A stretch of DNA of 64,000 bases, from the NCBI RefSeq assembly GCF_023476645.1, contig NZ_JAMCOJ010000002.1, forward strand, positions 281,561-345,560, read 5' to 3'. Every line of letters begins with the position of its first letter. Within the stretch, counting starts at the first letter, position 1. Shown here piece by piece: positions 1 to 64,000 of the stretch. Below the pieces are notes generated by a model. That model was not told the DNA's origin. It saw only the letters and a program-made list of their open reading frames with translations, and made no database searches. A program made the translations under genes and the position numbers. This DNA is from Cellulophaga sp. 20_2_10 (lineage in GTDB: Bacteria > Bacteroidota > Bacteroidia > Flavobacteriales > Flavobacteriaceae).

Positions 1-327
1 AGTAAAAACTTGCAAGAGCTAAAACGAGTGAGTTTTGATAACAAAATTAAATCAAAATTTATTATTAAACAGCAGCCAGAATCTCTTTGTCTTAGTACAA
101 TAGAATCTGTTTACACCGTTTTAAATTTACTTAAACAAGGCGGTTTAGAAGAATGTAATACTGATGGTTTTCTTGTGCCTTTTGAAAAAATGATAGCATA
201 TCAACTAGATTATATGCTAAATCCAAGTAATAAAAACTATGACTTAACTGGTAATAGTGAAATTAGTATTAAAAATATGTATAAGAAAAGTACTGAGCGC
301 AATATTATTTTTGAAGGAGAGGCTTAG
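1..327 (+). CDS. C-terminal part of an unknown protein (cut by the window edge)
   Basis: The reading frame is open from base 1 to a stop at 325-327, so this is probably the end of a longer gene that begins left of the window. A TTG at base 10 could be read as a start but has nothing to recommend it. The visible 108 residues are soluble, with no signal peptide or membrane segment, and I recognise no domain. The gene lies in the same orientation as every other gene of the island up to 18.3 kb. The function is unknown. Confidence 0.55.
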   Translation, partial: SKNLQELKRVSFDNKIKSKFIIKQQPESLCLSTIESVYTVLNLLKQGGLEECNTDGFLVPFEKMIAYQLDYMLNPSNKNYDLTGNSEISIKNMYKKSTERNIIFEGEA

Positions 328-450
328 TTGTGTTTTTGTACATGTTAGTTAGTGCAAATACTAAGCTGCAAATGTAGTTTTTATTTACATTATGTTTTTT
401 ACCTTCTAGGTAACAGTAATAAAATACAAATTTTAAGGGGTATATAAAAA

Positions 451-939
451 ATGGAACTATTACGTAAAAAAAAATATACAAGACCTTTACTTATTACTTT
501 TATCTTTTTTCTATACTACAAGCCCGTTGTTTGTTTTATTATTGTTGGCGCTTTAATTTTAATAGTAACTTTTTACTATTGGAATTTTCTTTCGGGTATA
601 CGTAGAAATGGTATTCGTGGTGTTGGGAAAATAATGTACGAATCTAGCTCTCGTGGACCTAAGGCACCAACTATTGAATTTACGTCTAAAAACGGAATTA
701 AGGTTTGTAAAAAACCATACTATTACCTACCTGCCGACCTAAATAAAATAAGTACATATAAACAGAATATAGGCAAGGAGGTTGATATATTTTATGACCG
801 ACAAAACCCTGAAAAGTTTGTGCTTGAAAAAGAAGGAAGTTTTAATATTTTAGGTTTATTGCTTATAGTATTAGTTGGACTAACATTTTTAATAGTTGGT
901 ATTTGTAGTGTTTTAGGGATAGTTATAAGTAACTTTTAA
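451..939 (+). CDS. DUF3592-like membrane protein
   Basis: This is a 162-residue inner-membrane protein of unknown role. Hydrophobic segments lie at about residues 12-45 and 131-160, with a small globular region between them. That middle region carries the pattern typical of DUF3592 proteins: a G-x-I strand, a PTIEFTSKNG segment, a spaced G-K-E-V-D-I-F-Y-D and an N-P-E-K-F turn. The two-membrane-segment layout and the YDRQNPEKF signature drive the call. In Bacteroidota such proteins are often scattered in accessory clusters next to toxin or immunity loci, which fits its neighbours here, but nothing in the gene itself shows an immunity function. Confidence 0.7.
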   Translation: MELLRKKKYTRPLLITFIFFLYYKPVVCFIIVGALILIVTFYYWNFLSGIRRNGIRGVGKIMYESSSRGPKAPTIEFTSKNGIKVCKKPYYYLPADLNKISTYKQNIGKEVDIFYDRQNPEKFVLEKEGSFNILGLLLIVLVGLTFLIVGICSVLGIVISNF

Positions 940-1102
940 AAGTAAAAGGCGTCAGTAAATACTGGTTTTTTGGGTTCTACATTACGGTTACCTAAAAGTA
1001 GTATCATTATTTGGTTTTTTAGATGAATTAAGTTTATCTTGTAGGAAAAATAAACATCTAATTTATGCTATACTTGTCTTATCTAATACTGGTTCTACGC
1101 AT

Positions 1103-1621
1103 TTGAGAAAATCGATCTACATAATAGTTATAATTCTACTGTCTAATTGTAGTACTCTTAAGCAAAGCAATATACTGAGTAAAATAAATAAACAGGTTGA
1201 TAAAACAAATTCTGCGAAATTAAAAACTCAATTTCAGGATTTAAAAGTACTTTACCCAAACAAAAAGGGTTCTGTTGTAATTGGAACGATTAATAAAAAA
1301 ACTAAAAAAGTTAGTATTAAGACTGATGAATATGCTGAATCTGATAAGACAGTGATTTACCTAAATAATAGGAAACCAATTTTAATAAGGAAAGAGAAAA
1401 GAACCACGCACACAACCTACCTTACCAATGGAGATATAGAAAATGATAATTTGTATTCTAAGGCTGATTTTTATGTTGTAGACTGGCAAAATAGTGTGTT
1501 TAAAAAAGTAGTTGTAGCCGGATTTAAAGAAGTAAATGAAACTATTAATAAAGCCGAAATTGAAGAGTTTTTACTTTTATTGCAAGAAAGGATAGAAACG
1601 CTTGATAAGTATTCTTTTTAA
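1103..1621 (+). CDS. Small predicted lipoprotein
   Basis: The 172-residue product starts with a short signal sequence ending in a lipobox (LLSNC, Cys16), so it is probably a lipoprotein exported by the Sec pathway. The start codon is TTG; no ATG fits the signal peptide better, and this start puts the lipobox at the normal distance. The mature part is lysine-rich and soluble and matches no family I know. It is one of five lipoprotein genes or remnants in the first 16 kb. The function is unknown. Confidence 0.65.
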   Translation: MRKSIYIIVIILLSNCSTLKQSNILSKINKQVDKTNSAKLKTQFQDLKVLYPNKKGSVVIGTINKKTKKVSIKTDEYAESDKTVIYLNNRKPILIRKEKRTTHTTYLTNGDIENDNLYSKADFYVVDWQNSVFKKVVVAGFKEVNETINKAEIEEFLLLLQERIETLDKYSF

Positions 1622-1791
1622 TAACGATTTTAAAGCATTGGAAAAAATTACTTGTTTTCCCTTATTATTAATGGGTATAGTTGTAATGGTCATTTTTAGA
1701 TTTACTATTGGTGTCTTTTATCTAAAAATTTCAACTAACTAAAAGCACTACAAAAATTGTTTTATATTGTAAGAAAATTATTGGGTATTTA

Positions 1792-2667
1792 ATGTTAAAA
1801 TATATGCAGGTAATAGAATACAATAAAAAAAGATTAGTTGAAGATGTAAAAATAAATTTTAAAGAAGTAATTAAAAAGTACCACTTTTCGGTTAATCAAA
1901 GTCTAGCAAAAAAAATAGACCATTCTGGTAAAACGTGTGTGTATTTAGAAAACAGTTCATTAATTATCTGCTTAAATTTTAATGATTCTTATTCATTTAT
2001 AAACATTACTCCTATATTTTATTTTAAGGAAAAGCCAGACTTTATAGAAATTAAAGAAAAGCAAGCTCAGTCTTTTTTAAAAATTAATGATAATAGCTTA
2101 ACAAAATGGATTTCTGATTATAATGATGCTAATAATAGTGCATATAAGGAAGGTATTTATGAAATGAAATTAACCAATGATATGTTAATACATCATTACG
2201 ATGAATTGCTGAATGGTACTATGAATAAAAATGAATATTTGAGATTTAGTCATAAACCAAAAAAATGGCTTATTCTTTATTTTACGACTAGGTTATTAAC
2301 AGCGGCTTCTTTTATTGTAGCAATATCTGCAGGTAAAGAAAAGCTTTTTAGCGCATACGAAGATTTATTAATTAAGTTAATTGTTATTTTATTGTTTTTA
2401 AGTGGAATATCATATTACGTTTATATAGTGATGTTAAAAAAAGTTGTTGAGGATAAATTTTACGATAAAAAAACAATAGAGTATCTAGAGCCTGTTGGCT
2501 ATATAAATGCCATTGTATTTGCTTCATTTTTTGCATACATTTTTAATGATTCTAATAGTTTAAATAGTACTGCAATTTTAATTATTTTAGGAGTGTTTTC
2601 TCTTTATGTTTTTTGCATTTTTAAATTGTCACAAATTAGAAAGTATTATTCTACATCTGTAAAATAA
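1792..2667 (+). CDS. Unknown protein with soluble N-terminal domain and four membrane segments
   Basis: The 291-residue product has a soluble, lysine-rich N-terminal half (about residues 1-155) followed by four hydrophobic segments at about 158-180, 192-214, 235-251 and 260-279. An alternative start (Met5, base 1804) is possible. I recognise no family. The layout, a cytoplasmic domain tethered by a four-helix bundle, is seen in several unrelated orphan families of Bacteroidota. It lies 32 bp upstream of another membrane-anchored orphan, so the two may be co-transcribed. The function is unknown. Confidence 0.65.
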   Translation: MLKYMQVIEYNKKRLVEDVKINFKEVIKKYHFSVNQSLAKKIDHSGKTCVYLENSSLIICLNFNDSYSFINITPIFYFKEKPDFIEIKEKQAQSFLKINDNSLTKWISDYNDANNSAYKEGIYEMKLTNDMLIHHYDELLNGTMNKNEYLRFSHKPKKWLILYFTTRLLTAASFIVAISAGKEKLFSAYEDLLIKLIVILLFLSGISYYVYIVMLKKVVEDKFYDKKTIEYLEPVGYINAIVFASFFAYIFNDSNSLNSTAILIILGVFSLYVFCIFKLSQIRKYYSTSVK

Positions 2668-2699
2668 GTTTTGGGTTTTACTAAATTAACCAATCAACT

Positions 2700-3314
2700 A
2701 TGAACTATAAGGACTATAAAAGTATTGCTAAAAAGGTATCTAAAGAAGTACTTTTTGACGGCATATTAAATAGAGAACTATGTAAAGATGAGCATAGAGC
2801 TTTTATGGAGGAGATAAACAAAAGAGGTGTACAAGATGAGTTGTCTACAACTATAAGCGATAACAATGCAAGAAAGGGTAGTGTAATGGACTCAGCAAAA
2901 GATTTGTCACAACAAGATTTGTTTAATATAATTCTCTACAACATAGATAACTTTACAGAAGAAGAGTTAATTGTTTTTAAAAATGAAGCCAACCAAAGAG
3001 GTTTACAAGAAGAACTGTCTGTGCTTTTAAAAGAAAAAGCAAAAAGTGATAAAGAGTTTCAGGATAAAGCTGCAAATAGTTCTGATAACATTGTAGATTT
3101 ATTAAATACTTTTCAGGAACATATGTTTGAAGTTTCACCTGGTTTAAAAGAGAAAGTAGAAAAAGCCGAGAAGAAATCTTCGGCAAACAGAATTATTGGT
3201 GCAGTTTTGTTACTTATAGGTGTTTTACTGATATACAAAACAGGAGGTAATACAATTTCTTTTGGTGTTACTGTTTTAGGCGTGTTTTTTATTGTTATAG
3301 GAATTTTAAAGTAG
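2700..3314 (+). CDS. Membrane-anchored protein with two copies of an acidic helical repeat
   Basis: The 204-residue protein contains two related stretches, at about residues 14-49 and 70-106. Each has a leucine-phenylalanine helix, an acidic DE/EE-rich helix and a closing (K/Q)RG(V/L)Q(D/E)ELS segment. Two hydrophobic helices at about 167-182 and 188-204 anchor the C terminus. The same kind of repeat, in the form E-L-K-K-R-N-I, occurs at the N terminus of the product encoded at 4385-5146. The repeat looks like a short helical hairpin used for binding, but this is inference. The next gene starts 8 bp after the stop, suggesting an operon. Confidence 0.65.
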   Translation: MNYKDYKSIAKKVSKEVLFDGILNRELCKDEHRAFMEEINKRGVQDELSTTISDNNARKGSVMDSAKDLSQQDLFNIILYNIDNFTEEELIVFKNEANQRGLQEELSVLLKEKAKSDKEFQDKAANSSDNIVDLLNTFQEHMFEVSPGLKEKVEKAEKKSSANRIIGAVLLLIGVLLIYKTGGNTISFGVTVLGVFFIVIGILK

Positions 3315-3321
3315 TTCATAC

Positions 3322-4344
3322 ATGAAAAAATGCATTCTCCTTGTTTTTGTTCTTGTGTTTTGTTTATCAAACAATAGCATACCAAAGGAAAATAGATACG
3401 AGTCCGAATTTACTTTTATAATAGGGCCAGATGCTAATAATCAGCAAATAAAAAAACGATTAGAGTTTTATTCATCTTATTCAAGAATAATAACTCATGT
3501 CCATATATCTGAGGATAGATTAATAATTAAATTTGAGAATTTTGTTTCGCCTAAAAAGGTAAATTTTTTATTAGAGACAGCTGGTTTAGCTCAAATAAGA
3601 GCAGCTAATTCGTCTCCTATACCTATAAAAGAGAGTTGTAATATCCGTGTAACGGGGAATGTGTATGTAGATGTAAATTCTCTTGCATATTCTGATAGAT
3701 CTAAATTAACAATGTTCTTTAAAGACCCACAAGTTTTAGAAGATTTTAGTGCTCTAAATATTGGAGAAAACTTAGCTCTTGCAATAGGAGATGTAGAAAT
3801 ATCTAAGGCTAAAATACGAGAACCAATAAAACAGGGTAGTTTAAGTTATTCTTTTATTCAAGAAAAAGATTTTAATGCCTGTATAATTGGAGCAATAATA
3901 AATAGCCCCTATACTACTAAACCGAGTATGGAGTTAGTAGAGCATAAATTAAATTTTAATAATGAAAGTATTTCTAAAGAATTAATTCAAAAATATAATA
4001 AGATAAAGGGGAACGAGGAGCTTATTAAACATATAGAATTTTTAGTAAAAAAGTCTGCTAGTACACGACCAGATTTATCGTCTAAAAATGTAGCAGAATA
4101 TTTTCCAGATATTGAAGCCTTATCAGATATACGATCTCTTTTTAGAATAATTTATACCAATGATATAGGCTATTTCTTAACAAAATCTAAGTGTACAACT
4201 TATTCAGATTTTGAAGCTCTAATAGATAAGATAAGTCTAGAAATAAAGACTTATGGTAATTTTTATGATAAGGGAGCTGATTTGAGAAAAAAACGCTTTA
4301 TCGCAAATGTTTATAAAATATCTAAAGAATATTTTAAAGAGTAA
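3322..4344 (+). CDS. Exported protein resembling the SecD periplasmic (P1) domain
   Basis: A 340-residue protein with an N-terminal hydrophobic segment (about residues 3-16) that looks like a signal peptide. Residues 28-95 resemble the P1 base of SecD: a ligand-like strand, a helix with K-K-R-L-E, a short strand ending D-R-L-I-I-K, and a V-N-F-L-L-E-T-A-G-L helix like SecD's LL-x-x-T-A-Q-L. Residues 148-175 contain IGDVEISKAKIREPI followed by a glycine turn, which matches the P1 head signature seen in SecD (D-x-x-V-x-S-A-P-V-I-x-x-P-I). No SecD membrane helices are present; the true secDF lies at 54,788. The C-terminal half (200-340) is not recognised. The role is unknown. Confidence 0.6.
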   Translation: MKKCILLVFVLVFCLSNNSIPKENRYESEFTFIIGPDANNQQIKKRLEFYSSYSRIITHVHISEDRLIIKFENFVSPKKVNFLLETAGLAQIRAANSSPIPIKESCNIRVTGNVYVDVNSLAYSDRSKLTMFFKDPQVLEDFSALNIGENLALAIGDVEISKAKIREPIKQGSLSYSFIQEKDFNACIIGAIINSPYTTKPSMELVEHKLNFNNESISKELIQKYNKIKGNEELIKHIEFLVKKSASTRPDLSSKNVAEYFPDIEALSDIRSLFRIIYTNDIGYFLTKSKCTTYSDFEALIDKISLEIKTYGNFYDKGADLRKKRFIANVYKISKEYFKE

Positions 4345-4384
4345 TTTTTATTAAACCTGTTACAATTTTAAAAGCTACGAGAAA

Positions 4385-5146
4385 ATGGATTTAAATGAAA
4401 TTAAAAAGAACTATGAAAGGTTTACTGATGATCATCTTATTTTAATAGCAACAAAGGAAATTGAATCATTAAGAGAAGATGTTGTACCAATATTAGAAAC
4501 AGAGCTTAAAAAGAGAAATATATGTATAGAAGAAGGAAAAGCTAAAATCACAAAAAAAAGGAGTACGCCTAAAGCAGAACCGCCTTTAGAGGAAGATTTA
4601 CCAATGGAAGACATAGTTTCCTTAAAGAACTCTTTTGAAATTCCTAATATACAGGTATCAGGAAAGAAATACTATTTAAGTACATCTTTGTTATTTATAA
4701 TTTCAATTGTATGTTCTATAGCATTAACTTTTTCTTTTAAATCATTTTTTGGTGGTGGTACAAAGTTAATTTTGCTAACTATAATCGTATCGGTTTTATT
4801 AAAAATAATATTTGGAAAAATAGGATTAGGTAAACTAGCAGATATCTACCCTAATAAGTTTATTTTGTTAAAATACCCCAATTCTAATTTTGGAATATTG
4901 AGAGTTTTAGTTTTGTTTGGAGTGCTACTAGGGCTTTTGCCTAAAATTGAGGTAAATAATAAAAGCTTAAAGAAGTTTTATAAAAAAGACGAATTAACTA
5001 ATAAAGGTTTTTATATAGAATTTAGTAATAGTTTTAATGGAAAAGTAAACACACAAAGAGTTTTTTTAGAGTTACTCTCTGAAAACGATAAAATGCAAAT
5101 TATTAAGATTTTAAACATAATAACAGCAAAAAATACAAGTGCTTAA
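4385..5146 (+). CDS. Membrane protein with N-terminal acidic helical repeat
   Basis: The 253-residue product opens with one copy of a helical hairpin motif (residues 6-46: Y-x-x-F-T-D-D-H-L-I, then L-R-E-D-V-V-P-I-L-E-T-E-L-K-K-R-N-I). A charged linker follows, then hydrophobic helices at about 98-120, 123-145 and 170-188, and a soluble tail. The motif is related to the two repeats in the product at 2700-3314. It suggests a cytoplasmic binding module on a membrane anchor. No catalytic residues are seen and the function is unknown. Confidence 0.65.
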   Translation: MDLNEIKKNYERFTDDHLILIATKEIESLREDVVPILETELKKRNICIEEGKAKITKKRSTPKAEPPLEEDLPMEDIVSLKNSFEIPNIQVSGKKYYLSTSLLFIISIVCSIALTFSFKSFFGGGTKLILLTIIVSVLLKIIFGKIGLGKLADIYPNKFILLKYPNSNFGILRVLVLFGVLLGLLPKIEVNNKSLKKFYKKDELTNKGFYIEFSNSFNGKVNTQRVFLELLSENDKMQIIKILNIITAKNTSA

Positions 5147-5167
5147 TTATTTACCTTATCATTAAAA

Positions 5168-5926
5168 AGAAAGAAATACTACTTATATCCCTTAGAATGT
5201 TTTCATTCTATTGCGTAGGTAAAAAAAACAAAAACAGAAGATATTAAAGCTACAGAAGTTACTTTCAATAAAGAAGAATAGGCTAATAAAAAAGTAGAAC
5301 CATCTAAATTATCCGCTCTAGAAATTAAATAAAAAGCAAATGTATTTTCTATAAAAAGAGTAGGTGCAGTTGTCGCAGATAGTTTATTTGCATACGAACT
5401 AAATTATAAAAACGATACGCTAGCAATTTTAAAAGGAAAAGTTGAAGATTCTGGCATAAAAGGAGTGTGGGTAAACGCAGAAAACAAAAAAGAGTATCCT
5501 TTGCTTATAACAAAAGCAGCTAAAAAAGTAACTCCGTTACCAGCAGATTTACTGGGGGAGTATTATAATGATATGTGTAATTTAACTATTACGTTTACAA
5601 AGTCTAAAGGAGAGTATTACTATAACTACAAGTCTAAAGAACGAAACTTAAAAGGGAAACTTAATTTTTATAGAGAGGATGGTTTATACATAAATTTATC
5701 AGAGATTGAATATGCTGAGGATTATTTTGATGTTGGTTTGGCAGAGGAAGATCCTGAAACCGAAAAGAAATATGCAGAATTAAAAAAAATAGGCAAGCGC
5801 AAACTTGGTGTAGAGTGCTATTATAGTCCAGGGGAATTAACAATTCAGAATTACGGTAATTCAATGAATTATTATGTGAAGTTAAATGATTGCGGAGAAA
5901 AGTAAATTCATTTTAAAAAGAAGTAG
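5168..5926 (+). pseudogene. Decayed paralogue of the lipoprotein gene at 12,424
   Basis: The sequence aligns along most of its length with the intact lipoprotein gene at 12,424-13,272. At the left end AAATACTACTTATA, and later AAAACAGAAGAT, match the signal-peptide and linker coding region, but the ATG is lost and stops interrupt the frame (for example TAA at 5330-5332). About 110 bp of the region encoding the first globular part is missing. From 5333 the frame is open and encodes residues close to the paralogue to the end. There TAC (Tyr) has become TAA at 5903-5905, just before the codons for IHFKK and the old stop region at 5924-5926. A GTG-initiated 146-residue ORF (5465-5905) remains but lacks a signal peptide. 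Confidence 0.85.
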
Positions 5927-5946
5927 TATACCATTAAACACAAATA

Positions 5947-6639
5947 ATGAAACAGTTATTAATTACCTTACTTTTAGTTTTACCATTAAGTTGTTCTTTT
6001 GTAAAACAGCAAAATCAAGCAGAAGATACAAGAGAATGGAATAGGTTTGAACTTACAGGTCTAGTTAAAACTCTAAAACAAAAAACATATGAGGCTGATT
6101 TTACCAGTAGAAAAATTAAAGAGGATCAACTTAGTTTATTAAAGACCGTAATTGTTAGTTTTGATAGTATTGGAAGATATACTAAATCTATTACTTTAAA
6201 CGCAGAAAATAACAGAACTAGTAGCACAACAACTAAGTATGCAAAAGGTAAAAATTATGAATCTTTTCATTATAACAAAGACAATGTTTTACGCAACAAA
6301 AGCAAAGTAAAGTATGTGTCTGATTCATTAATTTTAGAGGAATCTTTTGCTACTAATGGCGAGTTATTATTTTCTATTAGAGTTAAAAAGAGAAATGATA
6401 GATTTTCTAAAGTAACTCTTGTAAACGGGGATAAAATAGATTCACATTTTTATTATTATACAGCTGATAAATTTATAAATAAGATAGTAACCGTAAATAA
6501 AAATAAGGACACTATATCTAATATAAAATACAAGTATGTAGCGTTTGATAAAAATGGAAATTGGATTAAAAGGTTGTCTAAAAATTCTTTTAATAAAAAT
6601 GATACAGGTAAACTAGAAGTAAGGGAAATAAGCTATTAA
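5947..6639 (+). CDS. Predicted lipoprotein with YD-like beta repeats
   Basis: A 230-residue lipoprotein: the signal sequence ends LPLSC with Cys16 as the acylated residue. The mature part is built of repeated short strands with aromatic turns (Y-N-K-D-N-V-L, F-D-K-N-G-N-W-I-K-R). These resemble the repeat style of Bacteroidota lipoproteins that look like single RHS/YD repeats. It begins 20 bp after the pseudogene. No enzyme motif is visible. The first copy of the 70-bp intergenic element lies just after its stop. Confidence 0.6.
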   Translation: MKQLLITLLLVLPLSCSFVKQQNQAEDTREWNRFELTGLVKTLKQKTYEADFTSRKIKEDQLSLLKTVIVSFDSIGRYTKSITLNAENNRTSSTTTKYAKGKNYESFHYNKDNVLRNKSKVKYVSDSLILEESFATNGELLFSIRVKKRNDRFSKVTLVNGDKIDSHFYYYTADKFINKIVTVNKNKDTISNIKYKYVAFDKNGNWIKRLSKNSFNKNDTGKLEVREISY

Positions 6640-6661
6640 AAATAACTAATAGGATTGTTTT

Positions 6662-6732
6662 AAATATACAATATACGCTAACGAATATAAACTGCAACTT
6701 TGGCAATTAAATTTCTACTACTAGTATTGTTA
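6662..6732 (+). repeat. 70-bp intergenic element, copy 1
   Basis: The left part AAATATACAATATACG is followed by the 17-bp core CTAACGAATATAAACTG (6678-6694), and the right box TAGTATTGTTA lies at 6722-6732. Core start to box start is 44 bp, as in copies 3 and 4. ACAATA (6668-6673) can pair with TATTGT (6725-6730). The element sits 59 bp upstream of the next start codon. TTTG at 6699-6702 lies 19 bp before TAGTATTG, which would suit a Bacteroidota -33/-7 promoter. Confidence 0.75.
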
Positions 6733-6791
6733 ACCCTAAAAACAATTATTTTAGAAGATTTTTTTATTAAAGATAAATAACAGTAAATAGT

Positions 6792-7361
6792 ATGACAAAT
6801 TTAACATTAAACTTAAACGCAAAATTACAACCAATGCACCGTCACGACTTGGAAGATGCATTACAAGAAATACTAGAAACATTAGATTTTAAGGCCGAAA
6901 CTACTGGTGGTGGTACGATGCAAGCACCAAACGGAGAAATAGAATCTTGTGATATTGAATTAAGTATTTCTGATAGTTCTGAAGAGAACATTAATAAAAT
7001 TATTGAAGCAGCAGAGGCTATGTTATCGCCTATTGGGTCAAAGTTAATTATATACCCAGAAGATGAAAGTAAAGATGTTGTAAGGATCCCTTTTGGCTCT
7101 CAAGAAGGATTAGGACTGTATTTAAATAGTAATGATTTAGATGATGAAGTTTATAAAAACTGTGATGTAAATTATATTTATGAAGAAATAGAGCGTTTAC
7201 TGGGCGATTTTAAAACAGGACATATTGCTAGTTATTGGGAAGGTGAAGAAACTTCTCTTTATTTGTATGGTGAAAGTTTTGATGAAATGCATACGCGCAT
7301 TAAACCCTTACTAGATAGTTACCCATTGTGCCAAAAGTGCAGAGTGGTTAAAATTGCATAA
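6792..7361 (+). CDS. Acidic cytoplasmic orphan protein
   Basis: A 189-residue, strongly acidic soluble protein with no signal peptide. The N-terminal half carries an ordered pattern (LNLNAKLQPMHRHDLEDAL, then E-T-T-G-G-G-T-M, then E-S-C-D-I-E-L) that I believe recurs in small Bacteroidota and proteobacterial proteins of unknown function. The second half has Y-I-Y-E-E-I-E-R-L-L and a W-E-G-E-E-T-S-L-Y-L-Y-G strand. Small acidic proteins of this kind in such clusters are often immunity proteins, but I cannot assign a toxin or family. Copy 1 of the 70-bp element lies directly upstream and copy 2 directly downstream. Confidence 0.65.
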   Translation: MTNLTLNLNAKLQPMHRHDLEDALQEILETLDFKAETTGGGTMQAPNGEIESCDIELSISDSSEENINKIIEAAEAMLSPIGSKLIIYPEDESKDVVRIPFGSQEGLGLYLNSNDLDDEVYKNCDVNYIYEEIERLLGDFKTGHIASYWEGEETSLYLYGESFDEMHTRIKPLLDSYPLCQKCRVVKIA

Positions 7362-7410
7362 GAATTAGGCTTAGCACTACCTTTTTTATATTTTTTTAAG
7401 ATTACCTTTT

Positions 7411-7472
7411 AAATATATAGTATACCCTAACGAATATAAACTGTTGCTTCAGTTGTTAGTTTACTATTGCTA
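7411..7472 (+). repeat. 70-bp intergenic element, copy 2 (9 bp shorter)
   Basis: The left part AAATATATAGTATACC leads into the identical 17-bp core (7427-7443), and the right box TACTATTGCTA lies at 7462-7472. Core-to-box distance is 35 bp against 44 bp in the other copies. Three nested stems are possible: ATAGTA (7417-7422) with TACTAT (7462-7467), CTAAC (7427-7431) with GTTAG (7455-7459), and AACTG (7439-7443) with CAGTT (7450-7454). GAATATA is left as a one-sided bulge. The next start codon is 79 bp downstream. Confidence 0.8.
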
Positions 7473-7551
7473 TTATTGGTATTAATATAAAATGCGACTA
7501 TAAGCTTGCTTATGTTTCTTATACCAAACATTGTCTAATAAAAAACAACAA

Positions 7552-8187
7552 ATGAAGAAGACCATCTTATTTACTTTAGTCATATTATCTAATTGGATGT
7601 ATGGTCAAAGGCAGCATAAATTTGCTAAAGATATTGACTTTGATGCTATTAAGGACACCATATATTTGGATGTAATTAATTTTAAAATTGTCTGTAAACT
7701 ATCTAGCATTAATTTTAAGAAAGTAGAAAGTATACCAATAGAGGGAATAAATGTAATGAGTGGTATAAGCGATTCTAAAAATGGTTTTAAGTTTGAAAAT
7801 CATTGGATGCGTGCCGGATATTCTAATCAATTTAGGTACAATAAAAGAACTAAAAAGATACAACTTATAGGGATGAGTAGGTACGAGTTTGGTGGTTATA
7901 CCCAAGATGGAAGTGGGGAGTCTAGTGTTAACCTATTAACCGGTGATTATATTGGTAATTGGAATTATTACGATGATTTTACTTATGATGAATGGGGTAA
8001 AAAGGAAGAAGAAAAGCTTGTGAAAATTCCAACAATAAAAACTAAACTAAAATTTAAGACTATTAACTTAGAGGATTTTAGTGAGGATACATATTTTGAT
8101 TATGCAGATAAATGTTCAGTACTTTACCATAAAAACAGAAATAGAATAATTAACTCTAGCAATTATAATAAAGAAGATAGCCCATAA
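7552..8187 (+). CDS. Secreted protein of the XAC2610-like type
   Basis: I chose ATG 7552, giving 211 residues, because it starts a clean signal peptide (MKKTILFTLVILSNWMYGQ, cleavage after Gln19). The upstream TTG at 7531 would add seven polar residues. The mature part begins with an FDAIKDTIYLD segment like a calcium-loop remnant of FG-GAP proteins. It then has I-V-C-K-L-S, WMRAGYSNQFRY, IQLIGMSRYEFG and SSVNLLTGDYIGNWNYYDD. This string of motifs belongs to a recurrent family of secreted bacterial proteins, some annotated XAC2610-related. The biochemical role is unknown. The second 70-bp element lies upstream. Confidence 0.65.
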   Translation: MKKTILFTLVILSNWMYGQRQHKFAKDIDFDAIKDTIYLDVINFKIVCKLSSINFKKVESIPIEGINVMSGISDSKNGFKFENHWMRAGYSNQFRYNKRTKKIQLIGMSRYEFGGYTQDGSGESSVNLLTGDYIGNWNYYDDFTYDEWGKKEEEKLVKIPTIKTKLKFKTINLEDFSEDTYFDYADKCSVLYHKNRNRIINSSNYNKEDSP

Positions 8188-8277
8188 TTAAATTCAGAAG
8201 GGAGCATTTTAACAAAAATAGATATAGTTCTATTTGTTTAACTACATGAAAATGATAAAACTAAAACTTAACATTTA

Positions 8278-9096
8278 ATGCAAAAAATAACATATATACT
8301 TTTACTATTCTTATTTGGTTTTAGCGTAACAGCTCAGAATATTAAATTCCCAGATGATGCACATATTAGAACAGGAGTAATTAACGATGCTGATGGGTAC
8401 GTTAATATTAGACAAGGCAAAAGTTCATCTAGTAAAATAATTTCGAAAATAAAAAAAGACGAAGAATTTAAATTTGCTTTACCTAAAGCAGAAAACGAGA
8501 AATGGACTTTAGTTAAAACGACTTTAAACGAAGTTGGCTATGTCTATTTTAATAGAATATATGAATTAAGAAAAGACAACTGTGCAGATCAAGTTGAGTT
8601 AATAGACCAAACGTGGGAACATACCAGAGGAGGTCTTGGTACTAGAACAATAGATTCTATACCTCCAAACCTAGAAGAAATTAACTTAAATATAAGCTCT
8701 AAAAATAGAGGTAAAATTAACAAACTATTGTCTTGTGCTTTAGAAAAGATAGATTTATTTGAAGAGAATAACTCAGAAAAAACATTAAAATTCACTCAGA
8801 AGACATATAAAACTTCGCAAAATACAAACGTAGTAGTTACCAAATATCATGACGCTTATTCTGAAAATCTAGGAACTGTAGTTTCTATACTAGAGAATGG
8901 AGAAATGGAGAGTTATGCATACTATGGGTATTTGTCATCAATAACTATTTATGCCTTAAAAAAAGTAGATGGTAATTATAGACTATATGGTAACCTAGAA
9001 GGTAGTCCAGGTGATTGCTATGGTGGTAATTTTACGCTAGAGCTTATTAATAAGTCTTGGGTATATAAATTTGAGTATTACGAGTTTAATGGATAA
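8278..9096 (+). CDS. Secreted protein with bacterial SH3 domain
   Basis: A 272-residue protein with a signal peptide (residues 1-19, ending VTAQ). Residues 33-98 form a bacterial SH3 domain, recognised by G-Y-V-N-I-R-Q-G-K-S-S-S-S-K-I-I, K-D-E-E-F and the closing G-Y-V-Y-F-N-R-I. Such domains bind peptidoglycan peptides or proteins in the envelope. The remaining 170 residues, with conserved aromatic and glycine positions, are not recognised. It precedes the large exported protein at 9134 with a gap of only 37 bp, so the two are probably co-transcribed. Confidence 0.7.
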   Translation: MQKITYILLLFLFGFSVTAQNIKFPDDAHIRTGVINDADGYVNIRQGKSSSSKIISKIKKDEEFKFALPKAENEKWTLVKTTLNEVGYVYFNRIYELRKDNCADQVELIDQTWEHTRGGLGTRTIDSIPPNLEEINLNISSKNRGKINKLLSCALEKIDLFEENNSEKTLKFTQKTYKTSQNTNVVVTKYHDAYSENLGTVVSILENGEMESYAYYGYLSSITIYALKKVDGNYRLYGNLEGSPGDCYGGNFTLELINKSWVYKFEYYEFNG

Positions 9097-9133
9097 AATA
9101 GAACTTTTAAATACGAATCTAACTAAAAACAAA

Positions 9134-11059
9134 ATGATTAAAAAAAGCATTCTCTTATTGTGTATTATTTTTTGTGTTCACTGCAAAAGCGCACAACATA
9201 AATTTCCTTCTTTTGATGCTGTAGTAACTACGTTCTTTACAAGTTATGATCTACGGAAGGAGCAGGGAACAGATGATATTAGATTTGTTAAAAAACAAGA
9301 TGGTTACTATATTCAAGAGTATAATTATGACACTAATGACTATAAAAAAACAGTTTTGTTCTGGAGTGCTTCTAACAATACATACCAGAAGTTAAATTTT
9401 CCTAAAGGTAAAGAGTTAAATGCCGCCTATGCTAATTACCACTTAACATACCATAATAAAGAAAGGTTTAATGTGCTGCCTTACTATGGTTATGTGGGTT
9501 GGACAAAAGATGTTATTGCATTTTTAGAACAAAAATCTGATCTTAAAGATATAGAGTACTATGCATTGGGTAGGGCTTATGGTGCTAGTGCAGGTCATTT
9601 GCTAAATGCTAGTTATCCATTTTCAGACCCTAAAGAACAATTTAATTTTTTAGAATCAGGTAAAAATCAATTTACAAAAGAGCAGCTTAAAACCTATATT
9701 AATTATGAGGAAAAGGCATTAGAAAATTATACCATACTTTGTCAAAAAAATCCAGATTATCCAACTGTTGTAGGCACCATTTGTAATAAACTAGATAACG
9801 AGTATGTTAGTACTTATTTAAACCTTAGTATTTATCAAAACGAGGCAGAAGCTTTAGCTTTTTTACCAGAAGGTCTGTATACAGATTTTGTTACGTATTA
9901 TGCTAAAAATTACTTAAACTCTGTAGAGCCAAATGGTATTTTGTTTACAACAGGAGATAATGATACATATCCGTTGTTGTATGTTCAAGCCAGTTTAAAA
10001 TACCGCCAAGATGTTGCTATTGTAAATACTAGTTTATTAAACCAAAATAGTTATGTAAACCATTTAAGAGATGATAAGGTTTTAGCTTCAACACCAATTA
10101 AGTTTACACTAAAACCAGATGCATATGCAAAAGAAAATTTAGCCTATATAGTTTTAGATGCTAACAAAAATGATAATACGTATTTAGATTTAAAAAGTAC
10201 ACTAAAGCTAATAAATACAAAAGACTCATCTGTGGTTTATAAAAAAGCAAAAGAGAATGCTATATTGTCTACAAATAAAATAGCTATAGCTATAAACCAA
10301 GACAGATTAAAGCTTACATACAAAACAAATTATATAGTTAAGGGAGAATTACTTGCGCTAGATCTTATAGCGTCCAATATAAAAACTAGACCTGTATACT
10401 GTACATTTAATGAGTTGCCTGTAGTTTCTAATTATTTAGAAAAATCTGGTTTTGCATATAAAATAGTAACTAGTCCTAAAAACAAAATAGAAAATGATAG
10501 GTATTTAGCAGGTATAGATGCAGATAAAACCTATGCTATTTTAGTAGATGAGTTTCAGTATCATAAAAACACTAAAAATAGCTCAAAAACTGAGCTCTCT
10601 GTTTTAATAAGTTATACATCTTCTTATGAAACCCTTATTAATCATTACAAAGAGGAAGGAAACATTAAAAAATGTAAAGAAGTATTAGATGCATTCACAA
10701 ATTTTTATCCAAAAAACCTTTACGCAGATATTAGTTTTATGATTTCATCTATGGCAAAAAATGCGTATGCCATAAAAGATTTTAAAAATGGAGATCTTAT
10801 GGTTGAAAATCTTATTGAAAATTTAGAGCATATAAAAAGAAATAACAAAGAGAGCACAACCACTACCAAAGCAGCAGCTTTAAGAAAATTAATTTTTGGA
10901 GATGAGGTTAATAGTAAATTAGATAAAAATAAACTAGAGCGTCATTTATATGTTATTACAGATGTATTAGAAACGGAAGAGGTAAATAGTAATTTAACTT
11001 CTCGTTTGTATACGTTAAAAAAGTATTTTATGGAGCAGCTTCGTAATATTGAAGAATAA
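9134..11059 (+). CDS. Exported protein resembling the C-terminal region of DUF2723 proteins
   Basis: I use ATG 9134 (641 residues), which begins an N-terminal signal (MIKKSILLLCIIFCVHC); an upstream ATG at 9071 would overlap the previous gene and add a polar tail. The region around residues 270-300 reads I-L-F-T-T-G-D-N-D-T-Y-P-L-L-Y-V-Q, then R-Q-D-V-A-I-V-N-T-S-L-L. This matches the signature in the extracytoplasmic C-terminal part of large DUF2723 membrane proteins. A later A-L-D-L-I-A-S-N-I-K-T-R-P-V-Y-C segment matches the same region. The many membrane helices of DUF2723 proteins are absent. The C-terminal 150 residues look helical and TPR-like. The function is unknown. Confidence 0.6.
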   Translation: MIKKSILLLCIIFCVHCKSAQHKFPSFDAVVTTFFTSYDLRKEQGTDDIRFVKKQDGYYIQEYNYDTNDYKKTVLFWSASNNTYQKLNFPKGKELNAAYANYHLTYHNKERFNVLPYYGYVGWTKDVIAFLEQKSDLKDIEYYALGRAYGASAGHLLNASYPFSDPKEQFNFLESGKNQFTKEQLKTYINYEEKALENYTILCQKNPDYPTVVGTICNKLDNEYVSTYLNLSIYQNEAEALAFLPEGLYTDFVTYYAKNYLNSVEPNGILFTTGDNDTYPLLYVQASLKYRQDVAIVNTSLLNQNSYVNHLRDDKVLASTPIKFTLKPDAYAKENLAYIVLDANKNDNTYLDLKSTLKLINTKDSSVVYKKAKENAILSTNKIAIAINQDRLKLTYKTNYIVKGELLALDLIASNIKTRPVYCTFNELPVVSNYLEKSGFAYKIVTSPKNKIENDRYLAGIDADKTYAILVDEFQYHKNTKNSSKTELSVLISYTSSYETLINHYKEEGNIKKCKEVLDAFTNFYPKNLYADISFMISSMAKNAYAIKDFKNGDLMVENLIENLEHIKRNNKESTTTTKAAALRKLIFGDEVNSKLDKNKLERHLYVITDVLETEEVNSNLTSRLYTLKKYFMEQLRNIEE

Positions 11060-11093
11060 AATTAGTGTAAAGTAAGTAGTTAATTTTAAAACT

Positions 11094-11465
11094 ATGCTTA
11101 GAAAAAAGATAAAAATACAAAGTTACTCAGGCCTTTTTTTTACGGCACTCTACGGAGTTCTTCTAAGAGTTTTAAGGGAGAATTTTGATATTTCCAATGA
11201 GAACTTTATACTCATTTTTATTGTACCCGCTATTATAAGTTTAATACCTGTTTATTATGCAACTACGGGTGTGTATACATCTAGATTAAAGCTTTTCTTT
11301 TACCCTTTTTTTTCAACGCTATTATTTTTAATAATATGCTATGTAAGTAGTTGGGAAGATTTTCTTTTGTTTCTACTTTTAGGTTTGCCATTCTATATAA
11401 TTACAGGCGTGCTTGGTATACTGGTAGGCGGAGTTGTAAAAGAACGAGCAGAGAGTAAAAAGTAG
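11094..11465 (+). CDS. Small four-helix membrane protein, unknown
   Basis: The 123-residue product is almost entirely hydrophobic, with segments at about residues 12-27, 38-56, 67-86 and 92-115 and a charged C-terminal tail (KERAESKK). It starts 34 bp after the preceding gene and probably belongs to its transcript. No conserved functional residues are visible and I recognise no family. Confidence 0.55.
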   Translation: MLRKKIKIQSYSGLFFTALYGVLLRVLRENFDISNENFILIFIVPAIISLIPVYYATTGVYTSRLKLFFYPFFSTLLFLIICYVSSWEDFLLFLLLGLPFYIITGVLGILVGGVVKERAESKK

Positions 11466-11548
11466 TATTTTAGATTTTTTTATCAAGAGATTAATACTTT
11501 AGTGGAGTAAAATATATAGTCTTACTAATAGAAAGTCAATAATAGAAG

Positions 11549-12388
11549 ATGAAGTTACCTAAGAGAATAAAAGAAGTTTCTATAGATACAGAAATACAAG
11601 TTGGAGTATATCCGCCAAATGGTTTTTTGCAATTTTCTGAGGCAGGTTTGGGTAACGGAGATTACTTTGGTTTGTACTGGGAATTTGGTAAAGAAAACGA
11701 AGAGCCTATAGTTTGTGAAATGATGCATGATGAAGGAATTATAAAACCTAGTTTTTCTTCTCTTGATAAATTTTTAGAATGGTACACAGTAAACGATTTT
11801 GATTATGGCGATGAAGAAATTGGCGATGAAGAAATTGACGATGAAAAATTGGTGTATAATTACCTAGAGAAAGGGAACTTATGTTTACAACAAAACAACA
11901 TCGAAAAGGCAATTGAGTTTTATAGAGCAAGTACAGAAAGTTTTGGGGAATTAAGCGAGAATTGGTTTAAATTAGCTTCACAATATAAGAGAATTGGTAA
12001 CGAATTAGATTTTCAAAAGAGTTTAATTAACGCAATAATTTCTAATTGGGCAATAGATTTCCCTTCTCAGAATGCAGTAAGAATGCTTAAGAATTTAACC
12101 CCTGTAGCAGCGTTAAAAAATCACCCTTTACTTAGAAATAGAGAACAACTCGACTTTAATTTTGGAGGACAAAAAGAGAATAAGAATTACCAAGTAATTA
12201 AGACTGTCTTTACAGAACTTTACGAGCTTGGAGATTATAATAAGGCATTGTTGTTAGAGCAGAATTATGCACTAATGATGTATTGGGAAACATCTTCTTT
12301 TCAAGAAAGAAATAATTTTGATATCAAGGAATGGAGAAATCAATTTAGCCAAAAAACAAAATCAAGAATAGAACTAAATAATATATAA
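11549..12388 (+). CDS. SUKH (SMI1/KNR4)-like protein with helical repeat region
   Basis: A 279-residue soluble protein. Residues 25-80 carry the end of a SUKH fold: GNGDYFGLYWEFGKENEEPI, V-C-E-M-M-H-D-E, and F-S-S-L-D-K-F-L-E-W-Y. SUKH proteins are common immunity proteins to polymorphic toxins and to contact-dependent systems. The acidic linker that follows is coded by tandem 15-bp units (from 11,817). Residues 101-165 look like one or two TPR hairpins (G-N-L-C-L-Q-Q-N-N-I-E-K-A-I-E-F-Y). The start of the canonical SUKH domain is short here. An immunity role is inferred from the family and the neighbourhood; no toxin gene is visible. Confidence 0.65.
   Translation: MKLPKRIKEVSIDTEIQVGVYPPNGFLQFSEAGLGNGDYFGLYWEFGKENEEPIVCEMMHDEGIIKPSFSSLDKFLEWYTVNDFDYGDEEIGDEEIDDEKLVYNYLEKGNLCLQQNNIEKAIEFYRASTESFGELSENWFKLASQYKRIGNELDFQKSLINAIISNWAIDFPSQNAVRMLKNLTPVAALKNHPLLRNREQLDFNFGGQKENKNYQVIKTVFTELYELGDYNKALLLEQNYALMMYWETSSFQERNNFDIKEWRNQFSQKTKSRIELNNI
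11817..11861 (+). repeat. In-frame 15-bp tandem repeat inside the SUKH-like gene
   Basis: GGCGATGAAGAAATT occurs twice exactly (11,817-11,831 and 11,832-11,846), and a third diverged unit GACGATGAAAAATTG follows. It encodes repeated G-D-E-E-I in an acidic linker between the SUKH-like and TPR-like parts. The unit length is a multiple of three, so slippage changes linker length without breaking the frame. Confidence 0.9.
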
Positions 12389-12423
12389 TTATAACTTTAG
12401 TTTATATTAATCCACGATCAAAA

Positions 12424-13272
12424 ATGAAAAAAATACTACTTATAGCTTTTTTAATAGCCCTTAATTCTTGTGCGGAGAAAAAAACTAAAACAGAAGATTC
12501 TAAGAATACAGAGCTTAGTACCAAGGATACTGTAGAAACTAAGAAAGAAGAAGATAAGCCTAAGGAATTAAATAAAGATATAGTTTTAGGAAGTTATAAG
12601 GGTAAAATAGGAAGTAATTTAGAGACTGCTTTTCATTTAGATAATAATGACGGCCATATTAGTGGATTTTATTATTACAAAAAAATAGGAATAGATATAA
12701 AAGTTGTAGGTACTGTGGTAGCAGATAGTCTACTTGCATACGAGCTAAATTATAAAAACGATACCCTAGCAATTATAAAAGGAAAAATTGAGGATTCTGC
12801 TATAAATGGAGTGTGGGTAAATGCAAAAAATAAAAAAGAGTATCCATTACTTATAACCAAAACAACTAAAAATATAACACCATTACCAGAAGGAATAGAA
12901 GGAGCGTATTATAATGATATGTGTAATTTAACTCTTACGTTTACAAAGTCTAAAGGCGAATATTACTATACCTACCAATCTAATGAACGAAGCTTAAAAG
13001 GTAAAATCAATTTTTATAGAGAAGAAGACTTATACATGACCCTAACAGAAATTGAATATGCAGAAGATTATTTTGATGTTGCCTTGTTTGAAGAAGATCC
13101 AGAAAAAGAAAAGGAATATGCAAAGCTCAAAGAAATAGGCAAACGTAGAGTAGGCGTAGAGTGTTATTATAGTCCGGACGAGTTAACAATTCAGAATTAC
13201 GGTAATGCAATGAATTACTACGTAAAATTAAACGATTGTAGCGAAAAATACATTCATTTTAAAAAGCAGTAA
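12424..13272 (+). CDS. Predicted lipoprotein (intact paralogue of the 5.2-kb pseudogene)
   Basis: A 282-residue lipoprotein: signal MKKILLIAFLIALNSC with Cys16 acylated, then a lysine/glutamate-rich linker to about residue 55. The mature part has a beta-rich segment (LGSYKGKIG, then a D-N-N-D-G-H-I-S-G-F-Y-Y-Y strand typical of beta-sandwich lipoproteins). It ends with a tyrosine-rich half with Y-Y-N-D-M-C-N-L and C-Y-Y-S-P-D-E-L. The C-terminal 180 residues are closely matched by the broken copy at 5168-5926, 7.3 kb upstream on the same strand. The function is unknown; surface or periplasmic location is inferred from the lipobox. Confidence 0.7.
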   Translation: MKKILLIAFLIALNSCAEKKTKTEDSKNTELSTKDTVETKKEEDKPKELNKDIVLGSYKGKIGSNLETAFHLDNNDGHISGFYYYKKIGIDIKVVGTVVADSLLAYELNYKNDTLAIIKGKIEDSAINGVWVNAKNKKEYPLLITKTTKNITPLPEGIEGAYYNDMCNLTLTFTKSKGEYYYTYQSNERSLKGKINFYREEDLYMTLTEIEYAEDYFDVALFEEDPEKEKEYAKLKEIGKRRVGVECYYSPDELTIQNYGNAMNYYVKLNDCSEKYIHFKKQ

Positions 13273-13297
13273 AGCCTTTATTAATTTATCATATTCT

Positions 13298-13368
13298 AAA
13301 TATGACATATACCCTAACGAATATAAACTGCTGTTAGTTTTTTTGGGTATATGTGTTTATTATTGCTA
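13298..13368 (+). repeat. 70-bp intergenic element, copy 3
   Basis: The left part AAATATGACATATACC leads into the identical 17-bp core (13,314-13,330), and the right box TATTATTGCTA lies at 13,358-13,368. Core-to-box distance is 44 bp. ACATATACCC (13,305-13,314) is a perfect 10-bp inverted repeat of GGGTATATGT (13,345-13,354), and TAAC/GTTA can extend the stem inward. The next start codon lies 53-59 bp downstream. Confidence 0.8.
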
Positions 13369-13426
13369 CATAAAAAATTATAGTTTTAAAGATTGTTTTT
13401 TATAAGCAAATCACTAAGATGTGAGA

Positions 13427-13738
13427 ATGAATCAATTAAAAATAATTACTTTTTTAGAATCATTATTTAAAGTGCTACTAGTAATCTCATTACTAATTAT
13501 TGCTACAGGTGTTGTTGTTCATTTTTTAGATGTGTACAACATTCTTAGAAATAGTTTTTTTATAGGAATCCCTTTGTTTCTACTTAGTTTAATTTGCTAT
13601 TTAGTAATGCGAACTTTAAGGCGCTTTAAAACCAAACAGCCCGTTGTTAAATTGCTATTTCTAATACTATTAGGTAGTGCAATTACTTTTGGTTTGTATG
13701 TAATTTTCGGCAAAATTATGGAAGCTGTTTCTCATTAA
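13427..13738 (+). CDS. Small membrane protein, unknown
   Basis: Hydrophobic protein of about 103 residues with three predicted membrane segments, at about 14-36, 44-62 and 74-95 from the ATG at 13,427. A GTG two codons upstream (13,421) is an alternative start. It lies downstream of copy 3 of the 70-bp element and 18 bp upstream of a larger membrane protein, so the two are probably translated from one transcript. No family is recognised. Confidence 0.55.
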   Translation: MNQLKIITFLESLFKVLLVISLLIIATGVVVHFLDVYNILRNSFFIGIPLFLLSLICYLVMRTLRRFKTKQPVVKLLFLILLGSAITFGLYVIFGKIMEAVSH

Positions 13739-13755
13739 AAAATATCAATTACGCT

Positions 13756-14748
13756 ATGATGACCACAAAGAAATTAGTACTTCAATTTTTAAAGTATTTT
13801 ATATTAAGTTGTTTTTTTTATTATTTGTTTTCAGTAGTGCAGGTCATCATACATTTTATGGCTGAAGCTGGTGTTTTAATCAATATAATTAATACGTGCT
13901 TATTTAGTTTAAGCCTAGTTGATACTATTATGCTTTTTGGTTTATTTATTTCTGCTTTGTTGTTTACAGCCTACTGGTTACGTAATAAACGTAGTGTAAT
14001 AAAATTATTAAAATTAGGTTTAGTAATGTCAGTTTTGTTTTCAGCACTTATTTTTATAACTAAAAATACGTTGGTTCCTGAGCTTAAAATTATGTCTTAC
14101 TTAAGCAGGTATGAGTATGCCCTTAGAGTAAAACTAAACACAGAAGAGAGAAGAGAAATGAGTGACGATTTAAGAAAAAATAGATTGTCAATGATGAATG
14201 TTTTAGCCATAAATAAATACAAAGATTCATTACAAACCGAAATATCTGCTAAAGAAACTACTATAAAAGAGCTAGCATTAAGTACACCAGATAGTATATT
14301 AGAAAGTGTTTTGCCTAACTCTTATCTAAATAAGTATATTCAAAATAAACCTAAAAATACATCAGAATTTGGTTTGTTTACCCTAAATAAATTAAAGTAT
14401 GAGGTAAGTTTACACAAACAATTAATTAAACAAATTAAGCTATCAAATTGGGAAGAAGCAAAGTATTATCTTACTATTTTCTTGACATTCTTTTTTGTTG
14501 CTTATGGTATTGTACTAGGTTTTAACCTTAAAAATAAGCACCCAATTGTTGCAGTTATAGCAGGTATTGCTATTTATTTGTATAGCTATAAAGTAATTGA
14601 AATGATTGGTAACAATATAAATGGATCTTATAACTCTACAGAGATAATTACTAATATCTGCGTTATTGTTATTTTGTTTTTAGGGCTAACCTATAGAATG
14701 GTTTTACTTGAGAAAAAGCAAAAAAACAATAGAACACTAGAACACTAG
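13756..14748 (+). CDS. Membrane protein with central helical domain, unknown
   Basis: A 330-residue protein with hydrophobic segments at about residues 11-34, 48-70 and 85-100, then a charged helical region (about 110-230) and three more hydrophobic segments (about 235-255, 262-280 and 292-315). The arrangement of membrane bundle, soluble insert and membrane bundle resembles LptF/LptG-type permeases in outline only. I see no specific motif that supports that family. It follows the small membrane protein by 18 bp. The function is unknown. Confidence 0.55.
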   Translation: MMTTKKLVLQFLKYFILSCFFYYLFSVVQVIIHFMAEAGVLINIINTCLFSLSLVDTIMLFGLFISALLFTAYWLRNKRSVIKLLKLGLVMSVLFSALIFITKNTLVPELKIMSYLSRYEYALRVKLNTEERREMSDDLRKNRLSMMNVLAINKYKDSLQTEISAKETTIKELALSTPDSILESVLPNSYLNKYIQNKPKNTSEFGLFTLNKLKYEVSLHKQLIKQIKLSNWEEAKYYLTIFLTFFFVAYGIVLGFNLKNKHPIVAVIAGIAIYLYSYKVIEMIGNNINGSYNSTEIITNICVIVILFLGLTYRMVLLEKKQKNNRTLEH

Positions 14749-14828
14749 AACAAGTTAGTCAAGAGTAAAAATGTTAGATATAGTTAATTGTATTTTATCA
14801 TATAAAGTTAGTATCTAAATTTACTTAT

Positions 14829-14899
14829 AAATATACAATACACGCTTACGAATATTAATTGCTGTCTTGGTTGTGGCATAAGTGTACGTATTATTGCTA
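14829..14899 (+). repeat. 70-bp intergenic element, copy 4 (diverged core)
   Basis: The left part AAATATACAATACACG is nearly identical to copy 1. The core CTTACGAATATTAATTG (14,845-14,861) matches the other copies at 14 of 17 positions, and the right box TATTATTGCTA (14,889-14,899) is identical to copy 3. Core-to-box distance is 44 bp. AATACACGCTTA (14,837-14,848) can pair with TAAGTGTACGTATT (14,879-14,892), with one G-T wobble and a 2-nt bulge. CTTG at 14,866-14,869 lies 19 bp before the right box, suiting a -33/-7 pair. Confidence 0.7.
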
Positions 14900-14943
14900 A
14901 TGAAACTAAAGGTGCAAATCTTAAATTAATAAGCGGTACACAA

Positions 14944-15552
14944 ATGAAAAAAAGCCTGTTTTATAGTATGCTTTTCTTGTTATTCTCTTGCGGGAATAAC
15001 CAAAAAAAAGAAATGAAACATACCGAGAAAAAGGAAACTAACTATAGTTTACAACTAAAGGACACATTGTTAATTAATAAAGACTTTACAATACCTTATT
15101 TAAAAATTGAATCGTTAACCTATTCAGATTTTCAAAAGCAGAATAAAGTTATTTTTGAAGAAACCAAACACGGTAGTTTAAGTTGCGGAAATTCTAGTCC
15201 AATGTGGGACTCTAGCACCAATGTTAAAAATGACACTTTAGGGATAGAATTAAATTTTAGTAAGAACTGGGTAGAGAATACACCAAAACCTAAGGACGAA
15301 GTATTAAACAGAATTGTGTTAAACAAAGCAAAAGCAAAGTTTTATAACGGAATTATACTAGGTAAGTCTACTATAGCAGAAGTAAAAGAAAAGTTTGGGA
15401 AGCCTATACAGGAGAGTAATTATGTATTGGAATATAGTTTTAAAGAAACGCGTATAGTATTTATTTATAATGAACAAGATGTGGTGTATTACCTTCAACT
15501 ATCTAAAGCTTATCAAGAGTCTAAACCACAAGATAGTTTAGCATTTAATTAA
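14944..15552 (+). CDS. Predicted lipoprotein, unknown
   Basis: A 202-residue lipoprotein with the signal ending LLFSC (Cys16) and a lysine-rich linker. The mature part includes a C-terminal segment G-I-I-L-G-K-S-T-I-A-E-V-K-E-K-F-G-K-P, which resembles the helix-turn used in small BLIP/SmpA-like lipoprotein folds. That similarity is short and weak. It lies 45 bp downstream of copy 4 of the 70-bp element. The function is unknown. Confidence 0.6.
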   Translation: MKKSLFYSMLFLLFSCGNNQKKEMKHTEKKETNYSLQLKDTLLINKDFTIPYLKIESLTYSDFQKQNKVIFEETKHGSLSCGNSSPMWDSSTNVKNDTLGIELNFSKNWVENTPKPKDEVLNRIVLNKAKAKFYNGIILGKSTIAEVKEKFGKPIQESNYVLEYSFKETRIVFIYNEQDVVYYLQLSKAYQESKPQDSLAFN

Positions 15553-15591
15553 AAAACGAATCATTTAATCTGGGATATCAACGCATACCAA

Positions 15592-16089
15592 ATGAGGATA
15601 GAAAAAAAACACACAAAAACTATTTTTCAATTTCAGAGTCATTATCAACAAGAACAAGTTTGGGAGTATCTAACACATCCAAAATATTCGGTTGGTTTTA
15701 GTTTAGAACCTTGCTATTATAATGAAATTAGTGAGTCTTTTAAATTAGAAAAAAACAATAAATGGACCGAAATACATACGGGAGAGGACTGCACGGGAGA
15801 TGTTGTTGTATGTAAAATTACAGACGCTGATACGTATAATTTGTTTACGACAGTAAGGCATCAAGCAGGAATTAAAAACACTACAATTTTTAAGCTACAG
15901 AAAAATGAAAAAGGAACAATTATTACCGAGATACAAAAATTCTCTTTAAGTATAAAAAAAATGAAACCAATTAGCATTTTTGCTTGGTTAATGTTGATGA
16001 CAGGACTGTTAACCAAATTCTCTTTTAAACCTGAAGAAGATGAATATTGGTTTAAAAAAATGGAAGAACATATAAAAGAAATTCACTAG
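15592..16089 (+). CDS. SRPBCC (START-like) fold protein, probable
   Basis: A 165-residue soluble protein. The order of elements fits a START-like ligand-binding fold: an N-terminal strand, a helix with Q-E-Q-V-W-E-Y-L-T-H-P-K-Y, alternating strands (K-W-T-E-I-H-T-G, T-T-I-F-K-L) and a long C-terminal helix (residues 145-165). No catalytic residues are evident. Proteins of this fold often bind lipids or small hydrophobic ligands. The assignment rests on fold pattern, so it is tentative. It is followed closely by another exported orphan. Confidence 0.5.
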   Translation: MRIEKKHTKTIFQFQSHYQQEQVWEYLTHPKYSVGFSLEPCYYNEISESFKLEKNNKWTEIHTGEDCTGDVVVCKITDADTYNLFTTVRHQAGIKNTTIFKLQKNEKGTIITEIQKFSLSIKKMKPISIFAWLMLMTGLLTKFSFKPEEDEYWFKKMEEHIKEIH

Positions 16090-16130
16090 TACTAGTACGA
16101 GACGTCTATATAATATTTATATAATAAAAT

Positions 16131-16628
16131 ATGAAACAACTATTAATTCTATGTTTATTTTTATTTTCTTTCGTGGGTTTTTCTCAAGTAGGTAAATCAA
16201 AACAAAATTTAATACCCGTTGCCGTAGATAGTATTCAGTTTTCAATTTGGGATATACACTCTAAAGAAACGTCTACTCCAGGTACAAAAGTTGAAGAGTA
16301 TAAAAAAGAACTAGGTTATACTGTATTAGACAAAAAAGACCAAGATATATTTATAAGAAAGCTGCAAATGCCAAAATCATACAATCAATCCAGAGCGTTG
16401 TTGCATCATTATAATATAGTGTTTCTAATGTATCATAAAGGTAAAATAGCTGCTCAAGTGCGTATTTCTTCAATTACAGGAAATATAGATATAGATACTG
16501 TTCAAAATCAAAATAACTATAAAAGTAGCTGTTCTAAACAAATGGGAGAATATATAATTTTCTTACTAAAAAATTATAAGCTTATAAAATTAATAGATGA
16601 GGTATATTTAGATGGACTATCAACTTAA
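16131..16628 (+). CDS. Secreted orphan protein
   Basis: A 165-residue protein with a signal peptide (MKQLLILCLFLFSFVGFSQ, cleavage after Gln19). The mature part has no recognised domain. It ends with a hydrophobic helix near residues 140-160 that is too short and charged to be a clear membrane segment. It is spaced 18 bp from the YwqK-like gene downstream, consistent with one transcript. The function is unknown. Confidence 0.55.
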   Translation: MKQLLILCLFLFSFVGFSQVGKSKQNLIPVAVDSIQFSIWDIHSKETSTPGTKVEEYKKELGYTVLDKKDQDIFIRKLQMPKSYNQSRALLHHYNIVFLMYHKGKIAAQVRISSITGNIDIDTVQNQNNYKSSCSKQMGEYIIFLLKNYKLIKLIDEVYLDGLST

Positions 16629-16646
16629 TTTTAAAATAGAATTATA

Positions 16647-17582
16647 ATGAGCAAAATAAAAATAGGAGGTCTAATAAATAGTATACTAATATTGGTATGC
16701 TTTTTCCTTTTTCAGAATACCTACAGTCAATCAAAAATTTATTTTGATAAGGACTGGAAAAAAACAACCAAAGAAGAAGCACGCTTTTATAGAGTTGTAA
16801 CTAAAAAGAACGATTCTCTTTTTCATATTAGAGACTATTTTATAAGTGGGGTGCTACAGATGAATGGTCATTTTTCTAACCTAGAAGAGGAAGTAATGGA
16901 GGGTAAAATTACCTTTTATGATGAAAAAGGAAAAAGAACAAATAGCGAAAATTATGCAAATGGTGTTCTAAACGGACCAAGTATTGTTTACTTAGAAAAC
17001 GGCAAAATAGAGTATACTAGTGAATACAAAAATGGAGATATATATAATGGTATATATAAGGCTGCAACAGTTAAATACTTGTATAAGAACGGTGTAACTG
17101 CTAAGAGGATTGAGTTTTTGTCACCAAACGATTTTTACCCTTTAGCTACAACAGTATACGGTAAAGAAAGGGATACTGTTTATTGGTATACAAGTAAAGG
17201 TGAAAAAATAGGATTTGGCACCTACAAAGGCATTAAAACTATAGACGGATTAGATATTAAAAAGAGTTGGTTAGAGGTTACACATACGTTTTATAAGAAC
17301 GGAAAAAAAGAGGGAGGGCAAAGCATATTTTATGAGGGTAAATTAATTGCAGAAAATACCTTTGCTGATGATGTACTTACCCTAAACAAAAGTTTAAATC
17401 CATTAACAGATAAATTTGTTACGTGCAAATACAAAGATAATATGCCGTTTCAAGGGCATTATTTTGTGTACCATGTTACGTCAGATTATTATGATGAATA
17501 TGTTTATGATACCGGAAAAATTACCTCATACAATAAATACAAGAGCATAAATGGGGTAATAAAATCTAAGGCTACAAAATAA
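16647..17582 (+). CDS. Secreted YwqK/MORN-like repeat protein
   Basis: A 311-residue protein with a signal peptide (about residues 1-27, ending TYSQ). It contains repeats of the MORN/YwqK type: I-T-F-Y-D-E-K-G-K-R, N-G-V-L-N-G-P-S-I-V-Y-L-E-N-G-K, Y-K-N-G-D-I-Y-N-G-I-Y and T-F-Y-K-N-G-K-K-E-G-G. YwqK is annotated as an antitoxin component in Bacillus, and the repeat is abundant in Bacteroidota exported proteins. The exported location makes an envelope or interbacterial role more likely than a cytoplasmic antitoxin, but this is inference. Confidence 0.7.
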   Translation: MSKIKIGGLINSILILVCFFLFQNTYSQSKIYFDKDWKKTTKEEARFYRVVTKKNDSLFHIRDYFISGVLQMNGHFSNLEEEVMEGKITFYDEKGKRTNSENYANGVLNGPSIVYLENGKIEYTSEYKNGDIYNGIYKAATVKYLYKNGVTAKRIEFLSPNDFYPLATTVYGKERDTVYWYTSKGEKIGFGTYKGIKTIDGLDIKKSWLEVTHTFYKNGKKEGGQSIFYEGKLIAENTFADDVLTLNKSLNPLTDKFVTCKYKDNMPFQGHYFVYHVTSDYYDEYVYDTGKITSYNKYKSINGVIKSKATK

Positions 17583-17618
17583 TATTTTAAACTATAAGCA
17601 CCATTTACTTCATTTAAT

Positions 17619-18266
17619 ATGATAAATTCTAAACCTTTGAAATATATACTTTTGTCGATATTATGTTCTGCTTGTACCTTTTCTAAAGGTCAAGAAAAAC
17701 AAGAACAGAACAAACAAAAACAAGAGCAAGTAAAAGAGCAAGTTGTGCCTGTAGCAAGCAAAGAGCAAGAGGTTAAAAATATATTTAAGAGTAAAACCGA
17801 TTATATAGCAACTAATTTTAATTTTCCTGTAGGTAAGCCAAATGCAAAAGGATATTACAATGCACAGGTATTTGGCAAAAACAACCATTTAGGAGATGAC
17901 TGGAACGCGGTTACAGGCGGAAACTCGGATCTAGGACAACCTATATATTCTATAGCAAATGGTTATGTTAACTTTGCAGAAGATATAGGTGGAGGTTGGG
18001 GAAAAGTAATAAGAGTATGGCATCTTAAAGCAGACGGTGAAATAGTAGAATCTTTATACGCACATTGCAATGCTATTTTAAATACTAAAGGAGAATTTGT
18101 TAAAATAGGACAAAAAATAGCTACAATAGGTAATGCAGATGGCCAGTATTTAGCGCATTTACATTTAGAAATTAGAGAAGATATTAAGTTGCCAGTAGGA
18201 CCAGGATATTCAGAAAATACAAAAGGCTATTTAGACCCTACCAAATTTATAAAAGGAAATAGATAA
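17619..18266 (+). CDS. M23 family (LytM-type) peptidase, lipoprotein
   Basis: A 215-residue predicted lipoprotein (lipobox LCSAC, Cys19) with a low-complexity Q/K/E linker at residues 24-50. The catalytic domain has the M23 zinc site: H90-x3-D94 in N-H-L-G-D-D, the Y-A-H motif (His149) and H180-L-H182. These enzymes cut peptide cross-bridges in peptidoglycan. All metal ligands are present, so the enzyme should be active. It is the last gene of the plus-strand island and runs toward the terminator of ssrA. In this setting it could serve in envelope remodelling or as a cell-wall-directed effector; the sequence does not decide. Confidence 0.85.
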   Translation: MINSKPLKYILLSILCSACTFSKGQEKQEQNKQKQEQVKEQVVPVASKEQEVKNIFKSKTDYIATNFNFPVGKPNAKGYYNAQVFGKNNHLGDDWNAVTGGNSDLGQPIYSIANGYVNFAEDIGGGWGKVIRVWHLKADGEIVESLYAHCNAILNTKGEFVKIGQKIATIGNADGQYLAHLHLEIREDIKLPVGPGYSENTKGYLDPTKFIKGNR

Positions 18267-18279
18267 CCAAATTGGTTGC

Positions 18280-18320
18280 TAAAAAAAATAAACCCCGTAA
18301 ACATTGCTGTTACGGGGTTT
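18280..18320 (-). terminator. Terminator of ssrA
   Basis: AAACCCCGTAA (18,290-18,300) pairs with TTACGGGGTTT (18,310-18,320) around a 9-nt loop. Read on the minus strand, the stem is followed by a T-rich tract (18,280-18,289). It lies just past the 3' end of the tmRNA gene. Confidence 0.9.
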
Positions 18321-18325
18321 ATTAG

Positions 18326-18718
18326 TGGAGCCGGAGAGAATCGAACTCTCGTCCAAACAAGTAATCAAAGAGCCTTCTACACGCTTATTCTTTTCTTGGG
18401 TTTTCGTTTATAAGCTGGTTAAAGACAACCCACTTATAACTTATCTTCTTTAGTTTCAAAAAGGCAACAAAGCACTACCTAATCTATATCGACTTTTACG
18501 ATATCTCAAAATGGAACGCCGTCAATCAAGGCTTTCCGGAGACATAAAGCTTGTACACCTTGTGTACCTAGGCCAATCCTACTATAATTCGGATTATGCA
18601 GCTAAAGCGTAGTTATTCTCGCCGTTTAAAAAGTTGGTCTAGCCTTTAACGTGTTTCAATGCCATTACACGACGTGCTTACTGTCCAATTAGTCTCGCTG
18701 TCAAAACCAGTCGGCCCC
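18326..18718 (-). ncRNA. ssrA: tmRNA (transfer-messenger RNA)
   Basis: tmRNA rescues stalled ribosomes and tags the nascent peptide for proteolysis. The minus strand starts GGGGCCG (5' end near 18,718) and ends in a T-arm GAGAGTTCGATTCTC followed by CGGCTCCA. The two ends pair into a 7-bp acceptor stem with one G-U pair. The CCA end is not encoded. The tag frame runs from 18,623 to 18,594 and encodes GENNYALAA followed by TAA, as expected for flavobacteria. The length (about 393 nt) is normal. The 3' half of ssrA is a common target of integrases, and the accessory island lies on that side. Confidence 0.95.
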
Positions 18719-18752
18719 AGAATTTTAATAATCTTAATGGCGTTTTAACGGG

Positions 18753-18872
18753 CTATTCGCTGTATTTTTTTAAGTTTTTAAAAAAAGAACTTAAAAAAGA
18801 TGCCGCTACTATCCCTAACGCAGTCTGCAAAGATAAAGCAAAAAGTATTCCAAAAAAAGTTTTGCTTGTCAT
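18753..18872 (-). CDS. Possible 39-residue single-pass membrane protein
   Basis: A short frame upstream of ssrA, on the same strand, starts at ATG 18,872 (MTSKTFFGILFALSLQTALG) and ends at 18,753. The product would have one hydrophobic helix (about residues 6-30) and a basic tail (KNLKKY). The frame could be extended upstream, but that part is antisense to the dehydrogenase gene and is surely a shadow. The composition looks coding and a membrane helix is plausible. There is no other support. Confidence 0.35.
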   Translation of the reverse strand: MTSKTFFGILFALSLQTALGIVAASFLSSFFKNLKKYSE

Positions 18873-18930
18873 CTTGTCATATGTTACATTTACAACTAAG
18901 CATAAGCCTAAAGTTATAAAAGTATTTTCT

Positions 18931-20133
18931 ATGAAATTCGGAATCATTAAAGAACGTAAAAGCCCACCAGATCGTCGTGTGGTAGTATCACCAGAAGCTT
19001 GTAAAAAAGTAGAAGCTACTTTTAGTACTGCAAAAATAGTGGTAGAACCGTCAGACATTAGGGTTTACAAAGATTCAGAATACACAGAAAAAGAGATAAC
19101 CGTAGCAGCAGAAATGCAAAATTGTGATGTACTTATTGGTGTAAAAGAAGTGCCAATAGATGCATTACTGCCAAACAAGAAATACTTTTTCTTTTCTCAT
19201 ACTATAAAAAAACAGCCTTATAACAGAAACCTATTAAAGGCGTTTTTAGAAAAAAATATAGAATTTTACGACCATGAAGTTATTGTAAACCCAAAGGGAG
19301 CACGCCTAGTAGCCTTTGGGCGTTATGCGGGTATAGTTGGGGCATATAACGGTTTTAGAGCATACGGACTAAAGTACAACTCGTACGCGTTGCCAAAGGC
19401 AGAAACAGTAAAAGACCAAGCGGCATTAATAGCCGAATTAAAAAAAATACAATTACCAAATATAAAAATACTGTTAACGGGTAAAGGCCGCGTAGGTAAT
19501 GGAGCTAAAGAAATGCTAGATGGCATGGGCTTGCAAAAAGTAACCCTAACAGACTATTTAAAAAAAGAGTTTAGTGAACCAGTATACTGCCAAATAGATG
19601 CTTTAGAATACAATAAGCGTAAAGATGGTGAGCACAGTAATAAGCAAGAGTTTTTTGGGAATCCAAGTGAGTATAAGTCAAACTTTTTTAGGTTTGCCAA
19701 AGTAACCGATTTTTATATTGCAGGTCATTTTTATGGCGATGGTGCACCATATCTTTTTACAAAAGAAGATGCCAAACATCCAGATTTTAAAATTAGAGTT
19801 GTTGCAGATGTTAGTTGTGATATAGATGGACCAGTTGCATCTACCATAAAAGCATCTACTATAGCAGATCCTGTTTATGGTTACGACCCAGAAACAGGAA
19901 AAGAAGTAGATTATAAAAACCCAAATGCTATAGCAGTTATGGCTGTAGATAATTTACCGTGCGAGCTACCAAGAGATGCAAGCGTTGGTTTTGGAGAATC
20001 TTTTATAAAACACGTAATCCCCGCCTTTTTTAATAATGATAAAGACGGCGTATTAGAACGTGCCAGAATGACAAAAGATGGTAAATTAACACCGCGATTT
20101 TCTTACCTGCAAGATTACGTAGACGGCAAATAG
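18931..20133 (+). CDS. Alanine dehydrogenase / saccharopine dehydrogenase-like NAD(P) enzyme
   Basis: A 400-residue enzyme of the AlaDh/PNT superfamily. The chosen start, ATG 18,931, gives the characteristic N terminus MKFGIIKERKSPPDRRVVVS; an earlier start at 18,862 would add unrelated residues. The N-terminal domain ends with F-G-R-Y-A-G-I-V-G-A-Y-N-G, a motif of lysine-forming saccharopine dehydrogenases and their bacterial relatives. A G-K-G-R-V-G-N-G-A loop marks the Rossmann nucleotide-binding fold. The family interconverts amino acids and keto acids using NAD(P); the substrate (alanine, lysine/2-oxoglutarate or other) cannot be told from the sequence alone. It stands alone on the plus strand. 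Confidence 0.8.
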   Translation: MKFGIIKERKSPPDRRVVVSPEACKKVEATFSTAKIVVEPSDIRVYKDSEYTEKEITVAAEMQNCDVLIGVKEVPIDALLPNKKYFFFSHTIKKQPYNRNLLKAFLEKNIEFYDHEVIVNPKGARLVAFGRYAGIVGAYNGFRAYGLKYNSYALPKAETVKDQAALIAELKKIQLPNIKILLTGKGRVGNGAKEMLDGMGLQKVTLTDYLKKEFSEPVYCQIDALEYNKRKDGEHSNKQEFFGNPSEYKSNFFRFAKVTDFYIAGHFYGDGAPYLFTKEDAKHPDFKIRVVADVSCDIDGPVASTIKASTIADPVYGYDPETGKEVDYKNPNAIAVMAVDNLPCELPRDASVGFGESFIKHVIPAFFNNDKDGVLERARMTKDGKLTPRFSYLQDYVDGK

Positions 20134-20147
20134 GTTAGTATAACTAG

Positions 20148-20792
20148 TTATTGTTTGTAAAGCTTAGACTGTAACGTCCAGAATAAAATCCATAGTAAAC
20201 TACCAAAGGCAAATGTCATTGCCCAGACATTGTAATTGGTTAGACTATGTGCAATGTTATAGACTAATATGTGCGGTTTTGTAAACAAATCCCAAGAATT
20301 AAAACGTAAAAACCTACCTAGATATACACCATAACCACATAATAGACATAAGTAAATCATAAAAAAGTTAGCATTTTTAGCGTCGTATTTACTTTTAAGT
20401 ATGTGGTAAATATCTATCATAGAAAATAAGCCAAGTAGTAAACCATTTATAGCGTAAACAAATACTATAAGTAAGTCTAGCCAGACCATAGTAGCGCTTT
20501 CATTTTGTAAATGTATAAGGTCTGTAATAATATATGGGCTGTTTGGTAAAAATAGCAACCATAAACCAAAGACTCCAAACTGTATTAATTTATTGGCGTT
20601 AGTTGCGTGCAACTGTTTTAAAATCTGAGAAAACAAGTAGGGCAAACCGGCCAAGAAAAGATTCCATACCAAAAAAGTAAAGAATAAAGACCCTGTGATT
20701 TTTATACGGATAGCTAAAATTAAAAAAGCAAAGCTTATAGACGCTATTAAACTAAGGTTAGATTTTGCAAGTAAGATTAATTTTTGTTTCAT
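20148..20792 (-). CDS. DUF1361 membrane protein
   Basis: A 214-residue integral membrane protein with about six to seven hydrophobic helices. It carries the DUF1361 signatures L-F-L-P-N-S-P-Y-I-I-T-D-L-I-H-L (about residues 80-95) and G-V-Y-L-G-R-F-L-R-F-N-S-W-D (about 155-168). The family function is unknown. Its start lies 5 bp downstream of the Coq4-like stop, so the two genes form an operon read from the minus strand. That operon starts at the dyad at 21,266-21,287. Confidence 0.85.
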   Translation of the reverse strand: MKQKLILLAKSNLSLIASISFAFLILAIRIKITGSLFFTFLVWNLFLAGLPYLFSQILKQLHATNANKLIQFGVFGLWLLFLPNSPYIITDLIHLQNESATMVWLDLLIVFVYAINGLLLGLFSMIDIYHILKSKYDAKNANFFMIYLCLLCGYGVYLGRFLRFNSWDLFTKPHILVYNIAHSLTNYNVWAMTFAFGSLLWILFWTLQSKLYKQ

Positions 20793-20797
20793 TATTT

Positions 20798-21253
20798 TTA
20801 AGAGATTAAAAAGGTTGTTTTAATTTTTTGAATTGGTAAATGCAGCATTTTTAAAAAATCTAATTGATGAAATTGCAATGCTTTTTTACCTCTATTGTAG
20901 GTGTTTTTAAAAGTTGTAAAATAATCGGGATAGAGTAGTAGACCTAAGAATACAACCGAGAATAAATAAAGACTGCGCTTGCCGTTACCTAATAAATAGA
21001 ACTGCATACTTACCTCTTCTGGCACTGTAATCCCCGTATTTGTTAACACGTGGAAGACATCATGACTTTCTAATTTTTCTTGTAACTCAAAGTTGTGTTT
21101 GGTAATAAAAAGCCCCAGACCATTACCTAAAGTATCTTTAGGGTAACTTAATAAGGTGCTTATTTTTATGTTCCAAGCATTGTTCCTTTTCAAAAATTTT
21201 TGATAAGGAATTTTACTCCAGTCGTATAGTTTTTCTAATAGTAATGCTCTCAT
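20798..21253 (-). CDS. Coq4-like protein
   Basis: A 151-residue protein. The centre has E-S-H-D-V-F-H-V-L-T-N-T-G-I-T-V-P-E-E, that is H-D-x-x-H with a Glu 11 residues after the second His, the zinc-binding motif of Coq4. In eukaryotes Coq4 organises ubiquinone biosynthesis and acts in ring decarboxylation. Flavobacteria use menaquinone, so the role of bacterial homologues like this is open. A hydrophobic segment at about 92-108 may attach it to the membrane. First gene of an operon with DUF1361, with a shared operator 12 bp upstream of its start. Confidence 0.7.
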   Translation of the reverse strand: MRALLLEKLYDWSKIPYQKFLKRNNAWNIKISTLLSYPKDTLGNGLGLFITKHNFELQEKLESHDVFHVLTNTGITVPEEVSMQFYLLGNGKRSLYLFSVVFLGLLLYPDYFTTFKNTYNRGKKALQFHQLDFLKMLHLPIQKIKTTFLIS

Positions 21254-21265
21254 ATTTATTATTTT

Positions 21266-21287
21266 AAAGTACTTTGTGTTTCAAAGT
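21266..21287. promoter_or_regulatory. Operator-like dyad before the Coq4-like operon
   Basis: AAAGTACTTT (21,266-21,275) overlaps ACTTTGTGTTTCAAAGT (21,271-21,287), which is ACTTTG-N5-CAAAGT. It lies 12 bp upstream of the Coq4-like start. The same double dyad occurs at 22,229-22,250. Read on the minus strand it includes TACTTTG, close to a -7 element, so a bound protein would probably repress. Confidence 0.75.
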
Positions 21288-21307
21288 AGAAAGATAAAAA
21301 AATAGTT

Positions 21308-21598
21308 TTATCTCCTTATTAATTTTTCAAGTGCATCTATATGCTTCTTAAATTCTAGTTTACCTAGTTGTGTTGCAGCATACCTTGTATTGGGTTTTCT
21401 ACCTATAAATTGTTTTTCAACCTTAATGTACTCTACTTTTTCTAGCGCTTTTGTATGGCTAGCAATATTGCCATCGGTTGCACCTAGTAATTCTTTTACC
21501 ATATTAAAATCGGCATAATCGTTCACCATTAAAATAGACATAATGCCTAGTCTAATACGGTGATCAAATGCTTTGTTAATATTGTTTATAATACTCAT
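21308..21598 (-). CDS. Winged-helix transcriptional regulator (HTH_34 type)
   Basis: A 96-residue protein that is almost entirely one winged-helix DNA-binding domain. Helix 1 carries H-R-I-R-L-G-I-M-S-I-L. The recognition region is G-A-T-D-G-N-I-A-S-H-T-K-A-L-E. The wing has I-G-R-K-P-N-T-R-Y. This matches the single-domain HTH_34 group (MarR/ArsR-like, no metal ligands). It lies 2 bp after the stop of an upstream membrane-protein gene, so both come from one transcript. The dyad ACTTTG-N5-CAAAGT before that transcript and before the neighbouring operon is the likely binding site, by inference from position and symmetry. Confidence 0.85.
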   Translation of the reverse strand: MSIINNINKAFDHRIRLGIMSILMVNDYADFNMVKELLGATDGNIASHTKALEKVEYIKVEKQFIGRKPNTRYAATQLGKLEFKKHIDALEKLIRR

Positions 21599-21600
21599 AC

Positions 21601-22224
21601 TTAGTTGCGGTCGTGTTTAAAGTACATTAAAGAACCATAAATTATATGACAAACACCAAAACCTAATGCCCAGAAATACAAACCATAACCAACAAATTGT
21701 GTAGATATTAAACCAATTGCAATTATAGTAATCCCTAAATAACGTACGCCTCCTAAGGTATATTTACTGGCATTAACACAGGCAAGACCGTAAAAGATTA
21801 GTGTGGCAGGTGCAACAATTTTTATGTATTCATATTGTATTAGCGTCAAGCAGAAAAATCCACCTACTATTAGTGGTAACAAAAAGTTTAGCAGCAAACG
21901 CTTGCTAGATACATCCCACATTTTTTCACCGCTTTTTTTGGCTTTAAAATAGGTTAATACGGTGCCTGTAATTAATGCAAGGACCATAACACTTAATGCA
22001 ATTATTAGTAAACTATCCAGTGCTCCAAAGGTCATAAAAAATCTACGTAATCCACTCTGTTCAGTTTTAATGGTATGTATAATATGGTGAGCTAAATAAG
22101 CTCCAATTAATGCATACACACCAGCTAATATTCCAGATAGTCCGCTTAAGGACATAAAACGAGACGACTTGCTCATCATATTTTTAATCTCAGAAATGTC
22201 GTCTAAGTATTTTTTAGAATCCAT
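21601..22224 (-). CDS. Membrane protein co-transcribed with the HTH_34 regulator
   Basis: I use ATG 22,224 (207 residues, MDSKKYLDDISEIKNMM); an earlier ATG at 22,275 lies upstream of the operator and is unlikely. After a short cytoplasmic N-terminal segment there are about six hydrophobic helices. The coupling of such a membrane protein with a single-domain winged-helix regulator is common in Bacteroidota, and the regulator probably controls it. No transport or catalytic motif is visible. The function is unknown. Confidence 0.7.
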   Translation of the reverse strand: MDSKKYLDDISEIKNMMSKSSRFMSLSGLSGILAGVYALIGAYLAHHIIHTIKTEQSGLRRFFMTFGALDSLLIIALSVMVLALITGTVLTYFKAKKSGEKMWDVSSKRLLLNFLLPLIVGGFFCLTLIQYEYIKIVAPATLIFYGLACVNASKYTLGGVRYLGITIIAIGLISTQFVGYGLYFWALGFGVCHIIYGSLMYFKHDRN

Positions 22225-22228
22225 ATTT

Positions 22229-22250
22229 AAAGTACTTTGAAAAACAAAGT
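22229..22250. promoter_or_regulatory. Operator-like dyad before the regulator operon
   Basis: AAAGTACTTT (22,229-22,238) overlaps ACTTTGAAAAACAAAGT (22,234-22,250). This is the same architecture as at 21,266-21,287, with identical half-sites and a different 5-bp spacer. It starts only 4 bp upstream of the start codon at 22,224, a position suited to repression and autoregulation. Confidence 0.75.
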
Positions 22251-22305
22251 AAAGTAAAAATATTGTGTTATGCAATAGCGATTATAAAATTTATATATTT
22301 AAAAT

Positions 22306-22659
22306 ATGAAACCAGCCGAAGAATACATATACAACGCACAAGAACCTTATAGCGCTATTTTAATGCATTTGCAGGCTGCTATTATGCGAAACTTGCCAAG
22401 TGTAGATTTAAAATTTAAATACAGTTTGCCTTATTTTTATATAGAGGAGAAGCCTTTTTGTCATTTAAATTGTAGTAAAAACTATGTAGATTTAGTTTTT
22501 AAAAACGGACGTCACTTAACAAAATGTACAGAATTGTTGGTTGTAGATGGACGTAAGAAAATGAAATCGTTACGTTATACTTCTTTAGAAGAAATAGATG
22601 ATATGGTTTTAAAAATAGTTCTAAACGATGCTTACGCTGTTAGAAACGAAAAGTTTTAA
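22306..22659 (+). CDS. DUF1801 / YdhG-like protein
   Basis: A 117-residue soluble protein. The segments M-K-P-A-E-E-Y-I, F-K-Y-S-L-P-Y-F-Y and V-D-L-V-F-K-N-G-R-H-L, and the C-terminal S-L-E-E-I-D-D-M-V-L-K-I-V, fit the DUF1801 (YdhG-like) fold, a small alpha/beta domain of unknown biochemical role. It stands alone on the plus strand and is followed by a bidirectional terminator. Confidence 0.75.
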   Translation: MKPAEEYIYNAQEPYSAILMHLQAAIMRNLPSVDLKFKYSLPYFYIEEKPFCHLNCSKNYVDLVFKNGRHLTKCTELLVVDGRKKMKSLRYTSLEEIDDMVLKIVLNDAYAVRNEKF

Positions 22660-22686
22660 TTCAATTTTAAAAAATTGAGCAAAAGG

Positions 22687-22712
22687 AAAGGCAACCGGTT
22701 AGAGTTGCCTTT
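22687..22712. terminator. Bidirectional terminator
   Basis: AAAGGCAAC (22,687-22,695) pairs with GTTGCCTTT (22,704-22,712) around an 8-nt loop. It lies between the convergent DUF1801 and TlpA-like genes. Confidence 0.8.
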
Positions 22713-22734
22713 ATTGATAACTAAGTGTAAATGG

Positions 22735-24651
22735 TTACGAGTTTAGTAAATCGATCTTTAATGATAATTCTTTAACTAATTTGTCAGAATTACCGCTGTA
22801 GCCAACAGAAACAAATTTTATATTTCCGTCTGGGCCAATAATTATTTTAGTTGGGATGCCTGTAACCTCAAAATTAGAAGCTACTTGGTAAGCTCGACTA
22901 CCTTCTTCTACGGGGTTATCTACTATAACCTCAAAACTGTAGTTGTTGCTTTTTACAAAGTCGCCAGCTAGTTTGCTTCTTGTGTCATAATCACCACTCT
23001 CCATAGTGTCTACAAATAAGAAAACTACATTTTCATTGTCTTTGTATTTGTTCACTGCTACTTGCATTCCAGGAAAAGAAGCTTTGCAAGGACCACACCA
23101 TGTAGCCCAAAAATCTAGAATTACAGTTTTACCTTTTAATGCAGCTAATTCTACAACTTCGCCGTTTGTATTTTTAAGTGTAAAGTTTTTTGGTTTTTTG
23201 TTAATCATTTCTTCCTTAGTCTTTGCAACTAATTTGTCATAACCAACTTTTTGTAAAGCTTCTAACTTTTCTGCGAAGCCTTCGTCGGTGCTATTTTTTT
23301 GTACAAATGCATCTTTGTAATAGGCGTTAATTTTAGGATTGGTATTTCCGTTTTTAATAAATTTTGAAGCCTCATTTAAAATAGCATCATGTTTTTTTCC
23401 TTCAGCTAAAAACTGAATATATCTCTCATTAAGCTCAACATCTAAACCATTACCAATAGCTTCTTTTTGGTATGTTATAGCTTGGTCTATATCTCCTTGT
23501 TTAAATTTAATTAAAGCATATGTATCTGCATACATGTTATATGTGCTCGTCATATTTTCTTTATACTGAGATACGGTGTTGTTTACAGGCTTGTCTTTAG
23601 TATCATTTATAGCTGCTTTAACTAAGTCTAAAGATTTTTTAGATATCTCTGCAGCAAATTCTAGGTTCTCACCTTTCTCTGCGTAGTTCCAAGCAACACT
23701 GTTGTACGCATTTGGCAGCATAGTTTTATCTGTCACTTGCTCCATGATAGAGGTATATTCTTCTTTATTACCATTTTCTATAGCGGCAGTTGCAAGTCTT
23801 GTTGCCATAATATTTCTAATACGATTCTCATCACCAAATTTTTGATTAAAATCGTTAAACAATTCTTTCTTTTTAGTATAATCTTGTTCTTTGTAAAATA
23901 CAGACCATGCCTGTTGCTGAGCAATAAGGCCTTTAGGAAACTTCTCTGCCATTACAACTTGTAAAGAGTCTATTTTTTCTTTGTTCCCATTAATCTGATA
24001 AAGAGAATTTAAGTTTCTGTATTCTTGCTCTGTTAGTGAAGGTTTACTTGTGTAAGCGGCTATTCTGCGAGTAATGTATTTTTCAGCTTCAGCTTTTTCT
24101 TCAGACATAAATGTGCGAGGAAAAATACCATCCCATTTTTCTTGAAGATCCTCGTGAGCAAACAAATCTGCTTTTATAAGATGAAAAGCTTCCTTTTTAT
24201 CTACTTCTACACCGTAGCTAGCAGCAAGCCTTAATTTATAAGCGCCAATGCTTGCTAGAGCGCCTGCAATAGTATCGCCAGATGTTGTAGTTAAGGGAAT
24301 GATATACCCATTTTTATTATTGGAATCAAAGTCTTTTTTTAGCTTAAAATTAAAAGCTAATGCTGTAGCAGAGTCTGGTATAATAATAGAAGCTTTGTAT
24401 AAGCTATCTGTTTTTGTTATAGCTAAATCTACAGGATAAGCACTACTACCTACAGTATAGTAGTAAAAAGCACTAATATCTTCTTTGTTACTGTCTGTAC
24501 TATATGTTAGGTTTAGCGTTTCTCCAGGGCTTGGTGTAGCATCGGAAATATATAAAGAACCTATTGTGGCTCCTATATCTTTAGGAGTTTCTTTACAAGA
24601 AAAACAAAGCGCTGTTAGTGCAAGAGCAAATAAACAATTTGTAGTTTTCAT
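22735..24651 (-). CDS. TlpA-like thioredoxin-domain lipoprotein
   Basis: A 638-residue lipoprotein (signal ending L-C-F-S-C, Cys19). The long middle part (about 150-480) is helical with TPR-like pairs. The C-terminal domain is a TlpA/ResA-type thioredoxin fold with W-A-T-W-C-G-P-C-K as the active site, a V-F-L-F-V-D-T strand and the cis-proline region V-T-G-I-P-T-K. It should act as a thiol-disulfide oxidoreductase in the periplasm or on the outer membrane, probably in reducing or repairing exported proteins. Large fusions of this kind are typical of Bacteroidota. It is monocistronic, with terminators at or near both ends. Confidence 0.85.
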   Translation of the reverse strand: MKTTNCLFALALTALCFSCKETPKDIGATIGSLYISDATPSPGETLNLTYSTDSNKEDISAFYYYTVGSSAYPVDLAITKTDSLYKASIIIPDSATALAFNFKLKKDFDSNNKNGYIIPLTTTSGDTIAGALASIGAYKLRLAASYGVEVDKKEAFHLIKADLFAHEDLQEKWDGIFPRTFMSEEKAEAEKYITRRIAAYTSKPSLTEQEYRNLNSLYQINGNKEKIDSLQVVMAEKFPKGLIAQQQAWSVFYKEQDYTKKKELFNDFNQKFGDENRIRNIMATRLATAAIENGNKEEYTSIMEQVTDKTMLPNAYNSVAWNYAEKGENLEFAAEISKKSLDLVKAAINDTKDKPVNNTVSQYKENMTSTYNMYADTYALIKFKQGDIDQAITYQKEAIGNGLDVELNERYIQFLAEGKKHDAILNEASKFIKNGNTNPKINAYYKDAFVQKNSTDEGFAEKLEALQKVGYDKLVAKTKEEMINKKPKNFTLKNTNGEVVELAALKGKTVILDFWATWCGPCKASFPGMQVAVNKYKDNENVVFLFVDTMESGDYDTRSKLAGDFVKSNNYSFEVIVDNPVEEGSRAYQVASNFEVTGIPTKIIIGPDGNIKFVSVGYSGNSDKLVKELSLKIDLLNS

Positions 24652-24810
24652 TTTAGATCTAAATTTTTAATTGAAAGATAAAAGTATTAGATATGTAAGA
24701 AAACAACTAACTATAACTAAGTTATTTGTGATAATTTTTATTGAGTATGAATTACGGTACCTTTTTTAATACTATTAATGAGTTGTTTTGAATGTTCGTA
24801 ACCTGTTTAA

Positions 24811-24854
24811 AAAAAGAAAACCAATTCTTAAATTTAAGAATTGGTTTTCTTTTT
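24811..24854. terminator. Terminator downstream of kdsA
   Basis: A 44-bp perfect palindrome: a stem around AAGAAAACCAATTCTTAAA flanked by A and T runs. It lies just past the kdsA stop and upstream of the TlpA-like gene. Confidence 0.9.
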
Positions 24855-24872
24855 AGGATAAAGTAGTAAGTT

Positions 24873-25694
24873 CTACTTTAAGCTATTGACAGTTTTTCTA
24901 ATAGCAACTAGGTTTGTTAGTAATTTCTCTAAATGATCCAGGTGTAACATATTTGCACCATCACTTTTAGCATTTGCTGGGTCAAAATGAGTTTCCATAA
25001 AAATACCATCTGCTCCAGTTACAATACCTGCTCTTGCAATAGTTTCTATCATATCTGGTCTTCCACCGGTTACACCAGAAGATTGGTTTGGTTGTTGTAA
25101 AGAGTGTGTTACATCTAATACAACAGGAGCAAATTCCTTCATCGTTGGTATACCTCTGAAATCTACAATCATATCTTGGTAACCAAACATAGTACCACGA
25201 TCTGTAACCATAACTTGTTGGTTGTTGCTATCTATAACCTTGGTAACTGCATGTTTCATACTTTCAGGACTCATAAACTGCCCTTTTTTAAGGTTTACAA
25301 CCTTACCTGTATTAGCAGCCGCCACAACTAAATCTGTTTGTCTAACTAAAAATGCTGGTATTTGTAATATATCTACATATTCTGCTGCCATTGCTGCATC
25401 AGATACTTCATGAATATCTGTAACTGTAGGGACATGAAATGTTTCAGAAACTTTTCTTAGTATTTTAAGTGCTTTTTCATCACCAATTCCTGTAAAAGAA
25501 TCTACTCTACTACGATTAGCTTTTTTAAAACTTCCTTTAAAAACATAAGGAATTTCTAACTTGTCTGTAATCGTCATTATTTTTTCAGCAATACGTAAAG
25601 CCATTTCTTCACCTTCTATAGCGCAAGGGCCAGATAGCAAGAAAAAATTGTCGCTTTTTGTGTGTTTTATTTGAGGTATAAGATCTAAGTTCAT
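24873..25694 (-). CDS. kdsA: 3-deoxy-8-phosphooctulonate synthase
   Basis: KdsA joins arabinose 5-phosphate and phosphoenolpyruvate to make Kdo-8-phosphate for lipopolysaccharide. The 273-residue length is normal. Hallmarks are L-L-S-G-P-C-A-I-E-G-E near the N terminus, F-K-G-S-F-K-K-A-N-R-S (substrate loop), and P-T-V-T-D-I-H-E. It also has V-N-L-K-K-G-Q-F, T-D-R-G-T-M-F-G-Y and Q-Q-P-N-Q-S-S-G-V-T-G-G-R. A Bacteroidota -7 element lies on the minus strand at 25,716-25,723. The gene is transcribed divergently from typA. Confidence 0.97.
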   Translation of the reverse strand: MNLDLIPQIKHTKSDNFFLLSGPCAIEGEEMALRIAEKIMTITDKLEIPYVFKGSFKKANRSRVDSFTGIGDEKALKILRKVSETFHVPTVTDIHEVSDAAMAAEYVDILQIPAFLVRQTDLVVAAANTGKVVNLKKGQFMSPESMKHAVTKVIDSNNQQVMVTDRGTMFGYQDMIVDFRGIPTMKEFAPVVLDVTHSLQQPNQSSGVTGGRPDMIETIARAGIVTGADGIFMETHFDPANAKSDGANMLHLDHLEKLLTNLVAIRKTVNSLK

Positions 25695-25715
25695 CTGTAG
25701 TATAATTTATGTTTG

Positions 25716-25723
25716 CAAAGATA
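25716..25723 (-). promoter_or_regulatory. -7 element before kdsA
   Basis: On the minus strand this reads TATCTTTG, a full match to the Bacteroidota -7 consensus TAnnTTTG, 22 bp upstream of the kdsA start. No clear -33 TTG is seen at the usual distance. Confidence 0.55.
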
Positions 25724-25791
25724 GTAGTTTTTACTAGGAATTTAGCATTTGTAAACAAGCTCAAAATCAGTATAATAAGAAATTTTAATCT

Positions 25792-25825
25792 TTTGCTTTT
25801 TGCTAAAAAAAATAGAGTATCTTTG
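25792..25825 (+). promoter_or_regulatory. Promoter of typA
   Basis: TATCTTTG at 25,818-25,825 is a full match to the Bacteroidota -7 element; TTTG at 25,792-25,795 lies 22 bp upstream and could be the -33 element. The start codon is at 25,866, leaving a leader of about 35 bp. Confidence 0.6.
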
Positions 25826-25865
25826 CGCGCGCATTTAGTAAGGTAAATGCATTTAAAAATCAGTT

Positions 25866-27665
25866 ATGTCAACAACGAAGAATATTGCAATTATTGCCCA
25901 CGTAGATCACGGGAAAACGACCTTGGTAGATAAGATTATGTACCACTGTCAGTTATTTAGAGAGAACCAAAATACTGGTGATCTTATATTAGATAGTAAC
26001 GACTTAGAACGCGAACGCGGAATAACAATCGTTTCTAAAAATGTTTCTGTAGTATATAAAGGTACAAAGATAAACATTATAGATACTCCTGGTCACGCCG
26101 ATTTTGGTGGAGAAGTAGAAAGAGTATTAAATATGGCAGATGGAGTTTTACTTTTAGTAGATGCTTTTGAAGGACCAATGCCACAAACTCGTTTTGTTTT
26201 ACAAAAAGCAATTGATTTAGGTTTAAAACCTTGTGTTGTTGTTAATAAGGTTGACAAAGAAAACTGTACTCCAGAAGAAGTGCATGAAAAAGTTTTTGAC
26301 TTAATGTTTGAGTTAGGAGCAGAAGAATGGCAGTTAGATTTTCCAACAGTTTACGGTTCAGCTAAGAATAACTGGATGAGTGACGACTGGAAAAACGAAA
26401 CAGATAATATTGAGCCATTATTAGATATGGTTATAGAGCATATTCCAACTTTTGAACCAAAAGAAGGAAATACTCAAATGCTTATTACTTCTTTAGATTA
26501 TTCTTCTTTTACAGGAAGAATTGCTATTGGTAGATTACAACGTGGTAGCTTAAAAGAAGGTCAGCAAATTTCTCTTGTAAAAAGAGACGGTAGTATTACT
26601 AAATCTAAAATAAAAGAACTTTATACTTTTGAAGGTCTTGGAAGATTAAGAGTAGAAGAAGTTGCTACTGGTGATATTTGTGCTATTGTAGGTTTAGAAG
26701 GTTTTGAAATTGGAGATACTGTTGCCGATATAGAGAACCCTGAGAAATTACAAAGTATTGCTATTGATGAGCCAACAATGAGTATGTTGTTCACAATTAA
26801 CGATTCTCCTTTCTTTGGTAGAGATGGTAAATTTGTTACTTCTCGTCATATTAAAGATCGTTTAGCACGTGAGTTAGAAAAAAACTTAGCATTACGTGTT
26901 AATGATACTGATAGTGCTGATAAATTTTTAGTATTTGGACGTGGTGTATTACACTTGTCTGTACTTATAGAAACAATGCGTAGAGAAGGTTATGAACTAC
27001 AAATTGGACAGCCACAAGTTATTATTAAGGAAATTGATGGTGTTAAATGTGAGCCTATAGAAGCATTAACTATAGATTTACCAGAAACTGTATCTGGTAA
27101 AGCAGTAGAGATGGTTTCTATGCGTAAAGGTGAAATGACTAGTATGGAAGCAAAAGGAGAGCGTATGATATGCGAATTCTTAATTCCTTCTCGTGGTATA
27201 ATTGGTCTTAGAAACCAATTATTAACTGCAACTGCTGGTGAAGCTATTATGGCACACCGTTTCTTAGAATACCAACCAATGCGTGGAGATATTCCTCAAC
27301 GTCAAAATGGTTCTTTAGTTTCTATGGAAATGGGTAAAGCTATTCCTTATTCTATTGATAAATTACAAGATAGAGGTAAGTTTTTTGTTGAGCCAGGTGA
27401 AGATATTTACGAAGGACAAGTAATTGGTGAGAATTCTAGAGGCGATGATATGTCTGTGAATATTACTAAAACTAAGAAAATGTCTAACGTACGTTCTTCA
27501 GGAGCAGATGATAAAGCTAAAATTGTACCAGCTATAAAATTCTCTTTAGAAGAAGCATTAGAATACATACAAAAAGATGAGTACGTAGAGGTAACTCCAG
27601 CGCACTTAAGATTACGTAAAATTTACTTAACTGAAAATGAACGTAAACGTAATAAAATAGCTTAA
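25866..27665 (+). CDS. typA: Ribosome-binding translational GTPase TypA/BipA
   Basis: A 599-residue GTPase of the EF-G/LepA group that binds ribosomes and helps 50S assembly and stress growth. The G domain shows A-H-V-D-H-G-K-T-T-L (G1), R-E-R-G-I-T-I (G2), D-T-P-G-H-A-D-F-G-G-E-V (G3) and N-K-V-D (G4). The later region has the family segments L-V-F-G-R-G-V-L-H-L and I-P-S-R-G-I-I-G-L-R, and the C-terminal domain with G-E-N-S-R-G-D-D-M. The length is standard. It is monocistronic with its own promoter and a strong terminator. Confidence 0.97.
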   Translation: MSTTKNIAIIAHVDHGKTTLVDKIMYHCQLFRENQNTGDLILDSNDLERERGITIVSKNVSVVYKGTKINIIDTPGHADFGGEVERVLNMADGVLLLVDAFEGPMPQTRFVLQKAIDLGLKPCVVVNKVDKENCTPEEVHEKVFDLMFELGAEEWQLDFPTVYGSAKNNWMSDDWKNETDNIEPLLDMVIEHIPTFEPKEGNTQMLITSLDYSSFTGRIAIGRLQRGSLKEGQQISLVKRDGSITKSKIKELYTFEGLGRLRVEEVATGDICAIVGLEGFEIGDTVADIENPEKLQSIAIDEPTMSMLFTINDSPFFGRDGKFVTSRHIKDRLARELEKNLALRVNDTDSADKFLVFGRGVLHLSVLIETMRREGYELQIGQPQVIIKEIDGVKCEPIEALTIDLPETVSGKAVEMVSMRKGEMTSMEAKGERMICEFLIPSRGIIGLRNQLLTATAGEAIMAHRFLEYQPMRGDIPQRQNGSLVSMEMGKAIPYSIDKLQDRGKFFVEPGEDIYEGQVIGENSRGDDMSVNITKTKKMSNVRSSGADDKAKIVPAIKFSLEEALEYIQKDEYVEVTPAHLRLRKIYLTENERKRNKIA

Positions 27666-27686
27666 TTAATTAAGTTTATACTATTT

Positions 27687-27720
27687 AAATCCCAAGGCGT
27701 AAGTCTTGGGATTTTTTTTA
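27687..27720 (+). terminator. Terminator of typA
   Basis: AAATCCCAAG (27,687-27,696) pairs with CTTGGGATTT (27,705-27,714), followed by a T run. It lies 22 bp after the typA stop. Confidence 0.92.
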
Positions 27721-27786
27721 TTTATTTTTGAAATGTTTTGTAGGTTAAAACGACTACTATGTATTAACACATAAATTTAGGATACA

Positions 27787-28689
27787 ATGAGGATAACAGT
27801 AAAACTGATAAGCTTATTTGCCGTATTGAGCTTTGTAGCTTGTAAGGAAACAAGTAAAAAAGAAGCTGATAAAACTACAGTAGAGCAAACTGAAGAAGTA
27901 GGATATCAAATACCAAGTACTTGGATAGAGAAAAGAGTTACTGCGGCTAATAAAAGATTAAATGCAACAGATGCAGGTAAGGTTTTATGGAGTGCAATGG
28001 AAGCTCACGGAGGTTTAAATAAGTGGTATGCTAATGGTTTTTTATCACTTAGATTTAATTATCAGCCGTTAAATGGTAAAGGAATAAGAGACTCTTACCA
28101 AACAGTTGATACTTGGAATAACAAAGCAAGACACAATAGTATTGCAGATAAGAACGATTTTTTTGGTTGGGATGGTAATGAATCTTGGGTAAAAGCAAAA
28201 GACAGTACTTCTTTTGCATACGACACTAAATTTTGGGCATTAACGCCTATTTATTTCTCAGGTCAGCCTTTTGTTTTTGATGGTGTCGGTGTAAATCTTG
28301 AATTGTTGCCACAAATAGAGTTTAAAGGAGCTACGCAGAATGTAATCAAAGTAACGTACGACAAAGGTGTAGGTTCTGCTCCAGATGATTATTATATTAT
28401 GTATGTAAATGCTAAAACAAATTTAGTAGACGCGTTTAAATACATTGTTTCTTATCCTGAGTATTTCCCTAACGGAGGCCATGCCCCAGAAAAAATTACG
28501 GTAACTCAAGGAACAACAACTGTAGATGGTATTGTATTTGCAACTGATTTTAAAACGTATTGGTCTACCGATGATAAAGACGGATTAGGGGAATATATTA
28601 CTAAAATAGATGTTAGTGATATTAGTTTTTCTGATGAAGTTGAAGAGAATTTCTTTTCTAAACCAGAAGGAGCAGAGGTATTAAAATAA
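27787..28689 (+). CDS. DUF6503-like lipoprotein
   Basis: A 300-residue lipoprotein (signal ending L-S-F-V-A-C, Cys19 region, then K-E-T-S). The mature part has A-M-E-A-H-G-G-L-N-K-W, which recurs at the start of a family of Bacteroidota outer-membrane-linked proteins (DUF6503). Beta-strand repeats follow (G-W-D-G-N-E-S-W-V, D-D-Y-Y-I-M-Y-V). The fold resembles LolA/LolB-like lipoprotein carriers in outline, but I cannot assign a ligand. It shares a convergent terminator with ppgK. Confidence 0.7.
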   Translation: MRITVKLISLFAVLSFVACKETSKKEADKTTVEQTEEVGYQIPSTWIEKRVTAANKRLNATDAGKVLWSAMEAHGGLNKWYANGFLSLRFNYQPLNGKGIRDSYQTVDTWNNKARHNSIADKNDFFGWDGNESWVKAKDSTSFAYDTKFWALTPIYFSGQPFVFDGVGVNLELLPQIEFKGATQNVIKVTYDKGVGSAPDDYYIMYVNAKTNLVDAFKYIVSYPEYFPNGGHAPEKITVTQGTTTVDGIVFATDFKTYWSTDDKDGLGEYITKIDVSDISFSDEVEENFFSKPEGAEVLK

Positions 28690-28720
28690 GGACCAAGTTA
28701 AAAAGATAAGTTAATACTAT

Positions 28721-28760
28721 AAAAAGAGCCTTGGTCTAAATTTAGACCAAGGCTCTTTTT
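28721..28760. terminator. Convergent terminator
   Basis: A perfect 40-bp palindrome (AAAAAGAGCCTTGGTCTAAA and its complement) between the DUF6503-like gene and ppgK. It can terminate transcripts from both sides. Confidence 0.93.
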
Positions 28761-28774
28761 TATTTTAGATAAAA

Positions 28775-29512
28775 TTAGTTATTTATTGTTGCAGAAGCGG
28801 CGCCAATAATACCAGCGTGGTTTTCTAAAACGGCAGGTAAAACTGGGGTAGTAATTTTTATGTGTTTGCTAAATTCATTAAACTCTGAAGAGATTCCGCC
28901 GCCAAGAACTATAGTGTCCGGTGCTACTAATAATTCTACGTGTTCTAAAAAAGTGTTTAGTCGTTTGCCCCATTTTTTAAAGGATAAATCTTCTCTTTGT
29001 CTAGCAGAATCTGCTGCCCACGATTCAATTTTTGTATGCTTTTTATAAGGTATTTGACCTAGCTCAAAATTAGGAATAAGCTTGCCGTCTAAATAAGCAC
29101 TACTTCCTAATCCTGTACCTATAGTTATCATTATAACAAAACCTTTTAAGTCTTTACCAATACCGTAATTCATTTCTGCGTAGCAAGCTGCATCTGCATC
29201 ATTTATAACTGTAAAAGGCAAACCTGTAGTTTCCGAAAAAAGCTTAGCTACATCTGTGCCTACCCATTTGTTATGCAAGTTTCCTGGAGTTTTGCAAATG
29301 CCTTTTTTAATTAAAGTGGGGAATCCACAGCCAACAGGACCGTTGTAATTAAAGTGTTTTACTATTTTATGTACCACTTTGGCCATTTCTTTAGGCTTTT
29401 TAGTGGGCGGAGTAGGTATTCTAAAACGTTCTGTAAGTTTTTCTCCCGTTTTAATGTTCACAATAGCTCCTTTTATGCCAGAGCCGCCAATGTCTATACC
29501 TAGAACTTCCAT
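28775..29512 (-). CDS. ppgK: Polyphosphate glucokinase (ROK family)
   Basis: The 245-residue ROK-family kinase phosphorylates glucose, probably with inorganic polyphosphate as the donor. It has G-I-D-I-G-G-S-G-I-K-G at the N terminus (phosphate loop), C-G-F-P-T-L-I-K-K-G, N-D-A-D-A-A with the catalytic Asp, and I-T-I-G-T-G-L-G-S. The region W-A-A-D-S-A-R, then L-S-F-K-K-W-G-K-R, is typical of polyphosphate-using members, and the zinc-site cysteines of other ROK kinases are absent. It is monocistronic, between two terminators. Confidence 0.88.
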   Translation of the reverse strand: MEVLGIDIGGSGIKGAIVNIKTGEKLTERFRIPTPPTKKPKEMAKVVHKIVKHFNYNGPVGCGFPTLIKKGICKTPGNLHNKWVGTDVAKLFSETTGLPFTVINDADAACYAEMNYGIGKDLKGFVIMITIGTGLGSSAYLDGKLIPNFELGQIPYKKHTKIESWAADSARQREDLSFKKWGKRLNTFLEHVELLVAPDTIVLGGGISSEFNEFSKHIKITTPVLPAVLENHAGIIGAASATINN

Positions 29513-29570
29513 ATAGTTTCTTTATAGTTAAGGCTAACAAAGAAACAAAAAAGATATTAGAGTAAAATAA

Positions 29571-29600
29571 AAAAGCCCTTTGACTTTGCAAAGGGCTTTT
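29571..29600 (-). terminator. Terminator downstream of the 29.6-kb gene
   Basis: AAAAGCCCTTTG (29,571-29,582) pairs with CAAAGGGCTTTT (29,589-29,600). It lies between the single-pass membrane protein gene and the ppgK promoter region. Confidence 0.88.
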
Positions 29601-29605
29601 TTTAC

Positions 29606-30097
29606 TTAATTAAATTGTAATAACTTTTTGTTTATTAGTGTTTCCCATTTTTTTGCTAATTGCAACTCTCCAGTAAGTTGCATTTTTAAATCGGAATCAT
29701 ATACAGTAAAAGATACTTCTGGTTCTTGTTTGTGGCGAGGTGTAAACCTTAAGTCTAATCCTTTAATTATAGACTCTTTACGGTTTTTACCGTTAATTGT
29801 TTTGCTATGTGTTGCAAGCTTGCATTTTTCTATGGCAGATAAGTTAACCGATCCTTGGTTTATTACGCCTTCTTCATTCTTGTAATAAAAAACTTGATTT
29901 TGTTTGTGATCTATCCCTATGATAAAATCAGCATTTATTTCGTAATCATTAATTGTGCAATTTTCTTTGCTTGCAATCTCTTCTAAAGATTTCAACATTT
30001 TTTTTTCTCTTTTTTTTCGACCTTTAGCGATTAATATAAAAGGTATAACGCATAAAACTACAACTATAGTTGCTATGATATCTGTTCCTAAATCCAT
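29606..30097 (-). CDS. Single-pass membrane protein, unknown
   Basis: I use ATG 30,097 (163 residues, MDLGTDIIATIVVV). The frame is open to 30,148, but the extra residues look non-coding. One membrane helix at about 8-24 is followed by basic residues (KGRKKREKK) and a soluble domain of strands ending with a helix. The charge pattern puts the soluble part in the cytoplasm. No known family is recognised, although the strand pattern recalls YcxB/PH-like domains. Confidence 0.6.
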   Translation of the reverse strand: MDLGTDIIATIVVVLCVIPFILIAKGRKKREKKMLKSLEEIASKENCTINDYEINADFIIGIDHKQNQVFYYKNEEGVINQGSVNLSAIEKCKLATHSKTINGKNRKESIIKGLDLRFTPRHKQEPEVSFTVYDSDLKMQLTGELQLAKKWETLINKKLLQFN

Positions 30098-30205
30098 TTT
30101 TAATTTCTTTAAAATATTGTGTGTAGTAAATTGGCAATGCGTTTGCAAAGCCTTTTGTTAAATTGTTATTTGCTGTAAAAACAGCCCTTGTGGTAACAAT
30201 TTATT

Positions 30206-30580
30206 CTACCAGAAAAAATGGAAAGGATATAATAAACTCGACTTTTTAAGTTGAATTAAAAAGTTTAAAGATGTGTTTATGTGTTTAGAATATAAGACCT
30301 CTGTGGTTTGCGCTATAGCAATAGTAGGGGATAGGAAATTCTGAAACGGGTTTTTAAAATCAGACGGTACGTTTGTATTACTGGGAATATCTATTGTATT
30401 CTCTGTTTGTAATGTCTGAAAAAAAGAATTATTGGACTTGTTGTAAGAAAGCTGTACTTCGTTACTTGTTCCTGTATTGTCTACAGTATACGTAATAAGC
30501 GATTGTGTTACAGCTCCCATTGCTAAACAATAGAGTGCTGTAAGTAAAATGACACTTATAAGTTTTACGTTCTTTTTCAC
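30206..30580 (-). CDS. Small exported protein, unknown
   Basis: A 124-residue protein with an N-terminal hydrophobic segment (about residues 6-26) that could be an uncleaved signal. The rest is polar and low in conserved features. I recall similar short proteins with a M-G-A-V-T-Q-S-L segment in other flavobacteria, but no function. It is transcribed in the same direction as the antiporter upstream, with a 53-bp gap. Confidence 0.5.
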   Translation of the reverse strand: MKKNVKLISVILLTALYCLAMGAVTQSLITYTVDNTGTSNEVQLSYNKSNNSFFQTLQTENTIDIPSNTNVPSDFKNPFQNFLSPTIAIAQTTEVLYSKHINTSLNFLIQLKKSSLLYPFHFFW

Positions 30581-30633
30581 GCAGCAAAGTTACTTTATAA
30601 AATAAATAGGTAAATGTTAATTTATATTAAATG

Positions 30634-32094
30634 TTACTTATTTAGGCATTCTTTTACGTTATCTATGGCTTCTTGCTTATCTGCTAACACAACAAGTACA
30701 TCTTTATCTAGAATAATTGTAGAACCATTTGGAGTAATGTATTGGTTGTCTCTCCTGATCATTGCAATAATGGCATGTTTAGGAAAGCCTAGATCTACTA
30801 TTTTTTTATCTGCCGCATAACAGTTAGCAGAAACTGGTATCTCTTTTATTAACGCTTTAGGATTGTCTGCAAATAATAAATCTGTTGCATTTAATTTCTT
30901 TTCTTCATTTGGTAATGCTACGTTTAGCCATTTGGCCATTACAGATAGGGTAGTACCTTGTATTATTACGGAAGAAACAGAAATGAAAAAGACAATATTA
31001 AAGATCATATCTGCCTTATCTATACCGGCTAATAGCGGGTATGTAGCAAACACAATTGGTACAGCGCCACGTAAACCAACCCAAGAAATGTAGAGACGTC
31101 GTCTAAATTTCATTTTAAAAAACATAAGACTTAAAAGTACACTTACAGGACGAGCAACTAAAATTAAGAACACAGAAATAAGCATTCCTATTCCAAATAT
31201 GGGAACAATTTTAGAAGGGAAAACAAGCAGGCCCAGTGTTAAGAAAAGTACAATTTGCATAAGCCAGGCTAAACCATCGTACATTTTTAAAATTGTCTTT
31301 TTGTGTATCAGGTCTTGATTTCCTAAATAAACGGCACAGATATAAATGGCTAAAAACCCATTGCCACCAACAAAATCGGTTGCAGAAAAAGTAATAAACA
31401 TTAAGGCTATAACCAGTACAGGATAAAGCCCTTCAAAATCTAATTTAATCTTGTTAATTATAAATTTACTTAGCTTGCCAAAGCCAAAACCTGCAATAGC
31501 ACCAAAAGCCATCTGTTGTAAAAACATAGGAATTATAGATGCTAAATCTTTATCTTGATTAATAACCAAGGTTAAAAAGGCTAATGTTAAAACGTAAGCC
31601 ATAGGGTCATTACTACCACTTTCCATCTCTAAGGTTGGTCTTAGATTGTTTTTAAGAGCTAAACTTTTAGATCTTAAAATAGAAAATACAGCAGCAGCAT
31701 CTGTAGAAGAAACTATAGAGCCTAGTAGCATACTCTCATAAATGGTAAAATCTGTTACAAACCACACAAATGTTCCAAGAGTAACTGCAGTTAAAAGTAC
31801 GCCTATGGTAGACAGCACAAAGCCTTCTCTAAGTATGGGTTTTACAGTGTTCCAGTTGGTGTCTAGTCCTCCGGAGAAAAGAATAAAATTTAATGAAACT
31901 ATGCCTATAAATTGTGCTAGTTTGGGATCGTCAAAACGAATGCCTCCAATACCATCAGAGCCAGCTAGCATCCCTATAATTAAAAATAAAAGTAATGTTG
32001 GTACGCCAAATTTATACGATGTTTTACCTACTATTATACTTATAAAAAGCAAAATAGAGCCAACTAATAGTATGTTTTCTATGGTTAAATTCAT
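30634..32094 (-). CDS. K+/H+ antiporter of the NhaP2/CvrA type
   Basis: A 486-residue CPA1-family antiporter. About 12 membrane helices cover residues 5-385, with the exchange region D-A-A-A-V-F-S-I-L, then E-S-G-S-N-D-P-M-A-Y-V (conserved acid pair). The C-terminal 90 residues form a TrkA-C (RCK C-type) domain (E-I-P-V-S-A-N-C, I-A-M-I-R-R, V-L-V-V-L-A-D), which is the feature that separates NhaP2/CvrA from plain Na+/H+ exchangers. It should export K+ or other monovalent cations in exchange for protons, under cytoplasmic control. Monocistronic or with the small gene downstream. Confidence 0.85.
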   Translation of the reverse strand: MNLTIENILLVGSILLFISIIVGKTSYKFGVPTLLLFLIIGMLAGSDGIGGIRFDDPKLAQFIGIVSLNFILFSGGLDTNWNTVKPILREGFVLSTIGVLLTAVTLGTFVWFVTDFTIYESMLLGSIVSSTDAAAVFSILRSKSLALKNNLRPTLEMESGSNDPMAYVLTLAFLTLVINQDKDLASIIPMFLQQMAFGAIAGFGFGKLSKFIINKIKLDFEGLYPVLVIALMFITFSATDFVGGNGFLAIYICAVYLGNQDLIHKKTILKMYDGLAWLMQIVLFLTLGLLVFPSKIVPIFGIGMLISVFLILVARPVSVLLSLMFFKMKFRRRLYISWVGLRGAVPIVFATYPLLAGIDKADMIFNIVFFISVSSVIIQGTTLSVMAKWLNVALPNEEKKLNATDLLFADNPKALIKEIPVSANCYAADKKIVDLGFPKHAIIAMIRRDNQYITPNGSTIILDKDVLVVLADKQEAIDNVKECLNK

Positions 32095-32202
32095 ACAGTA
32101 ATAAATATTATAAGCTCACAAAAATAATGGTAAATAATTTATTAAAGTGTGTAATTGTGTTAATGTATTACAATCAAATGTAGAAAAATGAACTAGCTTT
32201 TT

Positions 32203-33495
32203 TTAAGCTTTCTTTTTTTCTGTTTTTTTATAAATCCATTCCGCTAAAAAACAAAAAATAATAATGCTTAAAGATATAATTACTCCTGTAAGATTAGAAG
32301 TGTATTGCTGCTGTAATAAAGTTACGGTAGCAATTAAGCATAAAATAAAACCAACTAGCGGTATGCTTTTCTTAGATCCAGTTTCTTTGGCGCGTCTATA
32401 GCCAGCTAAATTTACAATCCCAAAAATGAGTAAAAAACCAACACTACCAGCTGTAGATATACTTTCTAAGTCTAAGATGTTAACCAAGACTAATGTTGCA
32501 ATAGCTGTAATTAATAAGCCTATAGGTTGATTCCATAATTGTGATAAAAAGTTATGTGGAAGCTCATCATCTTGAGCAATTTCAAAATTAACACGACTAC
32601 CGCCATATAATGATGCATTAATAGCGGAAAAAGTAGAAATTAAAGCAGCTACAGTAATAATTGAAAATCCAATTTTACCAAGCATTGGTTCTGCTGCTTC
32701 TGCTAAAACATAGTCTTGAGCAGTTGCTATTTTAGAAAAGGGTAGGGAGCCAACAGTAACAAAAGCAATAATAATATAGAGTAAAATTACAAAGATTACA
32801 GAGTAGTAATAAGCCTTAGGTATGTTTTTTTCTGGATTTATAATGTCAGGGGCAGCATTGGCGATGAGCTCAAACCCCTCATAGGCAACAAAAATAACCA
32901 TACCACCGGCAAATAGCTTAATAGGACTTTCCCATTGCGATACAGCAAGTTGAGATAGATTAGGATTGCCAATTAAACCATAAGCACCAATAAAAATAAA
33001 AGAAATAAGAATAACCAGCTTAATAATTACAGCATACGACTCTATTTTGCCTACAACGGTAATACTGTAGTAATTTATGACTGTTGCTAGTATTATGATG
33101 CTGCTAGCATAAATATGAAAATCTAAGGTTTTGTATGTTGTAATCTCTAATAAATTTGGAGCATAAGAACCAAAGGCGCTAGCATAGAGAGATAGCATTA
33201 TTATATAGCTAATCCATAATAAGTTATTTATGGCTCCGCTAAAAATAGAGACCCCAAAGCCTTTATTTATAAACTTTACTGTTCCGCCTCTGTCTGGGTA
33301 GGTTTTAGAAAGTTTTACGTAGCTGTAAGATGTTATTAGGGCTAAAATGCCGGCAAATAGAAAAGCTATAGGAGTACCGCCTTTTGCGAGAGAAACTGCC
33401 AGGCCTAGTACTGCAAAGATTCCACCACCAACCATACCTCCAATACCAATAGATATGGCATCTAGTAATTTTATTTTAGAATCTTGGTTTGCCAT
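32203..33495 (-). CDS. APC-superfamily amino-acid permease
   Basis: A 430-residue transporter with about 12 membrane helices. The first helix has the APC signature G-I-G-G-M-V-G-G-G-I-F-A-V, and helix 6 contains F-V-A-Y-E-G-F-E-L-I. Later A-L-I-S-T-F-S-A-I-N-A-S is also characteristic. The substrate is probably an amino acid or amine, but it cannot be told from the sequence. The gene stands alone, with a 108-bp gap to the antiporter downstream. Confidence 0.85.
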   Translation of the reverse strand: MANQDSKIKLLDAISIGIGGMVGGGIFAVLGLAVSLAKGGTPIAFLFAGILALITSYSYVKLSKTYPDRGGTVKFINKGFGVSIFSGAINNLLWISYIIMLSLYASAFGSYAPNLLEITTYKTLDFHIYASSIIILATVINYYSITVVGKIESYAVIIKLVILISFIFIGAYGLIGNPNLSQLAVSQWESPIKLFAGGMVIFVAYEGFELIANAAPDIINPEKNIPKAYYYSVIFVILLYIIIAFVTVGSLPFSKIATAQDYVLAEAAEPMLGKIGFSIITVAALISTFSAINASLYGGSRVNFEIAQDDELPHNFLSQLWNQPIGLLITAIATLVLVNILDLESISTAGSVGFLLIFGIVNLAGYRRAKETGSKKSIPLVGFILCLIATVTLLQQQYTSNLTGVIISLSIIIFCFLAEWIYKKTEKKKA

Positions 33496-33552
33496 TTATG
33501 TGTGTTTGGAATAGCAAACATACAGATAAAAAGGCCATATTAACAAGTTGTT

Positions 33553-34020
33553 TTACTCACTTTTTAAAAGTTTCCACCACTTTTTTTTCTTTTGAACCAG
33601 ATCTACTCTTGCATCTAAAAAATCAAAATATTTTTTATCTTCTTGCATAAAAAGAGGTTTTCCTTTTATGGCAAAAGCTCTGTTTAATTCGCATTCTGCA
33701 CGGTGTTTATTACCTATTTCTAATTGGCATTGCCCTAATCTTAAATGTATAAAAGGATTGCCAATTGCATCTGGGCATTGCATAGCATCAGACAAAGTAT
33801 CTACTCCCGCTTTATAATCCTTGTTTACAAAGTTTATGTCGCCAATAGACGCTAGTAACCAAGTACTCGTTTCCCAATTTGTTTTAGGTTCTGGCACTAA
33901 ATCATAAGCAGACCAGTATTTTTGCAAAGCATTTGAATATTCTTCTTTCTCTAAGAGTAAATCTGCAGTCTTAGATAATTGTAAAATCTGCATATAAATT
34001 TGCTCGTCCAATTCTTTCAT
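33553..34020 (-). CDS. Small TPR protein
   Basis: A 155-residue soluble protein built of helical pairs of the TPR type: the first at residues 13-45 (A-D-L-L-L-E-K-E-E-Y-S-N-A-L-Q-K-Y), then D-I-N-F-V-N-K-D-Y-K-A-G-V, then G-Q-C-Q-L-E-I-G-N-K-H-R-A-E. It ends in a lysine and tryptophan tail. TPR proteins mediate protein contacts; no partner is suggested by the neighbours. It follows a 119-bp gap that contains two direct copies of GTTAACTTTTT. Confidence 0.7.
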   Translation of the reverse strand: MKELDEQIYMQILQLSKTADLLLEKEEYSNALQKYWSAYDLVPEPKTNWETSTWLLASIGDINFVNKDYKAGVDTLSDAMQCPDAIGNPFIHLRLGQCQLEIGNKHRAECELNRAFAIKGKPLFMQEDKKYFDFLDARVDLVQKKKKWWKLLKSE

Positions 34021-34139
34021 TTGGTTTTTTGAAGCAAAATTTACAGCCTTTTTTAATGATATAAGTGGTTTATTTTTAAAGCATTAATAACTTAATGTTT
34101 AGTTAACTTTTTACAGTTTTAAGGTTAACTTTTTGTAAC

Positions 34140-34616
34140 TTATTTTAAGTTATTAATCATTTTTTTAAAGTGTGGATAATAGATACGTCCCCACATTGGG
34201 TTTTTATCAAATTGGTGTACTTCTTTAGTATCTGGATTAAAAATTACAGGAATTGTAAATCCAGCCCATTTTTTACCACTCTTTAATTTTTCACAATACT
34301 CTTTTGCGTCTTCATCTACATTATTAGAAATTAATATAGATACAACACCAATCGCAGATTGCAATCCTCTTGGCCAACCAGTATACTTCTTTTTTGTAAA
34401 ATTAAAAGAGGCAGCTAAATGTTGATCTAATACAGCTGGGGTAATTTTTTCATTTTTAAAATCTGTAACAACAACAAATGTATTAAGTTGTGTTGCCATC
34501 CAACTTAGTTTAAATTTTTTCTCGTAGCCAATAACACTTCTTTTGTTTAGTATGTTATCGTCTGAGTGGTAAATCCCTTGTGTGTTTAATTTTTGTTTGA
34601 TAGTGTCCGTATTCAT
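34140..34616 (-). CDS. Soluble orphan protein
   Basis: A 158-residue soluble protein with no signal peptide. It has a central strand F-V-V-V-T-D-F, a helix and the segment G-V-V-S-I-L-I-S, and it ends in M-W-G-R-I-Y-Y-P-H-F. I believe related proteins of this size occur in other bacteria, but I recognise no function. A promoter-like element with CCTTTG lies upstream in the same arrangement as before the SMR gene. Confidence 0.5.
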   Translation of the reverse strand: MNTDTIKQKLNTQGIYHSDDNILNKRSVIGYEKKFKLSWMATQLNTFVVVTDFKNEKITPAVLDQHLAASFNFTKKKYTGWPRGLQSAIGVVSILISNNVDEDAKEYCEKLKSGKKWAGFTIPVIFNPDTKEVHQFDKNPMWGRIYYPHFKKMINNLK

Positions 34617-34772
34617 CTTTAGAGCGTTTAGTTGTGTTTTAAATTATACTCCAAAAATAATGGAGTTATAAAATACTATATACCCTGTTTTCCGTGAAAT
34701 ACCTGTACTTCAGTTTTTTAAGTTATAAATTTTAATTTTTCACAAAGGACTATGCTTAGGCGCATTTTTTTA

Positions 34773-35099
34773 TTAGTGCGAAACTGCTTTTAAGCCAACA
34801 ACAGAGCCAATAAGTGTGATGATAAAAAAAACTCTCCAGAAATTAGTTGGGTCTTTAAATACAAATATGCCTACCAAAACAGTACCTACAGCACCAATAC
34901 CTGTCCATACAGCATAACCAGTGCCAATAGGGATGGTTTGCATTGCCTTTATAAGTAGAACAAAGCTAATAGTGGAACATATAAAAAAACCACTGTACCA
35001 TAAATACATATCTGTACCAGTTGCCTCTTTAGCTTTTCCTAGACAAAAGGCAAAAGCAACTTCAAATAGTCCTGCGACCACTAACATAATCCAATTCAT
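34773..35099 (-). CDS. Small multidrug resistance (SMR) exporter, Gdx/SugE type
   Basis: The 108-residue protein has four membrane helices. Glu13 in helix 1 (A-G-L-F-E-V-A-F-A) is the conserved proton/substrate-coupling residue of SMR transporters. The third helix has I-G-T-G-Y-A-V-W-T-G-I-G-A-V-G-T, as in both Gdx (guanidinium exporter) and Qac members. It lies 67 bp downstream of a Crp-type regulator gene on the same strand. I see no guanidine riboswitch in the leader. Guanidinium or quaternary amines are likely substrates. Confidence 0.85.
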   Translation of the reverse strand: MNWIMLVVAGLFEVAFAFCLGKAKEATGTDMYLWYSGFFICSTISFVLLIKAMQTIPIGTGYAVWTGIGAVGTVLVGIFVFKDPTNFWRVFFIITLIGSVVGLKAVSH

Positions 35100-35166
35100 T
35101 GTAAAATTTTTTACAAAGGTCTAGTATAGAAACTGAACTAAATTTTACAAATGATAAAAAAATAAA

Positions 35167-35730
35167 TTATTTAATGGCTGCTCTAATTCTACTTAAACTT
35201 ACTTGTGTTATACCTAAGTATGATGCTATGTGGCCAAGTTGAACTCTTCTAATTAGGTCGCCATTATTTTCTAGTAGATCTTGGTAGCGTTCTGTGGCTG
35301 TTCTAAACTGTCTAGATATAAGGCGTTCTTCTGTTTTAATAAGCTCTTGTTCTGCAAATTTACGACCCCAATTGGCAATGTGTATATCCGTTAAAAAAAG
35401 CTGTTTTAGTGTATTGGTTTTAAGCTTGTATAAAACGCAATCTTCAAGCAATTCAATATGCTCATAGCCTTTTTTGTTTTCAATATAACTGCGCATAGAT
35501 ATTATGGCTTCAGACTCTTTGCCAAACCAAAAAGTGACTTCTGTAGTATCATAGTCAGAATAAGCCCTAACAATTCCGCTTTTAATAAAGTAAATATTAG
35601 GCTCTACAGTAGTATCTTTTATTATTATGTGCATTTTAGGATATGATACCTCTACCACATTGTCTTTAATTTTAATTAAAGATGCTAGTGGTAGTGTGTA
35701 GACTTTGTTAAGTATGGTATCTATTGTCAT
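35167..35730 (-). CDS. Crp/Fnr-family transcriptional regulator
   Basis: A 187-residue regulator. Residues 20-115 form a cyclic-nucleotide-type beta barrel (I-Y-F-I-K-S-G-I-V-R-A-Y). The C-terminal helix-turn-helix has Q-L-G-H-I-A-S-Y-L-G-I-T-Q-V-S-L-S-R-I-R. The ligand-contact residues of true cAMP receptors are not obvious, and no Fnr cysteines are present. In flavobacteria this type often lies beside a transporter; here it precedes the SMR exporter gene and may control it. Confidence 0.82.
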   Translation of the reverse strand: MTIDTILNKVYTLPLASLIKIKDNVVEVSYPKMHIIIKDTTVEPNIYFIKSGIVRAYSDYDTTEVTFWFGKESEAIISMRSYIENKKGYEHIELLEDCVLYKLKTNTLKQLFLTDIHIANWGRKFAEQELIKTEERLISRQFRTATERYQDLLENNGDLIRRVQLGHIASYLGITQVSLSRIRAAIK

Positions 35731-35771
35731 TCTCTAAAACTAATATACTAAAAAGATAAATAATGTAAGTT

Positions 35772-36158
35772 TTATTTTAAAATTGTAACTGGCTTTTTAT
35801 TTTGGTCAATTGCAACAAAAGTAAATTCGCCAGACACTGCTTTTTCTCTATAGTTAGAGTACATTTCTTCTATATAAATATCTACAGCAACTTTTAAGCT
35901 AGTATTACCAACATGCGTAACGTAACCAGATAGTTCTACAATTGTACCAGCCGGAATGGGCATTTTAAAATCTATTTTATCACTGCTAACAGTTACCATT
36001 TGTTGTCGGCTAAATCTTGTAGCACAAATAAAAGCAGTCTCATCCATAAGTTGCATAGCTGTACCACCAAAAAGAGTATCGTAATGGTTCGTCGTATTAG
36101 GAAAAACAGCTTTAAAAATTGTTGTTACAGATTTTTCAATTCTTTCTTCTAAAGTCAT
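35772..36158 (-). CDS. Acyl-CoA thioesterase (hotdog fold, YciA type)
   Basis: The 128-residue product is a single hotdog domain. The helix region reads G-T-A-M-Q-L-M-D-E-T-A, with the catalytic Asp in the M-D-E segment, followed by a central strand with F-K-M-P-I-P-A-G and the C-terminal strand F-T-F-V-A-I-D. These enzymes hydrolyse acyl-CoA. The gene is transcribed toward the Crp-type regulator with a 41-bp gap. Confidence 0.85.
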   Translation of the reverse strand: MTLEERIEKSVTTIFKAVFPNTTNHYDTLFGGTAMQLMDETAFICATRFSRQQMVTVSSDKIDFKMPIPAGTIVELSGYVTHVGNTSLKVAVDIYIEEMYSNYREKAVSGEFTFVAIDQNKKPVTILK

Positions 36159-36238
36159 AAGTGTAGATTTATTTAGGTAAAAATATGTGGTAAAAATACT
36201 ACTTAAAAATGATTGTAAATAGAAAAGTAAATAAGAGT

Positions 36239-36859
36239 TTATTCCTGGGTAAAAATAGCTGTTATTATAAATAACTCAGAAGGTGTAACTACATCTTTTA
36301 TTCGGTTGGCAAAGTAAGGGGAGACAATGTTTTCTCTGTGTAAATCCCATAGATCTGTGTGGCTACCACATTTTGGTTCTTTTTCTCTGTTGTCATTGTA
36401 GCTTATGCATAACTCAATTAATAATTTAAAAAATAAGTTTATAGATGGAGTTAGTGGTATAAAATTACCCTCTATGTCTGTACTATAAATAGGGGTATGT
36501 TCTTGGTTTGTGTCCGCCCATATTTTTCTGCTCGATGTATTAAAAGAATGTCCAATAACAACTTTACCGTTTTTCCAAGGATTGTGTTTGTGAGACATCG
36601 CGGTTCCTTTACCATAGATGTTTAGTTTGGGAAATAAACTAGAGTAGGTGTTAATGTGTAGGTGAGGTAAAATTAAAAGTGTATTGTAGTTGGTGTACAG
36701 GTAACTTAACTCTGGTGAAAGTACATGTTCTTTAACAGCTGTTATTGGCGCTGTGTTTTCTCGGTTTAGAAAGTCGTTTTTGCTACCAAATTTGGTAGTT
36801 CGTAATATATTTTGAAAATCTTTTAAAGTGTTACTAAATTCTTAAATACTATTTTTCAT
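36239..36859 (-). pseudogene. Unknown gene broken by an in-frame stop near its start
   Basis: A 119-residue ORF starts at ATG 36,598, but the same frame stays open upstream with coding-like sequence for another 81 codons. There is no other ATG, and the frame runs back to a TAA at 36,842-36,844. Just before that stop, in frame, is ATG AAA AAT AGT ATT (from 36,859). The simplest reading is a gene of about 206 codons with a nonsense mutation at codon 6. The upstream part reads I-T-A-V-K-E-H-V-L-S-P-E-L-S-Y-L-Y. I recognise no family. It may still be expressed from ATG 36,598 as a short protein. Confidence 0.6.
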
Positions 36860-37211
36860 ACTTTATTTTCCTAACGAAATACTAATGTAGTTGTTTTTTG
36901 AGCCTAATCCTTATTCATTTTATAATCGCTTGTATCTAATTTATAACTGTATTTTAATAGAACCTGACATAGTTGCTGATTTAAGTTGCTCTTTTTTTTA
37001 CGTATTATAAAATATGCTGTTTTACTACTTACAAAGGGCTGTAGCAGTTTTTTGTTGTTTTTAGTTTGATAATAAACAGGTTTGAGCTCTTTTGTGTCAG
37101 GTTTTTAGTCCTTTGGCTTGGTTTTGGCAGAAAAGTAAGTCTAAGTTTAAAATAAAATATAGACTGCGTAAAAATTATGCAAAGGATATTTTAAAAATTG
37201 AAAATTACAAT
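36860..37211. other. Intergenic region before the FKBP gene
   Basis: About 350 bp without a convincing gene. It contains CTAACGAAATACTAATG at 36,871-36,887, which shares 11 of 17 positions with the core of the island element but lacks the right box at +44. The open frame leading into the FKBP gene from 37,092 looks non-coding. No terminator or clear promoter is seen. Confidence 0.5.
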
Positions 37212-37640
37212 ATGAGTATAGTTAAGGAAAACAACACGGTTAAAGTAAATTACACAGGAAAGTTATCTGACGGGCAAGTTTTTGATAGTTCTGAAGGAAA
37301 AGAACCGTTAGAGTTTACTTTAGGGCAAGGACAATTAATACCTGGATTTGAAAAAGGGTTAATTGATATGAAAGTAAATGAGAAAAAGACAATTACAATT
37401 GCCAAAGAAGAAGCTTATGGTGAGGTTAATGAGGCTTTAATACAAGAAGTGAAAAAGGCAGAACTTCCTCAAGATATGGAGCCTAAAGTTGGTATGGGAT
37501 TAGTTTCTCAGTCTCCTGACGGAAAAGAAATGAATTTACTTGTAGTAGAGGTTAAAGAGGAGAGCATTGTTGTAGATGCAAACCACCCTTTAGCAGGTAA
37601 AGACCTTATTTTTGATCTTGAAGTAGTAGAGATTAAATAA
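37212..37640 (+). CDS. FKBP-type peptidyl-prolyl isomerase, SlyD-like
   Basis: I use ATG 37,212 (142 residues, MSIVKENNTVKVNYTGKLSD); an earlier ATG at 37,092 adds unrelated sequence. The N-terminal FKBP core has G-Q-V-F-D-S-S and L-I-P-G-F-E-K-G-L. The middle region (K-E-E-A-Y-G-E-V-N-E, L-I-Q-E-V) is the insert-in-flap of SlyD, and V-D-A-N-H-P-L-A-G-K-D-L-I-F closes the FKBP part. It should speed proline isomerisation and act as a chaperone. The histidine-rich metal-binding tail of E. coli SlyD is absent. Confidence 0.92.
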   Translation: MSIVKENNTVKVNYTGKLSDGQVFDSSEGKEPLEFTLGQGQLIPGFEKGLIDMKVNEKKTITIAKEEAYGEVNEALIQEVKKAELPQDMEPKVGMGLVSQSPDGKEMNLLVVEVKEESIVVDANHPLAGKDLIFDLEVVEIK

Positions 37641-37660
37641 GCATCTCTTTTTATAAAATA

Positions 37661-37699
37661 AAAACCCGATAAACTTTAATAGCGTTTATCGGGTTTTTT
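37661..37699 (+). terminator. Terminator of the FKBP gene
   Basis: AAAACCCGATAAAC (37,661-37,674) pairs with GTTTATCGGGTTTT (37,684-37,697), followed by more T. It lies 20 bp after the stop. Confidence 0.92.
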
Positions 37700-37737
37700 G
37701 GTTCGTTGTAATTGATGTTTTTAAATGAGTATTCGTT

Positions 37738-38457
37738 TCATTTTTTTTTCATCAAATTACTTGTCAATTGTTTATTGTGAATAAGGACCAGAACAGTTCT
37801 TATAAATATAAAAGATAAAGCTAAGCTTGTGTATGAAAGTGAAGAATCCTTAAATTCTATAAAAACACAAAATGTGAATAAAACACAAAACGCTATACTT
37901 AGTATAATAGATAGTAACCCTAGAGGTTTAAGTTTGTTAATATATGTTTTGTGCTTCTCTGTAAATCTGTTATTGTTAATTGATATAAAAATATTATTGT
38001 AACCATAAAGTGGAGGCGAGTTAAAAATGGTGACATATTCATACTCAATGTTTACTGTTTCTCCTTTTTTTGGAATTGTAATCATATCTGGAGTAATTAA
38101 AGTAATTCTCTTCCCGTCTACCTCAGATGAGTACTCCATATCTCTGGCATTTGTTCCTTTTAAAAGTATTTTCCATTGTCCTTTTTCAGAATTTATGAGA
38201 TAGGTTGGTTTTACCTTAGAGTCAATGATGGTTATCCAAATAGCTAAAGTATAGAATGCTAATCCGATATCAAAAACTAGAAGTAATACACCCAGAAAAA
38301 AGTTCTCACAAAAGGATAGGTATGTAAGATACCAGAAAATTATATTTAATAAAATAGCGAAAATAAAAGATTCTATATGTAAAATACGGATGGTTCTTGC
38401 GCATTTTTCAATAATAGATTGTTCAATTTTATTAGGAAATCTAGTGCTTTTATTCAT
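37738..38457 (-). CDS. Membrane protein, third gene of the cation-efflux operon
   Basis: A 239-residue protein with two hydrophobic segments at about residues 30-75, a soluble beta-rich middle (about 80-175, including I-P-K-K-G-E-T-V-N-I-E-Y-E-Y), and two more segments near 182-205 and 212-232. It shares an 8-bp overlap with the 59-residue gene upstream, whose TAA lies inside its first codons, so translation is probably coupled. I recognise no family; the layout recalls DUF3592-type proteins. Confidence 0.6.
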   Translation of the reverse strand: MNKSTRFPNKIEQSIIEKCARTIRILHIESFIFAILLNIIFWYLTYLSFCENFFLGVLLLVFDIGLAFYTLAIWITIIDSKVKPTYLINSEKGQWKILLKGTNARDMEYSSEVDGKRITLITPDMITIPKKGETVNIEYEYVTIFNSPPLYGYNNIFISINNNRFTEKHKTYINKLKPLGLLSIILSIAFCVLFTFCVFIEFKDSSLSYTSLALSFIFIRTVLVLIHNKQLTSNLMKKK

Positions 38458-38629
38458 TCTTGGCGGTCTTCATTTTTTTATAGCCAGTGTAAGCAAGTAA
38501 TGCGCCATTTACAATACATATAATACCAATAATTTTTTGTTGTAGTGTAAGTAAAGCAATACCGCCTATTACACCGCAAATACCAAATGTTGCTAGCTGT
38601 TTGCCTTTATGATGCTGTTTGTTATCCAT
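38450..38629 (-). CDS. 59-residue two-helix membrane protein
   Basis: A complete frame from ATG 38,629 (MDNKQHHKGKQLATFGICGV) to TAA 38,450. It has two predicted helices (about residues 12-28 and 33-49) with a Gln-Gln-Lys turn, and a basic C terminus. It starts 16 bp after the stop of the cation-efflux gene and overlaps the next gene by 8 bp (ATGAATAA), the sign of an operon with translational coupling. The length, just below common cut-offs, explains why such genes are missed. The function is unknown. Confidence 0.7.
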   Translation of the reverse strand: MDNKQHHKGKQLATFGICGVIGGIALLTLQQKIIGIICIVNGALLAYTGYKKMKTAKNE

Positions 38630-38645
38630 TTTTAATGTGTTTATG

Positions 38646-39533
38646 CTACTCGTATTTGTCTGGTTCTATATGTATTAAAACATATTCTAGGTTCCGAATT
38701 TTCTCCATAAGATAATCTTTTAATTTATGAGATATATCGTGACCTTCTTTTACTGTAATTTTTCCGTCTACAATGGCGTGTAAATCGATATGAAATTTCA
38801 TACCGGCTTTACGAATAAAACATTTTTCAGTTCCTAAAACACCATCAACCTCTAAAGCTTTATTTCTAATATCCAGTAATAAATCGTCATAGAGCTGTTC
38901 GTCCATTACCTCGCTTAAAGCAGGTCTTAAAATTAAGTAACTATTGTATAGTATAAAACCAGAGGCAAGTAGAGCAGCCCAATCATCCGCAGTCTCATAT
39001 CCTTTACCACAAATTACAGCAATAGAAATACCAATAAATGCCATTACAGATGTTATAGCATCGCTTCTGTGGTGCCAAGCTTCTGCTTTTAAAGATGTGC
39101 TTTGTATTTCTTTACTTTTTTTTAGAACAATGCGGTATAGTGCTTCTTTCCAAATAATAATAACACCTAAAACTAGAAGTGTCCAAGCTTTTGGTACTTT
39201 GTGTGGTGTTTGTATATTTTGTATGCTCTCGTATGCAATAACTGTTGCCGAGGTAACTAAAAAGGCAACAACTAAAAATGTAATTAGTGGTTCTATTTTT
39301 CCATGACCGTATGGGTGATTTTCATCTGCTGGTCGTTTTGCATATTTAAAGCCAAGCAATACCAATAGCGAAGAAAAAATATCGGTGGTAGATTCTATTG
39401 CATCGGCAATTAATGCATATGAGTTGCCAAAAAAACCGGCAAGTCCTTTTATTATAGCCAAACAGATGTTGCCAAAGATGCTAAAATAAGTAGTTTTTAT
39501 GGCTGTGTCCTCAATATTCATAGTATTCTGCAA
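38646..39533 (-). CDS. Cation diffusion facilitator (CDF) transporter
   Basis: A 295-residue CDF exporter with six membrane helices. The metal site is formed by A-D-A-I-E-S-T-T-D in helix 2 and H-H-R-S-D-A in helix 5, and the loop N-H-P-Y-G-H-G-K-I-E-P follows the family rule. A cytoplasmic C-terminal domain carries V-D-G-V-L-G and histidines. Zn2+, Fe2+ or Mn2+ are the usual substrates; helix-2 Asp-x3-Asp rather than His-x3-Asp argues against a strictly Zn-type site. An alternative start is Met5 (39,521). It leads an operon with two small membrane proteins. Confidence 0.88.
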   Translation of the reverse strand: MQNTMNIEDTAIKTTYFSIFGNICLAIIKGLAGFFGNSYALIADAIESTTDIFSSLLVLLGFKYAKRPADENHPYGHGKIEPLITFLVVAFLVTSATVIAYESIQNIQTPHKVPKAWTLLVLGVIIIWKEALYRIVLKKSKEIQSTSLKAEAWHHRSDAITSVMAFIGISIAVICGKGYETADDWAALLASGFILYNSYLILRPALSEVMDEQLYDDLLLDIRNKALEVDGVLGTEKCFIRKAGMKFHIDLHAIVDGKITVKEGHDISHKLKDYLMEKIRNLEYVLIHIEPDKYE

Positions 39534-39706
39534 TGCCTAACTAGGTTTGTTTTATACCGTAAAGGTAAATATTTTGGTCTGCTTACCAGTGTTTGCCTAC
39601 AGCAGAATTACTGTTAAATTATTAGTTACTTTGTACTATAAAGCCATAATAATTGTTATTAATTTTTTAGTAAAAAATAGCTTTTATTTAAAGATTTTAG
39701 TATTCG

Positions 39707-40390
39707 TTAAACTGCGCGTTGTACAACTTCAAAAACCTTATTGTCATCGCATTTTAAAGTTTTAGAAGGGTATTTTAAAATTAAAGCATAGTCATGCGTA
39801 GCCATTAAAATTGTACGGCCAGTTTTGTTTATGTCTTGCAACACTTTCATGACCTCTACGCTAGTTTGTGGGTCTAAATTCCCTGTGGGTTCATCTGCTA
39901 AAATAAGTTCAGGATCGTTAAGTAGTGCGCGTGCAATTGCTACACGTTGTTGTTCTCCGCCAGAAAGCTCATGCGGAAACTTAAATCCTTTAGTTTTCAT
40001 ACCAACCTTATCTAAAACTTCTTCAATTTTAGAATCCATTTTAGTGCGGTCTTTCCAGCCAGTAGCTTTTAAAACAAATAGTAAATTATTATTTATTGTA
40101 CGGTCTGGAAGTAGTTTAAAATCTTGAAAAACCACACCTAGTTTACGTCGTAAAAAAGGAATGTCTTTTTCCTGCATTGTTTTTAAATTTACATCAACAA
40201 TATTGCCTGTACCTTCTCTAAGCGCTAAGTCGCCATAAAGAGTTTTCATAAAACTACTTTTTCCGCTTCCTGTTTTTCCAATTAGGTATACAAACTCGCC
40301 CTTTTTTATTTCTAAGGAAATGTTGTTTAGGACAAGGCTTTCTTTTTGGTATACAGCTACGTCTTTAAGTTCTAAAATGATGTCTTGCAT
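39707..40390 (-). CDS. ftsE: Cell-division ABC ATPase FtsE
   Basis: A 227-residue ABC ATPase. It has Walker A G-K-T-G-S-G-K-S-S, the Q-loop F-Q-D-F-K-L-L-P-D, the signature L-S-G-G-E-Q-Q-R-V, Walker B L-I-L-A-D-E-P-T and the switch H-D-Y. The F-Q-D-F-K-L-L-P segment with N-N at the start of the next helix, and the length, agree with FtsE. FtsE works with the membrane protein FtsX to activate cell-wall hydrolases at division; ftsX is not adjacent here, as usual in Bacteroidota. It is divergent from the TPR gene. Confidence 0.85.
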   Translation of the reverse strand: MQDIILELKDVAVYQKESLVLNNISLEIKKGEFVYLIGKTGSGKSSFMKTLYGDLALREGTGNIVDVNLKTMQEKDIPFLRRKLGVVFQDFKLLPDRTINNNLLFVLKATGWKDRTKMDSKIEEVLDKVGMKTKGFKFPHELSGGEQQRVAIARALLNDPELILADEPTGNLDPQTSVEVMKVLQDINKTGRTILMATHDYALILKYPSKTLKCDDNKVFEVVQRAV

Positions 40391-40566
40391 AAATTTTGAT
40401 GTAAATAAATTTACTGGTATTATTGTTGATATAAAAGTAATAAGTTTAAGGGTAAAAGTAACGTGCTTTGGTAAAAAATATTTTTCTTAGTGCTAGATAT
40501 ACTTTTAGCCCTTTTTAACGTTATATAATTTAACTAAAGGTATCTCACTATAATGCCTAAGTCTAT

Positions 40567-43500
40567 ATGAAAATGAAAAAAATAGCAATACTCCTATGTT
40601 TTATGGGAATGTCTATCTATGGATATGCCCAAAAAACAGAAATTTACACTCACGAGAATAAAGATTATGTAAAGGCACTGTCTTTATACAACGACAAACA
40701 ATACCAAGCATCGCAGGCTGTTTTTAAAGAAGTAGCCAAAAGTACCAACGATTATGAGACTAAAGCAAATAGCAATTATTACATTGCTACTGCCGCGATA
40801 CGTCTTAATCAACTTGGTGCAGATAAGCTTATGGAGCAATTTGTTACAGATTATCCAACCTCTACCAAGCGAAATACAGCATATTTAGATGTGGCAGATT
40901 ATTACTTTGAAACAGGTAAATATCCGCACGCATTAAAGTGGTATTCTAAAGTAGACCAATCATCAATGTCTAGAAAGGATAAAGAACGATTTGAGTTTAA
41001 TAATGGGTACGCACTTTTTTCATCTAAAAAATACAAAGATGCAGAGCGTTATTTAAGTCGTGTTACAAACTCGGCTACTTATGGGTCTCAGGCAAAGTAT
41101 TATTTAGGGTACATTTCTTATGAGCAAAACAATTATGAGGAAGCAAATGAACGTTTTGATCAGATTACAGATCAAGATGAGTTAAAAGAAAAATTATCAT
41201 ACTACCAAGCAGATATGAACTTTAAGCTTGGTAATTTTGAAAAGGCAATAGCTCTAGCTAAAGAGCAATTGCCAAAGGCAGACAGGAATGAAGTATCAGA
41301 ATTAAATAAAATTATTGGCGAGAGTTACTTCAATCTAAAACAATACAACAATGCTATTCCTTATTTAACGGAATATAAAGGTAAGCGCGGTAAGTGGAAT
41401 AATACAGATTACTATTTACTAGGTTACAGTTACTACAAGCAGGGAGATTATGCTAACGGTATAGATCAGTTTAATAATATTATTGGTGCAGATAATAGTG
41501 TAGCGCAAAATGCATACTATCATTTGGCAGAATGTTACCTAAAGTTAGATAAAAAACAAGAAGCTTTAAATGCATTTAAAAATGCAGCTCAGATGGATTA
41601 TTCTGAGGGAATTAAAAAAGATGCTTATCTAAACTATGCAAGATTAAGCTATGAGATTGGTAATGCATACGAGAGTGTACCATCTGTGCTTACAAATTAC
41701 TTAGAGATGTATCCAGATACAGAGCATACCAAAGAAATTCAAGAACTTTTGGTAGATTCTTATATAACATCTAAAAATTACAAAGGTGCTTTAGAATTGT
41801 TAGAGAAGAATAAGAACTATGCAAGTAAAGCAACGTACCAAAAAGTAGCTTTTTATAGAGGTGTAGAGTTGTTTTTAGAGCAAGATTACGAGAAGGCTTT
41901 ATCTATTTTTAATTTGTCTTTAGACAATGCTGAAGATCCTAAGTTTAAAGCTAGAGCACATTTTTGGAAAGCGGAGTCTGAATATTTATTAAATAAATTT
42001 TCAGAAGCTTTAGTTTCTTTTGTCGCTTTTCAACAGAATCCAATGTCTGTTTCTACAGACGAAAATAAGGAGCTAGATTATAATTTAGCATATACTTACT
42101 TTAAGTTGAATGATTACGTAAATGCAACATCATACTATAAAAAATACACGGATAGTAAACCAGAGGACGAGGCTAAGTTAAATGATGCTTACCTGCGTTT
42201 AGGAGATTGTTATTTTGTAACTAGTAAGTACTGGCCAGCAATAGAAACATATAACATTGCTTTAAAAAATAGAGGCGGACAAAAAGATTATGCAGCGTAC
42301 CAAAGGGCATTAAGTTATGGTTTTGTTGGTAAGAGTGATACTAAAATAGAGGAGTTAAAAAGCTTTGTTACCAAATACAACAACTCTACATTAGAAGATG
42401 ATGCTTTATATGAGCTTGGTAATACGTACATTAAATTAGGAAAAGAAGAGTTGGGCTTACAGGCGTATAACAAACTAATTCAAGAATATAAAGGTAGTAG
42501 CTTAGTGCCAAGAGCATTACTACGTGAAGGGTTGGTACATTACAACGCAAGTAGAAATGAGCAGGCTTTGGCTAAGTTTAAAACTGTAGTGCGCGACCAT
42601 TCTAAAACACAAGAAGCTATACAAGCTGTAGCAACTGCTAAATTGGTATATGTAGATTTAGGTAGGGTAGACGAGTATGCTAATTGGGTTAGGGATTTAG
42701 ATTTTGTAGAGGTTACAGATTCTGAATTAGACAATGCAACGTACGACTCCGCTGAAAAACAGTTTATAGAAAATAAAACAGATGCAGCAATACGAGGTTA
42801 TGAAAATTATATAAAAGACTTTCCTAATGGCGCTCATATTTTAGATGCCAATTTTAAATTGGCGCAGTTGTACTTTGGTAAGGGGCAAAAAAATCAAGCT
42901 TTACCACATTATAAGTATGTTGCAGATCAAGGAGCAGCAGAATTTACAGAACAAGCAATTGCACGTGTGTGCGAAATTTATATAGGTAAAGACAATTACA
43001 CTAGCGCATTTCCGTATTTGGAAAAACTAGAGCAAACAGCAAACATTAAACAAAATGTAACTTTTGCACAGTCTAACTTAATGAAAGGCTATTACAACCA
43101 AAAGAACTATAGTAAAACTATTGCTTACGCAGAGAAAGTGTTAGCTACAGAGAGTATAGATAACCGTATTAAGAGTGATGCGCATATTATGATAGCACGC
43201 TCTGCAATAAAAACAAATAACGAGTCAAGAGCTAAAGAAGCTTACGCTACAGTACAAAAAATAGCAACAGGAGAAAGAGGAGCAGAGGCTTGGTACTATA
43301 ATGCATACTTTAAGCATAAAGAACAAGATTTTGAAGGATCTTCTGCAGCGGTACAAACGTTAGTGAAAGATTTTTCTGGATATAAAGAATGGGCAGGAAA
43401 AGGCTTGTTGTTAATGGCTAAGAATTACGATGCATTGGGAGATGCATACCAAGCAAATTACATTTTAGAAAATATTATTAAAAACTTTGGCAGTTACCCA

Positions 43501-43590
43501 GATATAGTAGCGGAGGCAAAAGCAGAGCAACGTGTTGTTAAGCAAAAAGAATCTCGTAGCAACTCATCTATAAACCCTGACGGTAATTAA
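40567..43590 (+). CDS. Large exported TPR protein
   Basis: A 1007-residue protein with a signal peptide (about residues 1-21, ending Y-G-Y-A-Q). The rest is a long array of TPR and Sel1/YfgC-like helical pairs, for example A-L-S-L-Y-N-D-K-Q-Y-Q-A-S-Q-A-V-F, Y-Y-L-G-Y-I-S-Y-E-Q-N-N-Y-E-E-A and Y-E-L-G-N-T-Y-I-K-L-G. Such scaffolds sit in the periplasm or are held at the outer membrane. Its stop is 15 bp upstream of a plug-less outer-membrane barrel, which strongly suggests a functional pair. No lipobox is present. The role is not known to me. Confidence 0.8.
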   Translation: MKMKKIAILLCFMGMSIYGYAQKTEIYTHENKDYVKALSLYNDKQYQASQAVFKEVAKSTNDYETKANSNYYIATAAIRLNQLGADKLMEQFVTDYPTSTKRNTAYLDVADYYFETGKYPHALKWYSKVDQSSMSRKDKERFEFNNGYALFSSKKYKDAERYLSRVTNSATYGSQAKYYLGYISYEQNNYEEANERFDQITDQDELKEKLSYYQADMNFKLGNFEKAIALAKEQLPKADRNEVSELNKIIGESYFNLKQYNNAIPYLTEYKGKRGKWNNTDYYLLGYSYYKQGDYANGIDQFNNIIGADNSVAQNAYYHLAECYLKLDKKQEALNAFKNAAQMDYSEGIKKDAYLNYARLSYEIGNAYESVPSVLTNYLEMYPDTEHTKEIQELLVDSYITSKNYKGALELLEKNKNYASKATYQKVAFYRGVELFLEQDYEKALSIFNLSLDNAEDPKFKARAHFWKAESEYLLNKFSEALVSFVAFQQNPMSVSTDENKELDYNLAYTYFKLNDYVNATSYYKKYTDSKPEDEAKLNDAYLRLGDCYFVTSKYWPAIETYNIALKNRGGQKDYAAYQRALSYGFVGKSDTKIEELKSFVTKYNNSTLEDDALYELGNTYIKLGKEELGLQAYNKLIQEYKGSSLVPRALLREGLVHYNASRNEQALAKFKTVVRDHSKTQEAIQAVATAKLVYVDLGRVDEYANWVRDLDFVEVTDSELDNATYDSAEKQFIENKTDAAIRGYENYIKDFPNGAHILDANFKLAQLYFGKGQKNQALPHYKYVADQGAAEFTEQAIARVCEIYIGKDNYTSAFPYLEKLEQTANIKQNVTFAQSNLMKGYYNQKNYSKTIAYAEKVLATESIDNRIKSDAHIMIARSAIKTNNESRAKEAYATVQKIATGERGAEAWYYNAYFKHKEQDFEGSSAAVQTLVKDFSGYKEWAGKGLLLMAKNYDALGDAYQANYILENIIKNFGSYPDIVAEAKAEQRVVKQKESRSNSSINPDGN

Positions 43591-43605
43591 AAATAAGAAC
43601 ACATT

Positions 43606-45375
43606 ATGCAAAAGTATATCTATATAACAGTCACTTTATTTTTAGGCCTATCGCAAGTGGGTTTTGCACAAGATAAAGACAAGGATAAAGAGGAAAAAGA
43701 TTTAGGAACAGAGACCGTAACTGTGGTAAAGGCATATAAGCCTACTATCGCAGATGCTTTTAAAATAAAATCTACACCAGTTATTAATGGCGCGGTAGAA
43801 TTAAAGAAAAAGCCAATTAAGTATAGTATTTTTTCTGTGCCAGTGGCATCTACTTTTACCCCAGCAAAAGGCAAGGCTACAGCGGTTAAAAAGAAGAAAA
43901 TAGAAGAGTTATACAATTCTTATGTATCTGTTGGTTTGGGTAATTACAGTAATGGTTTAGTAGACTTTTATACAAGTAGACCTATTAACAGAAATGAGAC
44001 TTTAGACATAGGATTAAATCATCATTCTTCTCGTGGAGATATTGATGAGGCTCTTGTAGATAATGTTTTTTACGATACAAAAGTAAAGGGTATTTATACA
44101 AGAAGAGAAAGAGATCTAGAGTGGAGTGCTAACCTTGGCTTGCAACATAAGCTATACAGCTGGTATGGTGTTACAGAAGATGCTTTAGGTACAATACCAG
44201 AAAGTTTAATAGATGAAAAGCAGCATTATTTTGATGCTGAGGTTGGAGGCGAACTTATAATGAATGATTACCTAATAAAAGGTGGTGATGTATTGTTAAG
44301 ACGTTTTTGGGATGCTACAGAGTCTGGAGAAAACAGAGCGGTTATTAATGCAGCAGTTGAGGTTCCTATTTCTGATGAGCTTATAAATTTTAATGTAAAG
44401 CTAGACTACCTTGGAGGTAAGTTTAAAAACGCTAGTTTAAATAGTACAGATAATACGGGCGAAATTAAATTTGGTCAAGTACAGTTTGGTGTAAATCCAA
44501 GTTTGGTAATCTTAAGAGACGATCTAACTTTAAATTTAGGAGCTAATATAGTTTACGGTTTAAATACAGAGGCAAATAACAGTAATTTTTATATCTATCC
44601 AGCTGTAACAGCATCTTATAGATTGTTTGGAGAAACAGCTATTGCGTATGGTGGTTTAGAAGGAGATTTACATCAGAATTCTTATCACGACTTTGTAGAA
44701 GAGAATCCTTTTGTGTCACCAACCTTGACTATTTTGCCAACGGATAGCCAATACAACGCATATGTAGGTTTAAAAGGTCAGTTGTTAACTAATTTAGGTT
44801 ACAATGTAAAAGCTTCTTACAAAGCAGAAAATAATACGGCATTGTATAAATTAAATCCTGAAAATGTATTTAGAGCCGATGAAGATAAAGATTACCATTT
44901 AGGAAATACGTTTGATATTTTTTATGATGATATCAAAACATTTTCATTCTTTGGAGAATTAAATGTGGATGTAAACAGAAATTTTGCTTTGGGTGTAAAT
45001 GCGGAGGTTTTTAGCTATACAACAGAAACAGACAATCCTGCTTGGAACTTGCCAAAAGTAAAAGGATCTTTATTTATGGATTATCAAATTAATGAAAAAT
45101 GGTATATGGGAGCTAATTTGTTCTTTGTTGGCGAAAGAGAAGATCTAGGTTCTATTGCAGCAACTGGTACATTACCACAAGATTTTGCTTCTACTGTAGT
45201 AACATTAGATAGTTATTTTGATGCAAATGCGCACGTAGGCTATCGTTTAGATGATAAATTATCACTTTTTATAAAAACAGCAAACATAACAGGTAATAGT
45301 TACCAGCGTTGGGCAAACTACCCGGTACAAGGTTTTCAGGTGTTAGCAGGCGCAACTTATAAGTTCGATTGGTAA
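43606..45375 (+). CDS. Outer-membrane beta-barrel protein (TonB-receptor-like, no plug)
   Basis: A 589-residue protein with a signal peptide (about 1-21, ending G-F-A-Q). Residues 35-55 contain V-T-V-V-K-A-Y-K-P-T-I-A-D-A-F, a segment I associate with Bacteroidota outer-membrane proteins. From about 105 to the end there are alternating strands with aromatic girdle residues, and the chain ends in ...YKFDW with a terminal aromatic residue, as needed for outer-membrane insertion. The N-terminal plug of TonB-dependent receptors is absent and the length is too short for one. Pairs with the TPR protein immediately upstream. Confidence 0.75.
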   Translation: MQKYIYITVTLFLGLSQVGFAQDKDKDKEEKDLGTETVTVVKAYKPTIADAFKIKSTPVINGAVELKKKPIKYSIFSVPVASTFTPAKGKATAVKKKKIEELYNSYVSVGLGNYSNGLVDFYTSRPINRNETLDIGLNHHSSRGDIDEALVDNVFYDTKVKGIYTRRERDLEWSANLGLQHKLYSWYGVTEDALGTIPESLIDEKQHYFDAEVGGELIMNDYLIKGGDVLLRRFWDATESGENRAVINAAVEVPISDELINFNVKLDYLGGKFKNASLNSTDNTGEIKFGQVQFGVNPSLVILRDDLTLNLGANIVYGLNTEANNSNFYIYPAVTASYRLFGETAIAYGGLEGDLHQNSYHDFVEENPFVSPTLTILPTDSQYNAYVGLKGQLLTNLGYNVKASYKAENNTALYKLNPENVFRADEDKDYHLGNTFDIFYDDIKTFSFFGELNVDVNRNFALGVNAEVFSYTTETDNPAWNLPKVKGSLFMDYQINEKWYMGANLFFVGEREDLGSIAATGTLPQDFASTVVTLDSYFDANAHVGYRLDDKLSLFIKTANITGNSYQRWANYPVQGFQVLAGATYKFDW

Positions 45376-45397
45376 TAGAATAGAAAAGCATTTTTTT

Positions 45398-45450
45398 AAA
45401 AGGATATAAAGAACTCGTTACTAAAATGAGTTGTTTTATATCCTTTTTTT
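45398..45450 (+). terminator. Terminator of the TPR-barrel operon
   Basis: AAAAGGATATAAA (45,398-45,410) pairs with TTTATATCCTTTT (45,435-45,447). An inner GAACTC/GAGTT stem is possible, and a T run follows. Confidence 0.85.
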
Positions 45451-45483
45451 ATTTTCATTATTTTTGAAGAAACTTAAAGACTA

Positions 45484-47103
45484 ATGAAAAATTTAACACT
45501 TGTATTACTGTTGGCAATTGCAGCGTGTAATCCTAAAAAAGAAAAGGTAGACTATATAGTTACGAATGCAAATGTCTACACTGTAGATTCTACTTTTACA
45601 AAAGCACAGGCTTTTGCTGTAAAAGATAATTTATTTGTAGCTGTGGGTACTACAGAGGAAATTACAAATAAGTATGCGTCAGATAAAACAATAGACGCAG
45701 GAGGTAAAACTATTACTCCAGGTTTAATAGATGCGCATTGTCACTTTTTTGGCTTAGGGATGAATCAGCAAGTGGTAGATTTAATAGATACCAAAAGTTT
45801 TGATGAGGTAGTGGCACGCGTTTCTGCTTTCCAGGAAACAAATACAAAAACATTTATAAGAGGTAGAGGTTGGGATCAAAACGACTGGGAAGTAAAAGAA
45901 TTTCCGACAAAAGAGACTTTAGATTCGCTTTTCCCTACAATTCCTGTTGTTTTAGAGCGTATAGATGGTCACGCTTATATTGTTAATCAGTATGCATTAG
46001 ATCTTGCTAATATTACAGCAGAGACTGTTGTAGGTGGTGGCGATATTGTACAGATTAATGGTAAGCTTACGGGTGTTTTAATAGATAATCCTATGGCTTT
46101 AATAGATGATGTTTTGCCAAAACCAAGTATTGCTACACAAGTACAGGCGTTAAAAGATGCAGAAAAAATATGTGTAGATTATGGCTTAACAACAGTTGAC
46201 GATGCAGGTTTAGATAAGCAAACTATAGAAATTATAGATAGTTTACAGCAAAACGGAGAAATGGATATTCGTATTTATGCTATGATAAGTGCTAATAAAG
46301 AAAACTTAGATTACTATTTAACTAAGGGAATTGTAAAGACAGATGGTTTAAATGTGCGTTCTGTAAAAGTATATGGAGACGGGGCATTAGGATCTAGGGG
46401 TGCAGCTTTAAAAGAAGAATACTCAGATAAACACAATCATTATGGAGCAATGGTAACTCCTGTTGCAGAAATAAACAATCTTGCAAACAGAATTGCAAAA
46501 ACAGAGTATCAGATGAATACGCATGCTATTGGAGACTCTGCTAATGTAGCGGTTTTACGTGCATATAAATCGGCTTTGAAAAATACAGAAGATAGACGTT
46601 GGAGAGTAGAACATGCGCAAATAATAGCGCCACAAGATTTTGACTATTTTAAATTGGGTATTATACCATCTGTACAGCCAACACACGCAACTAGCGATAT
46701 GTATTGGGCAGAAGACAGGTTGGGAAAAGAACGTGTAAAAGGGGCGTATGCCTTTAAAAAGTTATTAGATATTGCTGGTATTGTTGCTTTAGGAACAGAT
46801 TTTCCGGTAGAGCGTGTTAGTCCATTTTTAACTTTTTATGCTGCTGTAGCTAGAAAAGATACTAAAAACTATCCTGAAAATGGGTTTCAGAAAGAGAATG
46901 CATTGTCTAGGGAAGAAACTTTAAAGGGAATGACAATATGGGCTGCTTACTCTAATTTTGAAGAAGATGAAAAGGGGAGTATTGAGGCAGGTAAAAAAGC
47001 AGATTTTGTTATTTTAAGTGATAATATAATGGAGGTTGAAGAAGCTAAAATACCGAGTATTACGGCAGAACAGGTTTTTATAGGTGGTAAACAAGTAAAA
47101 TAA
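45484..47103 (+). CDS. Amidohydrolase (YtcJ type) lipoprotein
   Basis: A 539-residue metal-dependent hydrolase with a lipoprotein signal (L-L-A-I-A-A-C, Cys15). The metal site is G-L-I-D-A-H-C-H-F-F-G. Further ligands come from M-N-T-H-A-I-G-D, W-R-V-E-H-A-Q and A-L-G-T-D-F-P, in the order of the YtcJ/amidohydrolase family. The likely reaction is hydrolysis of an amide or imide, and the lipid anchor places it in the periplasm or on the outer membrane. The substrate is unknown. Confidence 0.88.
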   Translation: MKNLTLVLLLAIAACNPKKEKVDYIVTNANVYTVDSTFTKAQAFAVKDNLFVAVGTTEEITNKYASDKTIDAGGKTITPGLIDAHCHFFGLGMNQQVVDLIDTKSFDEVVARVSAFQETNTKTFIRGRGWDQNDWEVKEFPTKETLDSLFPTIPVVLERIDGHAYIVNQYALDLANITAETVVGGGDIVQINGKLTGVLIDNPMALIDDVLPKPSIATQVQALKDAEKICVDYGLTTVDDAGLDKQTIEIIDSLQQNGEMDIRIYAMISANKENLDYYLTKGIVKTDGLNVRSVKVYGDGALGSRGAALKEEYSDKHNHYGAMVTPVAEINNLANRIAKTEYQMNTHAIGDSANVAVLRAYKSALKNTEDRRWRVEHAQIIAPQDFDYFKLGIIPSVQPTHATSDMYWAEDRLGKERVKGAYAFKKLLDIAGIVALGTDFPVERVSPFLTFYAAVARKDTKNYPENGFQKENALSREETLKGMTIWAAYSNFEEDEKGSIEAGKKADFVILSDNIMEVEEAKIPSITAEQVFIGGKQVK

Positions 47104-47142
47104 ATTACGTAAAGTAAATATTGCTAGAAATAGCGTAAAAAG

Positions 47143-47172
47143 AAACCCGAAGCTAAATGTAGCTTCGGGTTT
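47143..47172. terminator. Convergent terminator
   Basis: AAACCCGAAGCT (47,143-47,154) pairs with AGCTTCGGGTTT (47,161-47,172) around a 6-nt loop, between the convergent amidohydrolase and DUF2911 genes. Confidence 0.9.
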
Positions 47173-47194
47173 TATTTGTTAAGTGTACTACTAA

Positions 47195-47722
47195 TTAAAT
47201 AGAAAAAGGAACAGAAACTAAAGTAGTTCCCCAGCCCATTACCATATCAGTATCTGTAAATGTTACAGAAAAAGCTTCTAAAGACTCACTGTTTTTAGTT
47301 GCTTTAGCAGTAACTCTAAGTACATCGCCAGCTTTGTCATAAGAATAAGCTCCCCATTGGTTTAAGTTTTTGTTTAATACAACTGTCCATTCTTTATCTC
47401 CAGGGATAGTAAATAAAGAGTAAGTACCCGCTTTTACAGCCTTACCACCAAAGTTAGTGTCGTTGTAAAAAGTAATTTCGGCAGCTTCATTAGCACCAGT
47501 TCTCCATACTTTTCCTGCAGGAGCTAAATCGTTTATCATTCTCCCTTTTAATTGAGGGCGACTGTAAATAACACGAATGTTCTTTTTTGAAATTTTGTAG
47601 CTAGATGGTTGCGTAGCTATGTCGGCTGGACTTTTATCTAGTCCTGGAAATTTTTGAGCAGTTGCGCTAGTAGAAAATACCATAGTTAATACAAGTGCTG
47701 ATAATGCAAGTAATCTTTTCAT
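47195..47722 (-). CDS. DUF2911 exported protein
   Basis: A 175-residue protein with a signal peptide (about 1-22, ending S-A-T-A-Q). DUF2911 is recognised by I-R-V-I-Y-S-R-P-Q-L-K-G-R, W-R-T-G-A-N-E-A-A-E-I-T-F and G-T-Y-S-L-F-T-I-P. It is a small beta-sandwich family, common as secreted or periplasmic proteins in Bacteroidota, of unknown function. The gene is divergent from asnB. Confidence 0.92.
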   Translation of the reverse strand: MKRLLALSALVLTMVFSTSATAQKFPGLDKSPADIATQPSSYKISKKNIRVIYSRPQLKGRMINDLAPAGKVWRTGANEAAEITFYNDTNFGGKAVKAGTYSLFTIPGDKEWTVVLNKNLNQWGAYSYDKAGDVLRVTAKATKNSESLEAFSVTFTDTDMVMGWGTTLVSVPFSI

Positions 47723-47965
47723 AAATGTTTGTTTTTTGTGTTTTTCAAATTTAGCGACATTTTCGCAGTAATGACTTATATGGTCGCTAAAATTATGCCA
47801 ACTTACAAAATGATCATTTTTTTTATCATAAAACTAGATCATAGTTTCAAATGAGATGTAATGTGGTTTAAAATGTTTCATATTGAAATCAATATATCTA
47901 TATCTGTTTTTAAATCGAAACAATTAATTCATCTTTGTAATCAAATTGATATAAAGATTAAGATT

Positions 47966-49639
47966 ATGTGTGGAATAGTTTGTGCATTTGATGTAAAGGA
48001 AAGCACTGAGGCATTAAGACCTCAGTTGTTAGAAATGTCTAAGAAAATTAGACATAGAGGTCCAGACTGGAGTGGTATATATGCAGACGATAAAGCTATT
48101 TTAGCACACGAGCGTTTGGCAATTGTAGATCCGGCTTCTGGAAAACAACCATTATTGAGTCCTAATGGTAAATTAATATTGGCTGCCAATGGTGAAATAT
48201 ATAATCATAGAGAATTACGTAAGCAGTTTGAAGGTACATATGATTTTCAAACAGAATCTGACTGTGAGGTTATTTTGGCTTTGTATCAAGAAAAGGGAGT
48301 CGATTTTTTAGATGAATTGAACGGTATTTTTGGTTTTACTATTTATGATGCCGAGAAAGATGAATATTTTGTTGCTCGTGACCATATGGGTATTATTCCA
48401 TTATATATGGGATGGGATAAAAACGGAACGTTCTACGTAGCATCAGAATTAAAAGCACTAGAAGGTACGTGTACTAAAATAGAATTATTTCCTCCAGGAC
48501 ATTATTTGCATAGTTCTGACGGGGAATTAAAAAAATGGTACTCTAGGGATTGGATGGAGTATGATGCAGTTAAAGAAAATGAAACTAGCATACAAGAAGT
48601 TAAAGAGGCTTTAGAAGCAGCAGTGCGCAGACAATTAATGTCTGATGTGCCTTATGGTGTTCTGTTGTCTGGTGGTTTAGACTCTTCAGTAGTATCTGCA
48701 ATTGCTAAAAAATATGCGCAAAAACGTATTGAGAGCGATGATAAGTCAGAAGCTTGGTATCCGCAAACACACTCTTTTGCAGTGGGATTGGAGGGGTCTC
48801 CAGATTTGGCTGCGGCTAAAAAAGTAGCGGATCATATTGGTACCGTACACCACGAGATTAAGTTTACTATACAAGAAGGTTTAGATGCTATTAAAGATGT
48901 TATTTATAACATAGAAACGTATGATATTACCACAATTCGTTCGTCTACACCAATGTACTTAATGGCACGTGTTATTAAGTCTATGGGAATTAAAATGGTA
49001 TTGTCTGGTGAAGGTGCAGATGAATTATTTGGTGGGTATTTATACTTTCATAAAGCACCCAATGCGCAAGAGTTTCATGAAGAGACGGTACGTAAATTAG
49101 ATAAGTTACATATGTACGATTGTTTAAGAGCTAATAAGAGTTTAGCTGCTTGGGGTATAGAAGGTAGAGTTCCGTTCTTAGATAAAGAGTTTATGGACGT
49201 TGCTATGCGCATTAACCCACAAGATAAAATGATTAACGGTGAACGTATGGAGAAATGGGTAGTTCGTAAAGCATTTGAAGATATGATACCTGAAAGTGTA
49301 GCATGGAGGCAAAAAGAGCAATTTAGTGATGGCGTTGGTTACAGTTGGATTGATACTTTAAAGGAGTTGGTAGACAAAGAGGTAACTGATGAGCAAATTA
49401 AGAACGCCGCTTTCCGTTTTCCTATAAACACACCTTTAAATAAAGAAGAGTATTACTACAGAACTATCTTTGAGGGGCATTTCCCTAGTGATGCAGCAGC
49501 TTTAAGCGTGCCGCAAGAAGCAAGTGTAGCATGTAGTACAGCAACAGCTTTAGAATGGGATGAAGCATTTAAGAATATGAACGACCCTTCTGGTAGAGCA
49601 ATAGCTAACGTGCACAGTGAAGCATACGTTAAACAATAA
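47966..49639 (+). CDS. asnB: Asparagine synthase (glutamine-hydrolysing)
   Basis: I use ATG 47,966, because Cys2 of MCGIVCAFDV is the catalytic nucleophile of the glutaminase domain and must be exposed; the frame is open further upstream only by chance. The 557-residue enzyme makes asparagine from aspartate, glutamine and ATP. The glutaminase domain has R-H-R-G-P-D-W-S-G and A-N-G-E-I-Y-N-H. The synthetase domain has the pyrophosphate loop L-L-S-G-G-L-D-S-S and later L-S-G-E-G-A-D-E-L-F-G-G-Y. The length fits AsnB. It is monocistronic. Confidence 0.96.
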   Translation: MCGIVCAFDVKESTEALRPQLLEMSKKIRHRGPDWSGIYADDKAILAHERLAIVDPASGKQPLLSPNGKLILAANGEIYNHRELRKQFEGTYDFQTESDCEVILALYQEKGVDFLDELNGIFGFTIYDAEKDEYFVARDHMGIIPLYMGWDKNGTFYVASELKALEGTCTKIELFPPGHYLHSSDGELKKWYSRDWMEYDAVKENETSIQEVKEALEAAVRRQLMSDVPYGVLLSGGLDSSVVSAIAKKYAQKRIESDDKSEAWYPQTHSFAVGLEGSPDLAAAKKVADHIGTVHHEIKFTIQEGLDAIKDVIYNIETYDITTIRSSTPMYLMARVIKSMGIKMVLSGEGADELFGGYLYFHKAPNAQEFHEETVRKLDKLHMYDCLRANKSLAAWGIEGRVPFLDKEFMDVAMRINPQDKMINGERMEKWVVRKAFEDMIPESVAWRQKEQFSDGVGYSWIDTLKELVDKEVTDEQIKNAAFRFPINTPLNKEEYYYRTIFEGHFPSDAAALSVPQEASVACSTATALEWDEAFKNMNDPSGRAIANVHSEAYVKQ

Positions 49640-49692
49640 ATTGTAATAAGAATTATCGCCTGTTCTAAGGTTTTAATTATAATTAGTCTTTT

Positions 49693-49722
49693 AGGAGCAC
49701 CAATATTTTGGTGCTCCTTTTG
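49693..49722 (+). terminator. Terminator of asnB
   Basis: AGGAGCACCAA (49,693-49,703) pairs with TTGGTGCTCCT (49,708-49,718), followed by T. It lies 53 bp after the asnB stop. Confidence 0.88.
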
Positions 49723-49801
49723 GTTTACAGCCTTTTTAAGCCTGTTTTGTATGTGTATAGATTTTTTAAAAACTGAGATTTACACTCGCTTGTGTTTAAA
49801 A

Positions 49802-49839
49802 GTTAATTTAAGAACGTTTAAGCAACGTTCTCTATTAAC
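49802..49839. promoter_or_regulatory. Nested dyad upstream of gyrB
   Basis: AGAACGTT (49,811-49,818) and AACGTTCT (49,824-49,831) form a perfect 8-bp inverted repeat with a 5-bp spacer. GTTAA (49,802-49,806) and TTAAC (49,835-49,839) flank it nearly symmetrically. It lies about 66 bp upstream of the -7 element of gyrB, a position suited to a DNA-binding protein. Confidence 0.5.
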
Positions 49840-49891
49840 TAGAAAATGTTAATAACTATTTTAAAACAGTCTTAAAACCGTTTAAAGTTAA

Positions 49892-51907
<2,016 letters not shown>

Positions 51908-51926
51908 GAAAGTAGGTTTATACAAC

Positions 51927-51956
51927 AAAAACTCGCACCATTGGTGCGAGTTTTTT
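51927..51956 (+). terminator. Terminator of gyrB
   Basis: AAAACTCGCACCA pairs with TGGTGCGAGTTTT (51,927-51,956) and ends in a T run, 20 bp after the gyrB stop. Confidence 0.92.
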
Positions 51957-51979
51957 AGTTTTAAGAAAAAATTATTTCT

Positions 51980-52981
51980 ATGAAAAAATTTAGTTTAGTT
52001 ATTTTCTTAGCATTAAGTGCGTATGCATCTGCTCAATCTAGTGCAAATGAGGTTTTTGCTGCAGGTATAGAAGATGCAAATAAGTTTATTAATGGCTATT
52101 TATCTCCTGTCTCAGAAGGAATGCTTTATGGTCTTGGTGGCGGATGGTATAATACTGCAGATGCAAAGCCATTAGGAGGTTTTGAAATATCTATTATTGG
52201 TAATATGACACAATCTCCGGGAGATAAAAAATCATTTGTACTAAATACAGAAGATTATGAAAATTTAAAGTTTGTAGATGGTAGTGTTTCAAAAGAAGTT
52301 TCTTCTGCGCTAGGTGATCTGGATGGTATAAATGTTTTTGTTGAGGATGAAAACGGACTTTTTAGAGAAGAGTTTGAGCTTCCATCAGGATTGGCATCAG
52401 AAAATATAAACTTTGTTCCAACTGCCTTTTTACAAGTAAGTGTGGGTTTAATTAAGGGAACTGAAATAAAAGCCCGCTTTTTGCCAAAAGTAGATACAGA
52501 TGATGTAGAATTAGGTTTGTACGGTATTGGTATACAGCATGACTTTACAAAATTACTGCCTGCAGATAAAATTTTACCAGTTGCAATATCTGGAGTTATT
52601 GGATATACGCACTTAACAGGGTCCTACGATTTTACAGATCAAGGCGTAGTAGCAGGAGAAGACCAGCGGTTAGATGTTAAAATGAATACCTGGGTTTTTC
52701 AAGCGGTAGTGTCTACAAAGTTGCCTATAATTAATTTTTATGGAGGACTAGGTTATTTATCTGGTAATTCTACTGTAGACGTTTTAGGTACGTACAGAGT
52801 GCAATCTGGACCATTTGTGGGAGATACATATACAGATCCTTTTTCTGTAAAAACAGATGCTAGTGGTGTAACAGGGAATATTGGTGCTAAACTTAAGTTA
52901 GGCTTTTTTAGATTGCATGCAGATTATTCTATAGCTAAATACAACAACTTATCTGTTGGTGTTAATTTTGGCTTTAGATAA
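51980..52981 (+). CDS. Outer-membrane beta-barrel protein (DUF6588-like)
   Basis: A 333-residue protein with a signal peptide (about 1-18, ending A-Y-A-S-A-Q). The mature part has alternating strands with aromatic girdle residues, an F-L-Q-V-S-V-G-L-I-K-G-T-E-I-K-A-R-F segment, G-L-Y-G-I-G-I-Q-H-D and a closing V-G-V-N-F-G-F-R with a terminal aromatic region. This fits a medium-size barrel of the DUF6588 type. The function is unknown. The gene lies between two strong terminators and is monocistronic. Confidence 0.72.
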   Translation: MKKFSLVIFLALSAYASAQSSANEVFAAGIEDANKFINGYLSPVSEGMLYGLGGGWYNTADAKPLGGFEISIIGNMTQSPGDKKSFVLNTEDYENLKFVDGSVSKEVSSALGDLDGINVFVEDENGLFREEFELPSGLASENINFVPTAFLQVSVGLIKGTEIKARFLPKVDTDDVELGLYGIGIQHDFTKLLPADKILPVAISGVIGYTHLTGSYDFTDQGVVAGEDQRLDVKMNTWVFQAVVSTKLPIINFYGGLGYLSGNSTVDVLGTYRVQSGPFVGDTYTDPFSVKTDASGVTGNIGAKLKLGFFRLHADYSIAKYNNLSVGVNFGFR

Positions 52982-53005
52982 TAGCATTGTAATTACTTTA
53001 TATAG

Positions 53006-53040
53006 AAAAAGCCCTAGAAATTAATTTCTAGGGCTTTTTT
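53006..53040. terminator. Convergent terminator
   Basis: AAAAAGCCCTAGAAATT pairs with AATTTCTAGGGCTTTTT; T and A runs flank both ends. It lies between the outer-membrane protein and the lipoprotein gene. Confidence 0.93.
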
Positions 53041-53058
53041 AAGTGTTTAAAAAAGTAT

Positions 53059-53460
53059 TTACTTTTTAAACGCTAATGTTTCGCCATTAGTTTCTTCTAG
53101 TATAATAGTACTAGAAACTTCTTCAGCGTTTTTTTCAGTACTATTACTTAGTCCTGTTGTTTTAATAATAACGTTGTCACTTTGCATATCGGTACCTGGG
53201 TATGTAATGGTGTAGGTGTCTCCATCGTTTGTCCATCTAAAGTCCGTTAAAAAAGCAACATTATTATTGGTGTAACTGTGAAAACGACCTTTGTGAGCAT
53301 CGTTAAAAATCCATTCTTCTTTAGAATCTTTTCCTGATTCTGAAGTTGTGGTTTTTGCCCAAATGCCAAGAATGGGATCATTGCTTTCTGGAATTTCAGA
53401 GCAACCAAAAATTGTACTGAATACAAATGTTGCCATGAAAAAATGTAGGGGTTTTTTCAT
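53059..53460 (-). CDS. Lipocalin-like small lipoprotein
   Basis: A 133-residue lipoprotein (signal ending T-I-F-G-C, Cys20). The mature part follows the lipocalin-like pattern of small Bacteroidota lipoproteins: I-L-G-I-W-A-K-T-T-T, then E-E-W-I-F-N-D, F-R-W-T-N-D-G-D-T-Y-T-I-T-Y. It may bind a small ligand, but no binding residues are recognisable. It is monocistronic. Confidence 0.7.
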   Translation of the reverse strand: MKKPLHFFMATFVFSTIFGCSEIPESNDPILGIWAKTTTSESGKDSKEEWIFNDAHKGRFHSYTNNNVAFLTDFRWTNDGDTYTITYPGTDMQSDNVIIKTTGLSNSTEKNAEEVSSTIILEETNGETLAFKK

Positions 53461-53716
53461 AAGTAGGTATTTTAATTAATTTGGATATTGTTCTAACGTC
53501 GACTTTTGTTGTGTATTTCATTTTTTTCGATGTATAACGCCTTTTTTTGTAGTTTTTCGTTTAAATACCTTTTTCTTTAACATTAGGTCGGGTTTCAATC
53601 TGTTTAATACTTATAAAAGAATATTAAAGTTGTGGTATACCTTATTTATAATGTTAAAATTCTTTATTTTTACAGTCATTAAAAAAAATATTAAAAATTT
53701 AAATAAATATATACTT

Positions 53717-54643
53717 ATGAAAGTAACGGTAGTAGGTGCAGGTGCAGTAGGCGCTAGTTGTGCAGAATACATTGCAATTAAAAATTTCGCATCAGAAGTT
53801 GTTGTATTAGATATTAAAGAAGGATATGCAGAAGGTAAGGCAATGGACTTAATGCAGACGGCGTCTTTAAACGGTTTTGATACTAAAATTGTTGGTTCTA
53901 CTAATGATTACTCTAAAACTGCAAATTCTAATATTGCTGTTATCACTTCAGGTATTCCTCGTAAGCCAGGAATGACAAGAGAAGAATTAATTGGTATTAA
54001 TGCAGGGATTGTAAAAACGGTATCAGAAAACTTAATTAAGCATTCTCCAGAAGTAATTATAATTGTTGTTAGTAATCCTATGGATACTATGACTTATTTA
54101 GTGCATAAAACTACAGGTTTACCAAGAAACAGAATTATAGGTATGGGTGGGGCTTTAGATAGTGCTCGTTTTAAATACAGATTGGCAGAAGCTTTAGAAG
54201 CTCCAATTTCTGATGTTGACGGTATGGTAATCGGTGGTCATAGTGATACTGGTATGGTGCCTTTAACTGCGCACGCAACAAGAAACAGTGTAAAAGTTTC
54301 TGAGTTTTTATCAGAAGAAAGATTAGAGCAAGTTGCGGCAGATACTAAAGTAGGTGGTGCTACATTAACTAAATTATTAGGAACTAGTGCTTGGTATGCT
54401 CCAGGTGCAGCTGTTTCTGGTTTGGTACAAGCAATTGCTTGTGATCAGAAAAAAATGTTTCCATGTTCTACACTTTTAGAAGGAGAATATGGCTTAAATG
54501 ATCTTTGTATTGGTGTACCAGTAATTTTAGGTAAAAACGGAATAGAGAAAATTGTAGAGATTAAACTTAGTGATGCTGAAAATGCAAAAATGCAAGAAAG
54601 TGCTGCAGGAGTTTCTAAGACTAACGGACTTTTAGAATTATAA
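53717..54643 (+). CDS. mdh: Malate dehydrogenase (LDH-like type)
   Basis: I use ATG 53,717 (308 residues, MKVTVVGAGAVGASCAEYIA), which begins directly with the Rossmann strand; the frame is open 29 codons further upstream. The enzyme oxidises malate to oxaloacetate with NAD+. Signatures are the G-A-G-A-V-G loop, the substrate arginines (G-I-P-R-K-P-G-M-T-R), V-V-S-N-P-M-D-T-M-T and the catalytic pair in G-G-H-S-D-T-G-M. The G-I-P-R-K-P-G-M-T-R loop with Arg supports MDH over lactate dehydrogenase. Confidence 0.95.
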   Translation: MKVTVVGAGAVGASCAEYIAIKNFASEVVVLDIKEGYAEGKAMDLMQTASLNGFDTKIVGSTNDYSKTANSNIAVITSGIPRKPGMTREELIGINAGIVKTVSENLIKHSPEVIIIVVSNPMDTMTYLVHKTTGLPRNRIIGMGGALDSARFKYRLAEALEAPISDVDGMVIGGHSDTGMVPLTAHATRNSVKVSEFLSEERLEQVAADTKVGGATLTKLLGTSAWYAPGAAVSGLVQAIACDQKKMFPCSTLLEGEYGLNDLCIGVPVILGKNGIEKIVEIKLSDAENAKMQESAAGVSKTNGLLEL

Positions 54644-54662
54644 TATTTCAATAAAACGATAA

Positions 54663-54700
54663 GAATAAGGGTGACAAATTTATTTGTACACCCTTATTTT
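54663..54700 (+). terminator. Terminator of mdh
   Basis: AATAAGGGTG pairs with CACCCTTATT, with an inner CAAAT/ATTTG stem, followed by T-rich sequence. It lies just after the mdh stop. Confidence 0.85.
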
Positions 54701-54719
54701 ATATAATATTGTAAATATA

Positions 54720-54750
54720 TTGGCAATTCTTATCTTAAATGATATATTTG
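54720..54750 (+). promoter_or_regulatory. Promoter of secDF
   Basis: TTG at 54,720-54,722 and TATATTTG at 54,743-54,750 are 20 bp apart, a good match to the Bacteroidota -33/-7 promoter. The start codon is at 54,788. Confidence 0.7.
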
Positions 54751-54787
54751 CACGCTATATAAAATTACCAATAATAAACAAAAACTA

Positions 54788-57781
54788 ATGTATAATAAAG
54801 GACTTATAAAGCTGTTTGCTTTTTTATTTGGGATCGTAAGTATCTATCAGTTATCCTATACTTTTATAAGTAGTAAGGTCGAAAATGAAGCTGCAACTTT
54901 TGCAGCAAGTAAAATTCCTGAATCAGATTCAGATTTTGCGAACAAGAGAGAGGCATTGGAAACTAAATACTTAGACTCTATAGGAGGTGAATCTGTATTT
55001 GGATACACAAACTATAACGAGGCTAAGAAAAAAGAATTAAACAAAGGTCTTGACCTTAAAGGTGGGATTAACGTTACGCTTCAAATTAAGATAAAAGATA
55101 TCTTATCTGGCTTAGCAAATAACACTAAAAACCCTATTTTTCTTAAGTCATTAGAAGATGCTGATGAGGCGTCTAAAAGTAGTGATAAGACATACGTTGA
55201 GTTGTTCTTTGAAGCTTTTGATGCTAATAAAGGCGATACAAGGTTAGCTTCTCCAGATATTTTCTTCACTAAAACATTAAGTGAAGAGATTAAAAGTATG
55301 GATGCATCTGACCAAGAGGTTAAGCCTATCATCCGTAGAAAAATTGATGAGTCAGTAGAATCTGCTTTTGAAGTATTAAGAGAGCGTATAGATGGTTTTG
55401 GTGTTACACAACCTAATATACAAAGAGAAGGAAATTCTGGACGTATCTTGGTAGAATTACCGGGTGCTAAAGATAAGGCAAGGGCACAAGAGCTACTTTC
55501 TAGTACTGCACAGTTAGAATTTTGGGAAACATATCCTAAAAACGATCCTAACGTAATGCAGTTTATTAACCTTGCAAACGAAAAATTAAGATCTTTAGTA
55601 GATACTAAGACTGCACTTGCAGATACAGAAACTAAACCAGAATCAGAAATTGATTCTTTATTATCAGATGTTACACAAGATTCTTTAGATGTTGCTAGTC
55701 AAGTAAATCCTTTAGGAGATTTAATAGCAGGTATTCCTAGTAGTTATGCTGTTGCAGAATTTGCAATAAAAGATACTGCTAAGGTTAATGAATACCTTAG
55801 GATGCCAGAAATTAAAAGATTAATTCCAAATGCTATACAGCACGTTAAGTTTGTATGGGAACGTCCTTCAAAAGGTTCTGAGGTAATTGGTTTATTTGCT
55901 TTAAAAGGCAATAGAGAAAATGCTCCAGAAATGAGTGGAGATGTTGTTAGTGGTGCTCGTGCTCAGTTCGATCAGTTTAACAGGCCAGCTGTTGGTATGG
56001 ATATGAACGTTAAAGGAGCTAAGCAATGGCAGAAATTTACAAGTGAGGTTAACTTAAACCAAACTGGTATTGCTGTAGTTTTAGATAATAGAGTTTACAC
56101 TGCTCCAGGTTGTTCTGTAGTTGGTGGTATATCTGGTGGTAGTACAGAAATCTCAGGAGATTTTACACTATCAGAGACAAAAGATATTGCAAACGTTCTT
56201 AGAGCGGGTAAATTACCGGCTAGAGCAGATATCATTCAGTCAGAAGTTGTTGGGCCATCTTTGGGTCACGAATCTATCAATAGTGGTTTAATGTCTTTCT
56301 TAATTGCAATGGCATTAGTATTGCTTTGGATGATTTTCTATTACGGTAAAGCTGGTGTAGCTGCAGATATTGCATTGTTATTAAACATCTTATTAATATT
56401 TGGTGTGTTGGTAAGCTTAGGTGCTGTGTTAACATTGCCTGGTATTGCTGGTATAGTGTTAACTATAGGTATGTCTGTAGATGCTAACGTACTTATTTTT
56501 GAGCGTATAAAAGAAGAATTAGCAAAAGGTAAAGGTCAAGCTTTAGCTATTTCAGATGGTTTTGGAAATGCTTTGTCTTCTATATTAGATGCTAACATTA
56601 CAACAGGTCTTACTGCTGTTATCTTATTTATATTTGGTTCAGGACCAATTAAAGGTTTTGCTACTACTTTATTAATTGGTATTGCAACATCTTTATTTAC
56701 TGCAATTTTTGTTACAAGATTATTTGTTGAAGGATACAGTGGAGGTAAAGGAAAAGCATTAGAATTTTGTACAGGTTTAACAAGAAACCTTTTCAAGAAT
56801 TTAAGTATCGACTTTTTAAAGAAAAGAAAAATAGCGTATGTTATTTCTGGAACTTTAATCGTTGTTGCATTAGTTTCTTTATTTACTACAGGATTACAGC
56901 AAGGTGTAGATTTTGTTGGAGGTAGAACGTATCAAGTTCGTTTTGAAAATAGTGTTAATACTAGTGAAATTTCATCTAAGTTAACTACTGTTTTTGATAA
57001 AGGGACAAATGTTAAGACTTTTGGAGATGATAATCAGATTATGATTACAACTTCTTACAAGGTAGATGAAGACGGTATTGCTGTTGATGAAGAGATTCAA
57101 GAAAAATTATTTAACTCATTACAAGACTTGTTGCCAAGTGGTTTAACGTTGGCTGAGTTTAATAATGGCGGTACTGATGATGTTTCAATAGGTATTGTGA
57201 AGTCTAAAAAAGTAGGTCCAACAATTGCAGATGATATTAAGAAAAATGCAGTTTGGGCTATTTTAGGATCATTATTAGTAGTGTTCTTATATATCTTATT
57301 CCGTTTCCGTAAATGGCAATTCTCATTAGGAGCTGTAGTTGCAGTTTTTCATGATGTTTTAGTTGTATTGGGTGTGTTCTCTATATTTGGTAAAATAATG
57401 CCTTTTAATATGGAAATAGATCAAGCATTTATTGCGGCAATATTAACTGTAATTGGGTACTCGTTAAATGATACCGTGGTTGTTTTTGACCGTATTAGAG
57501 AGATTGTAAAAGAAAGAGGATGGAGTTCTGGAGATAATGTTGGTTTAGCATTAAACAGTACATTAAGTAGAACCTTAAATACTTCTTTAACAACTTTGGT
57601 AGTGCTATTGGCAATCTTTGTTTTTGGAGGTGAATCTTTAAGAGGATTTATGTTTGCTATGATTATTGGTGTGCTTGTAGGTACATACTCATCTTTATTT
57701 ATTGCAACACCAGTTATGTTTGATACTTTAAAGAAAAGAATACAAGCAGGTAAAGAAGATGTAGTTGAAGACAACGAATAA
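54788..57781 (+). CDS. secDF: Fused protein translocase subunit SecDF
   Basis: A 997-residue fusion of SecD and SecF, which uses the proton gradient to pull preproteins across the membrane. SecD part: first helix at about 8-25, a large periplasmic P1 domain with L-D-L-K-G-G-I-N-V-T (residues about 90-100) and F-E-V-L-R-E-R-I-D-G-F-G-V. The head follows with V-L-D-N-R-V-Y-T-A-P, then five more helices with the D-A-N-V-L-I-F-E-R-I-K-E motif. SecF part from about 680: Q-G-V-D-F-V-G-G-R, then the helices with Y-S-L-N-D-T-V-V-V-F-D-R-I-R-E. The fused form is standard in Bacteroidota. Confidence 0.97.
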   Translation: MYNKGLIKLFAFLFGIVSIYQLSYTFISSKVENEAATFAASKIPESDSDFANKREALETKYLDSIGGESVFGYTNYNEAKKKELNKGLDLKGGINVTLQIKIKDILSGLANNTKNPIFLKSLEDADEASKSSDKTYVELFFEAFDANKGDTRLASPDIFFTKTLSEEIKSMDASDQEVKPIIRRKIDESVESAFEVLRERIDGFGVTQPNIQREGNSGRILVELPGAKDKARAQELLSSTAQLEFWETYPKNDPNVMQFINLANEKLRSLVDTKTALADTETKPESEIDSLLSDVTQDSLDVASQVNPLGDLIAGIPSSYAVAEFAIKDTAKVNEYLRMPEIKRLIPNAIQHVKFVWERPSKGSEVIGLFALKGNRENAPEMSGDVVSGARAQFDQFNRPAVGMDMNVKGAKQWQKFTSEVNLNQTGIAVVLDNRVYTAPGCSVVGGISGGSTEISGDFTLSETKDIANVLRAGKLPARADIIQSEVVGPSLGHESINSGLMSFLIAMALVLLWMIFYYGKAGVAADIALLLNILLIFGVLVSLGAVLTLPGIAGIVLTIGMSVDANVLIFERIKEELAKGKGQALAISDGFGNALSSILDANITTGLTAVILFIFGSGPIKGFATTLLIGIATSLFTAIFVTRLFVEGYSGGKGKALEFCTGLTRNLFKNLSIDFLKKRKIAYVISGTLIVVALVSLFTTGLQQGVDFVGGRTYQVRFENSVNTSEISSKLTTVFDKGTNVKTFGDDNQIMITTSYKVDEDGIAVDEEIQEKLFNSLQDLLPSGLTLAEFNNGGTDDVSIGIVKSKKVGPTIADDIKKNAVWAILGSLLVVFLYILFRFRKWQFSLGAVVAVFHDVLVVLGVFSIFGKIMPFNMEIDQAFIAAILTVIGYSLNDTVVVFDRIREIVKERGWSSGDNVGLALNSTLSRTLNTSLTTLVVLLAIFVFGGESLRGFMFAMIIGVLVGTYSSLFIATPVMFDTLKKRIQAGKEDVVEDNE

Positions 57782-57802
57782 TCTTACTACCTAAATTATA
57801 AT

Positions 57803-57837
57803 AAAAAAGCTGCTTACATATTGTAAGCAGCTTTTTT
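57803..57837. terminator. Convergent terminator
   Basis: AAAAAAGCTGCTTACA pairs with TGTAAGCAGCTTTTTT around a 3-nt loop, between the convergent secDF and ABC ATPase genes. Confidence 0.93.
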
Positions 57838-57838
57838 A

Positions 57839-59089
57839 TTATATAATGTTTGCTATAGAGCCGTTGGGTGTTGTTCGGAGCTCTATAATAGCTAGAGGCT
57901 TTAGGTTTGGTTCCTTTCTGTGAGACACAAAAATTAATGCTGTTTGTTTGCTGCTTGCTATTTTGTTTACCAAGGCAACAAATAGGGCGGAGTTGCTGTC
58001 GTCTAAACCTGCTGTAGGTTCGTCTAGTATTAATAGTAGCGGTTGTTTTACTATTGCTCTTAAGAGCATTACCAAGCGTTGCTCTCCTCTGGTTATCTCA
58101 TTGAATAATTTATTTTTTATTTCTGATAATTCAGCTATTTTCAACCATTGACTGGTTAAGCTTAACTGTGTTTCTGTGGGTTTTGTATATAGGCCAACGG
58201 CATCTGTAAAGCCAGCTAAAACCATATGTTCTATAGTGTGGTTGCCTTTAAAGTTGTCAGTTAACGAGGGAGTAAAGTAGCCAATCTTTTTTTTGATATC
58301 CCAAATACTTTCTCCGCTACCTTTTTTTTGTCCAAACAAATATAATTCTTGCCCGTAGCCTTTATTGTTTTCCCCTGTTATCATAGATAAAAGAGTGGTT
58401 TTTCCGCTTCCGTTTGTACCTAAAAGTTGCCAGAATTCACCTTTGTTTATCTGCCAATTAATTTGGTGTAATACTTTTTTGGTTTCAAAGGAAACAGAAA
58501 CATCTTTAAAGCGAATAAGTTCTGTATTAAGATGGTTAATAGCAGTAGTGTTTTTGGGTATTTCTAGGTGTTTTAATGATGTTTTGTTATTAATTAAGGA
58601 ATTGTATTCTGTTAATGAAGAATAGTGCTTTAGGCTGTCTACTTCTAGTTTGTATATTTTTGAGCTTATTGGTAAGCTGTCTTCCTGTCTGCTGCAAATA
58701 AGTATAATTCCTATAGATTCTGAAATCTCTAATAAAAGCTTTTTTAATGTGGTTTGATAAGCTGTGTCTAGATTGTCAAATGGATTGTCTAAAATGATGT
58801 ACTTCGGTTTTTGATCTAAAAGATGTTTAAATAAAACTCTTTTTTGTTCACCACTAGACATTGACTTAAGACTTTGTGTTGTGTTTGCTGTAAGTGTCTT
58901 TATATCGTGAATCTCCTCTTCTTTGATAAACCTTAAGACTTCAGATTTAGAAAAAAGCACGGTGCTTAAACCTTTTAAAAAATTAAACTCTTCTGGTTTT
59001 TCATCTTTAAGTAATGACGAAATAAATGAATTGGTGTTGGACTGGTTTGTTGTAACTATTGTAATGTGCTTTATCATCATAAAAAACAT
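57839..59089 (-). CDS. Tandem ABC ATPase with degenerate first domain (ModF-like)
   Basis: The 416-residue protein contains two ABC domains and no membrane helices. The second (about residues 190-400) is complete: Walker A G-T-N-G-S-G-K-T-T, Walker B L-L-I-L-D-E-P-T-A-G-L-D and the switch S-H-R. Its signature region reads N-E-I-T-R-G-E-Q-R, so the usual L-S-G-G motif is altered. The first domain has a signature (M-S-S-G-E-Q-K-R) and Walker B (Y-I-I-L-D-N-P-F) but no recognisable Walker A. The layout matches ModF/PhrA-type proteins. Alternative starts are Met4/Met5 (59,080 or 59,077). The first codon shares a base with the GNAT stop. Confidence 0.75.
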   Translation of the reverse strand: MFFMMIKHITIVTTNQSNTNSFISSLLKDEKPEEFNFLKGLSTVLFSKSEVLRFIKEEEIHDIKTLTANTTQSLKSMSSGEQKRVLFKHLLDQKPKYIILDNPFDNLDTAYQTTLKKLLLEISESIGIILICSRQEDSLPISSKIYKLEVDSLKHYSSLTEYNSLINNKTSLKHLEIPKNTTAINHLNTELIRFKDVSVSFETKKVLHQINWQINKGEFWQLLGTNGSGKTTLLSMITGENNKGYGQELYLFGQKKGSGESIWDIKKKIGYFTPSLTDNFKGNHTIEHMVLAGFTDAVGLYTKPTETQLSLTSQWLKIAELSEIKNKLFNEITRGEQRLVMLLRAIVKQPLLLILDEPTAGLDDSNSALFVALVNKIASSKQTALIFVSHRKEPNLKPLAIIELRTTPNGSIANII

Positions 59090-59607
59090 TAATTAAAAAC
59101 TCTGTAGATCTGCACTGGGTTGTTGTGGTATTTTGTGGTTTTGCTTGGCTGCATACCATTTGCTAGTGCAACTTTTATAGAAGGAAGGTTGTCTGTATGA
59201 ATAATTGAGATTAATGAATCTCTAAAATTAGTATTGAAGGCAAATTCTTTGCATTTTTTAGCGGCTTCTGTCGCGTATCCTTTTTTCCAATACTCCGGTA
59301 GTATAGAATAGCCTATTTCTAACTCTTCTATGTTGTCTACTGTTTGTATTAGTAATCCGCATAAACCAACTAAGAGATTGGTTTTTTTGCATATAAGGGC
59401 GTTCATGCCTCCTAAGTCTTGCTCGTAACGCTCAAAAACACGATTAAATTGTTGTTTGCAGGCTGTCTTTGGGTCGTTTGGTAGGCCGTCCCAGAATTCT
59501 GAAGATCTAGAATCTTCATGGAAAGGGAGCCAAGAATCAAAGTCAGACTCTTTTAAATTTCTAAATTTTAATCTCTCTGTAGATTCGCCATTTAGAAGGT
59601 ATTTCAT
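59089..59607 (-). CDS. GNAT-family N-acetyltransferase (RimJ/RimL type)
   Basis: A 172-residue protein of the Acetyltransf_3 group. Features are the N-terminal T-E-R-L-K-F-R-N-L-K-E-S-D-F, the strand L-E-I-G-Y-S-I-L-P-E-Y-W-K-K-G-Y-A-T-E-A, which holds the acetyl-CoA pyrophosphate loop (K-K-G-Y-A), and N-L-P-S-I-K-V-A-L-A-N-G-M. The acceptor is unknown. It lies in the minus-strand run that starts at folE, 7 bp after DUF192. Confidence 0.85.
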   Translation of the reverse strand: MKYLLNGESTERLKFRNLKESDFDSWLPFHEDSRSSEFWDGLPNDPKTACKQQFNRVFERYEQDLGGMNALICKKTNLLVGLCGLLIQTVDNIEELEIGYSILPEYWKKGYATEAAKKCKEFAFNTNFRDSLISIIHTDNLPSIKVALANGMQPSKTTKYHNNPVQIYRVFN

Positions 59608-59614
59608 AATTGAA

Positions 59615-60106
59615 TTATAATTTAGTAAAATCTATTTTATCGCCTACTTCTAAAAGATATTTTTCAGATAAACCGGCATTAATTTCTAAAACATATTTTA
59701 CAGGAACTTCAGAAGATAATCCTGTTTCGTCTAATGGTTTTGCATTTTCTTGGAAACTTGCAATATGAAGATTTTCATCAATATAAATAATATCTAAAGC
59801 AATTTTAGTGTTCTTCATATAAAAAGAGTGCATTCTAGAATCGGGAAAAATAAACAACATTCCTTGTTTTTCTTTCATGCTAGTTCTTTCCATTAAGCCA
59901 GTTTGCGTTTCGTAATCTGTTTCAGCAATTTCTATATCTAAAGTTAACGCTTTTGTATTATCTGTACTTTTTGTAATTGTTAAAGTGCCTTCCTTTGTAA
60001 AAGCAGGTTCAGGAGTTTGTATAACTTCTGTTTTGTTTTCTTTACAGCTTGATGCTAAAGAAATAATAGCAATTAATAAAAAAGAATAATGCTTTAGTGT
60101 TTTCAT
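59615..60106 (-). CDS. DUF192 lipoprotein
   Basis: I use ATG 60,106 (163 residues, MKTLKHYSFLLIAIISLASS), giving a lipoprotein signal (A-S-S-C, Cys21). It starts 1 bp after the lgt stop. The mature part is a DUF192 domain with Y-E-T-Q-T-G-L-M-E-R, M-L-F-I-F-P and F-Y-M-K-N-T-K-I-A-L-D-I-I-Y-I. This is a small beta-barrel family of unknown function often found as exported or lipid-anchored proteins. The tight link to lgt, the enzyme that lipidates lipoproteins, is notable. Confidence 0.9.
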   Translation of the reverse strand: MKTLKHYSFLLIAIISLASSCKENKTEVIQTPEPAFTKEGTLTITKSTDNTKALTLDIEIAETDYETQTGLMERTSMKEKQGMLFIFPDSRMHSFYMKNTKIALDIIYIDENLHIASFQENAKPLDETGLSSEVPVKYVLEINAGLSEKYLLEVGDKIDFTKL

Positions 60107-60107
60107 T

Positions 60108-61064
60108 TTAAGCTTTTTTAGGTCTAAATACAAAATATGCACCTATTAGTATAAAGGGAATACTTAGCCATTGTCCTGTAGATAAGGCTCCAAGAGACTC
60201 TTCAAATCCGCCTTGACTTTTCTTTACAAATTCAACAAAGAAACGAATTGTCCAAAGTAGAATTAAAAACAGACCAAATAAGAAACCTCCTTTATCTTTT
60301 TTATCTGTTTTCCAGTAGAAGTAAGATAAGATTAGAAATACAAAAATATAGCAGAAACCTTCATACAGTTGTGCTGGATGTCTAAGCGGGATGCTTTCTA
60401 AAATGGAAGCAAATTTAGGATTGTTTTCTATTGCCTTATATGCTGCACTTGCAGTTCTTTCCTTTGTTAATGCCATAGCTCTAGATGCGGGCATGTCATC
60501 AGAATCTCGTATAAACTTAGTAGCGAAAATAAATGTTTTTTCTGTGATTTTACCGTTAATTTCAGAGTTAAAAAAGTTACCTAATCTCACAAAAAATGCG
60601 CCTATAGAAACAGGAATAACCAATCTGTCTAGAAGCCATAGAATTTTATAGTCAGGGTATTTTCTGTTGTATAAATACATTCCTACAATAACACCTAATG
60701 CTGCGCCGTGACTAGCAAGACCTGCAAAACCAGTAAATTCATACCCTGTAATAATACCAAAAAGTCTTCCGCTCGGGTTTTCTCTAATTGGTAATAATAT
60801 TTCTATTAAATGATTTTGGTAGTAGGCCCAATCGTAAAAGAAAACGTGTCCTAAACGTGCGCCTAGCATTGTAGCAATAACGGTGTATAAAAATAAAGAA
60901 TCTAGTTGCTCTATTGGTTTTTTCTCGTTAGTAAAAATCTTTTTTATAATTACCCAGCCTAAAGCAAAAGAGGTAATCCATAGTAGATTGTAGTATTTTA
61001 TCTGTACTGGTCCAAGACTGAATAAAGTTTCATTTGGATTCCATAATATACTTAAAAAATGCAT
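60108..61064 (-). CDS. lgt: Prolipoprotein diacylglyceryl transferase
   Basis: A 318-residue inner-membrane enzyme that transfers diacylglycerol to the lipobox cysteine of prolipoproteins, the first step of lipoprotein maturation. About seven membrane helices. The conserved H-G-A-A-L-G loop, the Lgt signature R-L-G-N-F-F-N-S-E, and R-H-P-A-Q-L-Y-E are present. The gene is tightly followed by DUF192. Given the number of lipoproteins in the window, it is central to their export. Confidence 0.95.
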   Translation of the reverse strand: MHFLSILWNPNETLFSLGPVQIKYYNLLWITSFALGWVIIKKIFTNEKKPIEQLDSLFLYTVIATMLGARLGHVFFYDWAYYQNHLIEILLPIRENPSGRLFGIITGYEFTGFAGLASHGAALGVIVGMYLYNRKYPDYKILWLLDRLVIPVSIGAFFVRLGNFFNSEINGKITEKTFIFATKFIRDSDDMPASRAMALTKERTASAAYKAIENNPKFASILESIPLRHPAQLYEGFCYIFVFLILSYFYWKTDKKDKGGFLFGLFLILLWTIRFFVEFVKKSQGGFEESLGALSTGQWLSIPFILIGAYFVFRPKKA

Positions 61065-61166
61065 TTATTTTCCGTTTAATGAATGGCTAATATACGTATT
61101 TTGAGTAAGGGGTTAAAAAAGAAAGTGCTATTAAAAGTTAATTTTATCCTATTCTTTTATAGGATT

Positions 61167-61391
61167 CTATGGAACAGGATCATAACCGCTGCCACCCCAA
61201 GGGTGACAACTAAAAATACGCTTTGTGGCTAACCAGCCACCTTTAAATAAACCGTGCTTTTTTAAAGCTTCAACGGTATATTGTGAGCACGTTGGTGAAT
61301 ACCTACAACTTGCGGGAGTTAAAGGTGATATTATTGTTTGATATATTTTTACCAATAGAAGAAAAGGCGCTATTAGTATTTTTTTAATCAT
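61167..61391 (-). CDS. yidD: Membrane protein insertion efficiency factor YidD
   Basis: A 74-residue protein with the YidD (DUF37) pattern: a short amphipathic N terminus ([12 protein letters not shown]), then [19 protein letters not shown] and [12 protein letters not shown]. It aids insertion of inner-membrane proteins with YidC. It lies 11 bp after cysS in the same transcript. Confidence 0.95.
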
Positions 61392-61402
61392 TTTAATTTA
61401 TT

Positions 61403-62887
61403 TTAAGATACGCTAAACGTAGTACCGTCTTTACCGTCTTTTAATTGGATACCCATAGCTAATAATTGGTCACGTATTTGGTCTGATAAAGCAAAATCTT
61501 TATTGCTACGCGCATCATTACGTAATTGTATTAATAGGTTTACAACTTCTTCTAGTTTTTCTGAGTTACCATTAGCATCTTCATTAACTGCGGTAAGTCC
61601 TAAAATGTCAAAAACAAAGGCATTTAGAGTGTTTTCTAATAAATCCTTATCTTCTTTAGTGATAGTTTCTTTACCGTCTTTAATTAGGTTAATGTGCTTC
61701 ACGGCTTCAAATAAATGAGCAATTAGAATAGGCGAGTTAAAATCGTCATTCATTGCATCATAACATTTTTGTTGCCAAGCAGCTACGTCAAATTCAGTTT
61801 TGCTACCAGTCTCTATTGTTTTTAAAGATGAAATTGCTTCCATTAGTTTTAAGTATCCTTTTTCTGATGCTAACAACGCATCATTACTAAGGTCTAAAAT
61901 ACTAGTGTAGTGCGCTTGCATCATAAAAAACCGAACAGCAGAAGCAGAAAATGCTTTGCTTAATATTTTATTATCTCCGTTAAATATCTCATTTGGGTAA
62001 ATGTTATTGTCTGTAGATTTAGACATTTTTTTACCGTTTAGAGTAAGCATATTCGCGTGCAACCAATAGTTTACTGGTGCTGCACCGTTACTGGCTTGTG
62101 CTTGTGCAATTTCGCATTCATGGTGTGGAAATTTTAAATCCATTCCGCCTCCGTGAATGTCAAAAGTTTCTCCTAAATATTTTGTGCTCATTGCAGTACA
62201 CTCTAAGTGCCAACCAGGGAAGCCATCTCCCCAAGGAGAAGGCCAGCGCATAATATGCTCTGGTTCTGCTTTTTTCCAAAGTGCAAAATCTTGTGGATTT
62301 CTCTTATCACTTTGTGCTGCCAACTCACGAGTATTAGCAATCATATCCTCTAGCTTTCTACCGCTTAATATACCATAGTCGTTTGTTTTGTTAAACTCAA
62401 CTACATCAAAATATACGGAACCGTTAACCTCATAAGCAAATCCTTTTTCAATAATGTCCTTAATAATCTCTATTTGCTCTATAATGTGTCCTGTAGCTGT
62501 AGGCTCTATGCTAGGGGGTAAAAAATTGAATTTTTGTAGTGTATTATGAAAATCTACGGTGTAGCGTTGTACTACTTCCATAGGTTCTATTTGTTCTAAA
62601 CGTGCTTTTTTAGCAATTTTATCTTCACCTTCATCTGCATCATCAACTAAATGTCCGGCATCTGTAATGTTACGTACATAGCGTACTTTGTAGCCTAAAT
62701 GCTTAAAGTATCTAAAAATCATATCAAAAGACATAAACGTACGGCAGTTGCCTAAGTGTACATTGCTGTAGACGGTAGGTCCACATACATACATACCAAT
62801 ATGCCCGTCGTTTATAGGTTTAAACTCTTCTTTTTTTCCAGAAAGGGAATTGTAAACTTTTATTGTTTGATTTTTGTAAAGTTGCAT
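61403..62887 (-). CDS. cysS: Cysteinyl-tRNA synthetase
   Basis: A 494-residue class I aminoacyl-tRNA synthetase. The HIGH motif appears as H-L-G-N in V-Y-S-N-V-H-L-G-N, preceded by Y-V-C-G-P-T-V-Y with a zinc cysteine. Other ligands come from the P-H-H-E-C-E segment, and the KMSKS loop is K-K-M-S-K-S-T-D. The C-terminal anticodon-binding region is normal. The gene begins 15 bp after the folE stop. Confidence 0.97.
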
Positions 62888-62902
62888 TTTAGATAAAAGT
62901 AA

Positions 62903-63583
62903 TTAAAAGTTGGTGTCTAGCTTTATGTAGTCTAAGAATTCTTTACGAGTATTGTATTCTTTAAATTTACCACCATACTCTGCGGTAACCGTGCTACTTT
63001 GTATATCTCTAATACCTCTAGAGTTTACGCAAAGGTGTTTTGCGTCTATAACACAAGCTACATCTTCTGTTCCTAATACCTCTTGTAGTTCTCTAACAAT
63101 TTGTATGTTAAGTCTTTCTTGTACTTGCGGCCTTTTTGCGTAGTAATCCACAATACGGTTCATTTTTGATAAACCAACAACAGTTCCTTTAGATATGTAA
63201 GCAACGTGTGCAATACCAACTATAGGTAATAAATGGTGTTCGCAAGTAGAGTAAAGAGTAATGTTTTTCTCTACCAACATCTCTCCATATTTGTACTTGT
63301 TATCAAATGAAGAAGACTTTGGTTTTCTTTCCGGGTTTAAGCCTCCAAAGATATCTTTAACAAACATTTTAGCAACACGCTTAGGAGTATCATTTAAGCT
63401 GTCATCTGTTAAATCCATTCCTAAGGTCGTTAATATATCTCTAACGCTGGCCTGTATTTTTTCTATCTTTTGGTCATCATTAAGATCAAAAGCGTCTTCT
63501 CTTAAAGGGGTGTTTTCAGCTGCAGATAAATGGTCGTTATCCATATCTTCATCAAACCCTTCTATAGTGCTTCCTATTTTCAT
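62903..63583 (-). CDS. folE: GTP cyclohydrolase I
   Basis: I use ATG 63,583 (226 residues, MKIGSTIEGFDEDMDNDHLS); the frame is open to 63,628 but that part lies upstream of the -7 element. The enzyme converts GTP to 7,8-dihydroneopterin triphosphate for folate-type cofactors. The zinc site is S-T-C-E-H-H-L-L-P-I and H-L-C-V-N-S-R-G. Other signatures are S-K-M-N-R-I-V-D-Y-Y-A and Q-E-R-L-N. The acidic N-terminal 40 residues are family-typical. First gene of a minus-strand run of seven genes. Confidence 0.95.
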   Translation of the reverse strand: MKIGSTIEGFDEDMDNDHLSAAENTPLREDAFDLNDDQKIEKIQASVRDILTTLGMDLTDDSLNDTPKRVAKMFVKDIFGGLNPERKPKSSSFDNKYKYGEMLVEKNITLYSTCEHHLLPIVGIAHVAYISKGTVVGLSKMNRIVDYYAKRPQVQERLNIQIVRELQEVLGTEDVACVIDAKHLCVNSRGIRDIQSSTVTAEYGGKFKEYNTRKEFLDYIKLDTNF

Positions 63584-63605
63584 CAGCCTAAATTTTTTAG
63601 AAAAG

Positions 63606-63613
63606 CAAAGATA
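63606..63613 (-). promoter_or_regulatory. -7 element of folE
   Basis: On the minus strand this reads TATCTTTG, a full match to TAnnTTTG, 23 bp upstream of the folE start. It probably drives the folE-cysS-yidD-lgt run, unless internal promoters exist. Confidence 0.6.
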
Positions 63614-63718
63614 TACATAATATGGCATTTAATATCATTGTTTAGGTGTTTGACAACATTAATTAGTGCTAAAGTTTGTTAAGGTTTAGTTTTACATACT
63701 TCAAACTTTTGTCTATTT

Positions 63719-64000
63719 ATGAAAAGGTTTTACGCAATAGCGTTTTTTTTATTTACGTTAGGGTTGCTATCTGTTCATGCGCAAGTATCTGCAGATTGTA
63801 GCACTGCTATACCTATTTGTAATAATACCCCAACTAATGGCGGTACAGATGGTTATGGGGTAGATGATTTTGGAGGAGCAGATAAAACGGGTTGTCTAGA
63901 GAAAACACTGTCTGGAGCAATAGAGTCTAACTCCGCTTGGTATAGATTTAAAACGGGTGAGGCAGGTGAATTAGGTTTTAATATAAGTTTTGATGTTGCA
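63719..64000 (+). CDS. Secreted adhesin-like protein (5' part, cut by the window edge)
   Basis: The gene starts at ATG 63,719 and is open to the right edge (94 codons visible). The signal peptide (M-K-R-F-Y-A-I-A-F-F ... V-H-A-Q) is cleaved at about residue 21. The mature start, D-C-S-T-A-I-P-I-C-N-N-T-P, then G-V-D-D-F and I-E-S-N-S-A-W-Y-R-F, is a pattern I know from large flavobacterial surface proteins with C-terminal type IX secretion signals. The end is out of view, so that signal cannot be checked. Confidence 0.7.
   Translation, partial: MKRFYAIAFFLFTLGLLSVHAQVSADCSTAIPICNNTPTNGGTDGYGVDDFGGADKTGCLEKTLSGAIESNSAWYRFKTGEAGELGFNISFDVA

Follow-up and report, generated by a model that had tools for sequence, protein, structure and literature searches.

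The window, the whole stretch of 64,000 nucleotides from Cellulophaga sp. 20_2_10 that was analysed, carries four copies of an element made up of two half-sites and a box resembling the -7 element of Bacteroidota promoters, past which transcription in this phylum is expected to start at about 5 nt. The copies and the first gene after each are as follows.

6661..6729, plus strand: element copy 1, half-site 1 at 6661-6673, half-site 2 at 6682-6694, TTG at 6700-6702, -7-like box TAGTATTG at 6722-6729; predicted transcription start ~6734
6792..7361, plus strand: first gene after copy 1, 189 aa, no Pfam match, no obvious signal peptide
7410..7478, plus strand: element copy 2, half-site 1 at 7410-7422, half-site 2 at 7431-7443, box TATTATTG at 7471-7478; predicted transcription start ~7483
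7552..8187, plus strand: first gene after copy 2, 211 aa, signal-peptide-like N-terminus, no Pfam match
13297..13365, plus strand: element copy 3, half-site 1 at 13297-13309, half-site 2 at 13318-13330, box TATTATTG at 13358-13365; predicted transcription start ~13370
13421..13738, plus strand: first gene after copy 3, 105 aa, membrane-like orphan, ATG at 13427, no Pfam match
14828..14896, plus strand: element copy 4, half-site 1 at 14828-14840, half-site 2 at 14849-14861, TTG at 14867-14869, box TATTATTG at 14889-14896; predicted transcription start ~14901
14944..15552, plus strand: first gene after copy 4, 202 aa, lipoprotein-like N-terminus, no Pfam match

Re-examination of the sequence found all four copies where a sequence-only reading of this DNA had placed them. 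The 17-nt core that they share occurs without mismatch at 6678, 7427 and 13314 and with three mismatches at 14845, the 14/17 identity given earlier. Core matches with at most three mismatches number five in the window against 0.61 expected, and none of 100 shuffles reaches five; the fifth, at 49900 on the minus strand, is an isolated match with three mismatches. All four copies are aligned without gaps over 75 nt by a repeat finder (family D2). The earlier account had the core-to-box distance as 44 bp in three copies, which stands, and as 35 bp in one, which does not: the box of copy 2, TATTATTGGTA, is also 44 bp from the core, and so the spacing is constant throughout, TACTATTGCTA at 35 bp being a second look-alike. 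It was right that the box is one base off TAnnTTTG, as is the case in all four window copies, and that a TTG precedes the box by 19 nt in copies 1 and 4, these being the only window copies to have it. From box to ATG of the next gene is 47-73 nt, and earlier non-ATG starts are possible 52 nt (copy 2) and 55 nt (copy 3) after the box.

The pairing of promoter and gene seen at copy 1 recurs in a second genome (G202), as does that at copy 3, and the gene family behind copy 4 comes after an element in five of five islands. Within the island here, 5350-5649 and 12696-12995 are duplicated DNA, 85% identical. An Rfam search of positions 1-20000 returned tmRNA and Flavo-1 and nothing else, and a comparison of 14700-15560 with a phage collection gave no match. 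A sigma-70 promoter and terminator scan was uninformative, with 78 promoter-like sites against 73.5 expected and four terminators against 4.7.

A profile search extended to the rest of the genome and to relatives finds copies at several places, ahead of genes, with 8-13 matches per genome in five Cellulophaga genomes; among the profile matches in four other genomes, two are inside genes. A co-oriented gene is downstream of the element in 30/30 copies. The half-sites, yAAATATaCAAyA and acGAATATwAAyTG, form a direct repeat with a period of 21, and the TAnTATTG box is 40 bp past the C of the second repeat. The 29 in-register copies align free of indels, and columns 21 apart are the most alike among offsets 8-29 (alignment A4 leaves out L086 9152, which is one base out of register; A5 and R3 leave out L147, which is uncertain, and L148, which is without a co-oriented gene and is probably a chance match). 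In all 29 class 1 copies the box is within one mismatch of TAnnTTTG, deviating by an A at position 5 or by one other change, and the boxes of other element classes are TAnnTTTG- or TAnnTTTA-like. Half-site 2 ends 5 bp ahead of the -33 position and 27 bp ahead of the -7 box, and a TTG at -33 is present in only 9 of the 29 copies. It is the half-sites and the box that are conserved, while the stretch between them varies. The exact core was considered as a family-wide marker and rejected: in 198 genomes of other genera it has 11 one-mismatch matches against four in a reversed control, and inspection by eye of those 11 loci for the remaining parts of the element revealed none.

Outside the window, at G000:C4:45081-45803 in the same genome, is the gene for a LytTR response regulator of 244 aa (PF00072 receiver and PF04397 LytTR domains) whose partner is a 572-aa sensor with TPR and His_kinase PF06580 domains. 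Its ortholog is present in 8 of 21 scanned genomes at 69-75% identity, the next paralogs being at 42% or less, and all seven of the 21 with at least three sites have that ortholog. Two genomes without it (G212 and G201) each have a single site, and one that has it (G213) has only two weak sites, with none found by profile at the start of its regulator operon. The five site-rich Cellulophaga genomes are relatives of one another, so that the co-occurrence in them does not amount to five independent events.

The element is also found at the regulator's own locus. By profile it is upstream of the regulator operon in G203, G204 and G206 and of the kinase gene in G186. The regulator loci of the present genome and of G202 have three repeats each, all three with a box at exactly offset 40; those of the present genome were missed by the A5 profile at useful E-values, and were found by reading the sequence and confirmed by script. 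In a profile-free test around 45 orthologs, 30 of 36 pairs of C[AG]AATAT are exactly 21 bp apart (24 of 30 after removal of one training genome together with two close relatives of a second), against none of two around 35 LytTR paralogs. The 21-bp sites at ortholog loci are intergenic in 28 of 28 cases, and 18 of these 28 have TAnnTTTG, with at most one mismatch, at the predicted offset (a count that leaves out L237 and L244, from training genomes G213 and G186, and three duplicate loci); the next best offset has three, and the rate in unpaired controls is 2.7%. With L235 and L236, close relatives of training genome G351, removed, the count is 13 of 23. A second set of orthologs has the strict pair at no more than 2 of its 26 loci, and the 21-bp pair is patchily distributed in the regulator's sister clade.

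Computed observations are the direct repeat, the register it keeps with the box, its promoter position, and its co-occurrence and co-location with the regulator; they support the earlier proposal of a shared promoter with an upstream activator site that joins the genes behind it in one regulon. We give a probability of about 0.85 to the element being a primary-sigma promoter, under positive control, that belongs to a LytTR two-component regulon. The regulator encoded on C4 very probably binds the repeats and so switches the genes on, to judge from sequence comparison. A dimer of it would occupy the two tandem half-sites, whose spacing of 21 bp corresponds to two helical turns, and would help RNA polymerase at a promoter with weak -33 and -7 elements of its own, the -7 box of the window class being a degenerate TAnTATTG. 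The regulon may comprise some 16 promoters in this genome, 13 from profile matches (some weak) and three at the regulator locus, and the predicted targets are lipoproteins, secreted and membrane proteins and some cytosolic orphans; in these marine flavobacteria they are scattered, mostly exported and without known function. The sensor-regulator operon would itself be a target, with feedback as the outcome. That the targets are exported orphans, as first suggested, is only partly right because not every target is exported.

Published accounts offer several parallels. The operators of AgrA, YpdB and VirR are described in PMC4227749 and PMC4847170 as paired repeats, separated by 11-13 nt, just upstream of a suboptimal core promoter. 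The element resembles them in its paired repeats ahead of a weak core promoter and in the LytS-type His_kinase partner, and differs in its AATAT-centred site, Bacteroidota -7 box and predicted regulon of envelope orphans. A LytTR site is expected to consist of two 9-11 nt repeats separated by 11-13 nt and to be located a few bp ahead of -35 or -33; the element has a period of 21 and ends 5 bp from the -33 position, there is a cognate receiver-LytTR regulator with a His_kinase partner, and a site is ahead of the regulator's own operon. A period of 21 just upstream of a promoter also agrees with the LytTR sites described in PMC4847170 and PMC6193735. In the latter, the LytTR Regulatory Systems (LRS) of Streptococcus mutans are autoregulated via 9-bp direct repeats 12 bp apart, at a distance of 4-11 bp ahead of -35; in Bacteroides, the repeats of LRS-like operons are 11 bp long and separated by 11 bp. 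Direct repeats at the regulator's own operon are common to these systems and to the element, but the LytTR proteins described there come with a membrane inhibitor or membrane segments, whereas the regulator here is soluble, with receiver and LytTR domains and a histidine kinase partner. The box of element class 1 matches to within one base the primary-sigma consensus of Flavobacteriaceae, TAnnTTTG at -12 to -5 in PMC9723704, and its position ahead of the gene is likewise fixed; in contrast to the ordinary promoters dealt with there, it has a fixed upstream operator and, in the window class, A at the fifth position of the box.

A different activator, AraC-type or another LytTR protein, could be acting on the same promoter element with the C4 system merely a target. 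AraC-type proteins are also known for 21-bp direct repeats, an AraC-type gene is present further upstream, several LytTR paralogs are encoded in this genome, and the gene for one membrane LytTR protein is ~3.3 kb ahead of the window. This last was rejected as the regulator, as its distribution departs from that of the element: orthologs at 69-72% are in G199, G200, G207, G209 and G213, all with fewer than three sites, and in the site-rich G202, G203, G204 and G206 there are only LytTR-domain matches. As the repeats cluster at orthologs of the C4 regulator but not at the 35 LytTR paralogs, another activator is unlikely.

Activation is itself deduced from the layout. The sign of control cannot be fixed by sequence alone, and the same LytTR site could be repressing, with the regulator sitting upstream of a weak promoter and keeping the genes off until a signal comes. 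However, the sites are upstream of -33 in fixed phase and not over the box or start, and the core promoters are degenerate in the manner of the activated LytTR promoters treated in PMC6193735 and PMC4227749, all of which makes repression quite improbable.

The possibility that the element is a recombination site or cassette boundary that moves genes, whether attC-like or of a recombinase-associated immunity cluster, has to be weighed as the gene order of five related islands at tmRNA genes often changes at an element, their gene-content breakpoints included, and as the arrays consist of co-directional orphans with a short repeated element between them. An integron attC is an imperfect inverted repeat that forms a single-strand hairpin and has a linked tyrosine integrase. 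The four window copies have no common hairpin, and three of them fold no better than their shuffles (z of -0.28, -0.62, -3.87 and +0.78); the attC-like or immunity-cluster idea was rejected for want of a shared fold. A Pfam scan of 20 window proteins found no tyrosine integrase or recombinase. Several sites are single, outside arrays and at distant operons that include the regulator's own, and the fixed register with the -7 box and the distance to the start codon would be left without reason. The cassette-boundary reading is thus not supported as a recombination mechanism and is very unlikely. That the four are leftovers of a segmental duplication, descended from a single promoter and not controlled in common, is scarcely credible in spite of the duplicated DNA in the island (5350-5649 and 12696-12995), since only half-sites and box are conserved over a variable intervening stretch and the same layout is seen ahead of genes from different families and also in further genera.

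A LytTR-controlled promoter of this type bears on a broader matter, as flavobacterial genomes have several LytTR two-component systems each and many exported orphans without known control. A literature search, with subscription journals mostly outside its coverage, did not find a LytTR regulon of such a kind in Flavobacteriaceae. From sequence alone, with internal controls, one LytTR system is here assigned an operator, a promoter register and a set of targets, and so is directly testable. A tentative and somewhat doubtful extension is that the C4 sensor and regulator act as master switch for envelope or immunity islands that have been acquired, with modules at tmRNA (ssrA) and tRNA-Arg sites. 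If so, gained modules would either bring a LytTR promoter with them or be inserted downstream of an existing one, and each new orphan lipoprotein would immediately come under a single regulon that senses damage or attack. For the orphan lipoproteins of the islands beside tmRNA genes, the match of system and operator provides a common candidate regulator, and therefore a handle on their function.

The four copies of an intergenic element of about 70 bp that the sequence-only reading had claimed in the window are present as described. Their alignment is gap-free over 75 nt, so core and box are 44 bp apart in every copy; the earlier figure of 44 bp stands for three copies, but the 35 bp assigned to copy 2 had been measured to a second look-alike box. 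Matches to the 17-nt core with at most three mismatches number five in the window versus 0.61 expected. The profile search then proposed for further copies, made with a sequence-only profile of the four (R1), did yield more in the Cellulophaga sp. 20_2_10 genome itself (G000), and four of the 17 other Cellulophaga genomes (G202, G203, G204 and G206) gave strong matches. Iterated nhmmer on 16 sequences gave 30 matches, 27 strong and 3 weak. None of the 30 is spanned by an ORF of more than 80 aa, two reach back into the end of the ORF before them, by 13 and 21 nt, and behind every one is a co-oriented ORF with its ATG 21-86 nt past the box.

With one out-of-register copy left out, the remaining 29 align free of indels and are conserved at positions 0-12, 17-33 and 61-68, and far less at 34-60. 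Column agreement at an offset of 21 is 59% of cells, the highest among offsets 8-29 (the runner-up has 48%). All 29 copies have a box that departs from TAnnTTTG at no more than one base, and nine have a TTG at positions 39-41. Given the three conserved stretches, the period of 21 and the box, the element is a putative tandem operator plus core promoter rather than a single 70-bp block. Later profiles, R2 run on 18 Cellulophaga genomes and R3 run on 21 genomes, revealed two extra classes with the same repeat, their boxes in the same register as those of class 1, the box type of the window:

Class 2: TAATATTTG-like boxes, same repeat (profiles R2, R3)
Class 3: TACATTTA-like boxes, same repeat, preceding a 204-aa gene (profiles R2, R3)

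A co-oriented gene lies within 400 nt of 12 of the 13 places compared for this register, and the thirteenth (L148) is probably a chance match. At E 0.001, R2 matches only G000 and G186 across 199 family genomes. In 397 family genomes a repeat pattern has nine matches in G000 and one apiece in four others, with none seen in the reversed control; two of those four are inside genes, and the other two, in G351 and G186, lie between genes and share this layout.

The inference of a shared promoter and regulon gains support, and its probable regulator can now be named: a LytTR response regulator encoded outside the window (G000:C4:45081-45803), with a TPR/His_kinase sensor as partner. In G351, from another genus, five element matches, two of them weak, fall within 20 kb around such a regulator and its TPR/His_kinase neighbor. 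Orthologs with 69-75% identity are found among G000, G202, G203, G204, G206, G213 and G186, the nearest paralogs reaching 42% at best, and with G351 the regulator is present in 8 of 21 genomes. All seven of the 21 genomes with at least three R3 matches (E 0.02 or less) have the ortholog, a set that G186 and G351 entered because of their sites. Within Cellulophaga alone (n=18), at least three sites occur in 5/6 genomes with the regulator versus 0/12 without it, for a Fisher p of 0.0007 that ignores the kinship of the genomes compared. The exceptions are G212 and G201, each with one site and no ortholog, and G213, with the ortholog and two weak sites. Another LytTR protein is encoded closer by, and was rejected as the element's regulator as its distribution does not track the element:

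L006 15838-16674, plus strand: membrane protein whose C-terminal domain is LytTR, about 3.3 kb ahead of the window

The operon of the response regulator has the order 204-aa gene, WG-repeat protein (in G000 and G202), kinase, regulator. The profile places an element ahead of it in G203, G204 and G206, and ahead of the kinase gene in G186. Profile scores at the G000 and G202 regulator loci are useless (E 0.15-0.95 or none); each has three repeats, one preceding the 204-aa gene, one a 185-aa lipoprotein gene and one a DUF1266 gene, and in all of them the box is at offset 40 to the base; one of the half-sites is CTAATAT.

An independent test took the best 80 relatives of the regulator from named genomes, 45 of them orthologs (48-75% identity to the G000 protein; Aureibaculum, Winogradskyella, Tenacibaculum, Aquimarina, Algoriphagus, Maribacter, Flagellimonas and other genera) and 35 paralogs (33-39%). 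The profile scored at least 12 bits 19 times, in 10/45 ortholog loci versus 0/35 paralog loci, the ten including L244 from training genome G186 and L235 and L236 from near relatives of training genome G351. Independently of any profile, 30 of the 36 same-strand C[AG]AATAT pairs 10-40 apart around orthologs, where a run of three half-sites counts as two pairs, are at exactly 21, and these occur in 20/45 loci; the paralog loci have two pairs, neither at 21. Omitting L244, L235 and L236 leaves 24 of 30 at that distance. Ahead of the kinase gene, L248, L253, L261 and L262 have three half-sites in a row at period 21 instead of two, which suggests that the regulator binds its own promoter cooperatively in tandem.

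The box was tested at 28 sites in 21 loci, drawn from the ortholog loci minus training genomes and from 26 further loci; all 28 lie outside any ORF of at least 90 aa and have a co-oriented ORF no more than 400 nt away. A TAnnTTTG box (at most one mismatch) is at exactly the predicted offset in 18/28 (13/23 without L235 and L236), with every other offset at three or fewer, versus 2.7% of 632 unpaired control motifs.

Some evidence points the other way. In a second ortholog set (29 loci, 26 non-duplicate) the strict pair occurs in 2/26, and on the regulator tree it is retained by most of the clade of the Cellulophaga regulator and is patchy in the sister clade, where the recognized sequence may have changed. 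An ortholog at E 1e-65 is present in 32/397 family genomes, far above the number showing the window's pattern.

With the box at -12 to -5, as in PMC9723704, the AATAT cores are centered near -69 and -48. The LytTR literature describes two bound repeats of 9-11 nt with 11-13 nt between (PMC4847170), autoactivation in S. mutans via repeats mostly 12 bp apart and 4-11 bp before the -35 (PMC6193735), and AgrA sites upstream of promoters with suboptimal spacing (PMC4227749). In having paired repeats shortly upstream of a promoter, the period-21 element resembles the sites described in the first two, and its layout is consistent with a regulator that activates a weak core promoter. Binding of the regulator to the element, the sign of control and the signal are all things that we infer. 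Judged by sequence, this appears to be a further, newly found case of a known kind of system, a LytTR operator with its regulon.

First genes behind the G000 sites include lipoprotein-like, secreted-like (export was judged by eye from N-termini), membrane and cytosolic orphans, together with the regulator operon. Pfam has no match for those behind the four window copies, and names few scanned proteins in or beside the regulon (TonB_C, SH3_3, DUF1266, WG repeats). One exported-protein gene has a 300-nt duplicate, 85% identical (window 5350-5649 and 12696-12995), and its copy at 5465-5905 appears shortened. Features relevant to the genomic setting are:

Window 18323-18718, minus strand: tmRNA gene, 3′ end toward the orphan-gene island
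Window 18742-18838, minus strand: Flavo-1 RNA (RF01705) match, directly past the tmRNA gene
L184 17543-18289, minus strand: Imm33 immunity-domain protein (Pfam), in the G351 island with regulator and several sites

The window array lies 3′ of the tmRNA gene, as do the class 1 arrays of G202, G203, G204 and G206, and this side is a possible integration hotspot; G000 and G202 have a second array as well, within 15 kb of a tRNA-Arg. The five tmRNA-side islands differ in gene order, often changing at an element, and in all five the 202-aa family of the gene behind copy 4 lies behind one. On a bolder reading, the regulator system may act as a switch that controls acquired islands of envelope or immunity genes.
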